This document shows positions 1 through 64,000 of a stretch of DNA of 64,000 nucleotides, in pieces. The stretch is taken from assembly GCA_018110825.1 (NCBI GenBank), contig JAGBCL010000117.1, forward strand, positions 62,001-126,000. The letters run 5' to 3'. The stretch is from Oscillospiraceae bacterium. GTDB taxonomy: Bacteria > Bacillota > Clostridia > Oscillospirales > Ruminococcaceae. The notes under the pieces were generated by a model, which worked only from the letters and a program-made list of their open reading frames with translations, did not search any database and was not told the DNA's origin. The translations under genes and the position numbers were made by a program. Position 1 is the stretch's first letter. Every line of letters starts with the position of its first letter.

Positions 1-2
1 TC

Positions 3-962
3 AATCCTGTTACTGCCAAATCAGCGGAACATTGGACTACACCGCCTAAACCATATACAGAAGATACATTGCTTAAAGCAATGGAAACAGCAGGAAACAT
101 AGATTATGAGAGCGACTCCGATGTAGAAAAGAAAGGTCTTGGTACTCCTGCCACAAGAGCTGATATTATCGAAAATCTTGTCAAGCGTGGATATATTGAA
201 CGTGATGAAAAGAAACTTATAGCAACAGAAAAGGGTGTCAATCTGATTAGCGTTGTTCCCGATGAGGTTAAGTCACCAAAGCTTACAGCTGATTGGGAGA
301 CATATTTACAGCACATTGAAAAGGGACAGGCTGATCCTGATAGTTTTATGGAGAAAATTGAAGCATTTACAAGAAAGCTTGTTTCAGATTATTCAGAAGT
401 CGATGAAGAAGTCGATTTTTCTGTAAATTCTGTAATCGGCACTTGTCCTCGTTGTAAGCAGAATATCCTTGAGGGAAAAATAAACTTTTATTGTGAAAGC
501 GGTAAGGACGGATGCGGTTTTTCCGTATGGAAAGAAATGAAATATCCTAACACCAAAATTACAGCTAAAAAAATGAAAGAACTGCTCACTAATGGTAAGG
601 CTGAGCTTAAAGCAAAATCAAAAGAGGGCAAGGATTATACAGCGATTTTTAACCTTGAAGATAACGGAAAGTATGTAAATCTTGTTTATTCTCCCGACAA
701 TAATAAATCATCAGGCAAATGTCCGAAATGCCGTAGTGAGATTAAGAAAGGTCAGAACGGATATTATTGCACAGGAAAGTGCGGTATGAATGTAGGAAAG
801 GTGTTCGGCAAGGAGCTGACGGAAAATCAGCTTGAAAGACTGCTTGACGGTAAAGAAATTTCTTATACAGCAAATAAGCGTAAAACCGTTGTACTGCCTG
901 AAATCGAACAGAACAACTATAACGGTAAAACATATTATCAATGGAAAGTAAAGAAGGATTGA
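3..962 (+). CDS. topB: DNA topoisomerase III (TopB-like), 3' part only
   Basis: Type IA topoisomerase, which passes single strands through a transient break; plasmid and conjugative-element copies serve replication or transfer. The reading frame is open from base 3, so the N-terminal TOPRIM and active-site tyrosine lie outside the window and 319 residues remain. The family signature LGTPATRA is at about residue 46 of the visible part, preceded by a PPKPYTEDTLLKAME segment typical of TopB. Two four-cysteine zinc ribbons follow (about residues 148 and 240), as in element-borne TopB proteins. Its position upstream of a TOPRIM protein and a giant methylase/helicase supports a conjugative element. 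Identification is firm; start and full length cannot be judged. Confidence 0.9.
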   Translation, partial: NPVTAKSAEHWTTPPKPYTEDTLLKAMETAGNIDYESDSDVEKKGLGTPATRADIIENLVKRGYIERDEKKLIATEKGVNLISVVPDEVKSPKLTADWETYLQHIEKGQADPDSFMEKIEAFTRKLVSDYSEVDEEVDFSVNSVIGTCPRCKQNILEGKINFYCESGKDGCGFSVWKEMKYPNTKITAKKMKELLTNGKAELKAKSKEGKDYTAIFNLEDNGKYVNLVYSPDNNKSSGKCPKCRSEIKKGQNGYYCTGKCGMNVGKVFGKELTENQLERLLDGKEISYTANKRKTVVLPEIEQNNYNGKTYYQWKVKKD

Positions 963-1023
963 GATAAAACTATGAATTTAACAAACAATAATATAAATAC
1001 TTATCTAAGTAGGAGTAATTTGA

Positions 1024-1665
1024 ATGTTTAGTAGTGAAGAAGAAAAATCAGCAGAGCTTTCAGAAGAAATTGCTAATGGTAAAGGCTGTCTTGTTCTTGA
1101 CCTTGCCTGTTTCTTTCCGTTTACAAATGAGCTGACATTTGATTTCTTTATAGGAGAGGATCTGAACGATAAGAAAATAAATCACAGATACCCTAATAAA
1201 AAATGGTATACAATCAGCAAAAAACAAGGTAGAAAAGTAAGTAAATTAGGTTATCCGTATTTCTTCGACTTGAAAGACGGTGAAGATGTGGCAATGTCAT
1301 TAAATATAAAAGTCGGTTTCAGAACGGAAGAAGATGAAACTGATACAGAGCCAAAGAATACCATACACTTTACTTTACCTCTCAGCGTTAATGTTACCAA
1401 GGATAATCCAGTTTGTGGACTGACTTTCAAATTCTTTATCGAAGATGAGGACTGCCATTTTGAGCTATATTCACATCAACCTGACGAAACGGTAGAAGGC
1501 TGTTGGACACCGCACATTTGGTATAGCAAAGTGACTGATACAGATTATGACAAATCATCTTGTACAATCCTTAGTAAACCTGAAAAGTTGGAAAACAAGG
1601 TGCTTTTATATAAAGATGTCATTGAACCTTTTGCTTGTAAAATTGATGAATTATTATTAGGTTAA
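1024..1665 (+). CDS. Hypothetical acidic protein, 213 aa
   Basis: I do not recognise the family. AGGAG lies 8 bases before the ATG, so the start is good. The protein is acidic, has no signal peptide or membrane segment, and is rich in aromatic residues (FF, WY, YPYFF), so it looks globular and probably beta-rich. It sits 61 bases after topB in the same direction and is followed at once by a perfect 27-bp palindrome that may end the transcript. From context it is an accessory protein of the conjugative element; no function is proposed. Confidence 0.75.
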   Translation: MFSSEEEKSAELSEEIANGKGCLVLDLACFFPFTNELTFDFFIGEDLNDKKINHRYPNKKWYTISKKQGRKVSKLGYPYFFDLKDGEDVAMSLNIKVGFRTEEDETDTEPKNTIHFTLPLSVNVTKDNPVCGLTFKFFIEDEDCHFELYSHQPDETVEGCWTPHIWYSKVTDTDYDKSSCTILSKPEKLENKVLLYKDVIEPFACKIDELLLG

Positions 1666-1670
1666 AAAAT

Positions 1671-1697
1671 AATGGTGTGTCACGGTGACACACCATT
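1671..1697. repeat. Perfect palindrome, copy 1 (GTGTGTCAC family)
   Basis: Arm AATGGTGTGTCAC (1671-1683), centre G (1684), and reverse-complement arm GTGACACACCATT (1685-1697). It follows the stop codon of the preceding gene and is followed by TCGTTTTA, so it may act as a terminator. The core GTGTGTCAC-G-GTGACACAC recurs at 19,975-19,993, which a plain terminator would not require. Confidence 0.8.
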
Positions 1698-1755
1698 TCG
1701 TTTTAAGTATATATTCCCAAAAGGGGATATAAATAAATATAAAAGGAGAAAAAAT

Positions 1756-4662
1756 ATGCCGAAGTATTCAAACGAACAGATTGAACGAGCCAAAAATGTG
1801 GATGTACGTTCTTTCCTTGAACAAGTTGAGGGATTCACATTTCAGCAGAACGGTAAATATCTGAAATGTGCTAACCCCGGAAGAACAGGACAGCCTTCAT
1901 CGCTCTCAATCGACACAAAACTTAATCGTATTTTCTACAATGCACAGACAGGAAACAGACCGCTTTCAGCGATTGACTGGTGTACACAGGTCAAACAGAT
2001 GGATTTCCAGTCTGCATTGAAACTTGTCCTCAACGAAGAACCGCAAGGAGAACGAACAGCAACAAGAAATCAGCGGTATAGACCACAAAACAGACAGCCA
2101 CAAAATAACAGACCGCCGCAAAACAATACACAGCCGAGATTTCAGCAGCATATTCCGCAGAATGAACCCGAAGAAAAGAGAGAGCTTTATCTTTCCGAAG
2201 CAGCGAACACAACGAGAAATGCTTTTGATTATCTTACAAAAGAAAGAGAAATTCCTGCAAACATAGTAAATGACTGCATTAAAAATCATTTGATTTATGA
2301 AGATACAAGAAAAAATGTAGTCTTTGTGGGATATGACGATTTTAAACCGCAGTACGCAACAAGACGAGGAACATATAATGTCGAGGGTAAAGAGCCTTTT
2401 AAGAGAGACTGTGCAGGAAGTGATACAAGCTACGCTTTCAGACTGGAGGGCAAAAACACAGACACTATTTATGTTGCTGAGGGAGCTACAGATGTACTGA
2501 GCCTTGCGGCATTGGAAGATAAATATCACGGAACAGATGCGTACAAAGAAAAGACCTATCTTTCTACAGGCGGTGCAGGAATTGACAAGGCTATTGAGCA
2601 GTTCTGTAAAACTCACGATGTAAAGACCATAAATATCTGTTTTGACAATGATGAAGCAGGAAAAAACGGAATGAATAAAATTATGGAAAAATATCGTGAA
2701 TTAGGGTATACCGTGAACGATATGAGAGCTTCACTTGCTCACGACTATAATGACGAGCTGAAATTGTCAAACAAAAATCCTAATTTTTACGCAAAACCGC
2801 CTATAACAGTTGAAGCTCCCACAAAAGAAGAACCGATAATCCCTGAACAGTATGTTCCTGAACCTCCCCCAGCTCATACTACACCTGAACAGGATATGCC
2901 ATTCTATCCTGAAATGCCCGATGATTATATTCCTCCTGAACAGTATTATCCTGAGCCAAACATTCCTGAACAGCCTTTCCCCGAAGTTCCTCCTGTCAAT
3001 AATGTTCAAGAACAGAGTATTCCGAATGTGACTTCTTCTCCCGAAGTTCCTCAGAATGATGAAGTATCTAATCCCGAACAATACATTCCTGAACCTCCCC
3101 CTGTTGTGAATAATCAGAAACAAGCAGAAGAAATCATTCCCGAAGTTCCAAAGCGTGAGGAAATGATAGCTCCTGTAAGTCCTCCCCCTACAGTTTCTCC
3201 TGTTCCTGACGTTCAGAAACAGCCTGAAACAGTTGCTCCCGAAGTCTCCGATGAAGCACCAGTAGTAAAACAGCCTGTTCCTGAAATCACAGAACAGATG
3301 AGCAAGGAGCAGAAAACTATTCTTCTCTTTGCTTCTATGATAGACCGTCAGGAAAGTAAACGTGCAGATTTGCTTGATAAGATTGACCGTATTGACAGAA
3401 AAATTGCTGACAGAACAGATCGTATTGATAAGCTGAATGCCAAAGTAAAGGATTTAGAACTGTCTATCAAGACTTCAAAGGCATTTGAAAAGGCTTTTTC
3501 ATCTACTCCATTAGCAAAGCTATTTGAAAACAGCATAGCTAAGAAAGAAGCTAAAATAGAAGAAATCCGAAAAGTGAAGATACCTAAACACGAGGGAAAA
3601 ATACAAGTTCAGGAAGGCAAGAAAAAAGTTGCAACCGAAAAGCTCGGCAAGGTAAACCGTAAAATTGACAAACTTGAAAAGGTACAGAATTTTTTTACAG
3701 CAATCAGCAGTAAAGACCGTGAAGAAAGACATCAGGGATTTGTAACAGGACTTGAAAACCTTTCAGATTTTCGCCGTGAAAGTCTTGAAAACAAGTTACA
3801 GAAGATAAATAACAAGATAGAGAAGCTTACTGCTGATTATTCTTCTCCCAACCTTACAAATGTACAACGTCACGACTTGAAAAAAGAAATAACATTCCAA
3901 GAGGTAAAAGCAAGAAATATTACCAAAAAGATTTCAGAAATAGACAATCTCCACAAGGATTTGAGTGACATTAAGAATGATAAATTTACGGAAACAGAAA
4001 TCGAAGCAGCTATTGACAAAACTGCCGATAAGATTTCAGAACGTCTTGAGAACGCAGATATTACGGAAAAAGGCATTGTAAATAATATTGTTGCTCAGAC
4101 TGTAGAAGCAGGAAGTGAAGCTATTTCAGAAGTTGTTGCTGAAAAAGGTGCTGTTCAGGCAGAAATCAATAATGCAGAAATTGATTTGGAACGTGTTCCC
4201 GATGAAAGAGAGCCTGACGTTACTGACAATAAAGAACAGCAGATAATGAACGCTATAGCGGCGGTTACTGGTATAGATATTTCTGAGCTGAACAGACTGC
4301 CTGTTGATATAAAGACCGATATTATTGCTGAGTATCAGCAGAATAACGGTAATATCACAACAGAACAGCTTACAGAAAGAATATGTAACATTGCAGACAT
4401 TACTCCTCAGAATGTCCCAGTACAGCAGGAAAGACCGTTGCAGACAAAAGAGAACAATCCTTTGCGTGACATCGAGGACTTAATGGAGCAGAACGATAAT
4501 CAGATTGACGGTGTGATTAACAATCTGCCGCCTGAAAAGCCAAAAGCAAAAGACGAACCGCTTTTTTCTCGAAGCAAGCTTATGGGTGATGAATTTAAGC
4601 CAACATCTGAGAAAGCAAACAACGAGAAAGAAAGAAGCAAAAACCATAATATGAGTATATAA
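1756..4662 (+). CDS. DUF3991/TOPRIM domain protein, primase-like
   Basis: A mobile-element protein of the DUF3991 plus TOPRIM type, related to DNA primases and thought to act on element DNA. The N-terminal ~90 residues resemble a CHC2 primase finger that has lost its paired cysteines. TOPRIM motifs follow: VAEGATDVLSL at about residue 240 and ICFDNDEAG near 295. Residues ~375-520 are a Pro/Glu-rich spacer with repeated PEQ..PEPPP units, then ~540-760 is coiled coil. The last ~35 residues carry the tail DEPLFSRSKLMGDEFKP shared with two other proteins here. The start is set at 1756 because AAGGAG lies 6 bases upstream; an in-frame ATG at 1672 lies inside the palindrome and has no ribosome site. 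968 aa. Confidence 0.85.
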   Translation: MPKYSNEQIERAKNVDVRSFLEQVEGFTFQQNGKYLKCANPGRTGQPSSLSIDTKLNRIFYNAQTGNRPLSAIDWCTQVKQMDFQSALKLVLNEEPQGERTATRNQRYRPQNRQPQNNRPPQNNTQPRFQQHIPQNEPEEKRELYLSEAANTTRNAFDYLTKEREIPANIVNDCIKNHLIYEDTRKNVVFVGYDDFKPQYATRRGTYNVEGKEPFKRDCAGSDTSYAFRLEGKNTDTIYVAEGATDVLSLAALEDKYHGTDAYKEKTYLSTGGAGIDKAIEQFCKTHDVKTINICFDNDEAGKNGMNKIMEKYRELGYTVNDMRASLAHDYNDELKLSNKNPNFYAKPPITVEAPTKEEPIIPEQYVPEPPPAHTTPEQDMPFYPEMPDDYIPPEQYYPEPNIPEQPFPEVPPVNNVQEQSIPNVTSSPEVPQNDEVSNPEQYIPEPPPVVNNQKQAEEIIPEVPKREEMIAPVSPPPTVSPVPDVQKQPETVAPEVSDEAPVVKQPVPEITEQMSKEQKTILLFASMIDRQESKRADLLDKIDRIDRKIADRTDRIDKLNAKVKDLELSIKTSKAFEKAFSSTPLAKLFENSIAKKEAKIEEIRKVKIPKHEGKIQVQEGKKKVATEKLGKVNRKIDKLEKVQNFFTAISSKDREERHQGFVTGLENLSDFRRESLENKLQKINNKIEKLTADYSSPNLTNVQRHDLKKEITFQEVKARNITKKISEIDNLHKDLSDIKNDKFTETEIEAAIDKTADKISERLENADITEKGIVNNIVAQTVEAGSEAISEVVAEKGAVQAEINNAEIDLERVPDEREPDVTDNKEQQIMNAIAAVTGIDISELNRLPVDIKTDIIAEYQQNNGNITTEQLTERICNIADITPQNVPVQQERPLQTKENNPLRDIEDLMEQNDNQIDGVINNLPPEKPKAKDEPLFSRSKLMGDEFKPTSEKANNEKERSKNHNMSI

Positions 4663-4711
4663 TCCTTGTTTAAAGTGCTTTTGTTAAATATGAAAAATAT
4701 ATTTCCAAATA

Positions 4712-4740
4712 TTGACAATATTGCTATGGTGGTGTATAAT
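4712..4740 (+). promoter_or_regulatory. Near-perfect vegetative promoter
   Basis: TTGACA (4712-4717), 17-base spacer, TATAAT (4735-4740). It reads into the gene at 4793 and probably the small-gene operon to 6631. A short palindrome GGTAAAATTTACC lies in the leader at 4756-4768. Confidence 0.8.
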
Positions 4741-4792
4741 AATAGTATGAGGTAAGGTAAAATTTACCAAATACAAATTAAGGAGAACCATT

Positions 4793-5041
4793 ATGATTAA
4801 AGTCAAAACAAACAAAGACCTGTACATAAGCAAAAATCTCAATGATTTAATGGAATTTATCAGCAAACCGTTTTCAGATAGCGTGACAATTCCAGCAGGC
4901 ACGGAATTTGATGTCGAGGATATACTTATAGACAGGTCAGACGATACTTGGGGTTCAAGCGGAACTGCTTTGTACTGTAGCAACGATGAATATGACATAC
5001 TTGACTATATCAGTCTTGACGATATTGAGGAAAATTGTTAA
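4793..5041 (+). CDS. Hypothetical protein, 82 aa
   Basis: Small acidic protein starting MIKVKTNKDLYISKN, with AAGGAG at good spacing before the ATG and a consensus promoter 50 bases upstream. No signal peptide, membrane segment or known motif. It is the first gene of an apparent operon with the LAGLIDADG-like gene three bases downstream (stop at 5041, next ATG at 5045) and the 334-aa gene after it. Function unknown; probably a conserved accessory gene of the conjugative element. Confidence 0.7.
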   Translation: MIKVKTNKDLYISKNLNDLMEFISKPFSDSVTIPAGTEFDVEDILIDRSDDTWGSSGTALYCSNDEYDILDYISLDDIEENC

Positions 5042-5044
5042 GTA

Positions 5045-5623
5045 ATGATGTTAGACGGATATTATGCAGGGATTGCTTATGCAACAGGATACTTTGCTAT
5101 TGAAAATAACAAGCAATATCTTGTAGTGCGAAATCTTGATGATTGGTATGTCAAGTGTTTTGAAAATATATCCAAATACAAGGCATATCAATCATTGCAT
5201 AAACTTGAAAGAGACAGAAAACCTCAATGGTGCATTAAAGCAAGGGATATAAATTGTATTCCACAGTTAGCAGAGGTAAAAAGCCTTAATGATTTCTGCC
5301 GAGCCTATATCGAGATACACGGTATATTGGATATGGCTACATCAAAAAATCGCAAAGGTGAATATTTTAAAAAGCCAAGACTGCGAATTTATGGTAGTGA
5401 GGAAATAATGACATTTTTAAATAATAATCTTCCTGCTATGCCTAAGAAAATACAATATATCAAAAATAACGTGGATGATAAATACATAGGACAGACTTGT
5501 GCTTTGTATTATCAATCATCAGAAGAAATATCCGCTATTTTAAGGTGGATAGACGGCGATTTGAGAAATGAAAAAATTTGGGCAAAGTGGAATAATCTAC
5601 TTTGCCTAAATGAAAAGGAGTAA
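5045..5623 (+). CDS. LAGLIDADG-like protein, 192 aa
   Basis: Two halves each begin with a segment resembling the LAGLIDADG helix: GYYAGIAYATGYFAIE near residue 5 and FCRAYIEIHGILDMA near residue 87. The second is followed by the usual pattern of a basic strand region, a helix (EEIMTFLNNNL), an aromatic strand (TCALYYQS) and another helix (EEISAILRWIDG). This fits a single-chain pseudo-dimeric homing-endonuclease fold, which could be a nuclease or only a DNA-binding protein. The acidic catalytic position is D94-like in the second motif but not clear in the first. It is not inside an intron or intein. Family call is moderate; activity is unproven. Confidence 0.5.
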   Translation: MMLDGYYAGIAYATGYFAIENNKQYLVVRNLDDWYVKCFENISKYKAYQSLHKLERDRKPQWCIKARDINCIPQLAEVKSLNDFCRAYIEIHGILDMATSKNRKGEYFKKPRLRIYGSEEIMTFLNNNLPAMPKKIQYIKNNVDDKYIGQTCALYYQSSEEISAILRWIDGDLRNEKIWAKWNNLLCLNEKE

Positions 5624-5626
5624 ATT

Positions 5627-6631
5627 ATGTCAATAATTAAAAACAGAGAACAGGTTGTTGATGAGCTGACCGATATGCTCGTTAATTTTGAAAAGGAATT
5701 GAATGCGTATGACACAGATGTGTATGCGTACTTTAATACGGAAACAAAAGAGGTTACGCTTGATACATTTGTCAATCCCGGTGGTAATTCGTGGTTAAAT
5801 GATAATAGCGATACCATTTATACAGATAAGCAGCACAACAACAGCATTTTTGATAGTTATGATAACGAGGGAGATCTGCTTGCTGCTGCCACAAATGAAA
5901 ATAAAGAAAAATCCGAAGCAATAATGAATGAAATAAAAAAGCAGATTGCAGAAGATGAAGATATTGACATCGAAGATGTGTCTGTAAGTTACTTTGATAT
6001 AAGAGATTATATTGAGAACAATGATGAACTTATGGAAAATCTCTCAAACGCATATTCGGATTTAATTGATGAGATGCGTCCTGAATACGCTGAACAGGCT
6101 GAGAATATTGTTGATAAGTATGAAGAAAAGCTGAAAGAGGAACACCAGATTGATACTGCTGATATTTCTTCTCCCGAAAAATTGTGTGAAATCGGATTTC
6201 TTAATAACGGCTCTGCTGTTATGAAGCTCACATACGATGATGTTGAGTATGTACATAATTACGATGATATGGCACAAATGGCAAGAGATTACAAGGATTT
6301 TATGGAAAGTCCTGATACCCTGAGTGACTGGACAGAGGGAAATGAACCTGAATTATGGGACGATATATACAATGATATAGCATATCTTCCCTACAACAGC
6401 GAAACAGATGATATATCTGAGCTTAATACAGATTGGGGCGGTAATGTTTCTGAGTTTGTAAGTATAATCAACGAAGCTAACAATGATAAATCCCTTTCTC
6501 CCGACAAGGAAGTGGAAAAGGACGAGCCGCTTTTCTCAAAAAAAAAGATTATGAGTGATGAATTTAAGCCGAAATCAGAAAAAGGAAAGGAGGACAGAAG
6601 CAAGAGTAAAAATCACAATATGGAAATGTAG
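5627..6631 (+). CDS. Acidic hypothetical protein with shared C-terminal tail
   Basis: A 334-residue, strongly acidic protein with AAAGGAG before the ATG, three bases after the preceding gene. No enzyme motif is visible; the middle looks helical. The N-terminal half resembles the polyvalent proteins common in these elements, but I cannot name the family. Its last ~35 residues (DEPLFSKKKIMSDEFKP, then a Lys/Ser-rich end and NHNM) match the ends of the proteins encoded at 1756-4662 and 6725-17929, pointing to a common partner or destination, for example the element's secretion or transfer machinery (inference). Confidence 0.75.
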   Translation: MSIIKNREQVVDELTDMLVNFEKELNAYDTDVYAYFNTETKEVTLDTFVNPGGNSWLNDNSDTIYTDKQHNNSIFDSYDNEGDLLAAATNENKEKSEAIMNEIKKQIAEDEDIDIEDVSVSYFDIRDYIENNDELMENLSNAYSDLIDEMRPEYAEQAENIVDKYEEKLKEEHQIDTADISSPEKLCEIGFLNNGSAVMKLTYDDVEYVHNYDDMAQMARDYKDFMESPDTLSDWTEGNEPELWDDIYNDIAYLPYNSETDDISELNTDWGGNVSEFVSIINEANNDKSLSPDKEVEKDEPLFSKKKIMSDEFKPKSEKGKEDRSKSKNHNMEM

Positions 6632-6654
6632 TAAGGCTAAGCACGTTGCCTAAA

Positions 6655-6689
6655 GATAAAGTCAAGGCAAAAAAAGCCTTGACTTTATC
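6655..6689 (+). terminator. Stem-loop between element genes
   Basis: Perfect 14-bp stem GATAAAGTCAAGGC / GCCTTGACTTTATC around a 7-A loop. There is no long T tract after it, so it may be an inefficient terminator or mRNA stabiliser ahead of the giant gene at 6725. Confidence 0.6.
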
Positions 6690-6724
6690 GCTTTACTATG
6701 TTAAAATGAAATGGAGGAATAAAA

Positions 6725-9700
6725 ATGCCAAATGACAAAATCTTTGAAACACAGTTGCTTTATGAAGCGGAAATTTCAAATGTGAAAGAATCAGCAGAAA
6801 AGTGGAAAGACTTTCTTGACTTTTCAGCACAGCTTCAGATAAGCAAAAATCAGAATGAATATGAGTTTTCTTCAAAACTGCTTATTCACGCAAAAAATCC
6901 AAATGCTACAGACTGTCGTACATTTAATGAATGGAAATCGGACAACGGAAATCACGTTAAATTTAATGAAACAGGATTACCCGTTCTTTCTCGTAACAGT
7001 CGAGGAAATAAAGGTGTAGCATACCTTTTTGACACAACTCAGACAGCGATACCTAAAGAGCCTGAACGCTTTATGCTCTCGGAGGAAAGCAAAGCAACTC
7101 TTAAAAATGTTATTGATTACACAATTTCAGCTCTTTCCGAAAGTCCTGCATTTTCAGATGAGCAGCGAAAAATTTTTCTTGAAACGGCAGACTATAAGCT
7201 TTGTAAGCAGTATGGTATCGAAACGAATGAGAGTATAAGCAGATTTTCAGGGATAGAAAACTTATCTGTAAAGGATATTGCTGAAATTGGCATTGCCCTC
7301 AACAAATGTAATCAGGAAGTATTAACAGCAATTGAAAGGAATGATATTAATGTTTATGAGAGAGACGGACGTGAACTTGAAAATGGAAGGACAGAATTAC
7401 ACGGACGAGAATCACGAGGAATGGATTTGGGTGGAGGAATATCGCAGACACGCCAAGAAGTACAAGTACGACACGGATTGGAATCTGTGGTGCAAGCTGA
7501 ATCAGGAGAACGGAACATACGAACCGATAGTAGAACTTCCGAAGCCGAAGCCGACAGCAGCAATGGGCAAGTACGGAAGTCTGAGACTGAACTTCATATG
7601 GCAGACACCTTGCTTAGTAGAAGCGATAATGCTGAACGGGGACGTAACGAAGCATTGCGAGGAAATGAACGAGAGAGTTACGGATCTGATTCAGGAGAGC
7701 GTGGAGAAGAAGAAAGCTTCAGCGGAATATCAGAAGATAACGGAAGAAGGACAGTATCTGCCGATGTTACAGGCGATACAGATGTACACGGCAGAAGCGG
7801 AGGAGGAAATACTTCCCGTGACGGTTTACGCAATATAAATGATGAAACGGCAGAGCCTGAAAAGGTCTCTGCCATTTTTGATGAAAATATATATATCCAG
7901 TCCTTTGATTATGCCGACAAGAACGGCGAAATAGATAAATTCTTACTGAGCCACAACGAGAATATGCGTTGTCTTTGGGATATTAAGGCTACTGCTGAGA
8001 TTTACTATGAAACAGACAAATTAGACGATTTTCTGAATGATATGACAGAGAAGCACGGAACAGACAGACTTCTATACGTTCTTTCAAGAAATATTCAGCA
8101 AGATGGCAGCCGTTTTTCTCCCGAAGCTGTGGAAATAGCCAACAACTTTGAGTTCTTCGATATAGGAAGTGTACATTCATTCTCTCATATGTACGTTACC
8201 GATATAAATCCGTCAGCTATCGACAGTATGGTAATAAAGCTTAATGCTATGAAACAGCCACTTGAAAAAACTGTTGAAAGCATAGAATATACTGAAAAGG
8301 AAATGGATTTCCTTAATAATGATATTTCAGCTTTTATGGCTAAATCCGTACTCAGTTGGGATGAAATTGAAGATTTGTCATATCGTTTTTATGAGGACGG
8401 ATATATTGACAGATTTAAGCCAAGCGAAAAAGCTATGTACGGAAATGGTTTGGAAGAACCTGAGCTATATGAAATTGCACATCGTATGCATAATGGCGAA
8501 GATGTCAGAGCAGAACTTGCAAAGGCTTTACTCGGCAATCAGACAACCTTTTCCCCTACATACGATGATAGTTACACAGTTAAACACGGTGATGAGAGCT
8601 TAACTGTACGTTACGGCAATGCTGAAAAAGAAATCAGCTATGAAACTATCGGAACTGCCTTTTTCTCATTGATTGAAAAAGAATATAACGATATAACGCT
8701 TGAACGTTCCATAGACGAATTAAAAGCGGTATTGCCTGATACTTCCGATGAAAAGGCAAAGGAGCTTATAACAGCATTTGATGAGCATAGAATGGACGGA
8801 TGGAAGGATAATGGAATAAAGCAGACAAGAATTAAAAAGGCTTTATATGATATTCTTGACGATGATGAGCTGACCGAAAAGGCTTTTGCTGCTATTGCTG
8901 ATATGAGATACAATTTCAAAGTTGAGGTTGAGCAGAAGCTCCCCGATAGCCTTGAGTTCCAGTTCGGTGAGAGTGGCAGCGATGACAGTTGGTTTACAGA
9001 AAGCGGACTGTTATATGATTTCGTTGAAAATAATCCAAATCCTTCTTTTGCTCTAAGCAATGCTATTATAGAATACCTTGATGAAAAACAGCATTTTGAA
9101 AGAGAAATTGACGGATTGAACGCAGGATGGTATAAAAAAACTAAGTTTGACATTTCCGCTGTTATAGACGGTGAAAGTTTCCATTATGAAGGTCGATTTG
9201 ACATTGGTGACGGAAAAGGTACTGGCGGCGGTTCTCTGATTGACCATATCCGTGATTTTAATGAGGGAGCATTAAATTCAGAAAGTTATCCGTATAACAA
9301 CGATAAAGCAAAATCAAATCTGAACCGTACCCTTGACATATTTGTTCCTTTCCTCGAAGCTCACTCTGAGCTTACAGCAGAAGAAACAAAGCTTCTGAAT
9401 GAGTACAAGGCGGCTCATCCGATTGAAGAAAACACAACGGTATATGATTTTAAGAGAAAAACAGAAGCTTTATTCAATACCATAAACGGATACCGTCCCG
9501 AAGATATTGAAAATGCTGTAAGGGACTATGTATCGGAAACATTCAGCGATAATGATGTTAATGCTCTGATAGGCAGAATAGCCGTGTCAGGTTCTCGTTC
9601 AAGAAGAATGGAACACGAAAATTCGGATATTGATGTTGTAATAGAGGTATCTTCTGAATTAAAGGAAGATGCTCTTTTTAATTTGCTGAATGAGGACGGA

Positions 9701-12700
9701 ATGGAAATAGACGGTATTACCGTTGATATAAATCCTATTCGTGCAGAAGAAAGCGGAACACTTGAAAATTATCTGCCTACTGTAGAACAGTATCTTGCTG
9801 AAAAAAGAGCCATTTCAAGCCAACAGGAAATATCTGAACCTATAAATGTTCATTCAGAAAAAACTGAGGGGCAGGAAATGGCAAGTTCTTTCGATATTCC
9901 CACTATTGACGAAAGTCTTAGAAATGATTTCCGTTCCGGCAAGCTTACATTTGAAGATGTTGCAAATGAGCTTAGCAATGCTAATCTCATTCCTCACGCA
10001 AATGATTATAGCCGTACTGCCGAAATACTCGGAAAAGATGCAATAGTATCCCAGCTTGACAGTACACTTGATAAGTATTATATCAATAAGGATACAGAAA
10101 GATTAACTCAGGTATCGTTCAATCCCGACAGCTCTGAGGGCGGTCAGCTCGTTTACATTGATATTGATTTCGATATGCTCCGTGAAGCATTGGAAAGTGA
10201 TAGTCCTGCCGATTATATTTATTCAAACGGAAAAACGTCATTTACCGATATTACTGACGAACAGTTTATCTATGATGCAGCAGAGTTCCTTGCAAACAAT
10301 GAAGCTTTCAATAACAGGGATAATTCTGTTATTGATGAAATCAGCAAGCTTGTAAATTCTGTAGAAAACGCACAAAGCATAGAAGCTCATCAGAATGACA
10401 GTATTGGTGATAATGACGGTAGCACATATTCTATTTATCAATTCAAGGAAGGCGAAGATTTTCATTATCATCGTTTTTCAAACTCTGAAACTCTTGAAAA
10501 AATGGGTTATTCCCCTAATGTTGCTGATTATGAGCTGAAATACACAGGCAATTTATCCGATATATCAGGTTCAAACAAGCTTGAAGGAATTTATTATATG
10601 TTCAATATGGAACGTCCTGCGGACTTCACAGGTCATTCCCTTTCTGTAAGCGATATTGTGGTTATTGAAGAACACGGAGAAAAAACAGCACATTTTGTTG
10701 ATTCAGCAGGATATACGGAAATGCCTGAATTTTTCAATGAAAGAGCATTGGAAAATGAAAAGCCTGAACAGCAGTATAATAACAGCATATCAAATCTCAA
10801 TCAGCTTAAAAAGGCATTGCAGAAAGGCTCTGAATTTGATATTACTGACCACATTCGTCCTGAGTGTATCGGAGAACACAGAAAAGTAACATCAGTCAAT
10901 ACAGTTGGTTTCTACTCACAGCCTGTTGATGAATCGGGAGAGCTGACAGGCAAAGAAACATATATGGAATGGAGCAAAGCTAAGAATTGGACTTTTGATA
11001 ACGGCATTTGCAGTTCCCGACTGGATAATGATGAGCTTGTAATGTCATTCAGAGTATACGAAGCTCAGCCTGAACAGGAATTAAGCAATATTGAGACAAG
11101 TATGGACGATTTTGTTACTGCACGAAATCTTGAAGCTGTTGAAAAGATTGAAGTCGGTGATGAAATAACGCTGAAAGATGATGTGTATATCGTAAAATCC
11201 ATAAACGGCGATTTTATGATGAGTGCAGAGAAAAAGAATATTGATGATAGCAATTTCAATGAATCAATAAAATCCTTTATCGGTGACTGGAAGAAACAGC
11301 TTGTCGATGAAGCCGAAAATACTCCTATTTTTGTAATTAAGCCTGACGTTGCAAAGGCACTTGAAGAAAATGCAAGAGCTGAGAGCGAAACAAAGGCTGT
11401 CCGCACGGCTGACGATATAGAAATTGGTGATAAATACAACTACAAAGACAGAGAATACACGGTTGTTTCTATGCAGGGTGTGTATCCTGACGATGTTGGA
11501 ATATCATACGATGAAAAGCTCTCAAACGGTACAACATACGCTGTGACAGAGAATGTAAACAAGCAGAAGCTTGAAAGAGAGGGTGTATATCTCGGCAAAA
11601 GCAATGAACTTGCACAGGAAAGTAAAGCTATTGAATATTCGGAAGTCACAAGAAGTATGTATCATACAGATAATCCCGATGTTTTAAAAATCAAAGGCAG
11701 AGGAAGTCTTGCAAAAATAGATATTACTCCTACAGAAGAACTTTGGAACAGGCTTGCAGAAAAAGGCATTGTTCGGACCGATGAAAGCGTGGACAGAATT
11801 ATATTCAATACCGATAGTCAGAATTGGAATAAGCTTGTTATCCCTGACAAATGGGGAAATATGACGAACAACATTGATATTGACAAGGTGTTCACAGAAA
11901 ATGAAGTCCGTATAGCGAAAAGCGTTGCCGATGATGTGATTTCTCCGACTGTAGAGGGCGATCAGCTCAGTATGTTCGATATGGAAAACAAACCATATCA
12001 AGTAGTTACATACGACAGAGACAGCGGAGCTGACGATAAACTGGAATATGCAACATTGCAAGAAGCAGAAAGTGCAGGAGAAGATTACATCGAGGACGGT
12101 TATGACGGATATGCGGTATATAATAAGGATACAAAAATAATCGAAACCTCCACTTTCTCATTCCCGGTTGAAAAAGTATTCTCGGAAGAAGTATTGAGAA
12201 AGAACGGATACATTGTAGATGAAATCAAAGCACCTACAGAAGAAGCTCCGAAAGTAACACTTCTTGACAATAATAGCTCTGTTGATGAGGTTGTTTCTGC
12301 TTTCGGACTTGACAAGGAACAATTCAAAGCTCTCCTTGATAAAAACAATTACAAGTTTGGACATATAGACATCATAAGATTAGAAAAGCTTGAAACAACT
12401 GTAGATATAGACAAAGCAAAAGGCTATTTTGAAGCTGTAGAGGGTTCGTATCTGTCAAATATCAAAATAAAGGCAGAAACACATAATTTCTTGTATGATT
12501 ATATAGAAAACAATGCTGTTGCTAACAGTCAGGAACTTGATAGAATTGCTGAGAATGAATACGTTGAAAACAAGCTTTCTGAAAAAGCACAGGAGCTTGA
12601 CCAAACTGTTCCTATTGCTCCCGACAAGGAAAAGCCAAAGAAAGACTATTTCAGAATTAACAATGACAATTTGGGCGAAGGCAGCAAGCGTGAAAAGTTC

Positions 12701-15700
12701 AATAATAACGTTGAAGCAATCAAAACTTTACTCAAAATTGATGAGGAAGAACGCTTGGCAACTCCTGAAGAACAGGAAATTATGTCAAAGTATGTAGGTT
12801 GGGGCGGTATTCAAGAAGCTTTCGACAACAGCAATGCTGATTGGAGAAACGAATACAACACACTTAAAGAGCTTCTTTCCGAGGAAGAATATGAAGCGGC
12901 TCGTTCAACTGTAAATGACGCATTTTATACTTCTCCTGTCATAACAAAGGCTATTTATGAAGGACTTTCCAACATCGGATTTGAGGGCGGTGAAATCCTT
13001 GAGCCTGCGTTGGGTGTCGGTAACTTCTTCGGAACAATGCCTGACAAGATGAGAGAAAACAGTAATCTCGCAGGAGTTGAGATTGACAGTATTTCAGGAC
13101 GTATCGCACAGAAACTTTACCCCGAAGCGAATATTGCTGTAAATGGCTATGAAAAAGTTGACCTCAGTAAAGGCTCTTTTGACCTTGCTATAGGTAATGT
13201 TCCGTTCGGAAATTACGGTGTAAACGATAATAAGAAAGCTTATAAAGGATTACTCATACACGATTATTTCTTTGCAAAATCGCTTGATAACATTCGTTCA
13301 GGCGGTATAGTTGCTTTTGTAACATCAACAGGAACACTTGATAAAGAAGATACAAAGGTTCGCCAAATGCTTGCACAAAAGGCGGAGCTTATGGGAGCTG
13401 TAAGACTGCCGAACAATGCTTTTCAGAAAAATGCAGGAACAGCAACATCGACAGATATTATTTTTCTTAAAAAGCGTGATAAATTACTTAATCTCAGCGA
13501 AATGTCAAGGGATAAATCTTGTGATTGGGTGCATACAAAGGAAAATGCTGACGGATTCAAGATAAACAGCTATTTTGCTGACAATCCCGATATGATACTC
13601 GGTAATCTGTCTGACAAGGGCAGATTTGGAACTATTATTTGTACTCCTATCCCTAACGCTGACCTCGGAAAACAGCTTCACGAAGCAATGAAGAATATCA
13701 AGGGAGAATATACTCCGCTTGAATTTCAGTCTGAGCTTGATGAAAAGGCTGTTGATAACTTCCTTGAAGCTACTCCCGATGTAGAAAACCTCACATATAC
13801 GGTTGTTGATGATAAACTGTATTACCGTGTGGAAGATAACCTCGTACCTTTGAAAGAAAGCGAACAGCACGGTGTAATAGCTGAAAGAAGAAAAGGTATG
13901 CTCAGCATTGCAGGAACTGTCAGAGAGCTTTTACAAGCACAGGTTGAAGATAGACCTGATTCGGAAATCAAGGCTCTGCAAGCTGAAATGAACAGCAAGT
14001 ATGATAAATATGTAAAGAAATTTGGTCGTATAAATCCTATTGAAGTACCTAATGAAAAGTCAAAAAGCGGTGTTTCAAGAAAATCTGCAAACAGCAATGC
14101 TTTCAAAAATGATGTAAGACTTCCTTTGCTCCAGTCCCTTGAAAAAATGAAGGACGGTCAGTTCATCGGAAAGTCCGAAATATTTACAGAAAGAACTATC
14201 AGACCTCGTAAGGTTGCAGAACACGTTGAAACAGCACACGAAGCATTGATTCTGTCCGTATCCGAAAAGGGTAAAATTGACTTTAATTATATGGAACAGC
14301 TTACAGGCTTTGACAGAAACAAGATTATAGACGATTTACACGGTGACATTTACCCTGTTCCTGAGCTGTCTACAGAAGATAATACGGTATATCAGACTAA
14401 AGATGAATATCTGTCGGGAAATATCTATAAGAAGATTGCAGAAGCAGAAGCGAAAGTTGCTGAAAATCCTGCATATATGGAAAATGTTGCGGCACTCAAA
14501 GAAGTAATACCAACACCTTTGAAAGCAACGGAAATTGATATGCAGCTTGGTATGTCTTGGATAGATCCGAAAATAATTCAGCAGTTTATGTATGAAACTT
14601 TTGAAACACCTGACCGTTTCAAAGAATACGATAGCAGCATTGCACAGAAAAATCCGTCCGCTATAACTGTTGACTTCTTGAGTGCAGGTAATGGAGTATG
14701 GAATATTGATAATGCAAAGATTGATAATTCTGTAAAGGCTACAAAGGTTTTCGGAACAAAAGACCTTAATGCGTATCAAATCCTTGAAAAGCTCCTGAAC
14801 AGCAAATCCATAACAATTACTGAAACATACAAGGACAATGAGGGAAAAACAAAAACAAAGCTCCTTGAAAATGAAACAAGAGCTGCTGAGGACAAGGCAA
14901 AGAAGATAGGTGAAGAATTTAAAAAGTGGATTTTTGCAGATCCCGAAAGACGAAACAAACTGGTATCAACATATAATGAGAAGTTTAATTGTATTCGTCC
15001 TCGTGAATATGACGGAAGTAATCTTAATTTCTTTGGCTCTAATCCCGAAATAACATTAAAACCTCATCAGAAAAATGCTGTTGCACACGCACTTTTCGGC
15101 GGCAATACGCTGTTTGCACATCAGGTAGGTGCCGGAAAGACCTTTGAAATGATTGCAACTGCTATGGAGGGAAAAAGGCTCGGACTTCATAACAAATCAA
15201 TGTTTGTTGTTCCAAAACACCTTACAGAACAGATTGGTGCAGACTTTATGAAGCTGTATCCAAATGCAAATATTCTTGTGGCTAAATCTGACGATTTCAC
15301 ACCTCAGAAACGCAGACAAATGTGTGCAAGAATAGCAACAGGAAATTTCGATGCTGTTATTATCGGACATTCTCAGCTTATAAAAATACCGTTATCACCA
15401 AAAAGAGAAGCAGACTTTATACGTAATCAGATTGCAGAAACATCGGCGGCTCTTGAAGCGGCACGGGAAACAGACAGCAAGAGTTATACAGTTAAAGAGC
15501 TTGAACAAATGAAGAAAAAGCTCCGTGAACGTCTTGAAAAACTTACTAATGGAACAGTCAAGGATAACGCTGTAACATTTGAGGAGCTTGGTGTAGATAA
15601 GATTTTCATTGATGAAGCTCACGAATTTAAAAACCTCTTTATTTCGACAAAAATGGAAAATGTATCGGGACTTTCCACAAATGCAAATGTGCAGAAAACA

Positions 15701-17929
15701 GCAGATTTGTATATGAAGTGTCAGTACCTCGATGAATTAACAGGCAGTAAAGGTATTGTTTTCAGTACGGGAACTCCCGTGACTAATGCTCTTTCTGAAA
15801 TGTTCACGACAATGAAGTATTTGCAGTCTGATTTGCTGAAAGAAACAGGACTTGACAGCTTCGATTCGTGGGCAGGTACTTTTACAACAAAGTCAACTGA
15901 GCTTGAAATTTCTCCGAGCGGTAGCGATTGGAGAAACAAAACTCGTCTTAAATTTGTTAATGTTCCTGAACTGATTACTATGTTTAAAGAATGTGCGGAT
16001 ATAAAAATGGCTGAACAACTGAATCTTGATGTGCCTGAATGTGAAAAGCATATTGTTTCAGTAGAGCCGACAGAAGCACAAAAGGCAGTTGTAAATTCAC
16101 TTGCAGAACGTGCGGAACGCATAAGCTCAGGAGCAGTAAACAGAACTGAAGATAATATGCTTGTTGTAACTGGTGACGGAAGAAAGTTAGGACTTGATCA
16201 ACGTTTGTATGACCTTAATTTGCCCGATGAACCGCAAACAAAGCTTAACAGTTGTATTCAGAATGTATATGATATATGGAATGATAATGCTGATAAGAAA
16301 TCGACACAGCTTATTTTCTGTGATTTAGGTGTACCTCAGTCAAAGGAAGATTTGAAGAAAAACGGTAAGCGTTTTGACGTTTATGCTGACATTCGTGATA
16401 AGCTCATTGAAAAGGGTGTACCTGAAAAGGAAATTGCATTTATACACGATTTCGATTCAGATGCAGAAAAAGCCAAATTATTTGCAAAGGTCAGAAGCGG
16501 AGATGTTCGTGTTTTGATTGGTTCGACACAGAAAATGGGTGCAGGAACTAATGTACAAGACAAACTCATTGCGTTGCACGACCTTGATTGTCCGTGGAGA
16601 CCGTCAGACCTTACACAACGATTAGGACGAATGGTAAGACAGGGCAATGAGAATGAAAAGGTTGATAATTACCGTTATGTAACAAAAGGAACTTTTGATG
16701 CTTATCTTTACCAAATGGTTGAGAAAAAGCAGAAAACCATATCTCAGATATTCAATTCAAAAAAGCTTGCTCGTTCTTATGATGATATTGACGATATGGC
16801 TGTTGACCTTATGCAAGTTAAAATGGCGGCTGTTGGTGATGAGCGTGTAAGAAGGCAAATGGAGCTTCACGAAGAAGTCCGCAGACTGAAAGGCTTGAAG
16901 AAAACCTATCTTGATGCAAAATATGAAATTGAGGACAATATTCAGAGATTGCCGAACAAGATAGCAAATACAGAAAAGACCATTGAAAATATTGCGGCAG
17001 ATATAAAAACTATAAAAGAATATACAGCTCCAAAGGACATTGACGGAAATGAAATGTTTGAAATGAAAATAGATTACACTATTTTTAATGACAAAAAAGA
17101 AGCGGCAGAAGCCTTAAAATTAGAAATGGCACGAGCTGCTATGGGAAATCCTAATAAAGTGGTAGAAGTTGCAGAATACAAAGGATTTAAGATCGGTGTT
17201 TCTTATGATTCATTTACAAAAACACAAAAAGGCTATTTAAAAGGTGAAAACACTTATTCATTTGAGTTCGGTAACAGCGAAATCGGAAATATAACACGAA
17301 TTGAAAATGCTATATCTGCTGTTCCTGCACGAATGGACGTTGTTTGCAATGAGCTTGAACGTCTCAAAGAAGAACTTGCTGACAACAAAAAGGAAGTAAA
17401 TCTTCCTTTTGAACACGAAGAAGAACTTGTAGAAACACAAAAAGAACTTGACAGAATAACCGATGAAATCAATGCAGATAAGGTGAACGGTAAAATTGCA
17501 CCTGAACAGCCTGAAAGCACAGAAAAATCTGAGGAGCAGTCTAAAAACCTTAATTTGAAGTGGCAGCAGAACGGCAAGGAAATGCACCTTGCATATAATG
17601 CTGACGAAAATACAGTAATTGCTTATTCAAACGGAAAAGAAGAAGGAAGGTGTTCGCCTAATGAGCTGACGGTTACAAAAATCGAAGCGAATGAGCAGAA
17701 AAACTATCCTGCTGATATTAACAACTGCGTAAAATCACTTAATATCGCCTTTAGCAGTAACACAGCAAGATATGTTTCCGACTTTGCCGACAAGGTAAAA
17801 AATGCTGAAAAGGAAAATTCAAGAAGCGAAAAACCTCTTTTCTCAAGAGAAAAGATTATGAGTGATGAATTTAAACCTACATCAGAGAAAGACAAAGAAA
17901 AACCGCCTACACAGAATTTAGGCGATTAA
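6725..17929 (+). CDS. Giant polyvalent protein: nucleotidyltransferase-like, N6-methylase, SNF2 helicase
   Basis: A 3,734-residue protein of the type carried by large Clostridia conjugative elements. Residues ~200-370 are an Arg/Glu/Gly-rich, probably disordered stretch. A nucleotidyltransferase-like motif follows: G956-S957 and D968xD970. After more polyvalent segments comes an adenine methylase: motif I EPALGVGNF at 2093-2101 and a motif-IV-like NVPFG at 2158-2162 (usual form NPPF). The helicase has Walker A GAGKT at 2802-2806, DEAH at 2963-2966 and motif VI QRLGRMVRQG from 3298. The C-terminus has coiled coils and the shared PLFSREKIMSDEFKP tail. Fused methylase-helicase proteins such as phage P1 DarB protect incoming DNA from restriction, so an anti-restriction role in the recipient is plausible (inference). 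GGAGG precedes the ATG. Confidence 0.88.
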   Translation: MPNDKIFETQLLYEAEISNVKESAEKWKDFLDFSAQLQISKNQNEYEFSSKLLIHAKNPNATDCRTFNEWKSDNGNHVKFNETGLPVLSRNSRGNKGVAYLFDTTQTAIPKEPERFMLSEESKATLKNVIDYTISALSESPAFSDEQRKIFLETADYKLCKQYGIETNESISRFSGIENLSVKDIAEIGIALNKCNQEVLTAIERNDINVYERDGRELENGRTELHGRESRGMDLGGGISQTRQEVQVRHGLESVVQAESGERNIRTDSRTSEAEADSSNGQVRKSETELHMADTLLSRSDNAERGRNEALRGNERESYGSDSGERGEEESFSGISEDNGRRTVSADVTGDTDVHGRSGGGNTSRDGLRNINDETAEPEKVSAIFDENIYIQSFDYADKNGEIDKFLLSHNENMRCLWDIKATAEIYYETDKLDDFLNDMTEKHGTDRLLYVLSRNIQQDGSRFSPEAVEIANNFEFFDIGSVHSFSHMYVTDINPSAIDSMVIKLNAMKQPLEKTVESIEYTEKEMDFLNNDISAFMAKSVLSWDEIEDLSYRFYEDGYIDRFKPSEKAMYGNGLEEPELYEIAHRMHNGEDVRAELAKALLGNQTTFSPTYDDSYTVKHGDESLTVRYGNAEKEISYETIGTAFFSLIEKEYNDITLERSIDELKAVLPDTSDEKAKELITAFDEHRMDGWKDNGIKQTRIKKALYDILDDDELTEKAFAAIADMRYNFKVEVEQKLPDSLEFQFGESGSDDSWFTESGLLYDFVENNPNPSFALSNAIIEYLDEKQHFEREIDGLNAGWYKKTKFDISAVIDGESFHYEGRFDIGDGKGTGGGSLIDHIRDFNEGALNSESYPYNNDKAKSNLNRTLDIFVPFLEAHSELTAEETKLLNEYKAAHPIEENTTVYDFKRKTEALFNTINGYRPEDIENAVRDYVSETFSDNDVNALIGRIAVSGSRSRRMEHENSDIDVVIEVSSELKEDALFNLLNEDGMEIDGITVDINPIRAEESGTLENYLPTVEQYLAEKRAISSQQEISEPINVHSEKTEGQEMASSFDIPTIDESLRNDFRSGKLTFEDVANELSNANLIPHANDYSRTAEILGKDAIVSQLDSTLDKYYINKDTERLTQVSFNPDSSEGGQLVYIDIDFDMLREALESDSPADYIYSNGKTSFTDITDEQFIYDAAEFLANNEAFNNRDNSVIDEISKLVNSVENAQSIEAHQNDSIGDNDGSTYSIYQFKEGEDFHYHRFSNSETLEKMGYSPNVADYELKYTGNLSDISGSNKLEGIYYMFNMERPADFTGHSLSVSDIVVIEEHGEKTAHFVDSAGYTEMPEFFNERALENEKPEQQYNNSISNLNQLKKALQKGSEFDITDHIRPECIGEHRKVTSVNTVGFYSQPVDESGELTGKETYMEWSKAKNWTFDNGICSSRLDNDELVMSFRVYEAQPEQELSNIETSMDDFVTARNLEAVEKIEVGDEITLKDDVYIVKSINGDFMMSAEKKNIDDSNFNESIKSFIGDWKKQLVDEAENTPIFVIKPDVAKALEENARAESETKAVRTADDIEIGDKYNYKDREYTVVSMQGVYPDDVGISYDEKLSNGTTYAVTENVNKQKLEREGVYLGKSNELAQESKAIEYSEVTRSMYHTDNPDVLKIKGRGSLAKIDITPTEELWNRLAEKGIVRTDESVDRIIFNTDSQNWNKLVIPDKWGNMTNNIDIDKVFTENEVRIAKSVADDVISPTVEGDQLSMFDMENKPYQVVTYDRDSGADDKLEYATLQEAESAGEDYIEDGYDGYAVYNKDTKIIETSTFSFPVEKVFSEEVLRKNGYIVDEIKAPTEEAPKVTLLDNNSSVDEVVSAFGLDKEQFKALLDKNNYKFGHIDIIRLEKLETTVDIDKAKGYFEAVEGSYLSNIKIKAETHNFLYDYIENNAVANSQELDRIAENEYVENKLSEKAQELDQTVPIAPDKEKPKKDYFRINNDNLGEGSKREKFNNNVEAIKTLLKIDEEERLATPEEQEIMSKYVGWGGIQEAFDNSNADWRNEYNTLKELLSEEEYEAARSTVNDAFYTSPVITKAIYEGLSNIGFEGGEILEPALGVGNFFGTMPDKMRENSNLAGVEIDSISGRIAQKLYPEANIAVNGYEKVDLSKGSFDLAIGNVPFGNYGVNDNKKAYKGLLIHDYFFAKSLDNIRSGGIVAFVTSTGTLDKEDTKVRQMLAQKAELMGAVRLPNNAFQKNAGTATSTDIIFLKKRDKLLNLSEMSRDKSCDWVHTKENADGFKINSYFADNPDMILGNLSDKGRFGTIICTPIPNADLGKQLHEAMKNIKGEYTPLEFQSELDEKAVDNFLEATPDVENLTYTVVDDKLYYRVEDNLVPLKESEQHGVIAERRKGMLSIAGTVRELLQAQVEDRPDSEIKALQAEMNSKYDKYVKKFGRINPIEVPNEKSKSGVSRKSANSNAFKNDVRLPLLQSLEKMKDGQFIGKSEIFTERTIRPRKVAEHVETAHEALILSVSEKGKIDFNYMEQLTGFDRNKIIDDLHGDIYPVPELSTEDNTVYQTKDEYLSGNIYKKIAEAEAKVAENPAYMENVAALKEVIPTPLKATEIDMQLGMSWIDPKIIQQFMYETFETPDRFKEYDSSIAQKNPSAITVDFLSAGNGVWNIDNAKIDNSVKATKVFGTKDLNAYQILEKLLNSKSITITETYKDNEGKTKTKLLENETRAAEDKAKKIGEEFKKWIFADPERRNKLVSTYNEKFNCIRPREYDGSNLNFFGSNPEITLKPHQKNAVAHALFGGNTLFAHQVGAGKTFEMIATAMEGKRLGLHNKSMFVVPKHLTEQIGADFMKLYPNANILVAKSDDFTPQKRRQMCARIATGNFDAVIIGHSQLIKIPLSPKREADFIRNQIAETSAALEAARETDSKSYTVKELEQMKKKLRERLEKLTNGTVKDNAVTFEELGVDKIFIDEAHEFKNLFISTKMENVSGLSTNANVQKTADLYMKCQYLDELTGSKGIVFSTGTPVTNALSEMFTTMKYLQSDLLKETGLDSFDSWAGTFTTKSTELEISPSGSDWRNKTRLKFVNVPELITMFKECADIKMAEQLNLDVPECEKHIVSVEPTEAQKAVVNSLAERAERISSGAVNRTEDNMLVVTGDGRKLGLDQRLYDLNLPDEPQTKLNSCIQNVYDIWNDNADKKSTQLIFCDLGVPQSKEDLKKNGKRFDVYADIRDKLIEKGVPEKEIAFIHDFDSDAEKAKLFAKVRSGDVRVLIGSTQKMGAGTNVQDKLIALHDLDCPWRPSDLTQRLGRMVRQGNENEKVDNYRYVTKGTFDAYLYQMVEKKQKTISQIFNSKKLARSYDDIDDMAVDLMQVKMAAVGDERVRRQMELHEEVRRLKGLKKTYLDAKYEIEDNIQRLPNKIANTEKTIENIAADIKTIKEYTAPKDIDGNEMFEMKIDYTIFNDKKEAAEALKLEMARAAMGNPNKVVEVAEYKGFKIGVSYDSFTKTQKGYLKGENTYSFEFGNSEIGNITRIENAISAVPARMDVVCNELERLKEELADNKKEVNLPFEHEEELVETQKELDRITDEINADKVNGKIAPEQPESTEKSEEQSKNLNLKWQQNGKEMHLAYNADENTVIAYSNGKEEGRCSPNELTVTKIEANEQKNYPADINNCVKSLNIAFSSNTARYVSDFADKVKNAEKENSRSEKPLFSREKIMSDEFKPTSEKDKEKPPTQNLGD
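7350..7838 (+). CDS. TnpV-like protein nested out of frame in the giant gene
   Basis: A 162-residue frame overlaps the giant gene completely in another frame on the same strand. Unlike a random shadow it reads as a globular protein with many W, Y, H and M residues. Its C-terminal half resembles the transposon-encoded TnpV family: PKPTAAMGKYGSLR, then a helix with L..AIMLNGDVTKH, EEMNERVTDLI, and AEEEILPVTVY at the end (compare the family pattern GKYGR.R, LL.SGKL..HL, AEEI...LVY). GAAAGGA lies 9 bases before ATG 7350. The overlapped part of the giant protein is the low-complexity Arg/Glu/Gly stretch, which could tolerate a second reading frame. Family call from memory of the pattern; expression not shown. 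Confidence 0.55.
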   Translation: MFMRETDVNLKMEGQNYTDENHEEWIWVEEYRRHAKKYKYDTDWNLWCKLNQENGTYEPIVELPKPKPTAAMGKYGSLRLNFIWQTPCLVEAIMLNGDVTKHCEEMNERVTDLIQESVEKKKASAEYQKITEEGQYLPMLQAIQMYTAEAEEEILPVTVYAI

Positions 17930-17934
17930 GCTCC

Positions 17935-17975
17935 AGTCCCCGACTGCATTTAAGCAGTTGGGGACTTTTTTATTT
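17935..17975 (+). terminator. Intrinsic terminator after the giant gene
   Basis: Stem AGTCCCCGACTGC / GCAGTTGGGGACT (17935-17947 with 17954-17966), loop ATTTAA, then TTTTTATTT. Clear end of the element operon. Confidence 0.9.
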
Positions 17976-18025
17976 GCAATGAAACTGTAGGTGTGATAAA
18001 ATAAGATTATATTACCGATATAAAA

Positions 18026-18061
18026 ACAGTAAATTTTGTGAGAAGTGACAAAATTTGCTGT
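18026..18061. promoter_or_regulatory. 14-bp inverted repeat upstream of the sigma gene
   Basis: ACAGTAAATTTTGT (18026-18039) and ACAAAATTTGCTGT (18048-18061) pair perfectly apart from one G-T, with an 8-base loop, and are followed by AAAATAAATTTTT. It could be a leader attenuator or an operator controlling the sigma/anti-sigma operon. Confidence 0.55.
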
Positions 18062-18074
18062 AAAATAAATTTTT

Positions 18075-18090
18075 ATGAAAGAAATCGCCC
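18075..18090 (+). repeat. ATGAAAGAAAT block, copy 1 (sigma leader)
   Basis: ATGAAAGAAATCGCCC here, and ATGAAAGAAATACCC at 18,626-18,640, each stand about 40 bases before a ribosome site (sigma gene and anti-sigma gene). It could be a promoter element read by the sigma factor itself, or the start of tiny leader peptides beginning MKEI. Confidence 0.4.
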
Positions 18091-18126
18091 TTTTTGTGAC
18101 ATTGTATATAAAAGGAGTTTATGACA

Positions 18127-18594
18127 ATGTATGATGAAATAGTAAAGAAGTATTACGGCATAATTTATAATTACTGCCGACAAAGGCTGAATTTCAGCAA
18201 GACTGCTGCGGAAGATGTTACGCAAGAAGTATTCTTCATACTTTACAAGAAGCTGAACCGCTTGAAAATGAGCGAAAAAATAGGAATATGGCTGTTCAGG
18301 ACGGCTGACAATGAAATAAAGGCATACATAAGGAAAAATCCAAGCTATATTCCTATGGAAAATTGCCCTGAAGAAGCTCTTATGACTGACAGCACATTTC
18401 CGTCATTGGAGGACAGCGATTTCGACTGTCTTACCGATGAGGAAAAGCACCTTATTGAAGATTATTACTGCGGTATCAAATCTGATGTAGCAAAAGCACA
18501 TAATTTAACGCAAAATGCGTTGTATATTCGTATTCACAGAATAAAAGGCAAGCTTGCAAAGCAAGCAGTAAAAAACAACAAATTCAAAACGTAA
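18127..18594 (+). CDS. ECF-type RNA polymerase sigma factor
   Basis: A short sigma-70 family factor (155 aa) with only regions 2 and 4. Region 2: residues ~5-70 with YNYCRQRLN...AAEDVTQEVFFILYKKL, the usual core-binding and -10 recognition helices. Region 4: from ~105, LTDEEKHLIEDYYCGIKSDVAKAHNLTQNALYIRIHRIKGKL, a helix-turn-helix for the -35 element. GGAG ends 9 bases before ATG 18127 and only 3 before ATG 18121, so 18127 is preferred. The anti-sigma gene follows, so the factor is probably held inactive until a surface signal. Likely targets include the secreted-protein genes just downstream (inference). Confidence 0.88.
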   Translation: MYDEIVKKYYGIIYNYCRQRLNFSKTAAEDVTQEVFFILYKKLNRLKMSEKIGIWLFRTADNEIKAYIRKNPSYIPMENCPEEALMTDSTFPSLEDSDFDCLTDEEKHLIEDYYCGIKSDVAKAHNLTQNALYIRIHRIKGKLAKQAVKNNKFKT

Positions 18595-18625
18595 TGTTTG
18601 TGCAATCAGACAAATTTTTTCTTTG

Positions 18626-18640
18626 ATGAAAGAAATACCC
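18626..18640 (+). repeat. ATGAAAGAAAT block, copy 2 (anti-sigma leader)
   Basis: Second copy of the block described at 18,075-18,090, about 25 bases before the ribosome site of the anti-sigma gene. The surrounding TTTATATAACGAAGGAG also resembles the TGTATATAAAAGGAG of the first leader. Confidence 0.4.
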
Positions 18641-18679
18641 AGTTTTTAAACATTTATATAACGAAGGAGATTGAAAAAT

Positions 18680-19498
18680 ATGAATGAACTTGCACAGAAC
18701 ATTACTAATGACAGAGAGCTGACGAAAAATGCGTATCAGCATATAAAGGCTCAGCTCGATGAGGAAATGTCAAAGCCTGTAAAGAAACGTGATTACGAAA
18801 AAATTGCAAGCTTATCAGCAGATTTATGTGCATTGATTGACGGAGAGCCTGAGACAAATGAAGTTGATAACGGTATCAATAAGCTTTATAACCGCATTTC
18901 TGAATATGAAAAGAGCAGAAGAAAACCGTCCGTAAGAGTAGTTCGTAAGATGATACCTGTTGTTTGCGTAGTAGCAGCAATGCTTGTAGCAAACTGTTTT
19001 ACGGTATCAGCTTTCGGAAAGAACGTGTTTTCCGTAGTGATTGAGTTTGCCCAGGGCGGCTTCTCGATAGACTTTGACAAGCGGAATGATGTTATCGAAT
19101 TGCCTACATCAGAAGATGATCCATACGGTATTATCGCTGAATGTGCAAAGTATGAGATTTACCCTGAAACTCCGCACTATCTGCCTGACGGATTTGAAAT
19201 CAGAAATGTAAATTATAATGAAAATGACAGTTTTTCATCGGTATCATTCGATTTTTACAATGGTGAAAAAAGTATTAGTATTGCTTACGATATGTTTACT
19301 GGTGAAATTGGAAAAATGGGAATACCGAGTGACAATTTTAATATTTCAGAAACAAAGGTAAACGGACATATAGCTATAATTTCAAAGGAAGATAATCAAT
19401 TTACAATTACCTATCAGGCTGATAACATTGTAACTTGTATTTTTACACAAGATGTTGATTATTCGGAATGCGACAAAATTATAGCTTCGATTAAATGA
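18680..19498 (+). CDS. Membrane-anchored anti-sigma factor, DUF4367-like
   Basis: The ~90-residue N-terminal part is cytoplasmic and helical, followed by one membrane segment (MIPVVCVVAAMLVANCFTVSAFG, about residues 91-113) and an extracellular part with the DUF4367 look: YEIYPETPHYLPDGFEIRNV, later IAIISKEDNQFTITYQADNIV. Such proteins bind an ECF sigma factor in the cytoplasm and sense the outside. AAGGAG lies 10 bases before ATG 18680; a TTG at 18671 is too close to it. The gene directly follows the sigma gene and its stop overlaps the next ATG region, so the three genes form one operon. 272 aa. Confidence 0.8.
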   Translation: MNELAQNITNDRELTKNAYQHIKAQLDEEMSKPVKKRDYEKIASLSADLCALIDGEPETNEVDNGINKLYNRISEYEKSRRKPSVRVVRKMIPVVCVVAAMLVANCFTVSAFGKNVFSVVIEFAQGGFSIDFDKRNDVIELPTSEDDPYGIIAECAKYEIYPETPHYLPDGFEIRNVNYNENDSFSSVSFDFYNGEKSISIAYDMFTGEIGKMGIPSDNFNISETKVNGHIAIISKEDNQFTITYQADNIVTCIFTQDVDYSECDKIIASIK

Positions 19499-19509
19499 AT
19501 GGAGAAAAA

Positions 19510-19971
19510 ATGAAAAAAGCATTTTTGGCTTTCGGTGTTGCAGGAGTATTGACATATTGTGTTCCTACAATGCCGACAAAAGCAATAGACACAAACACGG
19601 AAATCACTTATAGCACAGAAGCAGAAACAAGAGCTACTGGTTTAATTTATCAGTATTATTTAGGTGTTTCTGCAAGTAATGGCGATTTAATAGTATCAGG
19701 ATATACTCGTTCAAATGATACTATGAAATCCATAGGCTATAAGGATTTAGTGGTTGAGAGAAGCAAAGACGGTGTAAACTGGTCAGACGATACGGAAATC
19801 GGTGATAAACTTACATCATCGGCTACATCGTATTACCTTAACGATTATTCTGTATCGGTAGACGGTGGCTATTATTACCGTGTAAGCGGCAAGCATTATG
19901 CAAAGGAAAGTGGACTGTTCGGCAGTTCTCAGAGCATAGACAACACTTCAAATGTTGTGTATATAAGCTGA
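19510..19971 (+). CDS. Secreted protein of unknown function, 153 aa
   Basis: N-terminal signal peptide MKKAFLAFGVAGVLTYCVPTMPTKA with a plausible AxA-type cleavage site before IDT. The mature part is beta-rich (ATGLIYQYYLGVSASNGDLIVSGYT, VERSKDGVNWSDD, GGYYYRVSGKHYA), similar to an immunoglobulin-like or fibronectin-like domain. GGAGA lies just before ATG 19510; an earlier ATG at 19495 overlaps the upstream stop and lacks a site. It is the third gene of the sigma/anti-sigma operon, so it may be the regulated or sensed surface component. No enzyme motif seen. Confidence 0.75.
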   Translation: MKKAFLAFGVAGVLTYCVPTMPTKAIDTNTEITYSTEAETRATGLIYQYYLGVSASNGDLIVSGYTRSNDTMKSIGYKDLVVERSKDGVNWSDDTEIGDKLTSSATSYYLNDYSVSVDGGYYYRVSGKHYAKESGLFGSSQSIDNTSNVVYIS

Positions 19972-19974
19972 TAG

Positions 19975-19993
19975 GTGTGTCACGGTGACACAC
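19975..19993. repeat. GTGTGTCAC palindrome, copy 2
   Basis: GTGTGTCAC-G-GTGACACAC, identical in its core to copy 1 at 1,671-1,697 and again placed directly after a stop codon. No T tract follows here, so simple termination is less likely; a protein-binding site or dispersed repeat is possible. A further inverted repeat, AATTGATTGT / ACAATCAATT (20,026-20,035 with 20,078-20,087), lies downstream. Confidence 0.7.
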
Positions 19994-20090
19994 TTCAATA
20001 CAAATTAAAAGAAAGGTAGTGGTCAAATTGATTGTATAGGGCATAAACTCCGACTTCTTTTACTATTTCATCAACAAACAATCAATTAAA

Positions 20091-20213
20091 TGCTTTGGAG
20101 AAATCCAAACGCAATACTTAATACATCTTTTATCACATTCTTTAAACGCAGTATAAAAACATATCAATAGTGACATAAAGGGTTTCTCCTCACGAGAAAG
20201 TGAGGAAAATTCT
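20091..20213 (+). ncRNA. Structured 5' leader, copy 1 (candidate cis-regulatory RNA)
   Basis: Three blocks are conserved with copy 2 at 21,805-21,925. (1) TTTGGA-GAAA-TCCAAA at 20,094-20,109, a stem closed by a GNRA tetraloop. (2) TTTAAACGCAG near 20,141. (3) GGGTTTCTCC joined to CCTCAC-GAGAAA-GTGAGG at 20,180-20,204, a hairpin that buries the GTGAGG ribosome site. Block 1 GGAGAAATCC can instead pair with GGGTTTCTCC, which would disrupt the ribosome-site hairpin. Mutually exclusive pairings in front of a secreted-protein gene suggest a riboswitch or thermosensor. It matches no class I recognise. Confidence 0.6.
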
Positions 20214-21005
20214 ATGAAATTTACAAAAAAGATTATGACAATGGCAACTTGTGCAATAATGTTAGGTGGTATTGCAACAGGAAATTCAGACATATCATTC
20301 AAAAATTATGAGGGCTTTTCTACAAACGCCGTTATTATTGATGATTCGCCACTTGTAAAAGTGTCAAGTACATCTAACAGTAATTTTGACCAGAGAGTAG
20401 TTCAGCTCTATGCGGTATATTCTGACGGAACTTACTCGTATAGTACAGGATTTATCGTTGGTGACAATGAAATTGCTTCTTGTGCACACGGTTTATATAA
20501 AGGTGGTTATCCTGAATATGTTAATGTTTATGTAAAAAGATGTGGATCATCTACTTACGATACTAATTACAGCTTTAAACTTACATATTCAAGCGAAAAA
20601 CAAAACATTGTCGTTCATGATAACTATAAAACCACTGGTGACGATGAGTATGATATAGGAATAATCACTACCACTACGGATTTGTCAGCATTAGGAAAGT
20701 TCACCTTAAATACAGCATATACACCTAATAAAACTACACCCCATACCTATACTGTAAAAGGTTATCCAATGGAAGCTACTCACACTGAATATCAAAAATA
20801 TCAGTGCTACAGTTCAGGCGATTACAAAAGTTCAAGTAATGAGATTTTGCGATACTTTGCTTCAACTTTAGGCGGAATGAGTGGTGCTCCAGTTATTTAT
20901 GACGGCAAAGTTGTCGCAATTAATGTCGGTCATATTGATACTACTGCTACAAAATATAATTTGGGTACAAGAAATATATCTTGGCTGAACAATCATATTT
21001 CGTAA
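20214..21005 (+). CDS. Secreted trypsin-like (V8/glutamyl) serine protease
   Basis: Signal peptide MKFTKKIMTMATCAIMLGG, then a chymotrypsin-fold protease. The catalytic triad is visible: His in SCAHGL, Asp in DEYDIGII, Ser in LGGMSGAPV. GFIVGDNEIASCAH and GAPVIYDGKVVAINVGH are typical of the S1B glutamyl endopeptidase group. It should cleave extracellular proteins, host or bacterial. 263 aa, normal for the group, with no obvious long propeptide. Its first ~16 residues and its leader RNA are nearly the same as those of the cell-wall hydrolase at 21,926, showing a duplicated leader/export cassette. Confidence 0.88.
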   Translation: MKFTKKIMTMATCAIMLGGIATGNSDISFKNYEGFSTNAVIIDDSPLVKVSSTSNSNFDQRVVQLYAVYSDGTYSYSTGFIVGDNEIASCAHGLYKGGYPEYVNVYVKRCGSSTYDTNYSFKLTYSSEKQNIVVHDNYKTTGDDEYDIGIITTTTDLSALGKFTLNTAYTPNKTTPHTYTVKGYPMEATHTEYQKYQCYSSGDYKSSSNEILRYFASTLGGMSGAPVIYDGKVVAINVGHIDTTATKYNLGTRNISWLNNHIS

Positions 21006-21053
21006 AAACAACATCAGTATATTGCCGACATAAAAATTAAAGGAGTTATTACG

Positions 21054-21764
21054 ATGATAAAAAAAGTTCTTTTGACAATTTTTTTGTCGGCAGTTATTAT
21101 TGCTGATTTATGTTCAATAACTGTTAGTGCAGATTGGAAACAAATATCAGAAACAGAATACGAATATTATAAATCTGATAGTACTAAATGCAGTAACGGA
21201 TTATTTAAAATTGATGGAGTAACATATCAATTTGATGAAAACGGTATATGCCTTGGTGCTTATTCAGGGTGGACGAGGCAAAAAAACGACCATACTAAGC
21301 TTAAGTACTACAAAAATGGCTTTCAAGTAGAAGATTGGGTAAAAATTAACGGTAAATTTTATTATTTTAGCAATTATTTTACTGGCGAAGTTACAAATGA
21401 AATAAAAAAGATTTTCAATGTAGAAGCTTCATATGTAAACAATGACTTGATTATTAAATTTGATATTGAAAATTTAACCAATAAGCCTATATTACTTGGT
21501 GATTTTAAACTTGAAAAATTGACAAACAATGAATGGGGTTTACTTACATTAAGTAATAGCTATCGTAAACACGGCGATGATGTTATGGGTTTATTGGGCA
21601 AGGCAAAAATACCATCACAAATAAACATTTCCAAAATGTATGATGGACTTGAACAAGGGATATATAGAATTGTTGACGGCGATGTAAATAATTATGGTGT
21701 TGCTTCAGATGCTTTTCAAATATCACTTGATGATAATGGTCAATATATCATTGATATGTTATAA
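21054..21764 (+). CDS. Secreted cell-wall-binding repeat protein with Ig-like end
   Basis: Signal peptide MIKKVLLTIFLSAVIIADLCSITVSA. Residues ~45-120 hold choline/cell-wall-binding-type repeats: NGLFKIDGVTYQFDENGICLGAYSGW and VKINGKFYYFSNYFTGE. The C-terminal ~110 residues (VEASYVNNDLIIKFDIENLTNKPILLGDFKLEKL, then GIYRIVDGD) resemble a bacterial Ig-like domain. It probably stays attached to the cell envelope by the repeats. AAGGAG precedes the ATG. It lies between the protease and hydrolase genes in the same direction but lacks their leader RNA. Confidence 0.75.
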   Translation: MIKKVLLTIFLSAVIIADLCSITVSADWKQISETEYEYYKSDSTKCSNGLFKIDGVTYQFDENGICLGAYSGWTRQKNDHTKLKYYKNGFQVEDWVKINGKFYYFSNYFTGEVTNEIKKIFNVEASYVNNDLIIKFDIENLTNKPILLGDFKLEKLTNNEWGLLTLSNSYRKHGDDVMGLLGKAKIPSQINISKMYDGLEQGIYRIVDGDVNNYGVASDAFQISLDDNGQYIIDML

Positions 21765-21804
21765 AAAATGATTATCATACTTATTATGATAGAATAAAAA
21801 ATAA

Positions 21805-21925
21805 ACGCTTGGAGAAATCCAAACAAATTAAGAAATATCCTTTTTAACGCAGATTTAAACAGAAAATAAAAACAAAACAATAAATGCTCAACGGGTTTCT
21901 CCTCACGAGAAAGTGAGGAAAACTT
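21805..21925 (+). ncRNA. Structured 5' leader, copy 2 (candidate cis-regulatory RNA)
   Basis: Same architecture as copy 1: TTGGA-GAAA-TCCAA (21,809-21,822), TTTTTAACGCAG (21,841-21,852), then GGGTTTCTCC and CCTCAC-GAGAAA-GTGAGG (21,894-21,918) ending 7 bases before the ATG. The spacers between blocks differ in sequence and length from copy 1 while the paired blocks are kept, as expected for selected RNA structure. Confidence 0.6.
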
Positions 21926-22699
21926 ATGAGATTTACAAAGAAAATTTTAACAATGGCTACTTGTGCAGTTATAGCTGCTTCTTCAATGGTGGGTATGAGT
22001 GCTTCGGCAGCAATCAGCGGAACAACTTCTACATACGCTGTTACGCCTGAATTGATGACTGAAATAAACGCATGGGCAGATTCTCTTTATACAGCAAGTA
22101 TCAATGGTACTTTTGCAAGGGCAATAAGTTATTCAAGTGATTGGTATTCTGACTTGGGAGATGTTGAAATCCTTACAAGACTTATTTACGCAGAAACTAC
22201 TACAAATTCAAGCTACTATTCAAATGAACACAGAGCAGTGGCATGGGTTTTGATAAACCGTGTTAACGACGGTAGATTCGGTGGCAGTACATTCCGTTCA
22301 GTTGCAACAGCTTATGACCAATTTGAAACAATTAGAGGATATTCGGGAAATACACAATCCCAAAACATTGAAAGGACAAAAAATGCAAGAGAACCTGACT
22401 TATCAACATCAGCAAGCAAAGCTGCATGGAAAGATGCTATATGGCTTGCTTGTACATTGTTGTCTGTTTCAAGTCCAAGTGATTGTTCTTCCATTTTTAA
22501 TAAACCTACCGGAATTACCAATCAGCTTTATTTTAGTGGCTCTAATTATGTTACCTTTGGAACTAATTCAAGCGGAGGGTTAACTATAAGCGGTAGTTCT
22601 GTGTCTAACGCTGCGTATGCCGGATATGGTGTGGTAACAACTGAAAGTGCGGCAGAAGCCAACGCTTCAACACATAGAAATATTTACTATTACAAATAA
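21926..22699 (+). CDS. Secreted cell-wall hydrolase, SleB-like
   Basis: Signal peptide MRFTKKILTMATCAVIAASSMVGMSASA. The mature protein contains a SleB/hydrolase_2-type domain: LTRLIYAETTTNS with the likely catalytic glutamate, then RAVAWVLINRVNDGRFGGSTFRSVATAYDQFETI, the signature of spore-cortex or wall lytic transglycosylase-like enzymes. It should cut peptidoglycan glycan strands outside the membrane. 257 aa, with no separate wall-binding domain. It shares its leader RNA and first residues with the protease gene at 20,214, so the two exports are probably controlled by the same signal. Confidence 0.82.
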   Translation: MRFTKKILTMATCAVIAASSMVGMSASAAISGTTSTYAVTPELMTEINAWADSLYTASINGTFARAISYSSDWYSDLGDVEILTRLIYAETTTNSSYYSNEHRAVAWVLINRVNDGRFGGSTFRSVATAYDQFETIRGYSGNTQSQNIERTKNAREPDLSTSASKAAWKDAIWLACTLLSVSSPSDCSSIFNKPTGITNQLYFSGSNYVTFGTNSSGGLTISGSSVSNAAYAGYGVVTTESAAEANASTHRNIYYYK

Positions 22700-22713
22700 A
22701 TAACGAGAGGAAA

Positions 22714-23433
22714 ATGGTTTTGAAAAAAGCAATAATTTACTTCATCGTCTTTTTAAGCGGTATATTTATCAGCGGATTGATTTGTCAATCGTTGTATTCT
22801 CATGCTGCTGAGGACAAAATAAAATCGGCAACGGTAAGTACAATTGAAGAAATGACAAAAGATATTATAAATGAAAACAATTTCTTTTATTATTCCGATT
22901 CACCTATTTTTACTAATAAAGAAGTAAATTATGAAATATATACTTATGATAATAAATACGGTGTATCTTTTCCTGATTCGGAATTACCAACGGTTTGTTA
23001 CATATTTGAAGCTTATGGAAGCAATTTATTTTACATAGGCAGAGAAAAGATTGATACTGATAATTTGTATGCAAGCGGTAGTTTATTTATAGATGGAGTA
23101 GCTATTCCTGATTACAGCAAATATGATAATTACTGTGATACATTCGATTACAAAGTAATGTGTGAAAGTATTTGCGAAAATTATTGTGATTTTGCTGAAA
23201 AGAAAATAGAGGTATATGCAGTAAAGTCATTTGAATGGGATATGTCACTCAACGGAGGAAAACGGGTTGTTGTCAGTATAGATGACAGCTCCTATATAGA
23301 TAACTATGCTGTATCGGGAATCAAAGGATATATTTTGGACAGAACTAATTATTCCCAAGAAATAAAAAACAACACAACTTATGAAAAGCTGATTTCTAAT
23401 TCATACGAACACGTTGTGAAATATATAGGATAA
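22714..23433 (+). CDS. Membrane-anchored or secreted hypothetical protein
   Basis: The N-terminus KKAIIYFIVFLSGIFISGLICQSLYSHA is a hydrophobic export signal or single anchor. The rest (about 210 residues) is hydrophilic with many Tyr, Asp and Cys residues (NYCDTFDYKVMCESICENYCD), so disulfides are possible. No family recognised. GAGAGG lies 4 bases before ATG 22714 and 10 before TTG 22720; either could be used. It closes the secreted-protein block and is followed by a clear terminator at 23,448. Confidence 0.7.
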   Translation: MVLKKAIIYFIVFLSGIFISGLICQSLYSHAAEDKIKSATVSTIEEMTKDIINENNFFYYSDSPIFTNKEVNYEIYTYDNKYGVSFPDSELPTVCYIFEAYGSNLFYIGREKIDTDNLYASGSLFIDGVAIPDYSKYDNYCDTFDYKVMCESICENYCDFAEKKIEVYAVKSFEWDMSLNGGKRVVVSIDDSSYIDNYAVSGIKGYILDRTNYSQEIKNNTTYEKLISNSYEHVVKYIG

Positions 23434-23447
23434 TCCGCTTGTTTTAT

Positions 23448-23478
23448 GAACCGTACAGATTATTGTGCGGTTCTTTTT
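23448..23478 (+). terminator. Intrinsic terminator after secreted-protein block
   Basis: Stem GAACCGTAC / GTGCGGTTC (one G-T pair), loop AGATTATT, then TTTTTG. Confidence 0.85.
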
Positions 23479-23490
23479 GTTCTAATACTC

Positions 23491-23519
23491 TTGCATAACC
23501 ACTAAAAACGTGATATAAT
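23491..23519 (+). promoter_or_regulatory. Promoter of the Rpn-type gene
   Basis: TTGCAT (23491-23496), 17-base spacer, TATAAT (23514-23519), 30 bases before the ATG of the nuclease gene, which has AGGAGG. Confidence 0.75.
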
Positions 23520-23549
23520 ATTATTAACAAGAATAGGAGGGCAAAACCA

Positions 23550-24335
23550 ATGGCACGAAACGTAATTTCCGCAAAGCTTGATATAATATTCAAGAAAATA
23601 TTTACCGAAAACAGCGATATGCTTCATTCATTTGTGGCAAGTATGCTCGATGTTCCCTCGGAAAGCATAGAGGAAATAAAAATCACCAACACGGAGTTGC
23701 CGCCTGAAACCTATTCGGGTAAGTTTAGCCGACTGGATCTGAGCCTGAGAGTAGACAACAGACTTGTAAATGTAGAAATTCAGGTGAAGAATGAACCTGA
23801 TTACCGTGACAGGACATTGTTCTATTGGGCAAAGCTTTACTCATCAGAGCTGAAAAGCGGTGAGGACTACGGCGAACTTAAACAGACTATAACAATAAAT
23901 ATTATAAATTTCAATATGTTCAGCGGTGATGATTATCACACAGAAGTTGCCGCAATGATAAAGGAAACAGATGAGATTTTCTCCGATAAATTCAGTATGC
24001 ACTTCTTTGAGCTGAAAAAAGTCGGGAAAAAGCCAAATCCAAACAATAGCCGTGAATTATGGTTACAATTCATCAATGCTGATAGTGAGGAGGAGTTTGA
24101 AATGATTAAGCAGACAGAAATTCCTATTATGCAAAAAGCAGTAAGAATTATCTATGATATAAGCGAAGATACTAAAATAAGAGAAATTGCTCGTCTGCGT
24201 GAGAAAGCTCTGCACGATGAAGCTTCTGCTCTGAAGAACGCTAAAGCAGAAGAACGTGTTGAGACAATATCACGAATGAAAGCTCTTGGATTCACGGATG
24301 AGCAGATAAATGCAATCTATTCAGATAGAATATAA
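23550..24335 (+). CDS. Rpn/PD-(D/E)XK nuclease-family transposase-like protein
   Basis: A 261-residue member of the Rpn / PDDEXK_2 family (recombination-promoting nucleases, often called putative transposases). The nuclease core is visible: SRLDLSLRVDNRLVNVEIQVKNEPDYRDRTLFYWAKLYSSEL, giving D and ExQ-type metal ligands. The C-terminal part is helical (ISEDTKIREIARLREKALHDEASALKNAKAEE) and ends with MKALGFTDEQINAIY, usual for the family. It has its own promoter and terminator, so it is a free-standing unit. Many genomes carry several copies and mobility of the gene itself is not established. Confidence 0.85.
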   Translation: MARNVISAKLDIIFKKIFTENSDMLHSFVASMLDVPSESIEEIKITNTELPPETYSGKFSRLDLSLRVDNRLVNVEIQVKNEPDYRDRTLFYWAKLYSSELKSGEDYGELKQTITINIINFNMFSGDDYHTEVAAMIKETDEIFSDKFSMHFFELKKVGKKPNPNNSRELWLQFINADSEEEFEMIKQTEIPIMQKAVRIIYDISEDTKIREIARLREKALHDEASALKNAKAEERVETISRMKALGFTDEQINAIYSDRI

Positions 24336-24338
24336 TGA

Positions 24339-24372
24339 AAAGCCGTACAGACGATGTACGGCTTTGTTTTTT
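24339..24372 (+). terminator. Intrinsic terminator of the Rpn-type gene
   Basis: Stem AAAGCCGTACA / TGTACGGCTTT (24339-24349 with 24355-24365), then GTTTTTT. Confidence 0.88.
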
Positions 24373-24387
24373 ATAGCAGTCATTTTT

Positions 24388-24804
24388 TCAGAAAAATCTG
24401 TTCTTTTTTCTTATAGATTTATCTTTGTCTTCATAAAGATTAATAATTTTAGTGATAACTAAACCAACGATGACCGAAATTGCTACTAATGTGGAATTTA
24501 ATGTTGCAAATGCAATGATAACACAGACTACGAGTGCAATACACACAATAACACCAATAATAAGTGTTCCGTCAGGTTTGTTTCTTTCTTTGCAAATATC
24601 TATTACGTCCTGTTTCGATATTTCACCTATAACTACATTATCGGCATTGCAACACAAAGAATTGTCCTCGTCAAGTGGTGTAGTATTGGGCAATTCAAGT
24701 GTTAGCATAAATAATCTGTCAGCGGCGGTATATTCCGACAATTCTTCTTTGAACACTTTAGGGCATTTTATGTTGCTGTTCAGCTCTATTTCTTTAATAA
24801 TCAT
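24388..24804 (-). CDS. Membrane protein of unknown function, 138 aa
   Basis: The N-terminal ~75 residues are soluble (MIIKEIELNSNIKCPKVFKEELSEY..). The C-terminal half has one long or two short membrane segments (LIIGVIVCIALVVCVIIAFATLNSTLVAISVIVGLVITKII) and ends in a basic tail KDKSIRKKNRFF. The start at 24804 is chosen because GCAGGA lies at correct spacing; longer starts upstream have none. It is transcribed against the Rpn gene and lies next to the left edge of the prophage, so it is the last flanking gene. Family not recognised. Confidence 0.65.
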   Translation of the reverse strand: MIIKEIELNSNIKCPKVFKEELSEYTAADRLFMLTLELPNTTPLDEDNSLCCNADNVVIGEISKQDVIDICKERNKPDGTLIIGVIVCIALVVCVIIAFATLNSTLVAISVIVGLVITKIINLYEDKDKSIRKKNRFF

Positions 24805-24904
24805 TGATGTTCCTGCTTCATACATACCTTTTGTAATCTGACATGTATAATATAAAAAGTGCAAAAATGCGAAAAAATGCGTGAGAAGTTTTAAAAAAGC
24901 AATA

Positions 24905-25090
24905 AAACAACGTAAAATAGCCGTTTTAAAGGTGAAAAAATTTGTAAATGTTGAAAAGGTGGAAAAGTTTGGTGTCAGAGCTTTTCCACCTTTTTTATTT
25001 GTTTGAAACTGGAAAAATAAAAATTGAATTTGAGTGTTTAAAAGTATTTAACGCACAATTTAAAACAATAGCTGAAACAACGTAAAATAG
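24905..25090. repeat. 16-bp direct repeat pair at the prophage left edge
   Basis: AAACAACGTAAAATAG occurs at 24905-24920 and again at 25075-25090, 170 bases apart, with weaker similarity continuing (AGC before, GC after). Paired sites like this near the end of a MuA-encoding prophage are candidates for transposase-binding sites. The 363-base gap 24865-25227 holds these repeats, three hairpins and no gene. Confidence 0.5.
24954..24996 (+). terminator. Strong stem-loop with T tract at prophage left edge
   Basis: AAAAGGTGGAAAAG (24954-24967) pairs with CTTTTCCACCTTTT (24981-24994) around a 13-base loop and is followed by more T. It could insulate prophage and flanking transcription. Confidence 0.75.
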
Positions 25091-25130
25091 GCATTTAAAC
25101 GAATTTTAAAACCGTTTAAATGCCTATTTT
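25084..25130. terminator. 18-bp perfect stem-loop
   Basis: AAAATAGGCATTTAAACG (25084-25101) and its exact complement CGTTTAAATGCCTATTTT (25113-25130), with an 11-base loop. A T-rich flank exists on both strands, so it may act in either direction. It overlaps the second 16-bp direct repeat, so a role as a transposase site is also possible. Confidence 0.7.
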
Positions 25131-25196
25131 AATTAGTCAATTTTATAAAAATACAATTGGAAATTTTGAGGGTGGGAACTGGGAACCAAAAATTAA

Positions 25197-25223
25197 TGGG
25201 GTGGGAACCAAGTTCCTACCCCA
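25197..25223 (-). terminator. Terminator of the repressor gene
   Basis: On the minus strand TGGGGTAGGAAC / GTTCCCACCCCA form a 12-bp stem with loop TTG, 5 bases after the repressor stop codon, followed by TTAATTTTT. Confidence 0.8.
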
Positions 25224-25227
25224 TATT

Positions 25228-25941
25228 TTATATTAATTCTGCAGTTCCAAGAACCAATCCAAAACACCGGAATTCCCTGTTCACTAAGCTAATATCATCA
25301 TAATCCGGGTTAAGAGAAATGAGTTTGTCACCATCAAATTTCTTTATGTATCCCTTACCGTCTACATCGAAAATTCCTATCTGTCCTATATCAACAGCAG
25401 GCTGCTGACGTATCAGAACATAGTCACCATCATAGAACTTCGGCTCCATACTGCTGCCATCAACCTTGAGCATAAAGTCAGCTTTGCGGCTTTCCTTCGT
25501 TTCGACTATATCAATAGTATCCCATTGCTCATAATCATACAGCTCGTCACCGATACCTGCAGAAACACGGTTATCAGAGCAGTGGAGCGAAATAGTGTTG
25601 ACTCTATTTTCTACAATAACCTGCTCTTCGTACAGCTCTGCGAGAGCTGATGCTCTTCCGATGAGACGCTGTTTCTCTCGTTCCGGTAATTTTTTATAGT
25701 ATGAAAGAAGCTCCTGCTCGTCATTTGGTAATGACGGGCTTTTTTCTTTGCCTGTGAGCAGGTAGTAAGGAGAAATACTCAAAAATTCACAAATTGGGAT
25801 AATATACTTTGCTGGAGGGTCAGTATCTCTGTTTTTCCAATTCGTCATTGTACTTGTATTTATGCCTAAATAGGTACACAGTTCAGATTGCTTTTTGTGT
25901 TTATCCTTCAAAATATCTAAAATATTATTAATTAAAGACAA
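25228..25941 (-). CDS. Phage repressor: HTH plus S24/LexA-type peptidase domain
   Basis: CI/LexA-type master repressor. Residues ~1-65 form an XRE helix-turn-helix (NNILDILKDKHKKQSELCTYLGINTSTMTNWKNRDTDPPAKYIIPICEFL). The C-terminal S24 domain has SAGIGDEL (cleavage-region AG), KVDGSSMEPKFYDGDYVLIRQQ with the catalytic Ser, and GYIKKF with the catalytic Lys. It should be self-cleaved after RecA activation, linking induction to DNA damage. The start is a TTG at 25941 with AGGAGTGAT upstream; longer forms run into the operator region. 237 aa. Transcribed leftward toward the prophage end, in the position of Mu c. The operators lie in the divergent region 25942-26030. Confidence 0.88.
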   Translation of the reverse strand: MSLINNILDILKDKHKKQSELCTYLGINTSTMTNWKNRDTDPPAKYIIPICEFLSISPYYLLTGKEKSPSLPNDEQELLSYYKKLPEREKQRLIGRASALAELYEEQVIVENRVNTISLHCSDNRVSAGIGDELYDYEQWDTIDIVETKESRKADFMLKVDGSSMEPKFYDGDYVLIRQQPAVDIGQIGIFDVDGKGYIKKFDGDKLISLNPDYDDISLVNREFRCFGLVLGTAELI

Positions 25942-25975
25942 AATAATCACTCCTATTATGTGCAAAACTCCAAAA

Positions 25976-26027
25976 TTCACAAATGGGAGCAAATTTCATT
26001 GACAAGCTTTCATTTGTGAGTTATAAT
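25976..26027 (+). promoter_or_regulatory. Early promoter with overlapping inverted operators
   Basis: TTGACA (25999-26004), 17-base spacer, TATAAT (26022-26027), a perfect promoter reading right into the early operon. TTCACAAATG at 25976-25985 and its near-complement CATTTGTGAG at 26011-26020 (inside the spacer) look like repressor operators. A repressor bound there would block the early promoter, the classical lysis-lysogeny switch. A hairpin AAACCGAG / CTTGGTTT follows in the leader. Confidence 0.8.
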
Positions 26028-26124
26028 TTACAATAGTAAACCGAGTAGGCATAGCAATCCCTTGGTTTACAAGAACATTCTACCATAAGAAACTTGAAAA
26101 AACAATAGGAACGGAGGAACTTTA

Positions 26125-26343
26125 ATGAAAATCATTATTGAAGGCTCTGCGGAAGAGGTGTTGGATATTCTTTCGGCGCTTAAACCTCATAGCGAACATG
26201 ATATCGAAAACTCATCTGTACTGTATGACGCTATTCAAAAAGGGGTTGAAAAAGCTCAAAAATGCAATAACAATCTCTCCAAAGAAGAACTGGAACTTGT
26301 TTTTATGGATAAGGTAATAACAGCTCTTTCATCAATTCTGTAA
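26125..26343 (+). CDS. Small early phage protein, 72 aa
   Basis: First rightward gene of the prophage early operon, with GGAGGA before the ATG. The protein (MKIIIEGSAEEVLDILSALKPHSEHD...) is acidic and mostly helical, with no known motif. From its place just after the early promoter, a role in early regulation or host takeover is possible, but nothing in the sequence proves it. Its 3' end overlaps the oppositely oriented gene at 26332-26565 by 12 bases. Confidence 0.7.
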   Translation: MKIIIEGSAEEVLDILSALKPHSEHDIENSSVLYDAIQKGVEKAQKCNNNLSKEELELVFMDKVITALSSIL

Positions 26344-26565
26344 ATCATCTAAAGCCTTAACGAGAAATACAGTCTTACTTTTAAATGTAATGCTACATTT
26401 TATTGAGTCTATTCTTATTACATCAAATATTGACATAATGACTGCAATTTTATTTTTCTTGTATTCAAGCACCATTTTATGCTCATCAAAATAGTATTCA
26501 TAGTCATCATTGTCAGGAATTAAGAAGCTATGATTTTTAAAGGTTACGGATTTTATGTTTGACAT
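26332..26565 (-). CDS. Small leftward protein inside the early operon, 77 aa
   Basis: Opposite to all its neighbours. It has a convincing AGGAAGTG ribosome site 5 bases before the ATG and a balanced composition with many aromatic and charged residues (NHSFLIPDNDDYEYYFDEHKMVLEYKKNKIAV), unlike an antisense shadow. It ends 12 bases inside the preceding gene. No family recognised. Early-operon transcription would produce its antisense, so it may be expressed only in the lysogen. Confidence 0.55.
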   Translation of the reverse strand: MSNIKSVTFKNHSFLIPDNDDYEYYFDEHKMVLEYKKNKIAVIMSIFDVIRIDSIKCSITFKSKTVFLVKALDDLQN

Positions 26566-26601
26566 TATATCACTTCCTAATTTATATGAAAGGATTTTAG
26601 T

Positions 26602-26847
26602 ATGGAAAATTTAGAACAAAACACTTCGGAACTGGAAGAACTCCGAGAACAGATTGACGATGTTGTGGACGATTTGGGTAAAATCATTATCGAAATCGCA
26701 GAGCACAATGAAGATTTCATCTGCACCGCCTGCCTTGATACCGCAAAGGAACTGTATCAGATATTTAAGCAGCTTGCCCGTGATGAAGACTGCGAAAGTC
26801 TTTGTGAAAAGTATTTAAACATTACGGGGAGGGATTTAGATGAATGA
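26602..26847 (+). CDS. Small acidic early protein, 81 aa
   Basis: Starts with AAAGGA at proper spacing. Acidic, helical protein (MENLEQNTSELEELREQIDDVVDDLGKII...) with three cysteines, two in DFICTACLD. Overlaps the next gene by 8 bases, so the two are probably translationally coupled. Function unknown; typical small early gene of a temperate phage. Confidence 0.7.
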   Translation: MENLEQNTSELEELREQIDDVVDDLGKIIIEIAEHNEDFICTACLDTAKELYQIFKQLARDEDCESLCEKYLNITGRDLDE

Positions 26848-27052
26848 GTATCAGAAAAAGCAGGAGTTCGTGGAGAAATACCTTGAACCTCTTGTAAAAG
26901 CGGCGGACTTTTCCGTTGAATCCGTTGTTTATACAAGTGACAACGGCGAATATGTGACAATCAGATATCGCAAAAGTAAAAATGAAATAAGGGTTTGTGT
27001 CGGCGGTGACAGCCTTGCGGCTCTTACCCGTGACGTTATGAAGAAAATCTAA
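26840..27052 (+). CDS. Small early protein, 70 aa
   Basis: Begins inside the end of the preceding gene with GGGAGG before its ATG. The protein (MNEYQKKQEFVEKYLEPLVKAADFSVESVVYTSDNGEYVTIRY...) has a helix followed by a short beta sheet. No known motif. Part of the early operon leading to the XRE regulator and transposase; function unknown. Confidence 0.7.
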   Translation: MNEYQKKQEFVEKYLEPLVKAADFSVESVVYTSDNGEYVTIRYRKSKNEIRVCVGGDSLAALTRDVMKKI

Positions 27053-27066
27053 GGAGGTTTGATATT

Positions 27067-27270
27067 ATGACACTCGGCGAAAATATCCGCAGCAAGCGGC
27101 TTGAATATGACATCGAACAGCAGGAACTTGCGACTCGCATTGGTGTTACCAAAGCGGTTATCTGTACCATTGAGAACGGTACAAGGACACCGTCAGTTGC
27201 AGTGCTTGTAGGAATTGCAGACGCACTGCACTGCTCAGTAGACGAACTGCTCGGAAGAAAAGTAAGCTAA
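27067..27270 (+). CDS. XRE-family helix-turn-helix regulator (Cro/Ner-like place)
   Basis: A 67-residue single-domain XRE DNA-binding protein: MTLGENIRSKRLEYDIEQQELATRIGVTKAVICTIENGTRTPSVAVLVGIADAL covers the five-helix fold. It consists only of the HTH domain, like Cro or the Mu Ner protein, which represses the early promoter and repressor gene in the lytic state. AAGGAGG lies close before the ATG. The function as a Cro/Ner equivalent is inferred from size and place. Confidence 0.85.
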   Translation: MTLGENIRSKRLEYDIEQQELATRIGVTKAVICTIENGTRTPSVAVLVGIADALHCSVDELLGRKVS

Positions 27271-27288
27271 ACCAAGGAGGATTTCCCT

Positions 27289-27570
27289 ATGTATAAAACA
27301 AATATGACCGCCGTACCTGCAAAGGTACACTCTGATGTATGCAACCTGCTCCAGCGTGATGACCGTGAGCTCATCCACATCGCTTATGAATCTATGCTTC
27401 AGGGCGATGATGCAACCTTCATACTGATTGCCCGCGAGGAAGAACCAGTGAATGAAATGTGCTACTCTGTTCACAGCTACAATTCCGATGAAAACAAGCT
27501 GTTCAGAGGTACATACAGTCTCACATATCCAGAAACACTTGTCGTTATGGGCAATGTTCTCAAAGAATAG
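27289..27570 (+). CDS. Hypothetical early phage protein, 93 aa
   Basis: AAGGAGG before the ATG. Soluble protein (MYKTNMTAVPAKVHSDVCNLLQRDDRELIHIAYESMLQGDD...) with a helical N-terminal half and a beta-rich C-terminal half ending LTYPETLVVMGNVLKE. No motif recognised. It is followed by an 84-base gap with a hairpin ACGGAAC / GTTCCGT around 27,577-27,595 and further GC-rich pairing, before the next small gene. Confidence 0.65.
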   Translation: MYKTNMTAVPAKVHSDVCNLLQRDDRELIHIAYESMLQGDDATFILIAREEEPVNEMCYSVHSYNSDENKLFRGTYSLTYPETLVVMGNVLKE

Positions 27571-27654
27571 CCGAAACGGAACATTTTTGTTCCGTCTGTC
27601 GGGGACGGTCTCCCGGCACTGATGATGGCAGACCACAAAGGACGGTGAACACCA

Positions 27655-27864
27655 TTGACGATGATGCAATTCAAGGCTCGTATGCTGACTTACGCTCTGG
27701 GAGCAGGTAAGGCATTGTGTGAAATATCTCAATCTGCCGAGGAAAATGGCATAAAATTAGAGCCTGAACAGGTCAGGAAGAATGTAGCGACCATTCTTGT
27801 TATCCTGACCGAAACCGAAGACTTCTTGAAAGAATTCGACACAAACAATTGTTCTGACTCTTGA
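27655..27864 (+). CDS. Small helical early protein, 69 aa
   Basis: Start uncertain: TTG 27655 or ATG 27661/27664, all close to AAAGGACGGTGA. Helical protein (MQFKARMLTYALGAGKALCEISQSAEENGIKLEPEQVRKNVATILVILTETEDFLKEF). No family recognised. It directly precedes the transposase gene and may be a cofactor or regulator of transposition by position only. Confidence 0.6.
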   Translation: MTMMQFKARMLTYALGAGKALCEISQSAEENGIKLEPEQVRKNVATILVILTETEDFLKEFDTNNCSDS

Positions 27865-27932
27865 TTAATAGTATATCAGAGGTGGAGCGAAAATGCAAGC
27901 CTTTTTTCAAAATTTCCCGGGGAGGTGTGGAA

Positions 27933-29927
27933 ATGGAGTATTTAACCGTCAAAGAAGTAGCGGAACTTAAAGGATGTACTACAAGATACATAAAAAGAAT
28001 AGCCCAGCAAGGCAAAATTGAAGCTGTTCAGGAGCTGAACCCTGATAACAACTGTATGCAGTACAAAATTCCCGTTTCTGCACTTCCTGAGAATTTACAG
28101 GCAAAGTATTACGGCAAGGTAAAAGCTGAAGCGCAGCTCTGCTTGCCACAGATTAAACACACTAAAACCGTTATCAAGAAGGAATTCGGAGAGTTCAGCG
28201 CTGATGAGCGTGAGCAGATTACCTTCTGGACGGATTTAATCCGTGAATGGCGTATCCGCAGAAAGGAATATGACAGTATTGCAGAGGGCGATATGTGTTT
28301 TGTTGCTGAAACCAAGCGTTTGCGGCGTGCATATCTTGCAGAGCATAACATTACCCTAAGCAGGGACATTCTTTACCGCAAATATAAAGCGTATAAGGAA
28401 AATGACCTGCAGGGGCTTGTGGATGGACGAGGCGGTTGGAACAAAGGCAAAACCGCTATACCGCAGAATGTCATTGAATGTTTCACAAGCTTATATCTCG
28501 GAGAGGAGCAGCTTCCTGTTGCGGACTGCTACCGCCTGACCTGCAACTGGGTAAATGAATATTGTCCCGAATACTTCCCGTTCATTGCTTCGGAAAGGAC
28601 ATTCCGCAGACAGGCAGATAAAATTCCGTCTTCTGTGGTTAAGCTGTTTCGCTACGGCGAAAAGGCTTGCATAGACGATTGTCTGCCGTACATTGAAAGG
28701 CTTTACGATGACATTGAAGCAAACGACGTCTGGGTTGCGGACAACCACACACTTGACTTCATTACCCGTACTGATGACGGAGAAAAGAATCATCGTCTGT
28801 ATGTTACAGGTATTCTTGATGCCAAGAGCAGCGTGTTGGTCGGCTGGAACATCACCGAAACACCAAATTCACATTCTACAGTAATGGCTCTCCGTCACGC
28901 TATTCAGCGATGCGGCGTTCCGAAGATATTGTATGTGGACAACGGTCGAGAATTCTTGACGTGGGATATCGGTGGCAAGGGACACAGAACCCGTAAGAAA
29001 CAAGCTGACGTGGAACGTCCGCCGACCATCCTTGACCTGCTCGGCATTGAAATGAGAAACGCTATCCCGAAAAACGGTCGTGCAAAGCCTATTGAAAGAA
29101 TGTTTTTAACGCTGAAAAATACCATTTCAAGGTGTGTTGAAACATTTACTGGCGGTAACATTATTGAACGTCCAGAAAGTTTAAAGTATCAGCTGAAGCA
29201 CGGCATAGTTCCTTATGACTGGCAAATCAGAGAACAGCTTGACATACTTTTTGACGGTCAGTACAACGCTGCTCCTTATGGTGGAAGCGAAAAGCAGTTC
29301 CAAGGAATGAGCAGGTCTGAAGCTTGGTGCAAATCAATACAGCGCAGAACGCTTAAAATGTGTGATGAAAGCACATTGAACCTGTTGCTTATGAGACACA
29401 CAGGATTTCAGAAGGTCAAGGAAAACGGCGTATACATTACCATTTCAGGCGAAAAGCTTTGGTACAACAGCGGTGAAACCGACAGCTGGCGTTGGGTTGG
29501 CAAGGAAGTTTATGTGCGCTATGACCCTGCGGAGCTTGAGTATGTACGAATTTATGATAAGGAAGATACATACATCGGCTCATGGCAGATGGATTTGAGC
29601 ATTTTTGTAGATTATATTACATCCAACAAGGACGATATTGCCGCACGTCAGAGACTTATTGCCCGTCAGCTCAGGTCTATCAAGGAATGTGGTGCTGAAC
29701 TTACAGGCGGTATGAAGATTGACGCTCTGGCTTTGGCAGTAACCGAAGCACAGAAGCATCTTGACCAGGTTAAATTTGCCGCACCGAAAAATATTGAACC
29801 TGTTGTTTCCCGTGATGAGCCGCTTGAGGTTCGCAAGGCATCAGGTGATGATGTCATAATTGACCTTGAAGCTATGGCGAGAAATGCTATGAAGAATAAA
29901 ATTACATTTGATTTCGAGGAGGATTGA
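27933..29927 (+). CDS. muA: Mu-type DDE transposase (MuA homologue)
   Basis: Catalyses strand transfer for prophage integration and replicative transposition. The N-terminal ~60 residues form a winged-helix/MerR-like DNA-binding domain (YLTVKEVAELKGCTTRYIKRIAQQGKIEA). The DDE core carries D270 (VWVADNHTLDF), D336 (ILYVDNGREFL) and E388 (GRAKPIERMF), close to D269/D336/E392 of phage Mu MuA. The C-terminal part is the Mu transposase C domain and a helical end likely to contact the MuB-like ATPase. Start at 27933 because GGGGAGGTG lies just before; an in-frame TTG at 27861 has none. 664 aa, full length. Its stop precedes the muB start by two bases. Confidence 0.95.
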   Translation: MEYLTVKEVAELKGCTTRYIKRIAQQGKIEAVQELNPDNNCMQYKIPVSALPENLQAKYYGKVKAEAQLCLPQIKHTKTVIKKEFGEFSADEREQITFWTDLIREWRIRRKEYDSIAEGDMCFVAETKRLRRAYLAEHNITLSRDILYRKYKAYKENDLQGLVDGRGGWNKGKTAIPQNVIECFTSLYLGEEQLPVADCYRLTCNWVNEYCPEYFPFIASERTFRRQADKIPSSVVKLFRYGEKACIDDCLPYIERLYDDIEANDVWVADNHTLDFITRTDDGEKNHRLYVTGILDAKSSVLVGWNITETPNSHSTVMALRHAIQRCGVPKILYVDNGREFLTWDIGGKGHRTRKKQADVERPPTILDLLGIEMRNAIPKNGRAKPIERMFLTLKNTISRCVETFTGGNIIERPESLKYQLKHGIVPYDWQIREQLDILFDGQYNAAPYGGSEKQFQGMSRSEAWCKSIQRRTLKMCDESTLNLLLMRHTGFQKVKENGVYITISGEKLWYNSGETDSWRWVGKEVYVRYDPAELEYVRIYDKEDTYIGSWQMDLSIFVDYITSNKDDIAARQRLIARQLRSIKECGAELTGGMKIDALALAVTEAQKHLDQVKFAAPKNIEPVVSRDEPLEVRKASGDDVIIDLEAMARNAMKNKITFDFEED

Positions 29928-29929
29928 TT

Positions 29930-30898
29930 ATGTACAATGAAGAACAGCAGAAGGTAATTGAACGATTGAACGAATTTATCGTTACGCAGCCTTCTCAGAA
30001 TGCCGCTGCAGAGGTTCTCGGCATATCGGCAGCTATCCTTACACAGCTTCGTCAGGGTACCTACAAAGGCGACACCAAGAAGTATCTTACCAAGCTTGCA
30101 AACTACTTCCAGCTTAAAGCGGATTTCGATGGTACATACCGTGAAATTGCATACGCTGAAACCTCAATTTCCAAAAAGGTATACGATACAATCAGAATTT
30201 GTCACGTTAAGGGCGGACTTGCCATTTTCGCAGGTGATGCAGGTATCGGCAAGACAAAGGCGGCACAGAAATATGTTGCTGACAATCCCGACAACGCTAT
30301 TTACTTAACCTTAAATCCTTGTTTAACGAGTATTAAAAGCACCTTAAAATTGCTTGCAAATGCTCTTAATGCACCAACAGCCTCCACATTGGATGATATG
30401 TGGGTAAATATTATCGGTAAGCTTTCTGACGGAATGGTGCTTATTTTCGATGAAGCACAGCATCTTCCGATAAAGACCATTGAAACGCTGCGTTCGTTCT
30501 CGGACTACTTCCGTGACCGCAATCAGACCCTCGGTATTATGTTTATCGGCAACAATGAAACAGTTCGCCGCCTTGGAAGTAACAAAAAGGCGGATTTTGC
30601 ACAGATAAGCAACCGCACGAAGCAGACCCGACTTTGCACTACCAAGAATATAAAACGTGAAGATATTATGCTGTTATTCCCTATCCTTGCACAGAACAAG
30701 ATGAATGCAGAAATTGATTTTCTGTGGAAGATAGCACAGACACAACAGGCTCTTCGTGGTGCTGTAAATCTGTTTTCCAATGCTTATGATAATGAACGCT
30801 ATGACCTGCAGGGGCTTGTAGCAATGGCAAAGCACATGGAACTTGACCTTACCGGGCTTGATATAAAATCCCTCAAGAGTAAGGAGGCAGCCGCATGA
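29930..30898 (+). CDS. muB: MuB-like AAA+ ATPase, target selection
   Basis: ATP-dependent DNA-binding partner of the transposase that delivers target DNA. An N-terminal helix-turn-helix (NAAAEVLGISAAILTQLRQGTYKGD) is followed by the AAA+ core: Walker A GDAGIGKT at residues 102-109, Walker B LIFDEAQHLP near 171, sensor 1 GIMFIGNNE. The C-terminal helical domain resembles MuB. GAGGAGGA lies 7 bases before ATG 29930. 322 aa. Coupled to the transposase gene and overlapping the next small gene by four bases. Confidence 0.93.
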   Translation: MYNEEQQKVIERLNEFIVTQPSQNAAAEVLGISAAILTQLRQGTYKGDTKKYLTKLANYFQLKADFDGTYREIAYAETSISKKVYDTIRICHVKGGLAIFAGDAGIGKTKAAQKYVADNPDNAIYLTLNPCLTSIKSTLKLLANALNAPTASTLDDMWVNIIGKLSDGMVLIFDEAQHLPIKTIETLRSFSDYFRDRNQTLGIMFIGNNETVRRLGSNKKADFAQISNRTKQTRLCTTKNIKREDIMLLFPILAQNKMNAEIDFLWKIAQTQQALRGAVNLFSNAYDNERYDLQGLVAMAKHMELDLTGLDIKSLKSKEAAA

Positions 30899-31059
30899 AG
30901 CACGCAAAGAAGCCTACAAGAAAGCAGAAAGAGGAGCTTACCCGTTTAAGGCTTGACCCTTTGGAATGGCTGGTGTGTTGTGAAACGGAGCATACCATTA
31001 CCATTTACAACAGATACACAGGAAAAACCTTTACCAAAGTGAAAAAGGAGCGGAAATGA
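30895..31059 (+). CDS. Small DUF6906-like phage protein, 54 aa
   Basis: Overlaps the muB stop as ATGA. Sequence pattern KPTRKQKEEL..LRLDPLEWLVCCET....IYNRYTGKTF matches small conserved proteins of Firmicutes prophages: a basic start, then L.p..WLv and a YxxTGK-type end (DUF6906-like). Function unknown. Very short, so easily missed. Confidence 0.65.
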   Translation: MKHAKKPTRKQKEELTRLRLDPLEWLVCCETEHTITIYNRYTGKTFTKVKKERK

Positions 31060-31060
31060 T

Positions 31061-31246
31061 ATGAAAAAGTACACTGTTAATCTGAAAATTGAAACAAGCT
31101 CCGGCATTGTGAATGATATTTACACTGTCAGAGCTTCCAATCCCAAAACTGCAGAAAACGTCGCCGCAACTCAGGCAATGGACAGCTTCGGACGTGACAA
31201 TGTTATTGAAATTACTGTTCGGGAGGTTTTGCCTTATGCTGGATAA
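31061..31246 (+). CDS. Hypothetical phage protein, 61 aa
   Basis: AAAGGAG before the ATG, one base after the preceding stop. Short beta-alpha protein (MKKYTVNLKIETSSGIVNDIYTVRASNPKTAENVAATQAMDSFG...). Overlaps the next gene by 11 bases. Looks like a conserved small early protein; no function assignable. Confidence 0.65.
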   Translation: MKKYTVNLKIETSSGIVNDIYTVRASNPKTAENVAATQAMDSFGRDNVIEITVREVLPYAG

Positions 31247-31514
31247 GATTGTACGTAGTATCATTTTGATGCTGTTAGGGGCAATGATATACGGCTTCGC
31301 CGGAGCTGCTCTTGAAGCTTACGGAAGCCGCTTGGCAGGAAATATCGGTGGTGAAATATTCGTTATTCCTATGATTTTAGGCTTTATATGGCTTGGATGG
31401 ACGCACGGAAAAGATGTAACAACCCGAAGGCTGACGAAAAAGTATGCAAGAATTTGCGGTGAAGCGTGGGACAGAGGTTACGATGCGGCAGTAAAACACA
31501 ATGATAATGATTAA
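31236..31514 (+). CDS. Small membrane protein of the prophage, 92 aa
   Basis: Starts inside the end of the previous gene with GGGAGG upstream. Two membrane segments: IILMLLGAMIYGFAGAALEAYGS near the N-terminus and IFVIPMILGFIWLGWTH in the middle, then a charged cytoplasmic tail (TTRRLTKKYARICGEAWDRGYD). Could alter the host membrane, for example in superinfection exclusion, but that is speculation. An earlier in-frame start would lack a ribosome site. Confidence 0.7.
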   Translation: MLDKIVRSIILMLLGAMIYGFAGAALEAYGSRLAGNIGGEIFVIPMILGFIWLGWTHGKDVTTRRLTKKYARICGEAWDRGYDAAVKHNDND

Positions 31515-31600
31515 CGGGGAGCTTTCCCCGTCTTAATGCGGCTCGGCATATGCCGAACGGTGACAAGCCCGTAAGAACGCAGAGTCGGACGAAGAATAAT
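31514..31600 (+). other. GC-rich structured non-coding stretch
   Basis: Between two genes: hairpin ACGGGGA-GCTT-TCCCCGT (31514-31531), palindrome TCGGCATATGCCGA (31544-31557), and pairing ACGG/CCGT after it, ending before AGGAGG of the next gene. More GC-rich than its surroundings. May be a processed leader, attenuator or small RNA. Confidence 0.45.
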
Positions 31601-31621
31601 CACACAGGAGGTATATATTTT

Positions 31622-31879
31622 ATGGCATTAGTTAAGTACAAAAAGCTTACCAAATCCAGAGGCGTAACGGTTCCAAAGGATTTGGCGGCAAATGTCGGTC
31701 TGATTGGCGGCACGGCTGTTGACCTTGTGGAATGTGATGAGGGCATCCTGCTCCGTAAGCACGTCCCCAGCTGTGTATTCTGCGGCTCAATTGAGTCGGT
31801 GGATACAGTCAAGGGCAAGGAAGTCTGTGCAAAGTGTGCAGGCGAAATGCGAAAGGAGATAAATGAGAAATATGCTTAA
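31622..31879 (+). CDS. AbrB-like DNA-binding protein with zinc ribbon
   Basis: Residues ~1-45 match a SpoVT/AbrB swapped-hairpin domain (ALVKYKKLTKSRGVTVPKDLAANVGLIGGTAVDLVECDEGILLRKH). The C-terminal part carries CVFCGSIESVDTVKGKEVCAKC, a four-cysteine zinc ribbon. Likely a regulator of phage genes or an addiction-type antitoxin, though no toxin partner lies beside it. AGGAGG at 31606. An in-frame ATG at 31550 lies in the structured region and lacks a ribosome site. 85 aa. Confidence 0.75.
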   Translation: MALVKYKKLTKSRGVTVPKDLAANVGLIGGTAVDLVECDEGILLRKHVPSCVFCGSIESVDTVKGKEVCAKCAGEMRKEINEKYA

Positions 31880-32522
31880 GCCTGAAGAAATTGCTGTCAA
31901 GGTAGACCGAATGGCGGTAATAAAAAAGCAGATGGCAGCTCTTAGGTCGGAATCAGAAACTATTGAAGCGGAGCTGCTCAAGCAATTTGAAGCTGATGTT
32001 GAGAATACCAAGTATCGCACGGTGAAGTATTCAGGCGAAACGGCAAATGTAAATGCTACATATGCTGATACTGTAAAGCTGATTTATCCTTCCGTGCTGA
32101 AAACTATTTTCGGTATGGCGTACAGCGACCTTGTTACAGAGGAAATAAAGTATACGCTTTCCTCCAATGCCAAGAGGCTTCTGGCGGCACTGTACAAAAA
32201 GGAGTATATGCGTGAGATGACTGTTGAACGCTGTCTTAGTCAGATTGCTCCTGATGATAAGACCCTCAAGGTTATGCTCAAGAAGGTCAAGGGTAAAAGC
32301 TTTGAGGGCGACAAGAAAAATCTTGTCAAAATTGCAAAGGTGAACGAAGATGTTGCTTCCGATTACGCATACATTATTGCAGAGGTAGCAGCGTGGGAGG
32401 ACTTCAAGAAGCTTCTTTCCGTAAGCGGTGAGGTTACCGATGAACGTATTGCCAAGGTTCTGGAATACATCAATTCCGCAATCACGGTTGAGGAAACCCC
32501 CAAGATTACAATTACTGAATAA
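31863..32522 (+). CDS. Hypothetical phage protein, 219 aa
   Basis: Overlaps the previous gene by 17 bases, AAAGGAG upstream. N-terminal coiled coil (VDRMAVIKKQMAALRSESETIEAELLKQFEADVEN), then a mixed domain (KYRTVKYSGETANVNATYADTVKLIYPSVLKTIFG...) and a helical C-terminus. Placement after muB is where Mu carries Gam, the DNA-end-binding protein, and the coiled-coil start is similar in spirit, but I see no convincing Gam signature. Function open. A hairpin GGCAGGA-TTTT-TCCTGCC follows at about 32,531. Confidence 0.65.
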   Translation: MRNMLKPEEIAVKVDRMAVIKKQMAALRSESETIEAELLKQFEADVENTKYRTVKYSGETANVNATYADTVKLIYPSVLKTIFGMAYSDLVTEEIKYTLSSNAKRLLAALYKKEYMREMTVERCLSQIAPDDKTLKVMLKKVKGKSFEGDKKNLVKIAKVNEDVASDYAYIIAEVAAWEDFKKLLSVSGEVTDERIAKVLEYINSAITVEETPKITITE

Positions 32523-32529
32523 ACAACAA

Positions 32530-32548
32530 GGCAGGATTTTTCCTGCCT
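32530..32548 (+). terminator. Weak stem-loop after the 219-aa gene
   Basis: AGGCAGGA and TCCTGCCT pair around TTT, followed by TACTTG. The T tract is poor, so partial termination or mRNA processing is possible. Confidence 0.5.
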
Positions 32549-32572
32549 TACTTGTAGGAGGTGAAAACGAAA

Positions 32573-32827
32573 ATGATAAAGTTTTCAGATTATCCGCATA
32601 TCAAGGTATCGCTTACCTTCTATTTTGAAGTAAAAAACGCTGAAATTTATGGCGGTGAAGGCTCAATCGGATATTGCAGTCAGAGTATGGATGTAGGTAA
32701 TATTGATGGCATTTCAGATAAACATATTTCAGATTTTGCAGAAGGAATGGCAAATTTTATGGGAGTAAGTATTGATGATGTGCGTTTTATTACCGAAGCA
32801 GAATATGAAGAAAACACAGAGGATTGA
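32573..32827 (+). CDS. Hypothetical phage protein, 84 aa
   Basis: AGGAGG lies at 32556-32561 and ATG 32573 is the best start; a GTG at 32561 overlaps the ribosome site. Acidic protein with a glycine-rich middle (GGEGSIGYCSQSMDVGNIDGISDKHISDFAEGMANFMGV). Its stop overlaps the next ATG. Function unknown. Confidence 0.65.
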   Translation: MIKFSDYPHIKVSLTFYFEVKNAEIYGGEGSIGYCSQSMDVGNIDGISDKHISDFAEGMANFMGVSIDDVRFITEAEYEENTED

Positions 32828-33333
32828 TGCCTATGGATATGCATGAATTTGTGCAGGGATGTAAAAATTGTGACCCGAGAATAGAGCCTGACCGTGCCGA
32901 TGAGCTGCTCAAGGCTGCCGCCGAACTGGGAGAAGCTATCCTGAAACAGAGGGAACGTAAGGCTAAAGAGCCTGCAATACCCTATCAGCAGATTGTAGAT
33001 GATTACAATTCTATCTGTGGCACGAAGCTTCCGAGGGTAACAAAGCTTACTGACAAGCGCAAACGGGCTATAAAGACGTGCATTGGACAGGGCTTTACAA
33101 TTGAAGAACTGACCGATGCTTTCAGAACGGCAGTATCCACACCGTTCCTGACAGGTAAAAATGAGCGGAGCTGGACGGCAAATTTTGATTTTATAATTAA
33201 GCCTGACAACCTACAAAAGATATGTGAGGGTGCTTACGGTGCACCTGCACAGCCACAGAAAAGTCATTCATATGACCTTGACTTGCTTGTGGCTCACGCT
33301 ATAAACAACACACCTAAAATAAAGGAGGGATGA
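32827..33333 (+). CDS. Phage conserved protein with replication-accessory-like domain
   Basis: 168 aa. The middle (PYQQIVDDYNSICGTKLPRVTKLTDKRKRAIKTCIGQGFTIEELTDAFRTAVSTPFLTGKNERSWTANFDFIIKPDNLQKICEGAY) matches a domain frequent at the ends of phage replication initiators and DnaD-like proteins: a helical block with S.FL.G......W.A.FD.....N..KI.EG.Y. Here it stands alone, so it may recruit replication proteins during replicative transposition (inference). Overlaps the previous stop; AGAGGA precedes the ATG. Confidence 0.7.
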   Translation: MPMDMHEFVQGCKNCDPRIEPDRADELLKAAAELGEAILKQRERKAKEPAIPYQQIVDDYNSICGTKLPRVTKLTDKRKRAIKTCIGQGFTIEELTDAFRTAVSTPFLTGKNERSWTANFDFIIKPDNLQKICEGAYGAPAQPQKSHSYDLDLLVAHAINNTPKIKEG

Positions 33334-33337
33334 TTTT

Positions 33338-33835
33338 ATGACAGCACAGCAAAGAAAGGTTGTTTTCGGTCTTTCAAAGGGATTGAACATTGACAAGGAT
33401 AATCTTCATATGCTTGTCAGTGGTCTGACAGGGTGTGAGTCGCTTACGGAGCTGACCGATGAGCAGGCGGATATTGTTATCCGGGAGCTCCGCAGCCGTA
33501 TGCGTTACAGTACCAATACCAAGCCTGTTGCCCCTCGTCCAAAGGAAAAGCCTGCAGCTGTAGCAGGAATGATGACCTCAGAACAGCAGAAGCTTGCTTG
33601 GCGGTTGATGTACCGCCTGCAGGAACTTGATGTTAAGTCAAAGCTACACGAAAACGGACAGCCTTACACAGTTGGAGAACGTATGGCAGGTGCTATTCAG
33701 ACCATTCTTGGAACAACTGCTATTCCCGGAAAGGATATTTTCAAATGGGTGTCCTTTGAGGACGGTACGAAGCTTATCGAAAGTCTGAAGCGTTACGTTC
33801 GTTCTGCAGAGCGCAAGGCTGAAAAGGGGGCTTAA
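33338..33835 (+). CDS. gemA: GemA/gp16-like phage regulatory protein
   Basis: Matches the Mu gp16/GemA family (DUF1018): an N-terminal QRKVVFGLSKGLNIDKDNLHMLVSGLTGCESLTELTDEQADIVIRELR and later MTSEQQKLAWRLMYRLQELD, both typical. In Mu, GemA modulates host gene expression and DNA topology early in infection. AGGAGG lies 11 bases before the ATG. 165 aa, family length. Its presence with MuA, MuB and Mor confirms the Mu-type early module. Confidence 0.85.
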   Translation: MTAQQRKVVFGLSKGLNIDKDNLHMLVSGLTGCESLTELTDEQADIVIRELRSRMRYSTNTKPVAPRPKEKPAAVAGMMTSEQQKLAWRLMYRLQELDVKSKLHENGQPYTVGERMAGAIQTILGTTAIPGKDIFKWVSFEDGTKLIESLKRYVRSAERKAEKGA

Positions 33836-33837
33836 AT

Positions 33838-34164
33838 ATGATTTTAACAGCACCGATGGCTCGGCGGATTGTGGGTGAAGCGGTTACCAAAAAAGTCCTT
33901 ATACTTACAGTTACCGAAAGAGAACAGCGTGACCTTAAGCACACTCTGACTGACCATATCAAAGAAATGAGGATATGGGAGCTGGTATCACGGCAGACTT
34001 ACCGTTATCACATCCACATCAGTGGTATGGAATCTATTTGCATAATGGATTACGCAACGTGGACAAAGGAAAGTCAGAATTGTTTTTATGGTACGGTTTT
34101 TGTTACCAGCAAGCATTTGCTTGACCTTCCGAACGTAAGTGGTGAGCCGATTTTATTGGGGTAA
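33838..34164 (+). CDS. Hypothetical phage protein, 108 aa
   Basis: Two bases after gemA. Basic, beta-alpha protein (MILTAPMARRIVGEAVTKKVLILTVTEREQRDLKHTLTDHIKEMRIWELVSRQTYRYHIHISGMESICIMDYATWTK) resembling small phage DNA-processing accessory proteins only in general character. No motif. Function unknown. Confidence 0.65.
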   Translation: MILTAPMARRIVGEAVTKKVLILTVTEREQRDLKHTLTDHIKEMRIWELVSRQTYRYHIHISGMESICIMDYATWTKESQNCFYGTVFVTSKHLLDLPNVSGEPILLG

Positions 34165-34168
34165 GCCT

Positions 34169-34387
34169 ATGAAGATGGAAGATGTAAAGGGTACTCTGGG
34201 TAAGCGTGTGCATTACAGCAGCAAAAAGATGTTTATTGATTCGGATTACATTTTCAGGGCGTATATATTGCGGATTTCTGAAAATGGCAAGAAGTTTCAA
34301 CAAGCTGAACTGAAGGATTTATGTGAAAACAGTGTCATTATTGTTCCGCTGGAGGAGGTGGAGGTAATTGAAACGCCGCAAGACTAA
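34169..34387 (+). CDS. Small phage protein, 72 aa
   Basis: Start ATG 34169 follows the upstream stop by four bases; GGGG is the only ribosome site. The protein is a small beta domain (MEDVKGTLGKRVHYSSKKMFIDSDYIFRAYILRISENGKKFQQAELKDLCENSVIIVPLEEVEVIE), similar in layout to SH3-like or Tudor-like folds. Function unknown; lies in the GemA-Mor interval. Confidence 0.6.
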   Translation: MKMEDVKGTLGKRVHYSSKKMFIDSDYIFRAYILRISENGKKFQQAELKDLCENSVIIVPLEEVEVIETPQD

Positions 34388-34428
34388 AAGCCTGTAACTT
34401 AGAAATGATTACTTGAAAGGATGATTTG

Positions 34429-35118
34429 ATGAATATTAATTTAGGACTTATTTGTCAGGAAGAAATGAATAAAATTGTGCAGGAAGGTTACATAGAAGCC
34501 CAAATCCGTGCTTCTCTTGAAAAAACAATAAAAAGCGCAATAGAAGACGAATTCGAGGGATATAACGGAACAGTGAAAAAAGCTGTTCAGGCTGCTGTAA
34601 AAGAAAGCGTACAGATTGACACAGAAAAAATTGACGTACCATTGTATAATCGTTATATAGTTTCTGTGATTAAAGAGGTACTGGATAATTATATAACGCT
34701 TGAATGTAAAAACAAAATAAAGGACAGCATCGAAAAAATACTTGTTCAGGAGATTAAACCGTCGTACACGCTGCAGGAAATTATTAATGAGTTCAAATCT
34801 TATTACTGTGATGACAAAAAATATGGTGACGAAATGACTTTACATATCAAAAAAACCACATTCGGTTCTTGGATTATAGCTATGGACGAAAAACAAGATG
34901 TGGAGTTTTCTGATTGTGACGTGAGCTTCAGAATCAGCGATGTACTTCATACTGCTTGTAATATAAAAGCTCTCGGTTGTGAAAAAGATTCCGATTGTAT
35001 TTCCTGCTATAGCTTTGAAAGGTTTTTACATCGCATAGCCGCAAATAACAGTAAAATTGAAGTTGGCGACGACTTAGTTGAGTTTTATAACCTTAGCTAC
35101 ATTGAAGATGAATATTAA
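34429..35118 (+). CDS. Hypothetical phage protein, 229 aa
   Basis: AAAGGATG before ATG 34429. N-terminal half is helical and charged (QEEMNKIVQEGYIEAQIRASLEKTIKSAIEDEFEGYNG, then KAVQAAVKESVQIDTEKID), the C-terminal half mixed with several cysteines. No known motif. Codon use appears more AT-rich than the surrounding phage genes, and it may be an accessory insertion between GemA and Mor. Confidence 0.6.
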   Translation: MNINLGLICQEEMNKIVQEGYIEAQIRASLEKTIKSAIEDEFEGYNGTVKKAVQAAVKESVQIDTEKIDVPLYNRYIVSVIKEVLDNYITLECKNKIKDSIEKILVQEIKPSYTLQEIINEFKSYYCDDKKYGDEMTLHIKKTTFGSWIIAMDEKQDVEFSDCDVSFRISDVLHTACNIKALGCEKDSDCISCYSFERFLHRIAANNSKIEVGDDLVEFYNLSYIEDEY

Positions 35119-35136
35119 TATACGGGGGTAATAACA

Positions 35137-35259
35137 ATGGGCAGAATGATTATTGCATCAGAAACAAAAACGTACTATGAATTTGACGGTATAAGACTTG
35201 TATATGAGTATGGCGAGCTTATAGGCTGGTATCGTCCCGACTTGCCGGAGGTGGTTTAA
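35137..35259 (+). CDS. Very small phage protein, 40 aa
   Basis: ATG 35137 behind GGGGG, ending one base before the next ATG. Sequence MGRMIIASETKTYYEFDGIR then LVYEYGELIGWYRPDLPEVV, beta-rich and aromatic. Tight packing with its neighbours and a ribosome site support it as real. Function unknown. Confidence 0.5.
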   Translation: MGRMIIASETKTYYEFDGIRLVYEYGELIGWYRPDLPEVV

Positions 35260-35260
35260 A

Positions 35261-35413
35261 ATGAAAAGGAACTGCGGAAAATGCAAGGCGTATGATAAAA
35301 TCAGGGACAGATGTATTTTAGAATATAAGCAGAAGAATGGCATACCACTTGAAGAGTGCCCGAAGCCTTTATCATGGAAAAAGGTTGATGAAGAAAGAAA
35401 ACGGAAAGGATGA
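35261..35413 (+). CDS. Very small cysteine-containing phage protein, 50 aa
   Basis: GGAGGTGG precedes the ATG inside the end of the previous gene. NCGKCKAYDKIRDRC and EECPK give four cysteines that could bind one zinc ion. Basic C-terminus (KKVDEERKRKG). It overlaps the Mor gene start as ATGA, so coupling is likely. Function unknown. Confidence 0.55.
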   Translation: MKRNCGKCKAYDKIRDRCILEYKQKNGIPLEECPKPLSWKKVDEERKRKG

Positions 35414-35739
35414 GTAAAATGAGCCTGCTGGACGAAATTACACTTGATGACCTTGACCCAGAGCAGAGAGAGCTTGCGGAGTGCATAGGGCTGGAACCGT
35501 ATAAGAAACTGCTCAAAAACTATGCAGGCTCACCTATTACCATAAGAATGCCTAAAAGAGTTACTATGCCGCTCAGAAACAAGGAAATCCGCAAGAAATT
35601 CAATGGATACAATTATCGTGAGCTTGCCAAAGAATATGATTTATCGGAAGCTTCGATACGAAAAATCGTTTCAAGCGAAATTATAAGGGTTAAAAATGAA
35701 CCTTTTGAGGGACAAATTTCCTTGTTCGAAAAAATTTAA
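35410..35739 (+). CDS. mor: Mor-family middle transcription activator
   Basis: 109 residues matching the Mor/C activator family: an acidic start (LDDLDPEQRELAECIGLEPYKKLLKNYAGSPITIRMPKR) followed by a C-terminal helix-turn-helix (NKEIRKKFNGYNYRELAKEYDLSEASIRKIVSSE). In Mu, Mor activates the middle promoter for late gene control. A terminator lies directly after it, so the early operon ends here and a Mor-dependent promoter probably lies downstream, before 35,848 or further right (inference). ATG 35410 overlaps the previous stop. Confidence 0.9.
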   Translation: MSKMSLLDEITLDDLDPEQRELAECIGLEPYKKLLKNYAGSPITIRMPKRVTMPLRNKEIRKKFNGYNYRELAKEYDLSEASIRKIVSSEIIRVKNEPFEGQISLFEKI

Positions 35740-35783
35740 TTATAATAAAGCTTTTGATTTTTACAATAGCGTGCTCAATTAAT

Positions 35784-35828
35784 AATGGTGTATGATTAAA
35801 CTGTAAGGTTTGGTTATACACCATTTTT
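35784..35828 (+). terminator. Terminator after mor, end of early operon
   Basis: AATGGTGTAT / ATACACCATT (35784-35793 with 35816-35825) around a 22-base loop, then TTTATATTTT. The loop also contains a self-complementary AAACTGTAAGGTTT. Confidence 0.75.
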
Positions 35829-35847
35829 ATATTTTGGGGGTGCGGAT

Positions 35848-36126
35848 ATGGAGTTTTCGGATATTGCAATGACAATAATCACAGCATTAATCGGCGTTAT
35901 AGGTTTTTTTGTGAAAAAAGCTTTTGACAGCCTTGATGATAAAGCTACCAAAGAGGAGCTTAACGAGCTCAAAAAGGATGTTGAAGCCAACAAAACGTCC
36001 ATCGGTAAAATTAAGGACAATTATCTCACAAAAGAAGATTTTTTTCGTGAACAAAGTAAGACGGATAAAAAGCTTGATAAAATAATGGAGATTTTAATGG
36101 AAATAAACAAAGGAGGCAAAACGTAA
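35848..36126 (+). CDS. Membrane-anchored coiled-coil phage protein, 92 aa
   Basis: One membrane segment near the N-terminus (IAMTIITALIGVIGFFVKKAF), then a charged coiled coil (SLDDKATKEELNELKKDVEANKTSIGKIKDNYLTKEDFFREQSKTDKKLDKIMEILMEI). The layout resembles the Mu gp25/DUF2730 group and XhlA-like proteins. GGGGGTG precedes the ATG. First gene after the early terminator, so middle-class. Role may be in lysis or membrane attachment. Confidence 0.65.
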   Translation: MEFSDIAMTIITALIGVIGFFVKKAFDSLDDKATKEELNELKKDVEANKTSIGKIKDNYLTKEDFFREQSKTDKKLDKIMEILMEINKGGKT

Positions 36127-36449
36127 TGAACACAAAAGATATGATGCAGAAAGCCCGTGCCGCTAATTTTGTAAGCAATAACGGCAAGGTGCTTCGTGGT
36201 GTAAATATGCTGCGTATTGATTTCAATAAACTTGAGTCCATTCGTGTGGCTCTTGGATTTGATGATGACGATTTTGCTGACAATATAAACTATCTCGTTG
36301 AATCGGGATATATCAGAATTCGCCACTGTGACACTCATAAGGAAATTGAGCTTGCTGATTACCCGATGGATGAGATTGAGGGTAAGCTTACACAGAAGGG
36401 CATACAGCTGCTTGCAGGAGTTATTGAAGACCCGTGCATTACCGTTTAA
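36126..36449 (+). CDS. Hypothetical phage protein (Mu gp26 position), 107 aa
   Basis: ATG overlaps the preceding TAA by one base; GGAGG upstream. Likely winged-helix: residues ~35-105 (DFNKLESIRVALGFDDDDFADNINYLVESGYIRIRHCDTHKEIELADYPMDEIEGKLTQKGIQLLAGVIEDP) look like a helix-turn-helix with a beta wing, as in small phage packaging or regulatory proteins. It occupies the place of Mu gp26 between gp25-like and gp27-like genes. Confidence 0.65.
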   Translation: MNTKDMMQKARAANFVSNNGKVLRGVNMLRIDFNKLESIRVALGFDDDDFADNINYLVESGYIRIRHCDTHKEIELADYPMDEIEGKLTQKGIQLLAGVIEDPCITV

Positions 36450-36461
36450 GGCGGTGGCGAT

Positions 36462-37019
36462 ATGGCAAGGAGAAGAAACCGCAAGCATTCAAAGATTGAT
36501 TTGCTTGAACCTGCTGTGAAGTCAGAGATAGAGTCTATGATTTTATCGGCAGAATTTACTTACAAGGATATTGTTGAGTACATAAGAGACAGCACCGGGG
36601 AAATGATTTCTCAGGCGGCGGTCTGCAGATATGCAAAGGGGCTTTGCGAGTCCCTTGAAAATATCCGCTTTGCACAGGAGACGTTCCGAGCGGTAAATGA
36701 TGAGCTGAACCGTAATCCGAATATTGATACTACAGAGGGTATTATTCAGATTTTATCGCATATGCTGCTTACCAACATCCAGCAGCTCTCTGAGGAAGAC
36801 TTCAAGGGTGTTGACCCGTTGAAGCTTCTGAAACAGGCTTCCGACCTTGTAAGAACGGCGGCGTACAAGCGTAACCTTGATATCAAGAACAAGGAGCTTT
36901 CCGAAATGGGCTTTGACGCTGTCAAGGATAAGGTGTTCAATGCTATGGCTACCGATAATCCGGAACTTTATGCTCAGTTCGTTGAGTACATCAATTCCAA
37001 GGCAGGTGATGAAACGTGA
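36462..37019 (+). CDS. Mu gp27-like protein (DUF3486), DNA-packaging related
   Basis: 185 aa with the DUF3486 pattern: basic start MARRRNRKHSKIDLLEPAVKSEIESMILSAEFTYKDIVEYIRDSTGEMISQAAVCRYAKGL (a helix-turn-helix), then a helical part (LKLLKQASDLVRTAAYKRNLDIKNKELSEMGFDAVKDKVFNAM). In Mu-like phages gp27 is thought to be the small packaging subunit next to the large terminase. Here the large terminase is separated from it by the NusG-like gene and a second terminase-small-like gene. GGCGG/GAT precedes ATG. Ends overlapping the next GTG start. Confidence 0.8.
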   Translation: MARRRNRKHSKIDLLEPAVKSEIESMILSAEFTYKDIVEYIRDSTGEMISQAAVCRYAKGLCESLENIRFAQETFRAVNDELNRNPNIDTTEGIIQILSHMLLTNIQQLSEEDFKGVDPLKLLKQASDLVRTAAYKRNLDIKNKELSEMGFDAVKDKVFNAMATDNPELYAQFVEYINSKAGDET

Positions 37020-37504
37020 TTTACGTTCTTCAGGTGCAGACCAACAAGGAACTTGATGTTTCCGCCGCTCTTATCAGAGCAGGTATTCAGGCTGACGTTC
37101 CCCGTGAACGTATCCTCATCCGTAAGGGCGGTCTTTGGAGTAAAATGTTAAAGCTGCTCTTTCCCGGATATGTTTTTGTTACGGTTGACTATAACGCAGA
37201 GGTTTACCACATAATCAAATCCGTTTCGGGAGTGATTCGCTTTCTTGGTGCTCCGACACCGCTTCCTGAGCACGAGGCAGATATGATACGCTGGCTTTCC
37301 AACGGCGGCGAAATCATAGAACAGTCGCTCATCAGGACGGACAGCGAAGGAAACGTTATCGGATATGAGGGTTTCCTTGAGGGTAACGAGGATAAAATCA
37401 AGCGGCTTAACCTGCGGCAGAAGAAAGCTTCTGTTGAGGTCAAGTTCGGCGGAAAAACACACAGAGCAAATCTCGGGATTGATTTTCCCGAAGACAAGAC
37501 TTAA
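37016..37504 (+). CDS. NusG/LoaP-like transcription antiterminator of the prophage
   Basis: 162 residues. The N-terminal ~95 are a NusG NGN domain: MIYVLQVQTNKELDVSAALI, LFPGYVFVTVDYNAEVYHIIKSVSGVIRFLG, PLPEHEADMIRWLS. The C-terminal part is KOW-like: GFLEGNEDKIKRLNLRQKKASVEVKFGGKTHRANLGID. The pattern is closest to specialised paralogues such as LoaP rather than housekeeping NusG, which lacks the GxxEGxxxxIKxxxxRxxxAxV run. These bind RNA polymerase and let it pass terminators of one operon. GTG start overlaps the previous stop. Two terminators and several hairpins lie immediately downstream, before the late genes, so this is probably the late-operon antiterminator (inference). Confidence 0.82.
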   Translation: MIYVLQVQTNKELDVSAALIRAGIQADVPRERILIRKGGLWSKMLKLLFPGYVFVTVDYNAEVYHIIKSVSGVIRFLGAPTPLPEHEADMIRWLSNGGEIIEQSLIRTDSEGNVIGYEGFLEGNEDKIKRLNLRQKKASVEVKFGGKTHRANLGIDFPEDKT

Positions 37505-37581
37505 ACAATCGGACAGGGTTGATTCGTTCCCCTGCTCCGAAGTTTCGGTTATATATCCAATCACATAAACGGACGGAAAAT

Positions 37582-37621
37582 TTCCGAAATCCGAATGGCG
37601 AAGCACGCCCGAATTTCGGAA
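37582..37621 (+). promoter_or_regulatory. Long stem-loop downstream of the NusG-like gene
   Basis: TTCCGAAAT pairs with ATTTCGGAA (37582-37590 with 37613-37621), and inside it GGCG pairs with CGCC (37597-37600 with 37606-37609). A two-part hairpin just after an antiterminator gene is a candidate RNA recognition element. It lies in the 380-base gene-free gap 37505-37884. Confidence 0.5.
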
Positions 37622-37647
37622 GCAAGAATATACCCGTTTAAAAGCCG

Positions 37648-37685
37648 TTAAAATGCGTTAGAGGGGCATTTTAATAGTTTTTGTG
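37648..37685 (+). terminator. Late-region terminator 1
   Basis: TTAAAATGC / GCATTTTAA (37648-37656 with 37666-37674), loop GTTAGAGGG, then TAGTTTTTG. Confidence 0.75.
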
Positions 37686-37711
37686 ACAAGTTATACCCTA
37701 AAACAATAAAA

Positions 37712-37757
37712 CGGCTTACAGCGCATTTTTGTGCGTGTTTTGTAAGCCGCATTTTTA
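37712..37757 (+). terminator. Late-region terminator 2
   Basis: CGGCTTACA / TGTAAGCCG (37712-37720 with 37741-37749) with an inner GCGCA-TTTTT-GTGCG hairpin, followed by CATTTTTATA. Then follow a perfect hairpin GCTTGAAAT-AA-ATTTCAAGC (37775-37794) and a long GTTTTGC / GCAAAAC pairing with an inner TTTCC-TTAC-GGAAA before the next gene. Confidence 0.75.
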
Positions 37758-37884
37758 TACCTTGGAGGTGGGCAGCTTGAAATAAATTTCAAGCCCGAGT
37801 TTTGCTTTCCTCACTATAGTTCGGAATTTCCTTACGGAAACCGCAAAACATTGGAGAAAGGAGGATATATTCCCTATCGGGAAT

Positions 37885-38364
37885 ATGATTAAAATGAACC
37901 CCGTAAAAAAATCTTGTATAAATGCTCTGGCGGAGGCAATACAGTCCGCCGATAATACTGAAAAGGAAGTCGGCAGCACTGAAACAGTTGCCGACTTTGT
38001 TAATGTCCTGCTCAACGAGCCTGATAAAAAGAAGCGCAAGCAGATGATGAAGGATTTTTCCGAACGTAGGAAGGATGTTACAAAATTCCTTGCTGAAAAT
38101 GAGGAGTTAATCTCCGCTGAAGCGGAGATGGCTCTCATCGGTGTGGCGGTCGGTTCTACGCACACTGAAACGGAGATTTCATACAAAGGCGGAAGACGTC
38201 AGGTTACTACCAAAACCAAGAAGGTTATGCCGAACGCCAATGCTCTGAACTTCCTCCTGAAGAACCGTATGCCTGACAAGTACAGTGACAAGCCTGTGGG
38301 TGATGTGGAGATTGAGGATGTTTCCGACATTGAGGAGGAGCTTTATGGCAAGAGTGAAGAGTAA
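37885..38364 (+). CDS. Terminase small subunit-like protein
   Basis: 159 aa. The C-terminal NALNFLLKNRMPDKYSDK is the hallmark of SPP1/PBSX-type small terminase subunits, and the gene overlaps the large subunit by 20 bases. The N-terminal half is helical (CINALAEAIQSADNTEKEVGSTETVADFVNVLLNEPDKKKRKQMMKDFSERRKDVTKFL). GAAAGGAGGA lies unusually far (about 20 bases) before ATG 37885, and the gap contains a hairpin ATATTCCC-TATC-GGGAATAT that would bring it near. First gene of the late operon. Confidence 0.75.
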   Translation: MIKMNPVKKSCINALAEAIQSADNTEKEVGSTETVADFVNVLLNEPDKKKRKQMMKDFSERRKDVTKFLAENEELISAEAEMALIGVAVGSTHTETEISYKGGRRQVTTKTKKVMPNANALNFLLKNRMPDKYSDKPVGDVEIEDVSDIEEELYGKSEE

Positions 38365-39688
38365 GAAAACTATACCGTACAAATTCTCTGATAAGCATAA
38401 GGAATACATACGCCGCTGTCGGGAATGTGTTTACAACATTGCTGAAGGAGCAGTCAGAGCCGGTAAGACGGTGGATAATGTTCTTGCATTTTGCTTTGCA
38501 CTGTGTAACAGCCCTGACAAGCTTCACCTTGCTACAGCTTCCACGGCTCCGACGGCAAAGCTGATTATAGGTGACTGCAACGGCTTCGGTGTGGAACATT
38601 TCTTCCGTGGTCAGTGCCGCTGGGGAAAATATAAGGGGAATGAAGCACTTATCATCTGCGGCAAGGCTACCAAGTATAAGACAAAAATCGTTATATTTGT
38701 CGGCGGTGCAAAGGCTGACAGCTATAAAAAGTTCCGTGGTACATCTATCGGTATGTGGATTGCAACGGAAATCGACTTGCATCACGAGGAAACAATCAAG
38801 GAAGCTCTTACCCGTCAGGCGGCAGCAAAGTGCAGAAAGCTTTTCTGGGACTTAAACCCCGGAAGTCCTTTTGCAATGATTTACAAGAGCTACATTGATG
38901 AGTATGCAAGGAAGGATGCTGCAGGCGAGCTCAGAGGCGGCTACAATTATGCGCACTTCACTATTTATGACAACATCAACATTACAGACGAACAACGTGA
39001 GAATTTTATTTCACAATATAATCCTTTATCAATTGAGTATCGCAGAAAAATCAAAGGTGAACGTTGCGTTGCTGAAGGTCTTGTGTTCCAGCAGTTTGCG
39101 GATAATCCAGAACGCTTCAAGCTCAGCAGGAAATATAATGGCGTGAAGTTCATTTCCATTGGAGTTGACTTTGGTGGAAACAAGTCCAAGACAACATTTG
39201 TTGCTTCGGCGATTATCGGAAGCTTTCAGAAGCTTGGTGTTATTGCCGACCACAAGATACAGGGCGGCAAGGGCACAATTGACCCCGATATGGTAAACCG
39301 TGAGCTGATTGACTTTTATAAATACGTGCAGAGCTTGTATCCGAATTCAAAGATTATGTACATATTCTGCGATAACGAAGCTCAGATGGTTATTAACGGT
39401 ATTCGTGCAGCATTCACAAGGGCACATATTCCTGTTGCAATCCGTGACTGCTATAAGGGTGCTATAAATAACAGAATTTACGCTCTGAACGGTCTTATGA
39501 CTCAGGGGCGTTTCTTTGTTAATGAGGAATGCAGCAATGTCATTGACAGCCTCAGTTCTCAGGTATGGGACGCTAAGGAAGTTACAAAGGATGTTCGTCT
39601 TGATGACGGTACCTTTGACATTGACACAGCTGACGCACTGGAGTATAGCTTCAGCAGTTTCATAAAACAGTTTAATATTTCGGCATAG
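38345..39688 (+). CDS. terL: Terminase large subunit
   Basis: DNA-packaging motor. Walker A-type GAVRAGKT at residues ~35-42, the coupling region LHLATASTAPTAKLIIGDCNG, an acidic strand IGMWIATEID, then the nuclease domain with VDFGGNKSKTTFVASAII near 275 and further acidic residues (FCDNEAQ; DIDTADALEY). Pattern is of the PBSX/SPP1 (Terminase_3/6) type. Start ATG 38345 has GAGGAGGAG at good spacing and overlaps the small subunit. 447 aa, normal length. Confidence 0.9.
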   Translation: MARVKSKKTIPYKFSDKHKEYIRRCRECVYNIAEGAVRAGKTVDNVLAFCFALCNSPDKLHLATASTAPTAKLIIGDCNGFGVEHFFRGQCRWGKYKGNEALIICGKATKYKTKIVIFVGGAKADSYKKFRGTSIGMWIATEIDLHHEETIKEALTRQAAAKCRKLFWDLNPGSPFAMIYKSYIDEYARKDAAGELRGGYNYAHFTIYDNINITDEQRENFISQYNPLSIEYRRKIKGERCVAEGLVFQQFADNPERFKLSRKYNGVKFISIGVDFGGNKSKTTFVASAIIGSFQKLGVIADHKIQGGKGTIDPDMVNRELIDFYKYVQSLYPNSKIMYIFCDNEAQMVINGIRAAFTRAHIPVAIRDCYKGAINNRIYALNGLMTQGRFFVNEECSNVIDSLSSQVWDAKEVTKDVRLDDGTFDIDTADALEYSFSSFIKQFNISA

Positions 39689-39704
39689 AAAGGAGTGATA
39701 AGGC

Positions 39705-41174
39705 TTGAACAGTCAGTTAATTGAGTGGCTTAACCAAAAGTATGGCTACGAAATTTCAGAAGAATATTACAAGCACATTGATATTTGGCTTAATTGGTGG
39801 CGAGGTTATTACCAGCCGTTTCATCGTTACCATTTCAGCAATGGCGAAATGATTATTGAACGTGATTTATATACTCTTAAAATGGGTAAAAAGATTTGTG
39901 AAGACTGGGCTTCTGTTCTGCTTAACAGCAAGACTCACATTAAAATTTCCGATGATAAGACAAATCTTTTCGTTCAGGGTACCCGTGAAACAATGGGTGT
40001 CCTCGGTGCAAATTCGTTCTGGACAAAGGGCAACCGTCTGATTGAAAAGGCTTTTGCTACAGGAACGGGTGCTGTTACAATTCACGTTTCCAAAGTTAAG
40101 CTTCAGGAAGACGGTGAAAAGCTGTCGGTGCAGACTTCTCCTGATGCGGAAATACAGCTGAATTATCTTTCGGCAGAATTCATTATTCCGCTGTCGGTAG
40201 ATAATGACAGGATTACAGAAGCGGCATTCGCTTCGGAAACAGTTTCCAAGGGCAAGAAGCATCTGTTGTTGGAAGTGCATCGTCTTAATGAAAACGGACA
40301 CTATGTCATTGAAAATTATCGTTTTCTTGCAGAAAATGACAAGCTGACAGAGGTACCGCTTGCTGACACTATGATTTCCAAATTTGATACGGGTGCTGCT
40401 GTTCCGTGGTTTTCGATTGTCATGCCGAACATTGAAAACAACGTTGAGGACACCAACGGCTTGGGCTTGTCGATTATTCACGGTGCAATCGACGCACTCA
40501 AGGCTGTTGATATGTGTTTCAATAATTTTTGCTCCGATATTTACCTTGGACAGAAAAAGGTTTTTATGGAGAAAAAGCTTGTAAAGATTGATGATGACGG
40601 TACACCGATTGCTCCCGATGATGTAAATCAGCAGCTTTTTACCTTTATTGATTTCCCATTGGATAGCGCTGACACAAAGAAATTCATTATGGAGTTCAAC
40701 CCTGCACTTCGTGTTGATGAGAACACAAAGGCAGTTCAGTCAGCGCTTGATTATCTTTCTTTCAAGTGCGGTCTTGGCAACAAGCATTATCAATTTAATT
40801 CGGGTACCGTTGTTACTGCAACGCAGTACACAGGCGACCAGCAGGACTTAATCCAGAACGCAGACAAGCATTACGCTGTTGTGGAGCAGTTCCTCATTTC
40901 GCTTGTTCGCAGTATTATCCATATCGGCAAGCACCTTATGGGTGCTGATGTTGCCGAAAACGCTGATGTTGAAATTGATTTCGACCGCAGCGTTATAATT
41001 GATGATACGGCGGAACGTCTGCAGGATATGCAGGAAGTCAGGGACGGCTTAATGGCGAAGTGGGAATACCGTGTTAAGTATTATGGTGAAACAGAAAGTA
41101 AGGCAAAATCTAAAATTGCTGAAATTGAAGGCAATCAGAGCGACGATGAGTTGATGGGATTTGGTGATGCCTAA
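39705..41174 (+). CDS. Portal protein, SPP1 gp6-like
   Basis: 489 aa forming the dodecameric DNA gateway of the capsid. Pattern fits the SPP1 gp6 family: an N-terminal aromatic-rich helix region (EEYYKHIDIWLNWWRGYYQPFH), KMGKKICEDWASVLLN, later NGLGLSIIHGAIDALKAVDMCFNNFCSDI and YQFNSGTVVTATQYTGDQQDLIQNADKH, the conserved stem. The start is TTG 39705 with AAAGGAGTGA 5 bases upstream; no ATG fits. Follows terL as expected. Confidence 0.88.
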   Translation: MNSQLIEWLNQKYGYEISEEYYKHIDIWLNWWRGYYQPFHRYHFSNGEMIIERDLYTLKMGKKICEDWASVLLNSKTHIKISDDKTNLFVQGTRETMGVLGANSFWTKGNRLIEKAFATGTGAVTIHVSKVKLQEDGEKLSVQTSPDAEIQLNYLSAEFIIPLSVDNDRITEAAFASETVSKGKKHLLLEVHRLNENGHYVIENYRFLAENDKLTEVPLADTMISKFDTGAAVPWFSIVMPNIENNVEDTNGLGLSIIHGAIDALKAVDMCFNNFCSDIYLGQKKVFMEKKLVKIDDDGTPIAPDDVNQQLFTFIDFPLDSADTKKFIMEFNPALRVDENTKAVQSALDYLSFKCGLGNKHYQFNSGTVVTATQYTGDQQDLIQNADKHYAVVEQFLISLVRSIIHIGKHLMGADVAENADVEIDFDRSVIIDDTAERLQDMQEVRDGLMAKWEYRVKYYGETESKAKSKIAEIEGNQSDDELMGFGDA

Positions 41175-41225
41175 AATCACTGCTCACTGCCGTTCGCACT
41201 TTTATTCTAAAAGCGAGGTGATTTA

Positions 41226-43145
41226 ATGCTGACACCTACACAGCTTGACAAGCTTCCCGAACCTATGATAAAATTAATGGCAGAGCTTCAGGATGAAATC
41301 ATTTCCGATATATGCAGACGAATTACCAAGGCGAACCTGCTTACTCCGACTGCTGAATGGCAGCTTGAAAAGGCTAATCAGCTTACGCTTTCTTCCCGTG
41401 AGGTAAAGAAACGCATTGCCGCAAAGCTTAAAGTGCAGGAAAAGCTTGTTAAGGAGCTGTATACTGAGGCTGTCAGAACTGCCATCGACGAGGACGCTAA
41501 AATCTACAAAATGGCGATTGCCGAAGGTATTCTTTCGGACAATTACCGTGAAAAGCTTACTACATACACTCGTTCCGTTGCTTTTTCCAACGCTGTGAAG
41601 CGTGGACTGAAGAACACGAACGGGCTTATGCGCAACCTTACCAACTCGGCGGCAGCGGCGGCGAACCGTCAGCTGTCTGATGTGCTGGATTTGGCATACC
41701 TTAAGGTTACAAGCGGTGCTTTTACTCCGCAGGACGCAATCTTTGAGGCTGTAAAGAAGCTTGGCGCAGAGGGTATAAAGTGTGTAAATTACGCTTCGGG
41801 ACGTTCCGACCAGCTTGATGTTGCGGTTAGACGTGCGGTTGTTACGGGTATCGGCAAGACCTGCTGTGACCTGCAGCTTGACCTTGCGAACGAAATGGAC
41901 TGTCAGCTGGTGGAGGTTTCTTCACATCTGGGCGCACGTCCTTCACACGCTGAATGGCAGGGCAAGATTTACAGCTTGGTTAAGGGACATCCGAGGTACC
42001 CATATTTCTATGATGCAACAGGCTACGGCACAGGTGACGGTCTTGGCGGCTGGAACTGCAGACACTCGTTCTTCCCGTACTTCGAGGGGCTTTCCTCTCC
42101 TGCAAATGCTCCTGATTTCACAAAATCGGAGAATGAACAGGTTTATAACGACACCCAGAAGCAGAGAAGCTACGAACGAGCAATCCGACAGTCGAAGCGT
42201 GAGCTTGCGGCTCTTGACAGCGCACGGAAGGAAGCTTCTCCCGAACTCAAAGCCAAGCTTGACAGAGAGTTTGAACGGAAGTCCGTTACGCTTAAGAACC
42301 GTGAGGCAAGACTTGCGGAACATCTCAAGGCTACGGGGCTTCTCCCTGATAATTCCCGTGTTCGGGTTGATGGGTTTGGCAGAAGCGTTTCGCAGAAGGC
42401 GGTTTGGGCGGCGAAAAAGTCTTACTCTGTTGAGTACAGCCCGTCAGGCAAATTTAATCTCATTGATGAGGTTAAGGATTTGGCTGGTGTTGTAAAGGGA
42501 AAAATAAAGTCTGTAAAATATGCAGATTTGTCAGACAGCTTTAAAAACAGCTTTGATGAACAGCTGAAAAGATGTGAGCCAAATGTGCGAAAGCTGTTGG
42601 AAATGTGGCTGAATGATACTGACATATATATTACCGATAGCAAAAGCTCCTTTTATCTTAAGGAACTTGACTACATTGAACTTAATATTGGCAGACCTCC
42701 AGCTGCTTTATCCCATGAACTCTTTCATAGAATTGATTTCAAGAATAATATTACTAAAAACAGTATTTTCGAGAAATCATTGAAAAAGGACTTCCAAGCA
42801 ATCAGTGAAGCAAGCGGCGGAGATATTGTACAATATTTAGTACATAAATATCCGAATGCTTTTAGAACTAATCATTCAGGAAATATCCGATTAAAGAAAG
42901 AGTTTAATTGTATTTCGGATATTATAAGCGGAGTGACACAAGATGATATTAATTTAGGATTTCATCATGACAAAGAATACTGGGAAGAAGACACACGAAG
43001 GGTTGCAAGTGAAGCTTGGGCAAATTATGGTCGTATATATTACGAAAACAATACTGAAGTTATTGCAATGCTCGAGGAGTTGTTCCCAACATTCGCATAT
43101 AATACCGCACGAAGGGTGGAAAAATTAACAAATGTGGGAAGGTAA
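41226..43145 (+). CDS. MuF-type minor capsid protein with C-terminal HExxH domain
   Basis: 639 aa, longer than ordinary minor capsid proteins. Residues ~1-340 are the phage minor capsid protein 2/MuF head part: helical start, then VVTGIGKTCCDLQLDLANEMDCQLVEVSSHLGARPSHAEWQGKIYSL and GTGDGLGGWNCRHSFFPYFEG, the usual signature. A charged linker follows, then from ~430 a separate domain with HELFH at 497-501 and a possible third zinc ligand E596 in ASEAWAN, a zincin metallopeptidase pattern. Phage MuF proteins with variable toxic C-termini are a known class of polymorphic toxins; the C-terminus here fits that layout. The DNA of the C-terminal domain is more AT-rich than the head part, suggesting module exchange. 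Confidence 0.82.
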   Translation: MLTPTQLDKLPEPMIKLMAELQDEIISDICRRITKANLLTPTAEWQLEKANQLTLSSREVKKRIAAKLKVQEKLVKELYTEAVRTAIDEDAKIYKMAIAEGILSDNYREKLTTYTRSVAFSNAVKRGLKNTNGLMRNLTNSAAAAANRQLSDVLDLAYLKVTSGAFTPQDAIFEAVKKLGAEGIKCVNYASGRSDQLDVAVRRAVVTGIGKTCCDLQLDLANEMDCQLVEVSSHLGARPSHAEWQGKIYSLVKGHPRYPYFYDATGYGTGDGLGGWNCRHSFFPYFEGLSSPANAPDFTKSENEQVYNDTQKQRSYERAIRQSKRELAALDSARKEASPELKAKLDREFERKSVTLKNREARLAEHLKATGLLPDNSRVRVDGFGRSVSQKAVWAAKKSYSVEYSPSGKFNLIDEVKDLAGVVKGKIKSVKYADLSDSFKNSFDEQLKRCEPNVRKLLEMWLNDTDIYITDSKSSFYLKELDYIELNIGRPPAALSHELFHRIDFKNNITKNSIFEKSLKKDFQAISEASGGDIVQYLVHKYPNAFRTNHSGNIRLKKEFNCISDIISGVTQDDINLGFHHDKEYWEEDTRRVASEAWANYGRIYYENNTEVIAMLEELFPTFAYNTARRVEKLTNVGR

Positions 43146-43314
43146 ATATGATGATGCTATGGATAAATTATTCAGAGCATATAATGACAAATTCAACTGT
43201 GAACCTGATGAATATGCTGAAATTGCATATGAGCTTATGACGTATGAAGAATTTTCGGGATATATACACGAATGTCTTGAAAAAGGCGTTTCAATACCAC
43301 ATGTTGTAAAGTAA
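43132..43314 (+). CDS. Small acidic protein, candidate immunity to the MuF C-terminus
   Basis: 60 aa, starting 14 bases before the end of the MuF-type gene. Acidic (MWEGKYDDAMDKLFRAYNDKFNCEPDEYAEIAYELMTYEEF...), compact and helical. Overlap and small acidic character are what an immunity gene for a C-terminal toxin would show. Ribosome site GGTGG is about 12 bases upstream, so coupling to the upstream gene is likely. Function is inference from position only. Confidence 0.55.
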   Translation: MWEGKYDDAMDKLFRAYNDKFNCEPDEYAEIAYELMTYEEFSGYIHECLEKGVSIPHVVK

Positions 43315-43317
43315 CAT

Positions 43318-43347
43318 AAAGCACTCTCTCGCAGGGTGCTTTTATTA
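43318..43347 (+). terminator. Terminator after the MuF/immunity pair
   Basis: AAAGCAC / GTGCTTT (43318-43324 with 43336-43342), then TATTATT. Short, so possibly partial. Confidence 0.6.
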
Positions 43348-43370
43348 TTGCCTTGAAAGGAGTGAACGAA

Positions 43371-43613
43371 ATGGATGAATGTACTACAAAAGAGTATATT
43401 AATTCGCCTTGGGTAGACGAAACTCATAAAATTACAAACAGCAAAGAAAAAATAGTGCTGGAATCCTGCGATGGAAAAACACACTTGTATATTAACGGCG
43501 TTGAAATTAAAATGGTTACGAGTGTTTGTTTTACACATGACGTTGATGATGAGGATACTCCTGTACTTGTTTATTCAAAGCACATACCAAAGGAAACAAA
43601 AACAGAAAATTAA
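43371..43613 (+). CDS. Small hypothetical protein, 80 aa
   Basis: AAAGGAGTG before ATG 43371. Acidic, beta-rich protein (MDECTTKEYINSPWVDETHKITNSKEKIVLESCDGKTHLYINGVEIKMVTSVCFTHDVDDE...). It lies between two terminators, after the MuF-type gene and its neighbour, so it belongs to the exchangeable toxin/immunity block rather than to the capsid genes. A second immunity gene or orphan accessory gene; unproven. Confidence 0.6.
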   Translation: MDECTTKEYINSPWVDETHKITNSKEKIVLESCDGKTHLYINGVEIKMVTSVCFTHDVDDEDTPVLVYSKHIPKETKTEN

Positions 43614-43625
43614 TACCGTTAAAAT

Positions 43626-43669
43626 GCACTTGAAATAACGTTAGAACGTTATTTTAAGGTGCTTTTTTT
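43626..43669 (+). terminator. Strong terminator before the scaffold gene
   Basis: GCACTTGAAATAACG pairs with CGTTATTTTAAGGTGC (one wobble, one bulge) around TTAGAA, followed by seven T. A strong terminator inside a late operon again implies antitermination or an extra promoter downstream. Confidence 0.85.
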
Positions 43670-43697
43670 ATACTAATTTTTTAAGGAGGAAACCACA

Positions 43698-44246
43698 ATG
43701 AAGTTGGAAAAAATTCTTGCACTTGGCGTCGCTGAAGACATTGCCAAGAAGATTGCCGAGCTCTCCGATGCAGAGCTTGCAGCCGAAGCGGCAAAGCTTA
43801 CCGACAAGGATGCGGAGCTGACAATGGCAAACGACAAGATTAAGGAGCTGAACGAAACCGTGAAGAAATTCGACGGCGTGGACGTTGAGAAGCTTAAGGC
43901 TGACCTTGAAGCCGCAAATAAGAAGTATGCGGATGATATGGAGGCTATTAAGATTGACAATGCTCTTGACGTTATGGTTGCCGAAGCAGGTGCTGTTGAT
44001 AAGGAAATCGTTAAGAGTCAGCTTGACAGAAACATTATCAAGCGTGACGGCGATAAGCTTATCGGCGTTTCGGAACAGCTGGAGAAGCTTAAGGCTGACA
44101 AGGCGTTTCTGTTCGGTGCGGCTTCGGCAGAAAAAAGCGATACAGGAATGACGGCTCAGCTGGGCGAACAGCATAACACATCACCTACAGGCGGCTCGGG
44201 TGAGGTTACTCTCGGCTCGGCGCTGAAAGAACATTATAACGTATAA
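43698..44246 (+). CDS. Phage scaffolding protein, GP20-like
   Basis: 182 aa, helical and charged, with coiled coil (LSDAELAAEAAKLTDKDAELTMANDKIKELNETVKKFDGVDVEKLKADLEAANKKYADDMEAIKIDNALDVMVAEAGAVDKEIVKSQLD), matching the phage minor structural protein GP20 scaffold family. It should guide capsid assembly and leave before DNA filling. AAGGAGG upstream. Directly precedes the major capsid gene, as in other siphophages. C-terminus is disordered, Gly/Thr/Ser-rich. Confidence 0.85.
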   Translation: MKLEKILALGVAEDIAKKIAELSDAELAAEAAKLTDKDAELTMANDKIKELNETVKKFDGVDVEKLKADLEAANKKYADDMEAIKIDNALDVMVAEAGAVDKEIVKSQLDRNIIKRDGDKLIGVSEQLEKLKADKAFLFGAASAEKSDTGMTAQLGEQHNTSPTGGSGEVTLGSALKEHYNV

Positions 44247-44266
44247 TTAACAAGGAGGAATTTATT

Positions 44267-45250
44267 ATGGCTATTACACTTGCAGAAGCAAAAGCTACTA
44301 TGGTCGACAAGGTTGACCAGGCGGTTATTGACGAATTTCGCCGTGAATCATTCTTGCTGGATAAGCTGACATTTGATGATGCGGTTTCGCCTGGAACAGG
44401 CGGAAGCACAATGACCTACGGCTACACACGTCTTGAGACACCTTCTACAGCTGAGGGACGTAAAATCAACAGCGAATATTCATTAAATGAGGCTAAGCGT
44501 AAGAAATGCACAGCTGAGCTTAAAATTTTCGGCGGTGCATTCGGTGTTGACCGTGTTGTTCAGACTACCAGCGGCAACCTCAACGAAATACAGTTCCAGC
44601 TTAAGGAGAAAGCCAAGGCGGCATGCAATCATTTTCATTATATGGTTATCAGCGGCGATTCTGCTCAGAATGAAACTGAGTTTGACGGTCTTGATGCAAT
44701 TCTTACAGGCACATCTACAGAATACACAGACGCACTTGGTCTTGATATTTCAACTTCCGATTTGCTTGATGCAAATTACAAGTATTTCCTTGACGCACTT
44801 GATGATTTCCTTAGCGGTCTTGACGGCAAACCTGATGCACTGATGGGCTGTAGTAAGCTTATCAGCCGTATTCAGTCTGTTGCAAGACGTGCAGGTTATC
44901 TTACTCACAGTGAAGACAGCTTCGGTCGAAAGGTAGAGAGTTATAACGGCATTATTCTCAGCGACCTCGGTCAGTACTATAACGGTACAGAAACGGTTGA
45001 TATTGCCGGAGCATACACAGCTGAGGTCAAGGGTAGCGAAACAGTAGGACTTTGCGACCTTTACACTGTTAAATTCGGTCTTGACGCTTTCCACGCTGCA
45101 TCCCCTGCAGGCGGTAAGATTATAAACACATATCTTCCCGATATGAAGGCTCCCGGTGCAGTTAAAAAGGGTGAAGTCGAAATGGTTGCAGCAGCAGTTC
45201 TTAAAAACAGCCGTAAGGCAGGCGTATTCCGTGGTATTAAGGTAAAATGA
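44267..45250 (+). CDS. Major capsid protein
   Basis: 327 aa, HK97-fold-type capsid protein of the kind found in Clostridia siphophages: MAITLAEAKATMVDKVDQAVIDEFRRESFLLDKLTFDDAVSPGTGGSTMTYGYTRLETPSTAEGR and later VISGDSAQNETEFDGLDAILTG. The C-terminal part (AYTAEVKGSETVGLCDLYTVKFGLDAFHAASPAGGKI...) is the usual end. AAGGAGG upstream; located directly after the scaffold gene. No N-terminal protease-processed delta domain visible, consistent with a separate scaffold. Confidence 0.88.
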   Translation: MAITLAEAKATMVDKVDQAVIDEFRRESFLLDKLTFDDAVSPGTGGSTMTYGYTRLETPSTAEGRKINSEYSLNEAKRKKCTAELKIFGGAFGVDRVVQTTSGNLNEIQFQLKEKAKAACNHFHYMVISGDSAQNETEFDGLDAILTGTSTEYTDALGLDISTSDLLDANYKYFLDALDDFLSGLDGKPDALMGCSKLISRIQSVARRAGYLTHSEDSFGRKVESYNGIILSDLGQYYNGTETVDIAGAYTAEVKGSETVGLCDLYTVKFGLDAFHAASPAGGKIINTYLPDMKAPGAVKKGEVEMVAAAVLKNSRKAGVFRGIKVK

Positions 45251-45266
45251 TTGGAGGAATATATTT

Positions 45267-45596
45267 ATGTTTACAATACAGATGGCTTCCGGATTTTCCG
45301 GTGTACACATGGGACTTGTATTCGCTAATGGTAAGGCACAGACCAATGACGCTTTCCTTGCGACACGTCTTAAGAGCAAAGGATACACAGTTACCGCTGA
45401 AAAGGTCGCTGATGATACGAAGGCACCTGAACAGGTGGAAAAATCCGAAGGTAAGAAGAAAGGCGGCAAGAAAGATAAGGAAAAGGCTGCACCTGCTCCT
45501 GAACCTACACCTGCTCCTGAGCCCGAACCTACTGTTGACCCTGAGTCCAGCGAACCGCCTGACCTTCCTCCCCTTGACAACGAGGGTGACGAGTAA
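45267..45596 (+). CDS. Small phage head protein with Pro/Glu-rich tail
   Basis: 109 aa. The N-terminal ~45 residues (MFTIQMASGFSGVHMGLVFANGKAQTNDAFLATRLKSKGYTVT) form a compact domain often seen after capsid genes. Then a Lys-rich stretch and repeated PAPEPTPAPEPEPT, likely exposed and flexible. May be a decoration or head-completion protein. GGAGG before ATG; stop shares a base with the next ATG. Function inferred from position. Confidence 0.65.
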   Translation: MFTIQMASGFSGVHMGLVFANGKAQTNDAFLATRLKSKGYTVTAEKVADDTKAPEQVEKSEGKKKGGKKDKEKAAPAPEPTPAPEPEPTVDPESSEPPDLPPLDNEGDE

Positions 45597-45943
45597 TGGC
45601 TTACGCTGATTACAAATTTTATACCGATACCTACAAAGGCACGTTATCTGAAGCCGCTTTCGGGCGGCTTTCGGAGCGTGCCTCTGATTATATCGACGCA
45701 CGGACGAACTACGTTCTGAAAAACAGCATACCTGTCGGATATGAGGAGCGGGTGCGTAAGTGCTGCTGTGCTTTGGCTGAAGCCATTAATTCCTGTGAAT
45801 CGGGTGGGGTTAAAAGCTCTGAAACGGTTGAGGGTTATTCGGTCTCTTATGTTGTCGGAAAGCAGAGCTCATCAGAGCAGCGTATGAATGACACCATTCA
45901 GCTTTACCTTTCAGACCTGATTAGGACGGTGAACTGGATATGA
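45596..45943 (+). CDS. Head-tail connector protein
   Basis: 115 aa: MAYADYKFYTDTYKGTLSEAAFGRLSERASDYIDARTNYVLKNSIPVGYEERVRKCCCALAEAINSCESGGVKSSETVEGYSVSYVV. This is the pattern of small helical adaptor proteins (gp6/gp15-like) that join the portal to the neck. Overlaps the preceding stop and the next ATG (ATGA). Correct place between capsid and neck genes. Confidence 0.8.
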   Translation: MAYADYKFYTDTYKGTLSEAAFGRLSERASDYIDARTNYVLKNSIPVGYEERVRKCCCALAEAINSCESGGVKSSETVEGYSVSYVVGKQSSSEQRMNDTIQLYLSDLIRTVNWI

Positions 45944-46314
45944 TTACAAATGCTTCCTGTACAATATATAATCAGCTTGAAGACGGCTCATATAAGCGTA
46001 CATTTATTCCTGCAGTATTCTGGAGAGATGTCAAAGGTACGGAAATCAAGAAATTCGGTGCAGAAAACGCTTCGTCAATAAACGTAAAGATATTTGCTGA
46101 CCAGCTCCACGATTACATTCATTGGGCTGATTTTGGCGGTGACGGATGGACAGCCGACCCTAACGGACAGAAAACTGTTATCATCAAGGGCAATTGCTCC
46201 ATTGAAGAAATGTCTGAAGTTATTGAGCAGCCTGAAGCGTACACAATAAACAGTGCAAAAGAAGCTTTTTGGGGGTCTCCTGAACTTTGGCACGTTGAGA
46301 TAGGGGCGGTATAA
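45940..46314 (+). CDS. Head-closure-like phage protein, 124 aa
   Basis: Beta-rich protein (MITNASCTIYNQLEDGSYKRTFIPAVFWRDVKGTEIKKFGAENASSINVKIFADQLHDYIHWADFGGDGWTADPNGQKTVIIKGNC...), resembling the DUF6751-type proteins in the head-closure position of Firmicutes phages. Overlaps both neighbours by a few bases. Function from gene order: stopper between connector and tail. Confidence 0.7.
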   Translation: MITNASCTIYNQLEDGSYKRTFIPAVFWRDVKGTEIKKFGAENASSINVKIFADQLHDYIHWADFGGDGWTADPNGQKTVIIKGNCSIEEMSEVIEQPEAYTINSAKEAFWGSPELWHVEIGAV

Positions 46315-46673
46315 TGGCAGGCTTACAAATGAAATCTGTTAATCAGCTTACCCGTGAACGAGGCTTGTATAAGGGCAGTAAGGCTCAAAAGTTTGTAGAT
46401 AGTGAATGTATACGGCATATGGATAAGTATATTCCGTTTAAATCCGGTTATCTCAAAAATTCTGTGATTTATGCAACTGTAATCGGTTCAGGGTTAATAA
46501 GACAAATTGCTCCATATGCTAAAGCGAATTATTATGGTAATCGTGGACGAGGCATACAGGGCACAGCTTATGGCGGTCTGAGGGGACGAAACTGGTTCGA
46601 ACGGATGAAAGCGGTATACAGAACGGTGATATTTGAAGGTGTACGCAAACTTTTAGGGGCTAAGAGGAGATAA
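46314..46673 (+). CDS. Minor capsid/neck protein (HK97 gp10-like position)
   Basis: 119 aa, basic (ending LLGAKRR), with CIRHMDKYIPFKSGYLKNSVIYATVIGSGLIRQIAPYAKANYYGNRGRG, the minor-capsid-2 type pattern also seen in HK97 gp10-like neck proteins. ATG overlaps the previous TAA by one base. Probably sits at the head-tail joint. Confidence 0.78.
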   Translation: MAGLQMKSVNQLTRERGLYKGSKAQKFVDSECIRHMDKYIPFKSGYLKNSVIYATVIGSGLIRQIAPYAKANYYGNRGRGIQGTAYGGLRGRNWFERMKAVYRTVIFEGVRKLLGAKRR

Positions 46674-46675
46674 TT

Positions 46676-47107
46676 ATGTCAAGTATGATTAAAGCTGTCC
46701 GTGAGTATATGGCAATATGTCCGCTTCTTTCGGAAATTCCTTTGAAGGACAGACATATTGACTGGACTTCGGATACAGCAGACAACTATGGTATCTTTGT
46801 TGACAGTGATATTCCAATACGGAAGTTCATTTCAGGCGGTGGAAAGTATGAATACAACTTCGTGCTGCAGTTCCGCTTGACAACAAATGATTTTGTAAAC
46901 CTTGAAAATGCGGAGTTCATTGAACGTCTGCAGGGATGGTGCGACAGCCAGACTGTTGCTAAAAAGTTTCCTGTTCTTCCGCACGGTTGTACTCCGACAA
47001 AGATTTCAGCGTCAAACGGTATGCTCTTTGAGCGGGACAAAAACGGAAAAACGGGATTATATCAGATACAAATTAAACTTAACTACATAAAATCAGGAGG
47101 TAATTGA
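46676..47107 (+). CDS. Minor capsid/tail-completion protein
   Basis: 143 aa: MSSMIKAVREYMAICPLLSEIPLKDRHIDWTSDTADNYGIFVD, then YNFVLQFRLTTNDFVNLENAEFIERLQGWCDSQTVAKKFPVLP, a pattern of the minor capsid 3/tail-terminator family in lactococcal-type phages. Follows two bases after the gp10-like gene. Overlaps the next unit slightly. Likely the ring that ends the tail tube. Confidence 0.75.
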   Translation: MSSMIKAVREYMAICPLLSEIPLKDRHIDWTSDTADNYGIFVDSDIPIRKFISGGGKYEYNFVLQFRLTTNDFVNLENAEFIERLQGWCDSQTVAKKFPVLPHGCTPTKISASNGMLFERDKNGKTGLYQIQIKLNYIKSGGN

Positions 47108-47109
47108 TT

Positions 47110-47739
47110 ATGATTTTTATGCCGGAAGCAAATGTTAACATTGAAGCAACTGCACAGCGCACTGACATCCTTCATTTTATGGACGTTACGAAAGCCACAG
47201 CCAAAACTGAGGAAGAACGCACATACTGTCAGCTTGGTGCAGGCTGTCTTTCGATGACAGAAAGTCCTTCAGCTCAGACTAAGGAACGTAAGTACATCAA
47301 TGAAAAGTCAAAGCGTAAGAATATTGCAAGCTATGCTCCTTCTTTCGCTTTTGAAATGCTCCTTATGTTCAACAATCCTGCAATTCGCAAGGTGTATGAG
47401 ATTTACACACAGCGTAAAACAGGTACCGATACAATTATTTCAATGGTTACAGTCGACAAGTTTGATGCGGCTGTTTCTGGCTACTACCCTGCTCGCCGAG
47501 GTAATTATGCTGTTGAGGTATCATCCTGTGATGACGATGATGATATGATTATCAAGGGCAATTTCAACGGTCAGGGTGATGAAGCAATCGGATGGTTCAA
47601 TACAGAAACAGGTGTATATTCTGCTACATCTCCAAGTGAAGCGGCAGCTTCTAACACCGAACAGACTGAAACGGAACAGACTGAAACGGAACAGACTGAT
47701 GAAGGTCAGACAGACCCTGAAGAAACCGAAACAACTTAA
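47110..47739 (+). CDS. Major tail (tube) protein with acidic repeat tail
   Basis: 209 aa. The first ~180 residues look like a tail tube protein (QLGAGCLSMTESPSAQTKERKYINEKSKRKNIASYAPSFAFEMLLMFNNPAIRKVYEIYTQRKTGTDTIISMV). The C-terminus is a Thr/Glu repeat TEQTETEQTETEQTDEG encoded by a 15-base tandem repeat, probably exposed on the tail. AGGAGG lies 9 bases before ATG 47110; an in-frame TTG at 47104 is closer and less likely. Confidence 0.85.
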   Translation: MIFMPEANVNIEATAQRTDILHFMDVTKATAKTEEERTYCQLGAGCLSMTESPSAQTKERKYINEKSKRKNIASYAPSFAFEMLLMFNNPAIRKVYEIYTQRKTGTDTIISMVTVDKFDAAVSGYYPARRGNYAVEVSSCDDDDDMIIKGNFNGQGDEAIGWFNTETGVYSATSPSEAAASNTEQTETEQTETEQTDEGQTDPEETETT

Positions 47740-47759
47740 TGAAAGCGGAGGTATTTACT

Positions 47760-48140
47760 ATGAAGGCTAATCTCAATATGACAAACGGCGTTATAAAGGC
47801 TGGCGAATTTTCCTATGTTCGTAAGGCTCGCACCATTAAGGCGTACGGAAAGGAATACGAAATTCCTGTTAAGACTGTAGAATTCGGCGATAAGCTGGAT
47901 GAAATCCGTGAGGAACTCTCCAAGACGACCAAGACATCTGATACAATTTCCATAATCAAAAGAGGCATTGCCCTCTTCATCAGCAAGGATGAAGTCGAAC
48001 GCATTTACCCTGAAAGCGAAATTCAGAAGGCTGATGTGGACGAAATCCTCGGATTCTGGTCTGCTTTGAACTATGAGCTCAACCGCACTCAGAGCGAGCT
48101 GCTTTCCCGTTACACAGCTTCGCCGACAATCCGCAGATGA
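47760..48140 (+). CDS. Tail assembly chaperone-like protein
   Basis: 126 aa between the tail tube and Gp15 genes: MKANLNMTNGVIKAGEFSYVRKARTIKAYGKEYEIPVKTVEFGDKLDEIREELSKTTKTSDTISIIKRGIALFISKDEVERIYPESEIQKADVDEILGFWSALNYEL. Small, beta start then helical, in the place of gpG-type chaperones that load the tape measure. GGAGG before ATG 47760; an in-frame ATG at 47739 overlaps the previous stop. Overlaps the next gene by 4 bases (ATGA). Confidence 0.75.
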   Translation: MKANLNMTNGVIKAGEFSYVRKARTIKAYGKEYEIPVKTVEFGDKLDEIREELSKTTKTSDTISIIKRGIALFISKDEVERIYPESEIQKADVDEILGFWSALNYELNRTQSELLSRYTASPTIRR

Positions 48141-48712
48141 GTATTATAATTGATGCCCTGCCGTCAGCTTATGAGTATGACGGCAGGGTTTATGATATGC
48201 AGACAGATTTTAAAGAATGGATGAAGTTTGAATTGCTTCTGACGGACACAGATATTCCTATTAACGATAAATCCCGAAGGCTTCTGGAGCTTGTATTTCC
48301 CCAAATACCTCCTGACGAAAATCTTTGGGATTTTATTTTATGGTTTTATCAGTGCGGTAAGGAAGGTGCAAGGGCTTCAAAAAAAGCTAAGTCCCAAAAG
48401 CAAACCGCCATCTACTCATTTGAGTATGATGACGGTTATATTTACGCTGCTTTTCGTGAAATTTACAATATCAATCTTATTACTGTGCCATATTTGCATT
48501 GGTGGGAATTCAAATCAATGTTCCGAGCACTGCACGATTGCAAGATTGTAGATATTATGGGGTATCGTTCTGAAGAAATATCAAGAGATACTCCCGAATA
48601 CCATAAGAAATTTCTCACGGAAATGAAACGTGTATATGCTTTGCCGAAATCTCTTACGGAACAGCAAAAGCTTGCGGAGCTTAAGAAAATAAGAGAGAGC
48701 TTAAATCTGTGA
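48137..48712 (+). CDS. Bacteriophage Gp15-family tail protein
   Basis: 191 aa with the Gp15 family pattern: YEYDGRVYDMQTDFKEWMKFELLLTDTDIPINDKSRRLLELVFPQIPPDENLWDFILWFYQCGKE, then FEYDDGYIYAAFREIYNINLITVPYLHWWEFKSMFRAL and a helical end. It stands right before the tape measure region, as in lactococcal-type phages, and probably is the second tail-assembly chaperone. Ends two bases before the stop of the opposing gene. Confidence 0.88.
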   Translation: MSIIIDALPSAYEYDGRVYDMQTDFKEWMKFELLLTDTDIPINDKSRRLLELVFPQIPPDENLWDFILWFYQCGKEGARASKKAKSQKQTAIYSFEYDDGYIYAAFREIYNINLITVPYLHWWEFKSMFRALHDCKIVDIMGYRSEEISRDTPEYHKKFLTEMKRVYALPKSLTEQQKLAELKKIRESLNL

Positions 48713-48714
48713 TA

Positions 48715-49047
48715 TTAAAACATTACTTTAACCATAGCTTTATAAATTTTATCATCTACTTCTATAAGGCTTTTCTTTCCGTCTTTCCAAGCGACAGCTA
48801 CAGTATATACGCCCTTGTTTTTAGCTGATAAGCTTCCTGCAAGCATACCAACCGGACCCAGCAATGAACCGCCTACAATACCACGAGCAATTCCGCTTGC
48901 AGCAGATTTACGATGGTCTTCGGTAATAACTTCGTAATCATCTACGGTGTATTTGGCAAATGACATACTTCCAACCATCACGGAACCAAGTACATTTGTA
49001 ACTGCCGAACCGTTGTAATCGCCTGCAATAACTTTATTTTTTGCCAT
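48715..49047 (-). CDS. Leftward moron-like gene, glycine-rich hydrophobic protein
   Basis: Reads against the late operon. 110 aa: MAKNKVIAGDYNGSAVTNVLGSVMVGSMSFAKYTVDDYEVITEDHRKSAASGIARGIVGGSLLGPVGMLAGSLSAKNKGVYTVAVAWKDGKKSLIEVDDKIYKAMVKVMF. The middle GIARGIVGGSLLGPVGMLAGSLSA is a glycine-zipper-like segment; the ends are beta-rich. AAGGGG precedes the ATG and a complete promoter lies upstream on the minus strand, so it can be expressed in the lysogen. Function unknown; a host-benefit or exclusion gene is possible. Confidence 0.7.
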   Translation of the reverse strand: MAKNKVIAGDYNGSAVTNVLGSVMVGSMSFAKYTVDDYEVITEDHRKSAASGIARGIVGGSLLGPVGMLAGSLSAKNKGVYTVAVAWKDGKKSLIEVDDKIYKAMVKVMF

Positions 49048-49078
49048 AAAAACAACCCCTTTGTTTAATGATATTCCA

Positions 49079-49107
49079 ATTATACAACAAAAATTTACTT
49101 ATTGCAA
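49079..49107 (-). promoter_or_regulatory. Promoter of the leftward moron-like gene
   Basis: On the minus strand TTGCAA (49107-49102), 17-base spacer, TATAAT (49084-49079), 32 bases before the ATG at 49047. Confidence 0.7.
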
Positions 49108-49132
49108 CAATATTTTGCGAAAGGAGAATGCT

Positions 49133-49300
49133 ATGAAATCCGCAGAATCCGAAAGCACTAAAATCGAATGTCCCTACTGCGGATATAAAATGCCGATAAA
49201 ACGGGACAAAAACGCAGTATGCAAAGGCTTGTATGTACAATGCAAGGCTCGCAACTGCAAGAAAAATTTTGAAATAAGAATAAACGCTGAAATCAAGTAG
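49133..49300 (+). CDS. Com-like zinc-ribbon protein, 55 aa
   Basis: AAAGGAG before ATG 49133. IECPYCGYKMPIKRDKNAVCKGLYVQCKARNCKKNFEIRI holds CxxC and later CxxxxC-type cysteine pairs, a zinc ribbon of the Com type. In Mu, Com activates translation of the DNA-modification gene mom; no mom-like gene is next to it here. It sits divergent to the moron-like gene and before the tape measure, so it may be part of an inserted cargo pair. Confidence 0.65.
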   Translation: MKSAESESTKIECPYCGYKMPIKRDKNAVCKGLYVQCKARNCKKNFEIRINAEIK

Positions 49301-49351
49301 TGCCATTATGAGCCGATGATTTCACTTTCAGATTCAGTGAGGTGAGATAAA

Positions 49352-52300
49352 TTGGCTCTTGATGGCACATTAATGTTTGGCACAGGTATTGACAATACAG
49401 GCTTTGAAAGCGGTGTAAGTAATCTGCAGGCAACTGCAAATATAGCTCTCGGCAATATAGCCGCAGATATGGTTAGTCATATTTCTTCTGCTGCAGCACA
49501 AATTCCACAGCAGATGGTTTCTGTAGGTTCAGCGTTCGAAGCTTCTATGTCTCAGGTTGCCGCAACAATGGGTATAACTGCCGCAGCGGAAGAATTTGAC
49601 ATACTTTCGGATGCGGCAAAGAAAATGGGTGAAACAACTAAATTCTCAGCTGCTCAGGCAGCAGAAGCACTTAATTACCTTGCACTTGCAGGATATGATG
49701 CAGAAAAAGCTGTTGCGGCATTGCCTACTGTACTGAACGTTGCCGCTGCAGGCGGTATGGATTTAGCGTATGCTTCCGACCTGATTACTGATGCAATGTC
49801 GGCGTTGGGTCTTGAAACTGCTCAGATGGCAACGTTTGCTGACCAACTGGCGGTTACTGCACAGAAGTCAAACACTAGCGTTTCACAGTTGGGTGAAGCA
49901 ATTTTGACTGTTGGCGGTACAGCAAAAACGCTTTCAGGCGGTGTTGTTGAAATGAATACTGCTCTGGGTATCCTTGCTGATAACGGTATAAAGGGTGCTG
50001 AGGGCGGTACTGCACTCCGAAATGTTATCCTGTCGCTTTCCGCTCCGACAAATACGGCAGCACAGGCAATGGAACGTCTGGGAGTAACAGCATTTGATGC
50101 CAGCGGAACAATGCGACCTCTTGAAGACACATTTGCTGACCTTAATACTGCTCTTTCAGAATTGACAGACCAAGAAAAAACAGCTGTATTGAATGAGATT
50201 TTCAATAAGGTTGACCTTAAATCTGTAAATGCCCTGCTCGGTACTTCGGCAGAACGTTTTGACCAGCTCAGCGAATATATTTCCGATTGCTCCAATGCAG
50301 CTGCTGAAATGGCTAAAACTATGGATGACAATCTCAAAGGCGACATTACAATTCTGGACTCAGCTTTGGAAGGCTTGGGAATTGCCGCTTACGAAAAGTT
50401 TCAAGAACCGTTTCGTGAAGCTGTACAGGAAGTTACAGGATATGTTGGTGTACTTACTACAGAATTAACTGACGGAGAACTTTCTGGCAGTGTTGACAAA
50501 ATTGCTGAAGGGTTTAATAATCTTGCAGATGCCGCATTGAGAGTAGTTGGAGATACGATTATTCCAATGATAGTATCAGGATTTGAAGCAATTGTTGAAT
50601 ACGGAAGCGAGATAATCTCCATTGCTGCAGGAATTGGTGCTGCATTTGCGGCTTGGAAAATTACCAATATAGTGCTTGCGGTTATTGCGAGCATTCAAAC
50701 TGCTAATTTACAGTTGGCTTTATTAGCAGCACAAACAGGAGCTGCTGCTATATCACAAACTGCATTAGCAGGAGGCTTGACACTTACCGAGATTGCTGTT
50801 GCATTATTCACAGGAAAGCTTACATTAGCTACAGCAGCAACAGCAGCGTTTAATGCAGTTTGCTCCGTAAACCCTATTGTTTTGGTTGTTACAGCTCTTG
50901 CCGCTGCCGCCGTTGCATTAACAACATTCGCATTAACAGCAGATACAACACATAACAAGCTGAAAAAGATAAATGAGGAAATGGAGAAAATATCTGAAAC
51001 CACTGAAAACTCCATATCTTCATCTCAGGCTGAAATTGCTGTTATTGAAGCCAAAATGCGTAAATATGAAGAATTACGACGGGAATATGAACTTACTGGA
51101 AAAGGTGAGGAAAACCTAAAAGTATTAGCTGAAGATTTGCAGCAATATATGCCTGATGAAATACAGCTTATTGACGAACAGACGGGAGCATACAATTCTC
51201 TTGCAGGTTCGATTGAAAATGTTTCCAAGTCACTGTTAAAAAAAGCTTCTATTTCAGCATATGAGGAACAATATGCTGAATTAATTAAACAGAAAATTGA
51301 AGCTGAAAAAATCTTGAATGAGGCATCTTCTGAATTGGCTGACCAATCCTGGTTTGTTGGCGATTTTTTTAATGCTGTAGATTATAATGAAGCTTTAAAG
51401 ACATTTAATGACATCGAAAGTCAAATTTGGGAAGTTGAAGCAGAACTTAATAAGCTTCACAGTCAAGATACTACCATACACATCGGTGCAGAAGTTCAAT
51501 ATGAATTAGGTGGAACAACTGTAGGCTACAAATCCTCCTCCCAAATGGCAGCTGAGGAATATGCAAATCAGCGTGCTAAAGAAGCTGAAGAACTTATTGC
51601 CCTGCAGGATGACATAAATGAGAAGCTGAAAAACAAGTGGTCTGCCCTTGAGCATAATTATGCAATCGGTGTTATTGCTTCTGAAGAGGAACTGTACCAA
51701 AAGAAACAAGAGTTGCTTGATAAGTACGGCAATGAAAATCTTGAGGCACACTGGCAGTATTATGAAGATTTATTCGGTTATCAGCAGTCATATGCAGAAG
51801 AGTCCCAGCAGGAATATGAACAGTGGATTCAGGATGAATGGAATTCTATTTCACATCTGCAGTCACTCGGCCTTATTTCTTCCGAGCAGGCATATCAACA
51901 GCAGCTTGAATTCATATCAAAATATTGCAGTGAATATTCTGATGAGTGGCATAGCTACTATCAAACAATTATTGATTATCAGCGTGAAGCTCAGCAGGAG
52001 CAGGTCGAAGGTGTGCGTGACAGCCTTTCTGAAACAGTAAATGAATATAAATCGGCATTCTCCGAATTGGAAAGCTCCGTAAACAGTTATAAAAACCGTT
52101 TGCTTTCTGTAGGTGATTTGATTTCCATTGTTACTGAAACAGATAAAGACGGAAACGAGACAACGACATACAGTGTTGAAAATCTACAGAAGCAAATGAA
52201 CGCTATGCATAAATATCACGATTACATTCGTCAGCTCAAGGAACGTGATGCATCAGAGGAAATTCTCAGTGAACTTACTTCCTACGATTTTGAGGACAGT

Positions 52301-52963
52301 TTTTACCTTGCTGAAAATTTTGCAAAAATGTCTGATGCAGAGTTTAATAAAATTAACAAGCTTTATGCTCAGCGTGAGCAGCTTGCCTCTGACCTTGCCG
52401 ATGAGCTGTATGCTCCTGAAATGGAACAGCTCAACACTGACCTTATCAATGGTGTAATTGCAGAATTCGGAACACTTCCCGAAGAAATACGTTCAATCGG
52501 TGCTGAAGCTCTCGCTTCGTTCATTGAAGGCATTTCCCAAACGGAAAATCTTTCTGAAAAGGTGTCGGAATTCACAGACAGCTTTTTTAACGCATGCAAT
52601 GAAGGCATATCTGAAGGCTTTGCTGGTATTGACATTGCTGACAGTATTGCAGCAACGCTTGCTGAACAGGATACTTACGCAATCGGCAAGGAAAAGGGCG
52701 ATGCTCTTGTAAACGGATTTAATGATGCTTTAAATGCTCTTTATGCACAGTTTAATTCTGAGCAGGCATATATGTCCGCTTCGGTTTCTTATAAACAACA
52801 GCCTTATCAATCAGCTTCCGGCAGTTCTTCTGCAGGAACAAGTCAAGCTGAACGTATTGTACTTGAAAATTACGTTGATACAACTGTACAGCTTGATTCG
52901 GAGAAAATCGGTAAGGTATCATATAAGTATATCAAGGAATTTGAAAGGAAGAGTGATTCATAA
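49352..52963 (+). CDS. Tail tape measure protein
   Basis: 1,203 aa, sets tail length. N-terminal phage tail tape-measure domain: VSVGSAFEASMSQVAATMGITAAAEEFDILSDAAKKMGETTKFSAAQAAEALNYLALAGYDAEKAVAALPTVLN. Two hydrophobic stretches at ~415-530 (IISIAAGIGAAFAAWKITNIVLAVIA; INPIVLVVTALAAAAVALTTFAL) may enter the host membrane during DNA ejection. The C-terminal half is long coiled coil. TTG start 49352 with GAGGTGA upstream. Largest gene of the tail block, as expected. Confidence 0.93.
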   Translation: MALDGTLMFGTGIDNTGFESGVSNLQATANIALGNIAADMVSHISSAAAQIPQQMVSVGSAFEASMSQVAATMGITAAAEEFDILSDAAKKMGETTKFSAAQAAEALNYLALAGYDAEKAVAALPTVLNVAAAGGMDLAYASDLITDAMSALGLETAQMATFADQLAVTAQKSNTSVSQLGEAILTVGGTAKTLSGGVVEMNTALGILADNGIKGAEGGTALRNVILSLSAPTNTAAQAMERLGVTAFDASGTMRPLEDTFADLNTALSELTDQEKTAVLNEIFNKVDLKSVNALLGTSAERFDQLSEYISDCSNAAAEMAKTMDDNLKGDITILDSALEGLGIAAYEKFQEPFREAVQEVTGYVGVLTTELTDGELSGSVDKIAEGFNNLADAALRVVGDTIIPMIVSGFEAIVEYGSEIISIAAGIGAAFAAWKITNIVLAVIASIQTANLQLALLAAQTGAAAISQTALAGGLTLTEIAVALFTGKLTLATAATAAFNAVCSVNPIVLVVTALAAAAVALTTFALTADTTHNKLKKINEEMEKISETTENSISSSQAEIAVIEAKMRKYEELRREYELTGKGEENLKVLAEDLQQYMPDEIQLIDEQTGAYNSLAGSIENVSKSLLKKASISAYEEQYAELIKQKIEAEKILNEASSELADQSWFVGDFFNAVDYNEALKTFNDIESQIWEVEAELNKLHSQDTTIHIGAEVQYELGGTTVGYKSSSQMAAEEYANQRAKEAEELIALQDDINEKLKNKWSALEHNYAIGVIASEEELYQKKQELLDKYGNENLEAHWQYYEDLFGYQQSYAEESQQEYEQWIQDEWNSISHLQSLGLISSEQAYQQQLEFISKYCSEYSDEWHSYYQTIIDYQREAQQEQVEGVRDSLSETVNEYKSAFSELESSVNSYKNRLLSVGDLISIVTETDKDGNETTTYSVENLQKQMNAMHKYHDYIRQLKERDASEEILSELTSYDFEDSFYLAENFAKMSDAEFNKINKLYAQREQLASDLADELYAPEMEQLNTDLINGVIAEFGTLPEEIRSIGAEALASFIEGISQTENLSEKVSEFTDSFFNACNEGISEGFAGIDIADSIAATLAEQDTYAIGKEKGDALVNGFNDALNALYAQFNSEQAYMSASVSYKQQPYQSASGSSSAGTSQAERIVLENYVDTTVQLDSEKIGKVSYKYIKEFERKSDS

Positions 52964-53361
52964 TGGTTAAAACAATAATCGGAGGTGTAGATATACAGGA
53001 ATATATTACACATTATTCTTGTCGCTGTCCGCCAGTAAACGGTAATAACAGCTTTTATGATACAAACGGTAACTGGATTTCAGACAAAAAAGGAAATGAA
53101 GTCCTTCTTAACATATCCCTTGAAGGAGTACCAACATCTGTGTCACAACAACTCGCTACGGTATTGGAATCAGACAGTGTTGAAGTAGAGTATACTACCC
53201 CTGTTCCTTCTCACGGAACTTTTTACAAAACTGACTATAATGCAACCTGTGATGACGCTGACCCAGATAATCCCGATTATGAAGATACATCAAATATTGA
53301 ATGGAATATACAGCTTTCTCTTCGCTCGGCAAGCCTTGATGCTGTGTCGGGCAGTCTTTAG
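52963..53361 (+). CDS. Tail protein, 132 aa
   Basis: Shares its first base with the tape-measure stop. Beta-rich protein (MVKTIIGGVDIQEYITHYSCRCPPVNGNNSFYDTNGNWISDKKGNEVLLNISLEGVPTSVSQQLATVLESDSVEVEYTTPVPSHGTFYKTDYNATC). In the place of distal tail or baseplate proteins. Overlaps the next gene by 23 bases. Precise role unknown. Confidence 0.7.
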   Translation: MVKTIIGGVDIQEYITHYSCRCPPVNGNNSFYDTNGNWISDKKGNEVLLNISLEGVPTSVSQQLATVLESDSVEVEYTTPVPSHGTFYKTDYNATCDDADPDNPDYEDTSNIEWNIQLSLRSASLDAVSGSL

Positions 53362-54448
53362 CTGGAAGTTATATATTGATGACGTAGAAATACCTTCGTT
53401 CAGTGATTTGAAAATTTCTTATGCCATGAATGGGATTGGAACATCCGGTGTTCTTACCGGAACGATGTCATTTAAAACATATTATAAAGCCATAAGCGGA
53501 AATGCTTTTCCATGGTGTTCAGTAGTGAAGCTTATTTGTAATGATGAAACAATAACTGTTCCTGAATTTTATGTTAGGAATCGCACAGTTGAAGAAGATA
53601 TAACGTTATGGGACTGTTCGGATAAGATGGGAAAAACAGACGAACCAGTTGAATTTTCTGATGCTTATTTCATAGATGAGAAAATTTCCTCAGAGAATGT
53701 ACTTTCTTTATGTGCATTGACTTGCCAGTTTGACAGTTACGCATTTGCCGGAAACGGAACTGACATACTTTCTAAAATAGGCAATATCTCTCAATCGTTG
53801 GTAGTTGGAAAAACTGTTCGTGAAATACTTGATATGTATGCAACAGCAATGTGCGGATATTGGGTTTGTGATGCAAAAAACAAGTTGATATTTACACCAT
53901 TCGGCACAGCGTACTATGGTACTACACTTAATTGTCATGCTCAGATTATAGAAGGCGGAACAAGAACATACACGAAAGTTATTATGTACAATGGTGATGA
54001 AATTTATACCTCAGGTGAAGGTAATGCTCGTGAGACGCTTATGATATCTACACCACTTGCTTCTCAAGAATTGTGTAGTGCAGTATGTGCATCAATCTGT
54101 AATGTTACATATACGTCATGGTCTTGTGAAAATGGGTTATCATCTTATTATTTTTATCCTGGAGATATATTTTTTTCAGATGCTGAAGTGCGTTTTTGTA
54201 CATCTGTAACACTATATCCATCTGCTGTAGGAATATTTTTCAGTGCAGAAGCGACAAATGTTTCGGAAGATGAATATGCTTATGTAAATCAAGTAAATCG
54301 TCAGCTTAAAAGGAAACTTGAACTTGATGTTAGAAATGGCAATATGGCAATTACCAAAAAAGGAATTAAAATTTTTGCAAATAAAAATGAAAGCGATATT
54401 TCTGAAGAAAGTACAACGGTTATATCTGTATTTAAATCGGAGGAGTAA
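53339..54448 (+). CDS. Baseplate/tail-tip protein, 369 aa
   Basis: Begins inside the previous gene at ATG 53339 (WKLYIDDVEIPSFSDLKISYAMNG...). The body is beta-rich, with VKLICNDETITVPEFYVRNRTVEEDITLWDCSDKMGK, then IGNISQSLVVGKTVREILDMYATAMCGYW, a layout like phage baseplate hub or endopeptidase-tail proteins. Several cysteines. Ribosome site is weak, so coupled translation is likely. Role assigned from order and general pattern. Confidence 0.65.
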   Translation: MLCRAVFSWKLYIDDVEIPSFSDLKISYAMNGIGTSGVLTGTMSFKTYYKAISGNAFPWCSVVKLICNDETITVPEFYVRNRTVEEDITLWDCSDKMGKTDEPVEFSDAYFIDEKISSENVLSLCALTCQFDSYAFAGNGTDILSKIGNISQSLVVGKTVREILDMYATAMCGYWVCDAKNKLIFTPFGTAYYGTTLNCHAQIIEGGTRTYTKVIMYNGDEIYTSGEGNARETLMISTPLASQELCSAVCASICNVTYTSWSCENGLSSYYFYPGDIFFSDAEVRFCTSVTLYPSAVGIFFSAEATNVSEDEYAYVNQVNRQLKRKLELDVRNGNMAITKKGIKIFANKNESDISEESTTVISVFKSEE

Positions 54449-54451
54449 CTT

Positions 54452-55621
54452 ATGGCTGATAATGAGAAGCAAGTCGGGGGACTTAAAACATATGTTGATA
54501 CTGAAGATAAAGCACATTTTGTTTTCGAAGGCGTAGTGGAAAGTAATATCCCGTTATTAACCGATGCACAAAATTTTGCTGAAGCAATCAACGAGCTTTT
54601 TGCAGAAGGCACGGGGGCGGCTAACGGCTATCTCCGTGCCGTGCTTGATGATGAAACAAGCAGCATAACGATTGTTGCTGCGGATGGTGACGCAGAAGCT
54701 GAGGGTTACACTGATTATCTGTACGGGTACACGGTTACAGATTACAGCGAGGACATAACCATGCAGACCACGGTTGCGGATACGGTCACAACTACCACAA
54801 AAAGCATCAGCAAACGGGTTGTTGCTCAGCTGTACCGTGCATCTGACGGTGTTGTACTGCTTACGGCTGAGGATGACGGCAAAGGCAACATAATCGGGTA
54901 CACAGACCAAACGGGACAACCTATTTACACAGCGGAGTGGCGGACGGAGCTTGTTGAGGCCGAGGCAAACAGTGACGGTGCTGATTCGGCAGCGATAGCT
55001 TGGGTGCTTGCCCGTAACATGGAGCAGGCTGTAAGCTTTGAGCAACGTAAGCAGGATTACCGTGACGGTGTTAAAGTTGGTATTAAGGGCGGCGCGGATA
55101 TTTCCGAACCGTGGGAAAAGCCGATTGATGACCTTGATGTAACTTTTGGTGAGAACGGCGAAATGCTGACGGACGGTGATTTGACAGATATGTCCCCAGA
55201 AAAGGGCTTATATGCAACCTGTACTGATGATGAGGGCAACGTAACCCGATACCTGCATTTGTGGTTTGACGATTATTACAGTAAATCAAGCAGCTTATGG
55301 GAACAATCTCGGCTATGTTGGGAGACGTACTATGCTGATGGTACGCTATACAAGAGTGGTACAGCAATTGGACAAAGTTATTCCGAATACTTTTTGATTT
55401 GGGAAAATTATTATTCAAGCGGTGACCATAAAGGCGAAATTAAAGCGCACAGATACACCCGTAATGTTAGTTTTGGGGATGAATACATTATAATCGGCAT
55501 TTGGTATTGGGAAGCGGGATTTGATTATCCGCCGCGAATGAAAAATATGACTGGATTATACTATGGTTCACTAGGATTAACGGGAAAACCCGTTACCTGC
55601 AGTAATGTTAGACCATTTTAA
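54452..55621 (+). CDS. Tail fibre-like structural protein, 389 aa
   Basis: Starts three bases after the previous stop, with GGAGG. N-terminal part KTYVDTEDKAHFVFEGVVESNIPLLTDAQNFAEAINELFAEG resembles phage tail-tip connector proteins; the C-terminal part is aromatic and beta-rich (WYWEAGFDYPPRMKNMTGLYYGSLG). GC content is higher in 54,600-55,250 than on both sides, suggesting a recently exchanged module. Probably part of the receptor-binding apparatus. Confidence 0.65.
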   Translation: MADNEKQVGGLKTYVDTEDKAHFVFEGVVESNIPLLTDAQNFAEAINELFAEGTGAANGYLRAVLDDETSSITIVAADGDAEAEGYTDYLYGYTVTDYSEDITMQTTVADTVTTTTKSISKRVVAQLYRASDGVVLLTAEDDGKGNIIGYTDQTGQPIYTAEWRTELVEAEANSDGADSAAIAWVLARNMEQAVSFEQRKQDYRDGVKVGIKGGADISEPWEKPIDDLDVTFGENGEMLTDGDLTDMSPEKGLYATCTDDEGNVTRYLHLWFDDYYSKSSSLWEQSRLCWETYYADGTLYKSGTAIGQSYSEYFLIWENYYSSGDHKGEIKAHRYTRNVSFGDEYIIIGIWYWEAGFDYPPRMKNMTGLYYGSLGLTGKPVTCSNVRPF

Positions 55622-55638
55622 TAAGGAGGTATAAATTT

Positions 55639-57171
55639 ATGCAAATCAAAACAATCAATCTCACGGGCACAGAGCAGGCGGTGAAGTTTGCCGAGACAAG
55701 CACTCATTTCTGGGTGCAGAACCTCGGCGGCTCAGACGTGCTTGTGAGCATGGAAAGCGGCATCTCGGAGGGCAAGGACAACGTACTTACGGTAACGTCA
55801 GGCGGTGCGGGATATGTACGCTCTGATATGGGCGATAAGACGGTATATCTGCTTGGCAATGGTAAGGTGCAGGTATACGGTGTTAACAACGCTTTTTGCC
55901 CTTTTAAGCCAGGAACGAAGGGAGGTGATGCAATCACTTTCACTGGCGGTGCCATTGCAGGAACTGTTGATTATCCCTTGCTTGCTCTTAATCTATATGG
56001 TCAATCGATACAAAACGGTACACCGACACCTGAAGCGCCTGTAGATATTGTTTCGGTTGGTGATAACGGTACTGTTGAAATTACAGCTTGTGGAAAGAAC
56101 ATACTTATGCAGACCTGCGTAGATAAAACCGAATATGGTATTACTTTTACCAAGCAACCCGATGGCTCAATTATAATGAATGGCACATCAACAAGTAATT
56201 TTGCTTACACTATATACGATTATAACAAAAGCAACACACTTGTCTTCAATGGAGGAAAATACACTATATCTTTTGGTGATGAGTTTAATGCTTGGGTGAG
56301 GTCATCTCCCACAACAGCGGCTATGGTAGTGGGGTGTCAGATTGGAGAAAGTGCTAATTATATCAGTTATAGTAAGCATGGTGTTCGCACTTTTTCGACG
56401 GATGAATATGTAGAAGAACGAAACCTTTTTGTCAAGGTAAAATTAGATGCTGGTGCAGTTTGTGATAATATTCGTATATATCCGCAAATTGAAAAAGGTG
56501 ATACTGCCACAGAATATGAACCCTACAAAGGCAACACAGCTACAATCACAAGCGGTCTGCCATTGTGCAGCGTTGGTGATTATCGTGATGAACTGATTTA
56601 TAATGCTGACGGTACGGGAAAGATTATCAAGCGTACTGGAATTACCACTTTTGATGGTTCAGATAATGAAGAATGGGAGCTTGGAAGCAATTATATGCGT
56701 ATCGGTTCGCCCATTTTATCTGGTGTTATCGCCAAAACAGATGAGGCAAATCCAATCGCTAATTGTATATGTACAAATCTACCTATTGTATCTGCCAATG
56801 AAACATTTAATGGGGCACAGGGACTTGCTGTTTCCAGCTCTGGAAGAGTATTCATATGCATTGCATCTCTTGCAGGTAATTCTGACATAACGGCTTGGAC
56901 ATCTTATTTTGCTGAAAATCCTGTTACCGTTGTATATCAGCTTGAAACACCACAGGTAATTGAGTTATCGGCTACTGAAATGGCGGAATTAGGGCAGTTG
57001 CAAACATTTGACGGTATGACAACCATTTACAATGACGAGGGTGCAGAAATGACAGTTAAGGTTGCTACAAATCCGCTGCTGTCGGAGTATGTAAAACCAG
57101 TTATTGACGGATTTACTGCAAGATATGAAGAACGAATAGCGGCGCTTGAAGCGGCTATTACAAGCACTTAA
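55639..57171 (+). CDS. Tail adhesin / receptor-binding protein, 510 aa
   Basis: AAGGAGG before the ATG. The region ~115-150 (YPLLALNLYGQSIQNGTPTPEAPVDIVSVGDNGTVEITACGKN) and the later KTGTA-like parts (YPQIEKGDTATEYEPYKGNTATITSGLPLCSVGDYRDEL) are typical of long phage adhesins in Firmicutes. It should recognise the cell surface. The N-terminal part starts with MQIKTINLTGTEQAVKFAETSTHFWVQNLGG, a tail-attachment beta domain; the end is coiled (YEERIAALEAAITST). Confidence 0.78.
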   Translation: MQIKTINLTGTEQAVKFAETSTHFWVQNLGGSDVLVSMESGISEGKDNVLTVTSGGAGYVRSDMGDKTVYLLGNGKVQVYGVNNAFCPFKPGTKGGDAITFTGGAIAGTVDYPLLALNLYGQSIQNGTPTPEAPVDIVSVGDNGTVEITACGKNILMQTCVDKTEYGITFTKQPDGSIIMNGTSTSNFAYTIYDYNKSNTLVFNGGKYTISFGDEFNAWVRSSPTTAAMVVGCQIGESANYISYSKHGVRTFSTDEYVEERNLFVKVKLDAGAVCDNIRIYPQIEKGDTATEYEPYKGNTATITSGLPLCSVGDYRDELIYNADGTGKIIKRTGITTFDGSDNEEWELGSNYMRIGSPILSGVIAKTDEANPIANCICTNLPIVSANETFNGAQGLAVSSSGRVFICIASLAGNSDITAWTSYFAENPVTVVYQLETPQVIELSATEMAELGQLQTFDGMTTIYNDEGAEMTVKVATNPLLSEYVKPVIDGFTARYEERIAALEAAITST

Positions 57172-57186
57172 TAGGAGGGTTAAATT

Positions 57187-57597
57187 ATGAAATCAATTTT
57201 TGAAGAAGTTATCAACAGAGGCACTTTTGACCTTAAAGGCCTGCTGAAAAAAATTGACGTGTTTAACGTTGAAGGCAAGCTTACGGACGAGGACAGAGAT
57301 GACCTGTATATTAAGGCAAGAGAAGCAGCGGACGTTGCAAACTCTGTTGATGTAATTGCAAAGCTTACAGAGCTTGAACAGCGTGTTCTTGCCCTTGAAA
57401 ATGCAAGTAATGATACGGCTACAGGTGAAACCACAGCTAATGAATACGTTGTCGGCAAGTGGTATTATACAGGCGACAAGGTAACTTTTGAGGGCACAGA
57501 GTATATTTGTATTGCTCCTGCAGGTGCTGTTTGCACCTGGTCTCCGAGGGAATATCCTGCGTTTTGGGGTAAGGCGAGTGAAGAAGATGTGTTGTAA
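57187..57597 (+). CDS. Phage protein with carbohydrate-binding module, 136 aa
   Basis: The N-terminal ~75 residues are helical (KSIFEEVINRGTFDLKGLLKKIDVFNVEGKLTDEDRDDLYIKAREAADVANSVDVIAKLTELEQRVLALENAS). The C-terminal ~45 (VVGKWYYTGDKVTFEGTEYICIAPAGAVCTWSPREYPAFWGK) match a CBM5/12-type chitin/cell-wall-binding domain with its aromatic WYYTG..V.Y.G..Y.C and W.P..YP..W. GGAGGG before ATG. Likely a tail-tip or lysis accessory protein that binds wall sugars. Confidence 0.8.
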   Translation: MKSIFEEVINRGTFDLKGLLKKIDVFNVEGKLTDEDRDDLYIKAREAADVANSVDVIAKLTELEQRVLALENASNDTATGETTANEYVVGKWYYTGDKVTFEGTEYICIAPAGAVCTWSPREYPAFWGKASEEDVL

Positions 57598-57603
57598 TAT
57601 CTT

Positions 57604-57619
57604 CCCCGATATTTCGGGG
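57604..57619 (+). terminator. Short stem-loop before the lysin gene
   Basis: CCCCGA-TATT-TCGGGG between the previous stop and GGGAGG of the lysin. No T tract, so a processing or stability element is more likely than a terminator. Confidence 0.45.
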
Positions 57620-57638
57620 CTGCTGGGAGGTTGTAAAT

Positions 57639-58385
57639 ATGAAACTTAAAGGTATCGACGTATCCTATCACAACGGCGTTGTGAATTGGGACAAAGTTAA
57701 GGCTGCAGGGATACAGTTTGCAATTCTTCGCTGTGGCTACGGTAGAAAAAGCACAAAGCAGATTGACAAGCAGTTCGAACGCAACTACCGTGAGTGTAAG
57801 CGCGTAGGAATCCCTGTGGGTGTTTACCATTACAGCTATGCTAAAAATGCCGATGATGCACGGCTTGAAGCTGATTTTATGCTGGAACTTATCAAGGGCA
57901 AACAGTTTGAATATCCTGTCGTTTTTGATATTGAGGACAAAGGACAGGAGTGCCTTGGAAAGAAGGTTCTGACTGACATTACAGTTGCTTTCTGTGAGAA
58001 AATGGAGCAGAACGGTTATTATGTTGCAATCTACAGCAATGTTGATTGGTTTATTAATAAGCTTGACCAATCAAGGCTTGAAGCTTATGACAAGTGGCTT
58101 GCACACTGGGTTACTACTCCAAGATGGGGTAACGAATTCGGCGGTTTGTGGCAGTACAGCGACAGCGGAAAGGTTGACGGTATTAAAACAAAGGTTGATA
58201 TGAATATTTCCTACCGTAATTATCCGTGGATTATTAAGGGTGCTGGGCTGAACGGTTACGGAAATAAGGCGGTTACATACAGGATTGAGGCTGTCAAAGC
58301 AGGCTTGAACTCTACGGAAGCGGATTTGCTTGCAAAGGAAGCTTCCAAACTGGGTATGACGGTTGTTAAGAAGGAGGAAAAATAA
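57639..58385 (+). CDS. Endolysin, GH25 lysozyme family
   Basis: 248 aa. GH25 catalytic domain: MKLKGIDVSYHNGVVNWDKVKAAGIQFAILRCGYG with the N-terminal Asp, VFDIEDKGQ with the DxE acidic pair, and GLWQYSDSGKVDGIKTKVDMN with the C-terminal signature. It cleaves peptidoglycan between MurNAc and GlcNAc at lysis. The last ~45 residues are a short extension, possibly wall-binding. GGGAGG before the ATG and directly upstream of the holin. Confidence 0.93.
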   Translation: MKLKGIDVSYHNGVVNWDKVKAAGIQFAILRCGYGRKSTKQIDKQFERNYRECKRVGIPVGVYHYSYAKNADDARLEADFMLELIKGKQFEYPVVFDIEDKGQECLGKKVLTDITVAFCEKMEQNGYYVAIYSNVDWFINKLDQSRLEAYDKWLAHWVTTPRWGNEFGGLWQYSDSGKVDGIKTKVDMNISYRNYPWIIKGAGLNGYGNKAVTYRIEAVKAGLNSTEADLLAKEASKLGMTVVKKEEK

Positions 58386-58387
58386 TC

Positions 58388-58606
58388 ATGAAAAATATTA
58401 ATTGGAAAAGAAAATTGTCCAGTAGAAAATTCTGGGCGGCTGTTAGTGGCGTGGTAATCAGTATAATGGTTATTTTCGGTGCTGATTCAGGTGAGCAGGA
58501 ACGTATCGCAGGTGCAATTACTTCTGCAGGTGTTCTTGTTACATATATTCTCGCTGAAGGTGCAGCTGATAAGGCAGCACTTGAAAATCCTGATGATGAG
58601 GAATAA
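58388..58606 (+). CDS. Holin
   Basis: 72 aa, INWKRKLSSRKFWAAVSGVVISIMVIFG then AGAITSAGVLVTYILAEGAAD: two membrane segments with the INWK..L..K.FW start of phage holin 1-type proteins. It permeabilises the membrane to release the lysin. Two bases after the lysin stop, AAGGAGG upstream. Last gene of the late operon, followed by a terminator. Confidence 0.85.
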   Translation: MKNINWKRKLSSRKFWAAVSGVVISIMVIFGADSGEQERIAGAITSAGVLVTYILAEGAADKAALENPDDEE

Positions 58607-58613
58607 TATAAAA

Positions 58614-58646
58614 ATGGGGGCAGGTTAAACCTGCTCCCATTATACT
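58614..58646 (+). terminator. End of the late operon
   Basis: GGGGGCAGGT / ACCTGCTCCC stem (58616-58625 with 58629-58638), then ATTATACTGTTTTA. Confidence 0.75.
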
Positions 58647-58874
58647 GTTTTAATACTATTTTAATGGCATTAAAAAGCAGTTTTATACTGTGATAAAGCT
58701 GTAAAATTTGATACTGTTTATTCGAAAATAATAAACTATTATAATTTTACAATAGTTTATGATAATAAAGTGTGTTATAATTAATTATGATAAAACTTCA
58801 TACAATAAAAGCTGTATCTTCTTTTGCTTATAATCAATCCAGGTACAAAATTATATTGTTCCAATGAAGGTATT
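58643..58874. other. Gene-free AT-rich right edge of the prophage
   Basis: No gene. Repeats of a TACTGTTTTA-like unit (58642, 58677, 58715), an inverted repeat AATAAACTATT / AATAGTTTAT near 58,730-58,760, and a core CTATTTTA (58656-58663), the complement of the TAAAATAG in the left-edge repeats. A possible element end is CA at 58846-58847 followed by AAATT (see findings). Confidence 0.5.
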
Positions 58875-58923
58875 AAAATCCCGTTTCATTTTGTCAAAAA
58901 TGGCATTTGAAACGGGATTTTTT
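58875..58923 (+). terminator. Terminator next to the dapL remnant
   Basis: AAAATCCCGTTTCA (58875-58888) pairs with TGAAACGGGATTTT (58908-58921), then more T. Good intrinsic terminator with no gene directly before it, consistent with a lost neighbour. Confidence 0.8.
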
Positions 58924-58961
58924 GTATTTTGCGTGTCAATTTTTTGCGTTTCGCGCGTCGG

Positions 58962-59716
58962 GCTACAATAACGGCTTCCTGCCGCTGCCCGATGATATTA
59001 TTAAAGCAGATATTCTTTATATATGCTCTCCGAACAACCCGACAGGAGCGGTGTTTAATCGTGAACAGCTGAAAAAGTGGGTTGATTATGCAAATGATAA
59101 TGGAGCGGTAATTCTTTTTGACGCCGCATATGAAGCGTTCATCGAAGATGACGCGCTTCCCCACAGCATATTTGAAATTGAAGGTGCACGCACCTGTGCG
59201 ATTGAAATTTGCTCGCTGTCAAAAACAGCTGGCTTTACCGGAACACGTCTTGGTTACACGATTATTCCCAAGGAGCTTGAACGAAAGGGAATGAATTTCA
59301 ATACTATGTGGGTACGCAACCGTACCACAAAAACAAACGGCGTTTCGTACATCATTCAGAAAGGTGCGGCGGCTGTGTTCACCCCTGAGGGACAGAAACA
59401 GATTCATAATAATATCAGAATATACAAGGAGAATGCCGCCTGCCTTATGAAAGCACTTGATGAGCTTGGAATATGGTATTGCGGCGGAAAAAATGCACCG
59501 TATATCTGGATGAAGTGTCCTGACGGAATGAGAAGCTGGGAATTTTTCGATTACCTGCTGAATGAAATTCAAGTCGTAGGTACTCCGGGCGAGGGATTTG
59601 GCAAGTGCGGCGAAGGCTATTTCCGTTTTTCAACCTTCGGAAATCCCGAGGACACAAAGGAAGCTGCCCGCCGTTTATCAAGGCTGTTGGGTAAAGCGAA
59701 GAAAAACGAGGTGTAA
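58962..59716 (+). pseudogene. dapL: LL-diaminopimelate aminotransferase, 5'-truncated
   Basis: From YNNGFLPLPDDIIKADILYICSPNNPTGAV to the end this is a good match to the C-terminal ~60% of DapL, a PLP enzyme making LL-diaminopimelate for lysine and peptidoglycan. The PLP lysine is in SLSKTAGFTGTRLGY. About 155 N-terminal residues are missing. The frame runs open to 58,907, but the added residues are unrelated and there is no ribosome site. The remaining sequence has no stops or frame damage, so the loss is recent. It directly precedes asnB (stop two bases before its ATG). Confidence 0.85.
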
Positions 59717-59718
59717 GT

Positions 59719-61587
59719 ATGTGCGGTTTTGCAGGCTTTACAAACCTGATAAATGATGACGGTACTGTCCTTGAAAAAATGATGAACCGTATAATCCACA
59801 GAGGACCTGACGATTCTGGCAAATTTGTAAATGATGATATTGCTCTTGGCTTCCGCAGGCTGAGTATTATCGACCTTTCCGAGGGTAATCAGCCGATGTT
59901 CAACGAGGACAGGTCACTGGTTCTCGTTTTCAACGGTGAAATATATAATTACAGGGAGTTGCGTGCAGAGCTTATGTCGGACGGACATCGCTTTGCAAAC
60001 AATTCCGACAGTGAGGTTCTGATTCACGGATATGAACAGTGGGGTTCTGAGCTTGTTTTAAAGCTTCGAGGTATGTTTGCATTTGTAATCTTTGACTTGA
60101 ATAGCAAGGAGCTGTTTGCTGCCAGAGATATGTTCGGTATAAAGCCGTTATACTATACCTTTCAGAAGGACAGCCTTTTATTTGCTTCGGAGATAAAAGC
60201 GTTTCAGGAACACCCCTGCTTCAGAAAGAAGTTTAACGAAGAAGTGTTGGGACACTACCTATCCTTTCAATATTCTCCTTTAACAGAAACATTCTTTAAA
60301 AATGTATATAAGCTTCCGCCTGCTCATTATATGATTTTCAAGAATAATAAGCTTGAAGTAACAAGATATTGGAAGCCTGAATTCAATGAGCTAACAGGCT
60401 CTCTTGAACACTTTGCGGATATGACGGATAAAGTTATACGGGAGTCTGTTTCCGCACATAAAATTGCAGATGTGGAGGTTGGAGCATTTTTGTCGGGCGG
60501 AATCGATTCAAGCTATATTGCAGAAGCTGCAAACGCAAGTAAGACCTTTACTGTCGGTTTTGAAAGCTCTGACGAAAAAATATATAACGAAATCAGCTAT
60601 GCAAAGGAGTTTGCGGAAGCTATCGGAGCAGAAAATATCGAAAAGGTCATTACTCCCGAAGAATACTGGAACGAATTTGCAAAGATTCAGTACCATATGG
60701 ATGAACCGTTGGCAGACCCCTCTGCAATTGCGCTTTATTTTGTAAGTAAGCTTGCAAGGAAGCACGTTAAGGTTGTAATGTCGGGCGAAGGAGCAGATGA
60801 ACTGTTTGGCGGATACCGCATATATCAGGAGCCGCTTACATTGACTCCTTATGACAAGCTGCCGATGAGTATACGACGTTTCATCTCAAAGCTTTGTGAG
60901 AACCTTCCTGCAAGACGGGGAATTAACTATCTTGTCAGACGGGGTAAAACAATCGAAGAATATTATATTGGCAATGCTAAAATATTTTCGTATAAGGAAC
61001 GGAATAAAATTCTGAAAAGCGAATCAGCTAAAAAAGCACCCGAACCGAGCGTTCTCTGCGCAGAGCTTTATTCGGACGTCAAAGATAAGGACGCTGTAAC
61101 AAAAATGCAGTATCTTGATATAAATATGTGGATGACAGGGGATATTCTGCTTAAAGCAGATAAAACCAGTATGGCAAATTCTTTGGAATTGCGTGTTCCT
61201 TTTCTCGACAAGGAAGTGATGAAGCTTGCGTCCTGTATTCCTGCCGAATATAGAGCAGACGCATCAACTACAAAAATTGCACTGCGAAAAGCGGCGGGAA
61301 AAAGGCTGCCGAAGGTCACGGCAGAAAGGGACAAGCTTGGTTTTCCGATACCGATACGAGTCTGGCTGAGGGAAGAAAAATATTACAACATTGTAAAAGA
61401 AGCGTTTACTTCAGACATAGGTCAAAAATTTTTCCATACCGATATAATTTTAGCGCTGCTTGACCTGCATAAATCAGGCAAAGCAGATACAAGCAGAAAA
61501 ATCTGGACAATTTATACTTTTATTGTATGGTACAAACAGTTTTTTGACGATAAAGCCAATATAGGAAGTACATCAGTTAATATGTAA
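59719..61587 (+). CDS. asnB: Asparagine synthetase, glutamine-hydrolysing
   Basis: 622 aa, full class II enzyme: converts aspartate, glutamine and ATP to asparagine, glutamate, AMP and PPi. N-terminal Ntn glutaminase with Cys2 as nucleophile (MCGFAGF), RIIHRGPDDSG, NGEIYNYRELR and SDSEVLIHGYEQWG. The synthetase part has the pyrophosphatase loop FLSGGIDSSYIAEAA near 260 and GEGADELFGGY near 355. GAGGTG lies before the ATG, two bases after the dapL remnant, so they were one operon. Confidence 0.93.
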   Translation: MCGFAGFTNLINDDGTVLEKMMNRIIHRGPDDSGKFVNDDIALGFRRLSIIDLSEGNQPMFNEDRSLVLVFNGEIYNYRELRAELMSDGHRFANNSDSEVLIHGYEQWGSELVLKLRGMFAFVIFDLNSKELFAARDMFGIKPLYYTFQKDSLLFASEIKAFQEHPCFRKKFNEEVLGHYLSFQYSPLTETFFKNVYKLPPAHYMIFKNNKLEVTRYWKPEFNELTGSLEHFADMTDKVIRESVSAHKIADVEVGAFLSGGIDSSYIAEAANASKTFTVGFESSDEKIYNEISYAKEFAEAIGAENIEKVITPEEYWNEFAKIQYHMDEPLADPSAIALYFVSKLARKHVKVVMSGEGADELFGGYRIYQEPLTLTPYDKLPMSIRRFISKLCENLPARRGINYLVRRGKTIEEYYIGNAKIFSYKERNKILKSESAKKAPEPSVLCAELYSDVKDKDAVTKMQYLDINMWMTGDILLKADKTSMANSLELRVPFLDKEVMKLASCIPAEYRADASTTKIALRKAAGKRLPKVTAERDKLGFPIPIRVWLREEKYYNIVKEAFTSDIGQKFFHTDIILALLDLHKSGKADTSRKIWTIYTFIVWYKQFFDDKANIGSTSVNM

Positions 61588-61602
61588 AGGGAGCTGTTTC
61601 AT

Positions 61603-62343
61603 ATGCGTGATTACAAAGCAGAATTTAAAAATAGAGTAGATTTCATAAGGATGGTTTTATCATCAAGCGGTGCAGAAGGCATTGTTTTCGGCAACAGCGG
61701 CGGCAAAGACAGTGCTCTTGTTGGTATTCTTTGCAAGGCAGCTTGTGATAACACAGTAGGAATTATTTTGCCGTGTACATCAAAGCGTAATTACACACAA
61801 GATACAGTTGATGCCAATGAGGTTGCTGTCCGATATGATATTGAAACCCGCACGGTTGACTTAACACCTGTAAAAGAAGCAGAATTAAAGGCACTTGAGG
61901 GTGTTGCTGATATGAATGCGGCATCGCTTGCCAATATAGCACCACGGCTGCGTATGCTCACATTGTATGCAATTGCTGCCGCTGAAAACAGATTGGTTGC
62001 AGGCACTGGAAATCGCAGCGAAGCCTATGTCGGTTATTTTACCAAGTGGGGTGACGGTGCTTATGACTTTAATCCTATTGCAGACCTTACTGTGACGGAA
62101 ATATATGAATTTTTACGTTATCTGAAAGCACCGGATTGTGTCATTGATAAGGCACCGTCCGCTGCACTTTTTGACGGCCAAATTGATGAAAATGAAATGG
62201 GTGTAACCTATGCCGAGCTGGACGCATATCTTTTCGGCAAAAATATACCTGAAGACAAGAAACAGATTATTAATTGTATGCACAAAGCAAGCCAACATAA
62301 ACGGACAGAAATTAAGAAATTTCAACCGACATTATTAGAATAA
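61603..62343 (+). CDS. nadE: NAD synthetase, ammonia-dependent
   Basis: 246 aa, the short NadE form that amidates nicotinic-acid adenine dinucleotide to NAD using ATP and ammonia. Motifs: the ATP-binding NSGGKDSALV near residue 31, GTGNRSEAYVGYFTKWGDGAYDFNPIADLTVTEIYEFLRYL near 130, and PSAALFDGQIDENEMGVTYAELDAYL. No glutaminase domain. GGGAG before ATG; 15 bases after asnB in the same operon. Followed by a terminator-like hairpin at 62,383. Confidence 0.9.
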   Translation: MRDYKAEFKNRVDFIRMVLSSSGAEGIVFGNSGGKDSALVGILCKAACDNTVGIILPCTSKRNYTQDTVDANEVAVRYDIETRTVDLTPVKEAELKALEGVADMNAASLANIAPRLRMLTLYAIAAAENRLVAGTGNRSEAYVGYFTKWGDGAYDFNPIADLTVTEIYEFLRYLKAPDCVIDKAPSAALFDGQIDENEMGVTYAELDAYLFGKNIPEDKKQIINCMHKASQHKRTEIKKFQPTLLE

Positions 62344-62382
62344 ACACGCATATACTGCCGTAAGCGCTTCATATTGCAAAAT

Positions 62383-62426
62383 AAGAGCTGTGTTCCCATT
62401 TTGTGAGAAAACAGCTCTTAATATTT
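62383..62426 (+). terminator. Stem-loop after nadE
   Basis: AAGAGCTGT / ACAGCTCTT (62383-62391 with 62411-62419), then AATATTTG. Weak T tract. The rest of 62,344-62,600 shows no gene. Confidence 0.6.
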
Positions 62427-62605
62427 GACAATATATCTTACTGTTTGAGTATCAAATGATATCATCTTTGCTCGCTTGAATAAAAAACGCCATATTTATA
62501 ATAATTGTTTATTGCTCCAAGCATTTACTTATGAGGAGAAACGCTAAGTTTTTAGTATGCACTCACATTTTCTGTATGTTATGCCGATTGCTGACGATAT
62601 ATGTA

Positions 62606-62634
62606 TTGACCAAATGCGAATTTTGGTGTATAAT
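62606..62634 (+). promoter_or_regulatory. Consensus promoter of a gene-free transcript
   Basis: TTGACC (62606-62611), 17-base spacer, TATAAT (62629-62634). No ORF with a ribosome site follows before the terminator at 62,691. Confidence 0.8.
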
Positions 62635-62640
62635 GTGGTT

Positions 62641-62726
62641 GTATTGAACAAAAGTGTATCTGCAAAATATGCTTTAATTGGTAATTTTGACTTTCCCAAA
62701 ATTTAAAAATTTGGGAAAGTTTTTTT
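62641..62726 (+). ncRNA. Candidate small RNA of about 85 nt
   Basis: Predicted transcript from the promoter above to an intrinsic terminator: ACTTTCCCAAA / TTTGGGAAAGT around a 9-base loop (62690-62720), then TTTTTT. The only start codon gives a four-residue peptide. It may be an independent small RNA or the attenuated leader of the downstream kinase operon, though that operon has its own promoter. Confidence 0.5.
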
Positions 62727-62738
62727 ATGTATAATGTC

Positions 62739-62767
62739 TTGACAACACGCTCAAAATTATATATAAT
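62739..62767 (+). promoter_or_regulatory. Perfect consensus promoter of the HTH/HipA-like operon
   Basis: TTGACA (62739-62744), 17-base spacer, TATAAT (62762-62767), 46 bases before the ATG. No weaker bases; strong unless repressed. Confidence 0.85.
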
Positions 62768-62813
62768 GTAATTGAATTAAAATAATTACATATATTGAAA
62801 TGAGGTGAGATGT

Positions 62814-63407
62814 ATGACTGATTACAGAAAGCTGTGTATTGATTTGTTCGGGACAGATGACCCCGAAAAGCTTAAGGCTATTGCACAAAAGGCGGCAAGC
62901 AACCGAAATGCAGGCCGAAGCAGAAAGTTTACCGATGATGAGATTGCTCATATCAAGAAGCTTCAGAGCAGTGGTATGTCAATAAATGATATTGCTGAGA
63001 AGTACGGCACATCACGGCAGATTGTCAGCAAGTACATCAATTCGCCTATAAGAAAAGGCTGTACAATGCGTATGAGCTTTATGCACCGTCAGACTCCCTG
63101 CACTATTATTGATGTTGATTTTCTGCATAAGAAAATACACATTGAAAACAAGACCGACAACATAATTTACAGGGCTTTTGGCAGAAACGAAAATCCGTCA
63201 TGGGAGGATTTTCAGCAGTTCCTTTACAGCAGGTGCTTTCCGAAATCAAGGGGAAATCTTGACCTTTTCCTTGACGACCTTGGCATCGACAATTATGACC
63301 CATTGCGTATAATTGAGAAAACAAAGGGACGCTGTGCCGAGGACAATATGCATATCCGTTTCGATTACAGAAGATTGGAGAAACCGAATGAAAATTATCA
63401 AGCTTGA
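62814..63407 (+). CDS. HTH protein paired with a HipA-like kinase, 197 aa
   Basis: Residues ~35-80 are a helix-turn-helix of the Hin/resolvase type (RKFTDDEIAHIKKLQSSGMSINDIAEKYGTSRQIVSKYINSP). The C-terminal ~110 residues (CTIIDVDFLHKKIHIENKTDNIIYRAFGRNENPSWEDFQQFLYSRCFPKSRGNLDLFLDDLGIDNYDPLRIIEKTKGRCAEDNMHIRF) match a domain commonly found before HipA-like kinases in Clostridia. It resembles a HipB-like DNA-binding protein fused to a HipA N-lobe-like (HipS-like) part. GAGGTGA before ATG 62814; the GTG at 62805 lies in that site. Overlaps the kinase gene by 20 bases. Probably the autorepressor/antitoxin (inference). Confidence 0.72.
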   Translation: MTDYRKLCIDLFGTDDPEKLKAIAQKAASNRNAGRSRKFTDDEIAHIKKLQSSGMSINDIAEKYGTSRQIVSKYINSPIRKGCTMRMSFMHRQTPCTIIDVDFLHKKIHIENKTDNIIYRAFGRNENPSWEDFQQFLYSRCFPKSRGNLDLFLDDLGIDNYDPLRIIEKTKGRCAEDNMHIRFDYRRLEKPNENYQA

Positions 63408-64000
63408 CTATGAAAAGCGTGTGCGTTCACAGAACAGTTCTTCCAAAGGCAATCAGCCTAAGTGGCAGGTAAAAAAGAACTGGTACAAGGCTGATTTTAT
63501 GGGTTATGAAACTTTGGCGGAGGTGGTTATTTCAAGGTTGTTGAAGCTTTCAAATCTGAATGATTTTGTTGAGTACGAGCCTGTTATGCTTGAATATGAG
63601 GACAAGCGTGCAGTGGGGTGTATCAGCGTTAATTTCAGAGAAAAGAATATGTCCCTGATTACGCTTGAACACCTTTATCGTGCGTATAACGGAAAAAGCC
63701 TGTCCGAAGCACTTGGCAGGCTTGCCGAAGTTAGGGACAGGCTTGAATTTACGGTTAATTTTAATGAGGAAACAACGGGACTTAAAAATGTTGGTGCGTA
63801 TCTTACAACGCTTATTGAGCTTGACGCATTTTTCTTGAACGAGGACAGGCACACCAACAATATTGCTCTGCTTTACAACGAGGACAGCGAGCAGTATGCA
63901 TTTGCACCTGTGTTTGACAACGGTCTTGCACTGCTGTCTGACCTTAACGATTATCCTGCGGACGAAGATATTTTCAGCTGTATGAAGCGTATAAAGGCAA
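63388..64000 (+). CDS. HipA-like serine/threonine kinase, 3' end beyond window
   Basis: 204 residues visible, start ATG 63388 with GGAG upstream, cut by the window end. The kinase catalytic segment is seen: LIELDAFFLNEDRHTNNIALLYN (DRHxxN catalytic loop, here NEDRHTNN) and FAPVFDNGLALLSD (DxG-like metal-binding part). The N-terminal ~100 residues (YKADFMGYETLAEVVISRLLKLSN, VEYEPVML) are the shortened N-lobe of CtkA/HipA-type kinases. HipA family kinases phosphorylate targets such as glutamyl-tRNA synthetase and cause growth arrest, so this may be the toxin of a toxin-antitoxin pair. Confidence 0.8.
   Translation, partial: MKIIKLDYEKRVRSQNSSSKGNQPKWQVKKNWYKADFMGYETLAEVVISRLLKLSNLNDFVEYEPVMLEYEDKRAVGCISVNFREKNMSLITLEHLYRAYNGKSLSEALGRLAEVRDRLEFTVNFNEETTGLKNVGAYLTTLIELDAFFLNEDRHTNNIALLYNEDSEQYAFAPVFDNGLALLSDLNDYPADEDIFSCMKRIKA

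Follow-up and report, generated by a model that had tools for sequence, protein, structure and literature searches.

The late genes of a Mu-like phage found in an Oscillospiraceae genome are, with good probability, switched on by a phage-encoded LoaP-like antiterminator, which would be recruited by an RNA element related to RAGATH-28 (Rfam RF03052) and would carry RNA polymerase through terminators into the late operon. Processive antitermination of this operon had been proposed in a preliminary description of the same DNA, and it is well supported by comparison, because gene order, a LoaP-type fold, a covarying UNCG hairpin, an ops-like core, terminators and co-occurrence within the host family all argue for it; the read-through itself we infer. 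What is new, as judged from sequence, is that a phage element is tied to the Rfam family RF03052 and at the same time to a NusG paralog and a terminator. RAGATH-28, a curated family for which no statement of function was found in the literature searched (its likely source paper lies outside that search), would thereby gain a partner protein and a target operon. No paper on RAGATH together with NusG, and none naming RAGATH-28, was found in the literature searched, and passages of PMC8191799 and PMC11507696 do not mention RAGATH-28 by name. NusG-paralog antitermination would also be extended from antibiotic and capsule operons of the host to the late-gene switch of a group of gut phages, which suggests how these Mu-like phages of Firmicutes get by with only one Mor/C activator. 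The evidence is comparative throughout and the phages are related, so that counts of genomes are not independent trials.

The NusG paralog and its place in the phage

The window, by which we mean the whole analysed stretch of 64,000 nucleotides, belongs to a 3.1-Mb host genome and contains the phage at approximately 25-58 kb. Its assignment to the Mu-like transposable phages follows from the presence of a Mu-type transposase, an AAA partner, GemA, gp27 and Mor. The genes are ordered as CI-type repressor (minus strand), Mu transposase, AAA partner, GemA, Mor/C activator, gp27-like gene and NusG paralog, and from position 37885 on terminase, head, tail and lysis genes were identified with Pfam and PHROG, namely TerS-like, TerL, portal, minor head, scaffold, major head, tape measure, tail fibre and endolysin. 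Named relatives of the locus belong to Ruminococcus, Faecalibacterium, Gemmiger, Ruthenibacterium and other Oscillospiraceae or Clostridia. The gene for the Mu gp27-like, small-terminase-like protein (36462..37019, plus strand; PF11985, E 2.8e-14; PHROG 426) shares its last 4 nt with the start of the NusG paralog (37016..37504, plus strand; GTG start, 162 aa), which is followed by a gap of 380 nt (37505-37884), the first late gene, which is small-terminase-like (37885..38364, plus strand; PHROG 309, E 3e-14), and the large terminase (38285..39688, plus strand; PF03237; PHROG 2). The order given in the preliminary description, i.e. a NusG/LoaP-like gene, a gene-free stretch of 380 nt and then terminase and structural genes, is therefore confirmed by open reading frames, Pfam and PHROG. 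The terminator it had placed near 43,626 inside the late operon was recovered by the terminator scan as a terminator-like hairpin at 43629..43658 (plus strand), 5' of the scaffold gene.

That the protein has an NGN and a KOW-like domain, as was claimed from the start, is borne out by Pfam (NusG, E 6e-16), PHROG 6386 'transcription antiterminator' (E 3e-26), NCBIfam and an AlphaFold model (pLDDT 93.7, pTM 0.86) in which the NGN is accompanied by a beta-barrel C-terminal domain of KOW type. This predicted arrangement agrees with the LoaP-type RNA complex 8f5g, and LoaP is both the nearest family model and the nearest solved fold. Against the NCBIfam LoaP model NF033641 the protein scores 111.9 bits, which is under the cut-off of 125, and it is therefore named LoaP-like; all 20 members of set A1 match the same model at E <= 1e-5. 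According to passages of PMC12691694, the RNA-reading residues of LoaP are E40, R41 and I143. When aligned with 8f5g, the residue taken as LoaP E40 is Ile in the window paralog and the following Arg is kept (R36), this arginine being present in at least 90% of sets A1 and A3. Relatives of the paralog which are as low as 31% identical keep the DNA pattern 3' of the gene.

The RNA element and the gap before the late operon

RF03052 matches the gap at 37513..37604 on the plus strand with P1, a CATA-type linker, P2 and a AUGGCGAAGC tail, and the match spans the full model (1-85). It is the single hit in the genome (35.1 bits, E 2.6e-4 genome-wide) and, since its score stays under the gathering threshold of 45.3, the element is named RAGATH-28-related; at the same place in relatives 5 of 13 loci pass this threshold, with up to 78.6 bits, and it is exceeded in 7 of the 17 host-family genomes with a match. 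The curated consensus consists of P1, loop, linker, P2 and the AUGGCGAAGC tail, as we had drawn the element independently beforehand. Rfam types RF03052 as 'Gene; sRNA', whereas the phage copy is associated with a NusG paralog and with a terminator. RAGATH-28 reportedly goes back to a 2017 paper, and RAGATH stands for RNAs associated with genes associated with twister and hammerhead ribozymes. A type II hammerhead ribozyme (27569-27637, 59.5 bits) precedes the Mu-type transposase gene of the phage by about 220 nt, which fits this origin of the name.

P1 (37509..37540, plus strand) carries the UNCG-type loop UUGAUUCGUU, and across relatives its arms vary while the loop is fixed as UYGAUNCGNY. 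In an arm-swap test on 44 loci, including L098 and L125 in which P1 is not safely placed, own arms gave -12.6 kcal/mol and swapped arms -7.4 kcal/mol, with none of 10,000 permutations as good. The own arm was the single best partner in only 14 of the 44 loci, perhaps because many arms are GC-rich. Covariation in the 44-row alignment points in the same direction, with 53 cells changed on both sides versus 27.5 in shuffles (0/500) and a covariation score of 0.405 versus 0.175 (0/500), the result being less clear for pairs with both-side change and for further pair types (11/500 and 19/500 shuffles). The P1 structure also exceeded all six slid versions in cells paired, both-side changes and covariation score, which was not the case for pair types. 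P2 (37570..37593, plus strand) ends 3 nt before GGCGAAGC; its own arms gave -8.7 kcal/mol versus -5.4 kcal/mol for swapped arms in 43 loci, again with 0 of 10,000 permutations as good, and its end lies 2-3 nt before GGCG in 38 of 43 loci compared to approximately 8 in shuffled segments.

The ops-like GGCGAAGC core (37597..37604, plus strand), with a putative pause at 37606, is recognized by conservation of GGCGNAGC. For this motif the homologues found by protein are the fair test, because loci recruited by motif share its letters by selection. Among the 30 such homologues with a gp27-like gene upstream, the window being included as L091, GGCGNAGC lies at most 480 nt past the stop in 28, or in 28 of the 29 assessable, since L022 is cut by a contig end; it is truly absent within 480 nt of the stop in L136, which is also of gp27 type. 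The motif was found in none of 40 housekeeping-like NusG genes. Nine other loci lack a gp27 match; the motif is present in four of them (L121, L122, L125 and L010, the last on a cut contig) and absent from L123, L124 and L126-L128. In the 44 rows the variable loop base of UNCG is U in 34, A in 6, G in 3 and C in 1, and that of GNA is A in 40, G in 2, C in 1 and U in 1, with invariant neighbours in both; 3' of the core any base is followed by a pyrimidine (43/44 rows) and then a purine (42/44). A pseudoknot of the P1 loop (UUCGUC) with GGCGAA pairs on paper and was rejected, as the variable bases of loop and motif do not covary; GATACG, GATGCG and GATCCG loops were all found, read by eye, together with GGCGAAGC.

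It was also considered whether the element is a mere 3' part of the paralog gene, which is ruled out by a distance of 172-263 nt between the two in L012, L015, L016, L017, L020 and L023. Between paralog and element all of these except L023 have a frame 60-75 codons long that encodes 4-5 Cys. At four other loci (L006, L007, L010 and L038) the paralog has the TGA within the P1 loop (GGTTGATTCG) as its stop codon, so that the ribosome ends in the hairpin, and at three (L011, L014 and L059) P1 is itself part of the coding frame. A search for UNCG hairpins near non-phage LoaP-like genes yielded one weak candidate in the available flanks of 9 loci.

Compared with shuffles, the folding of the whole gap has a z of -4.9 (0/100) and that of the stretch 37640-37760 a z of -3.7 (0/200). 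The latter comprises the intrinsic terminators T1 (37640..37682), which is also supported by terminator comparison, and T2 (37706..37758), both on the plus strand. Two intrinsic terminators and a two-part stem-loop had been noticed here at first sight; they are real, and the stem-loop, that is P1 with P2, is conserved. The same gene-terminator arrangement recurs in relatives, with terminator hairpins between the element and the next open reading frame in 33 of 51 loci versus 7.4 expected from shuffles, a count in which the window is included and near-duplicates are kept. The script misses long branched hairpins such as T2 of the window, which are visible by folding.

GTTTAAA-type repeats, 10-11 nt apart, lie at 37636..37662 on the plus strand and are overlapped by T1. 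From this count onward L098, L125 and the near-duplicate L010 were left out, and 61 such repeats were found between GGCGNAGC and the terminator in 48 loci versus 1.9 expected from mononucleotide shuffles, with spacings of 10-11, 21 and 31 nt in relatives. This helical phasing suggests DNA binding or repeated polymerase contacts. A conserved ATACC box 5' of the terminator is not claimed, the pattern being present in only 15 of 43 loci. In a scan of positions 30000-46000 no sigma-70-like site was seen on the plus strand between 31360 and 39856, which is weak evidence given that the scan performs at about chance level. It gave 35 sigma-70-like sites versus 29.9 in shuffles and 16 terminator-like ones versus 13.2, and because these counts are so close to shuffles a simple scan of this kind proves nothing by itself.

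Co-occurrence of the paralog and RAGATH-28

The host family was sampled with 297 genomes. Of these, 17 have the paralog (E <= 1e-15) and 17 have RAGATH-28 (E <= 0.001, stricter filters), and the two sets coincide completely. Each of the 19 RNA hits of this sample has a paralog match 12-287 nt upstream of it on the same strand, and among the 20 paralog matches the RNA is missing only behind a fragment that sits at the end of a contig (G254:C6). Scanning viral contigs for the motif gave 21 loci. The full P1 loop, defined here as TYGATNCG with the flanks of the element, stands upstream in 8 of them, and precisely these 8 encode the paralog; in the remaining 13 both are absent, although a looser flag (GATNCG within 160 nt) marked 4 of these 13 too. 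When genomes of 84,980 species were scanned for loop and motif, 18 loci were obtained. The paralog lies upstream in 17, 10 of which are on contigs already in the family sample and not independent, and the 18th, L060 from Bacterium HR24, is without it. Five phage records matched the protein: three cover at least 90% of the paralog and have RAGATH-28 behind it with 46.9, 43.1 and 38.5 bits, one above the gathering threshold, and two are weak matches annotated as NusG in an Acinetobacter phage.

RAGATH-28 was found in 3 of the 348 genomes in a sample of the phylum (the genome of the window, G848 and G945), all with the paralog. At two loci of G945 (L169 and L171) two tandem hits, 82 nt apart, stand behind one paralog. 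Outside the family sample the match between paralog and RNA is looser, as judged from L098, L136 and G877. The last has two strong paralog matches and no RAGATH-28 match in the phylum sample, and its locus L120 has P1 and GGCGCAGC. Among nine loci examined, L098, L125 and L136 have no RAGATH-28 match; L098 is of gp27 type and GGCGAAGC is present there. The gp27-linked paralog of L136 has in place of RAGATH-28 a giant terminator hairpin (L136:1978-2160, z -3.8), which is perhaps a second design of the same switch; the only relative of its protein that was found is L202, a 100% match. L122 and L125 have LoaP-like genes with GGCGAAGC still behind them and no gp27 neighbour detected, and the signal may reach beyond these phages.

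In 48 loci other than the window, a gp27-like gene was found upstream in 43 and Mor in 27, and downstream a TerS-like gene in 20 and TerL in 19, numbers which are limited by locus length and divergence; presence of the paralog upstream of all 48 elements is true by construction and is not evidence. Four genomes of the family sample (G005, G006, G064 and G104) have a gp27 match above the Pfam cut-off and neither the paralog nor RAGATH-28. A NusG relative was not found in three loci of these genomes (L172-L174) or in a second gp27 locus of G142 (L200), and none of these loci has a P1 loop behind gp27. At L172 and L173 gp27 is directly followed by the next long frame, and GGCGCAGC or GGCGGAGC strings sit inside frames. 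By its position this frame in L172 was a candidate large terminase, which was not accepted as the Pfam match is only sub-threshold. Within one phage lineage, co-occurrence alone is not enough to tell function apart from an inherited neighbourhood.

Proposed mechanism, alternatives and related systems

In the mechanism that we propose, transcription reaching the end of the LoaP-like paralog, the last gene before the late operon, would make the RAGATH-28-related RNA, whose UNCG hairpin P1 would bind the paralog in the way that LoaP is bound by dfn. RNA polymerase would be held by P2 together with the consensus-pause-like GGCGNAGC-NYR while the paralog loads, and in the non-template strand exposed there a GNA mini-hairpin may form that would be very similar to the ops of RfaH. 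Polymerase modified in this way would pass T1, T2 and later terminators, and the late operon would be transcribed. Early in infection or in a lysogen there would be too little paralog, and transcription would stop at T1/T2. Protein-RNA binding, pausing, the non-template hairpin, read-through and timing are all steps that we infer from sequence. The elemental pause consensus has G at -10 and a pyrimidine-purine step, which is fitted by the G at -10 and the pyrimidine-purine after the core, and P2 would sit 12-13 nt behind the putative pause 3' end, a spacing close to that of pause hairpins. A pause and a non-template signal are thus plausible from core and spacing, and the position of GGCGNAGC 2-3 nt behind P2 suggests a combined signal of RNA hairpin and pause or non-template DNA. 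More tentatively, and with rather less than even confidence, RAGATH-28 could be a double-keyed recruitment signal, with a UNCG hairpin in nascent RNA as for LoaP and an ops-like GNA hairpin in the non-template strand as for RfaH. No description of such a signal was found in the literature searched. If the ops-like reading is true, LoaP-type reading of RNA and RfaH-type reading of DNA can be halves of one recruitment scheme.

The late genes could instead be served by a late promoter, with a Mor/C-type activator binding the phased GTTTAAA repeats, the terminators ending the upstream operon and the paralog as an accessory. Repeats 10-11, 21 and 31 nt apart do fit one face of DNA, a Mor/C homologue is encoded upstream and activator-dependent promoters can be without a -35 visible to a scan, but a promoter at the repeats, which overlap with T1 and precede T2, would meet a terminator. 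This, together with the empty interval in the sigma-70 scan, weak evidence as it is, and with covarying RNA hairpins and a bond to the NusG paralog which a promoter would leave unexplained, makes it unlikely. Still less probable is that RAGATH-28 acts in trans, as a small RNA derived from the 3' end of the paralog transcript, with T1/T2 as its own 3' end and its neighbourhood due to shared inheritance. The Rfam type, the usual position of the element in front of a terminator-like hairpin and the hammerhead ribozyme elsewhere in the phage are in its favour; nevertheless, co-occurrence with the paralog holds across proteins down to 31% identical, the element stays ahead of the late operon even at loci with another small frame in between, and a UNCG hairpin is a known type of LoaP ligand in passages of PMC12691694. 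We give equally little credence to a negative loop in which the paralog, like housekeeping NusG at some sites in Bacillus, strengthens pausing or termination and so limits its own operon or the late genes. According to the same passages, Bacillus NusG enhances pausing at many sites, and the ops-like pause core is conserved here, yet in fold and sequence the paralog is nearest to LoaP, a read-through factor, and a brake without release before all structural genes would be odd.

The closest known system to the antitermination that we favour is LoaP with the dfn hairpin of Bacillus velezensis. As described in passages of PMC12691694 (mBio 2025), a LoaP leader has a UNCG hairpin, a pause and an intrinsic terminator, in this order, before a long operon, and read-through of intrinsic terminators by LoaP, both in vitro and in vivo, depends on the hairpin and is helped by the pause. 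An NGN plus KOW paralog and this order are common to both systems, the phage leader being composed of the UNCG hairpin, P2 with GGCGNAGC and terminators; the UNCG hairpin that LoaP has in the leader of its target operon is represented by P1 with UUGAUUCGUU and its covariation. The hairpins are likened by the description of dfn, and the phage has in addition a covarying P2, GGCGNAGC and phased repeats. LoaP serves antibiotic clusters whereas the phage paralog would serve a late operon, and LoaP is described without a non-template DNA signal, unlike the reading proposed here. Such a signal is known from RfaH, which, as given in passages of PMC5995543, reads the ops loop G4-A7 of the non-template strand, closed by C3:G8. 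GNNA and GNA loops form a class of very stable DNA mini-hairpins in passages of PMC4686876, and the stability of a phage GNA hairpin is taken from this source because folding of GGCGNAGC with the DNA parameters of ViennaRNA gave no hairpin for any N. The ops sequence GGCGGTAGCGTG itself is not present, the window having GGCGAAGCACG. Both ops and GGCGNAGC have GGCG..AGC around a tiny loop, the phage core having one loop base fewer, and a pause-like Y-R step after the core and a NusG paralog are also common to both. The C-terminal domain of the phage protein is predicted as a beta-barrel and not as the alpha-helical hairpin of RfaH, which is one predicted state, another being possible. We know of no RNA hairpin requirement for RfaH.

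Antitermination of a phage gene block from a site near its start is also known from lambda N-nut and Q-qut and from HK022 put. The phage resembles them in this respect and differs in its agent, as N and Q are not NusG paralogs and put RNA needs no phage protein. In Mu the late genes are switched on by C at late promoters. The preliminary description had antitermination acting in place of C, which has to be modified, because a Mor/C-family activator (35410..35739, plus strand; PF08765, E 2.4e-12; PHROG 836/532 'late transcriptional activator') is encoded upstream of the gp27-paralog block, and antitermination is likelier as a second step. This is the only PF08765 match in the genome; the gene is kept in 27 of the 48 relatives, many of which are too short to reach it. 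The single Mor/C-family activator of the phage lies in the part of the genome that matches its place in Mu, and where the second step of Mu is C at late promoters, that of the phage appears to be antitermination. It is likelier that a single Mor/C-type activator acts on the NusG-paralog block and that antitermination replaces the second activator step of Mu, the simplest scheme being an order of repressor, early genes, Mor/C-type activator, gp27 and paralog block, antitermination and late genes. Directly after the Mor/C gene, at 35784-35825, there is a terminator-like hairpin of 19 pairs, which would part Mor/C from the gp27-paralog block.
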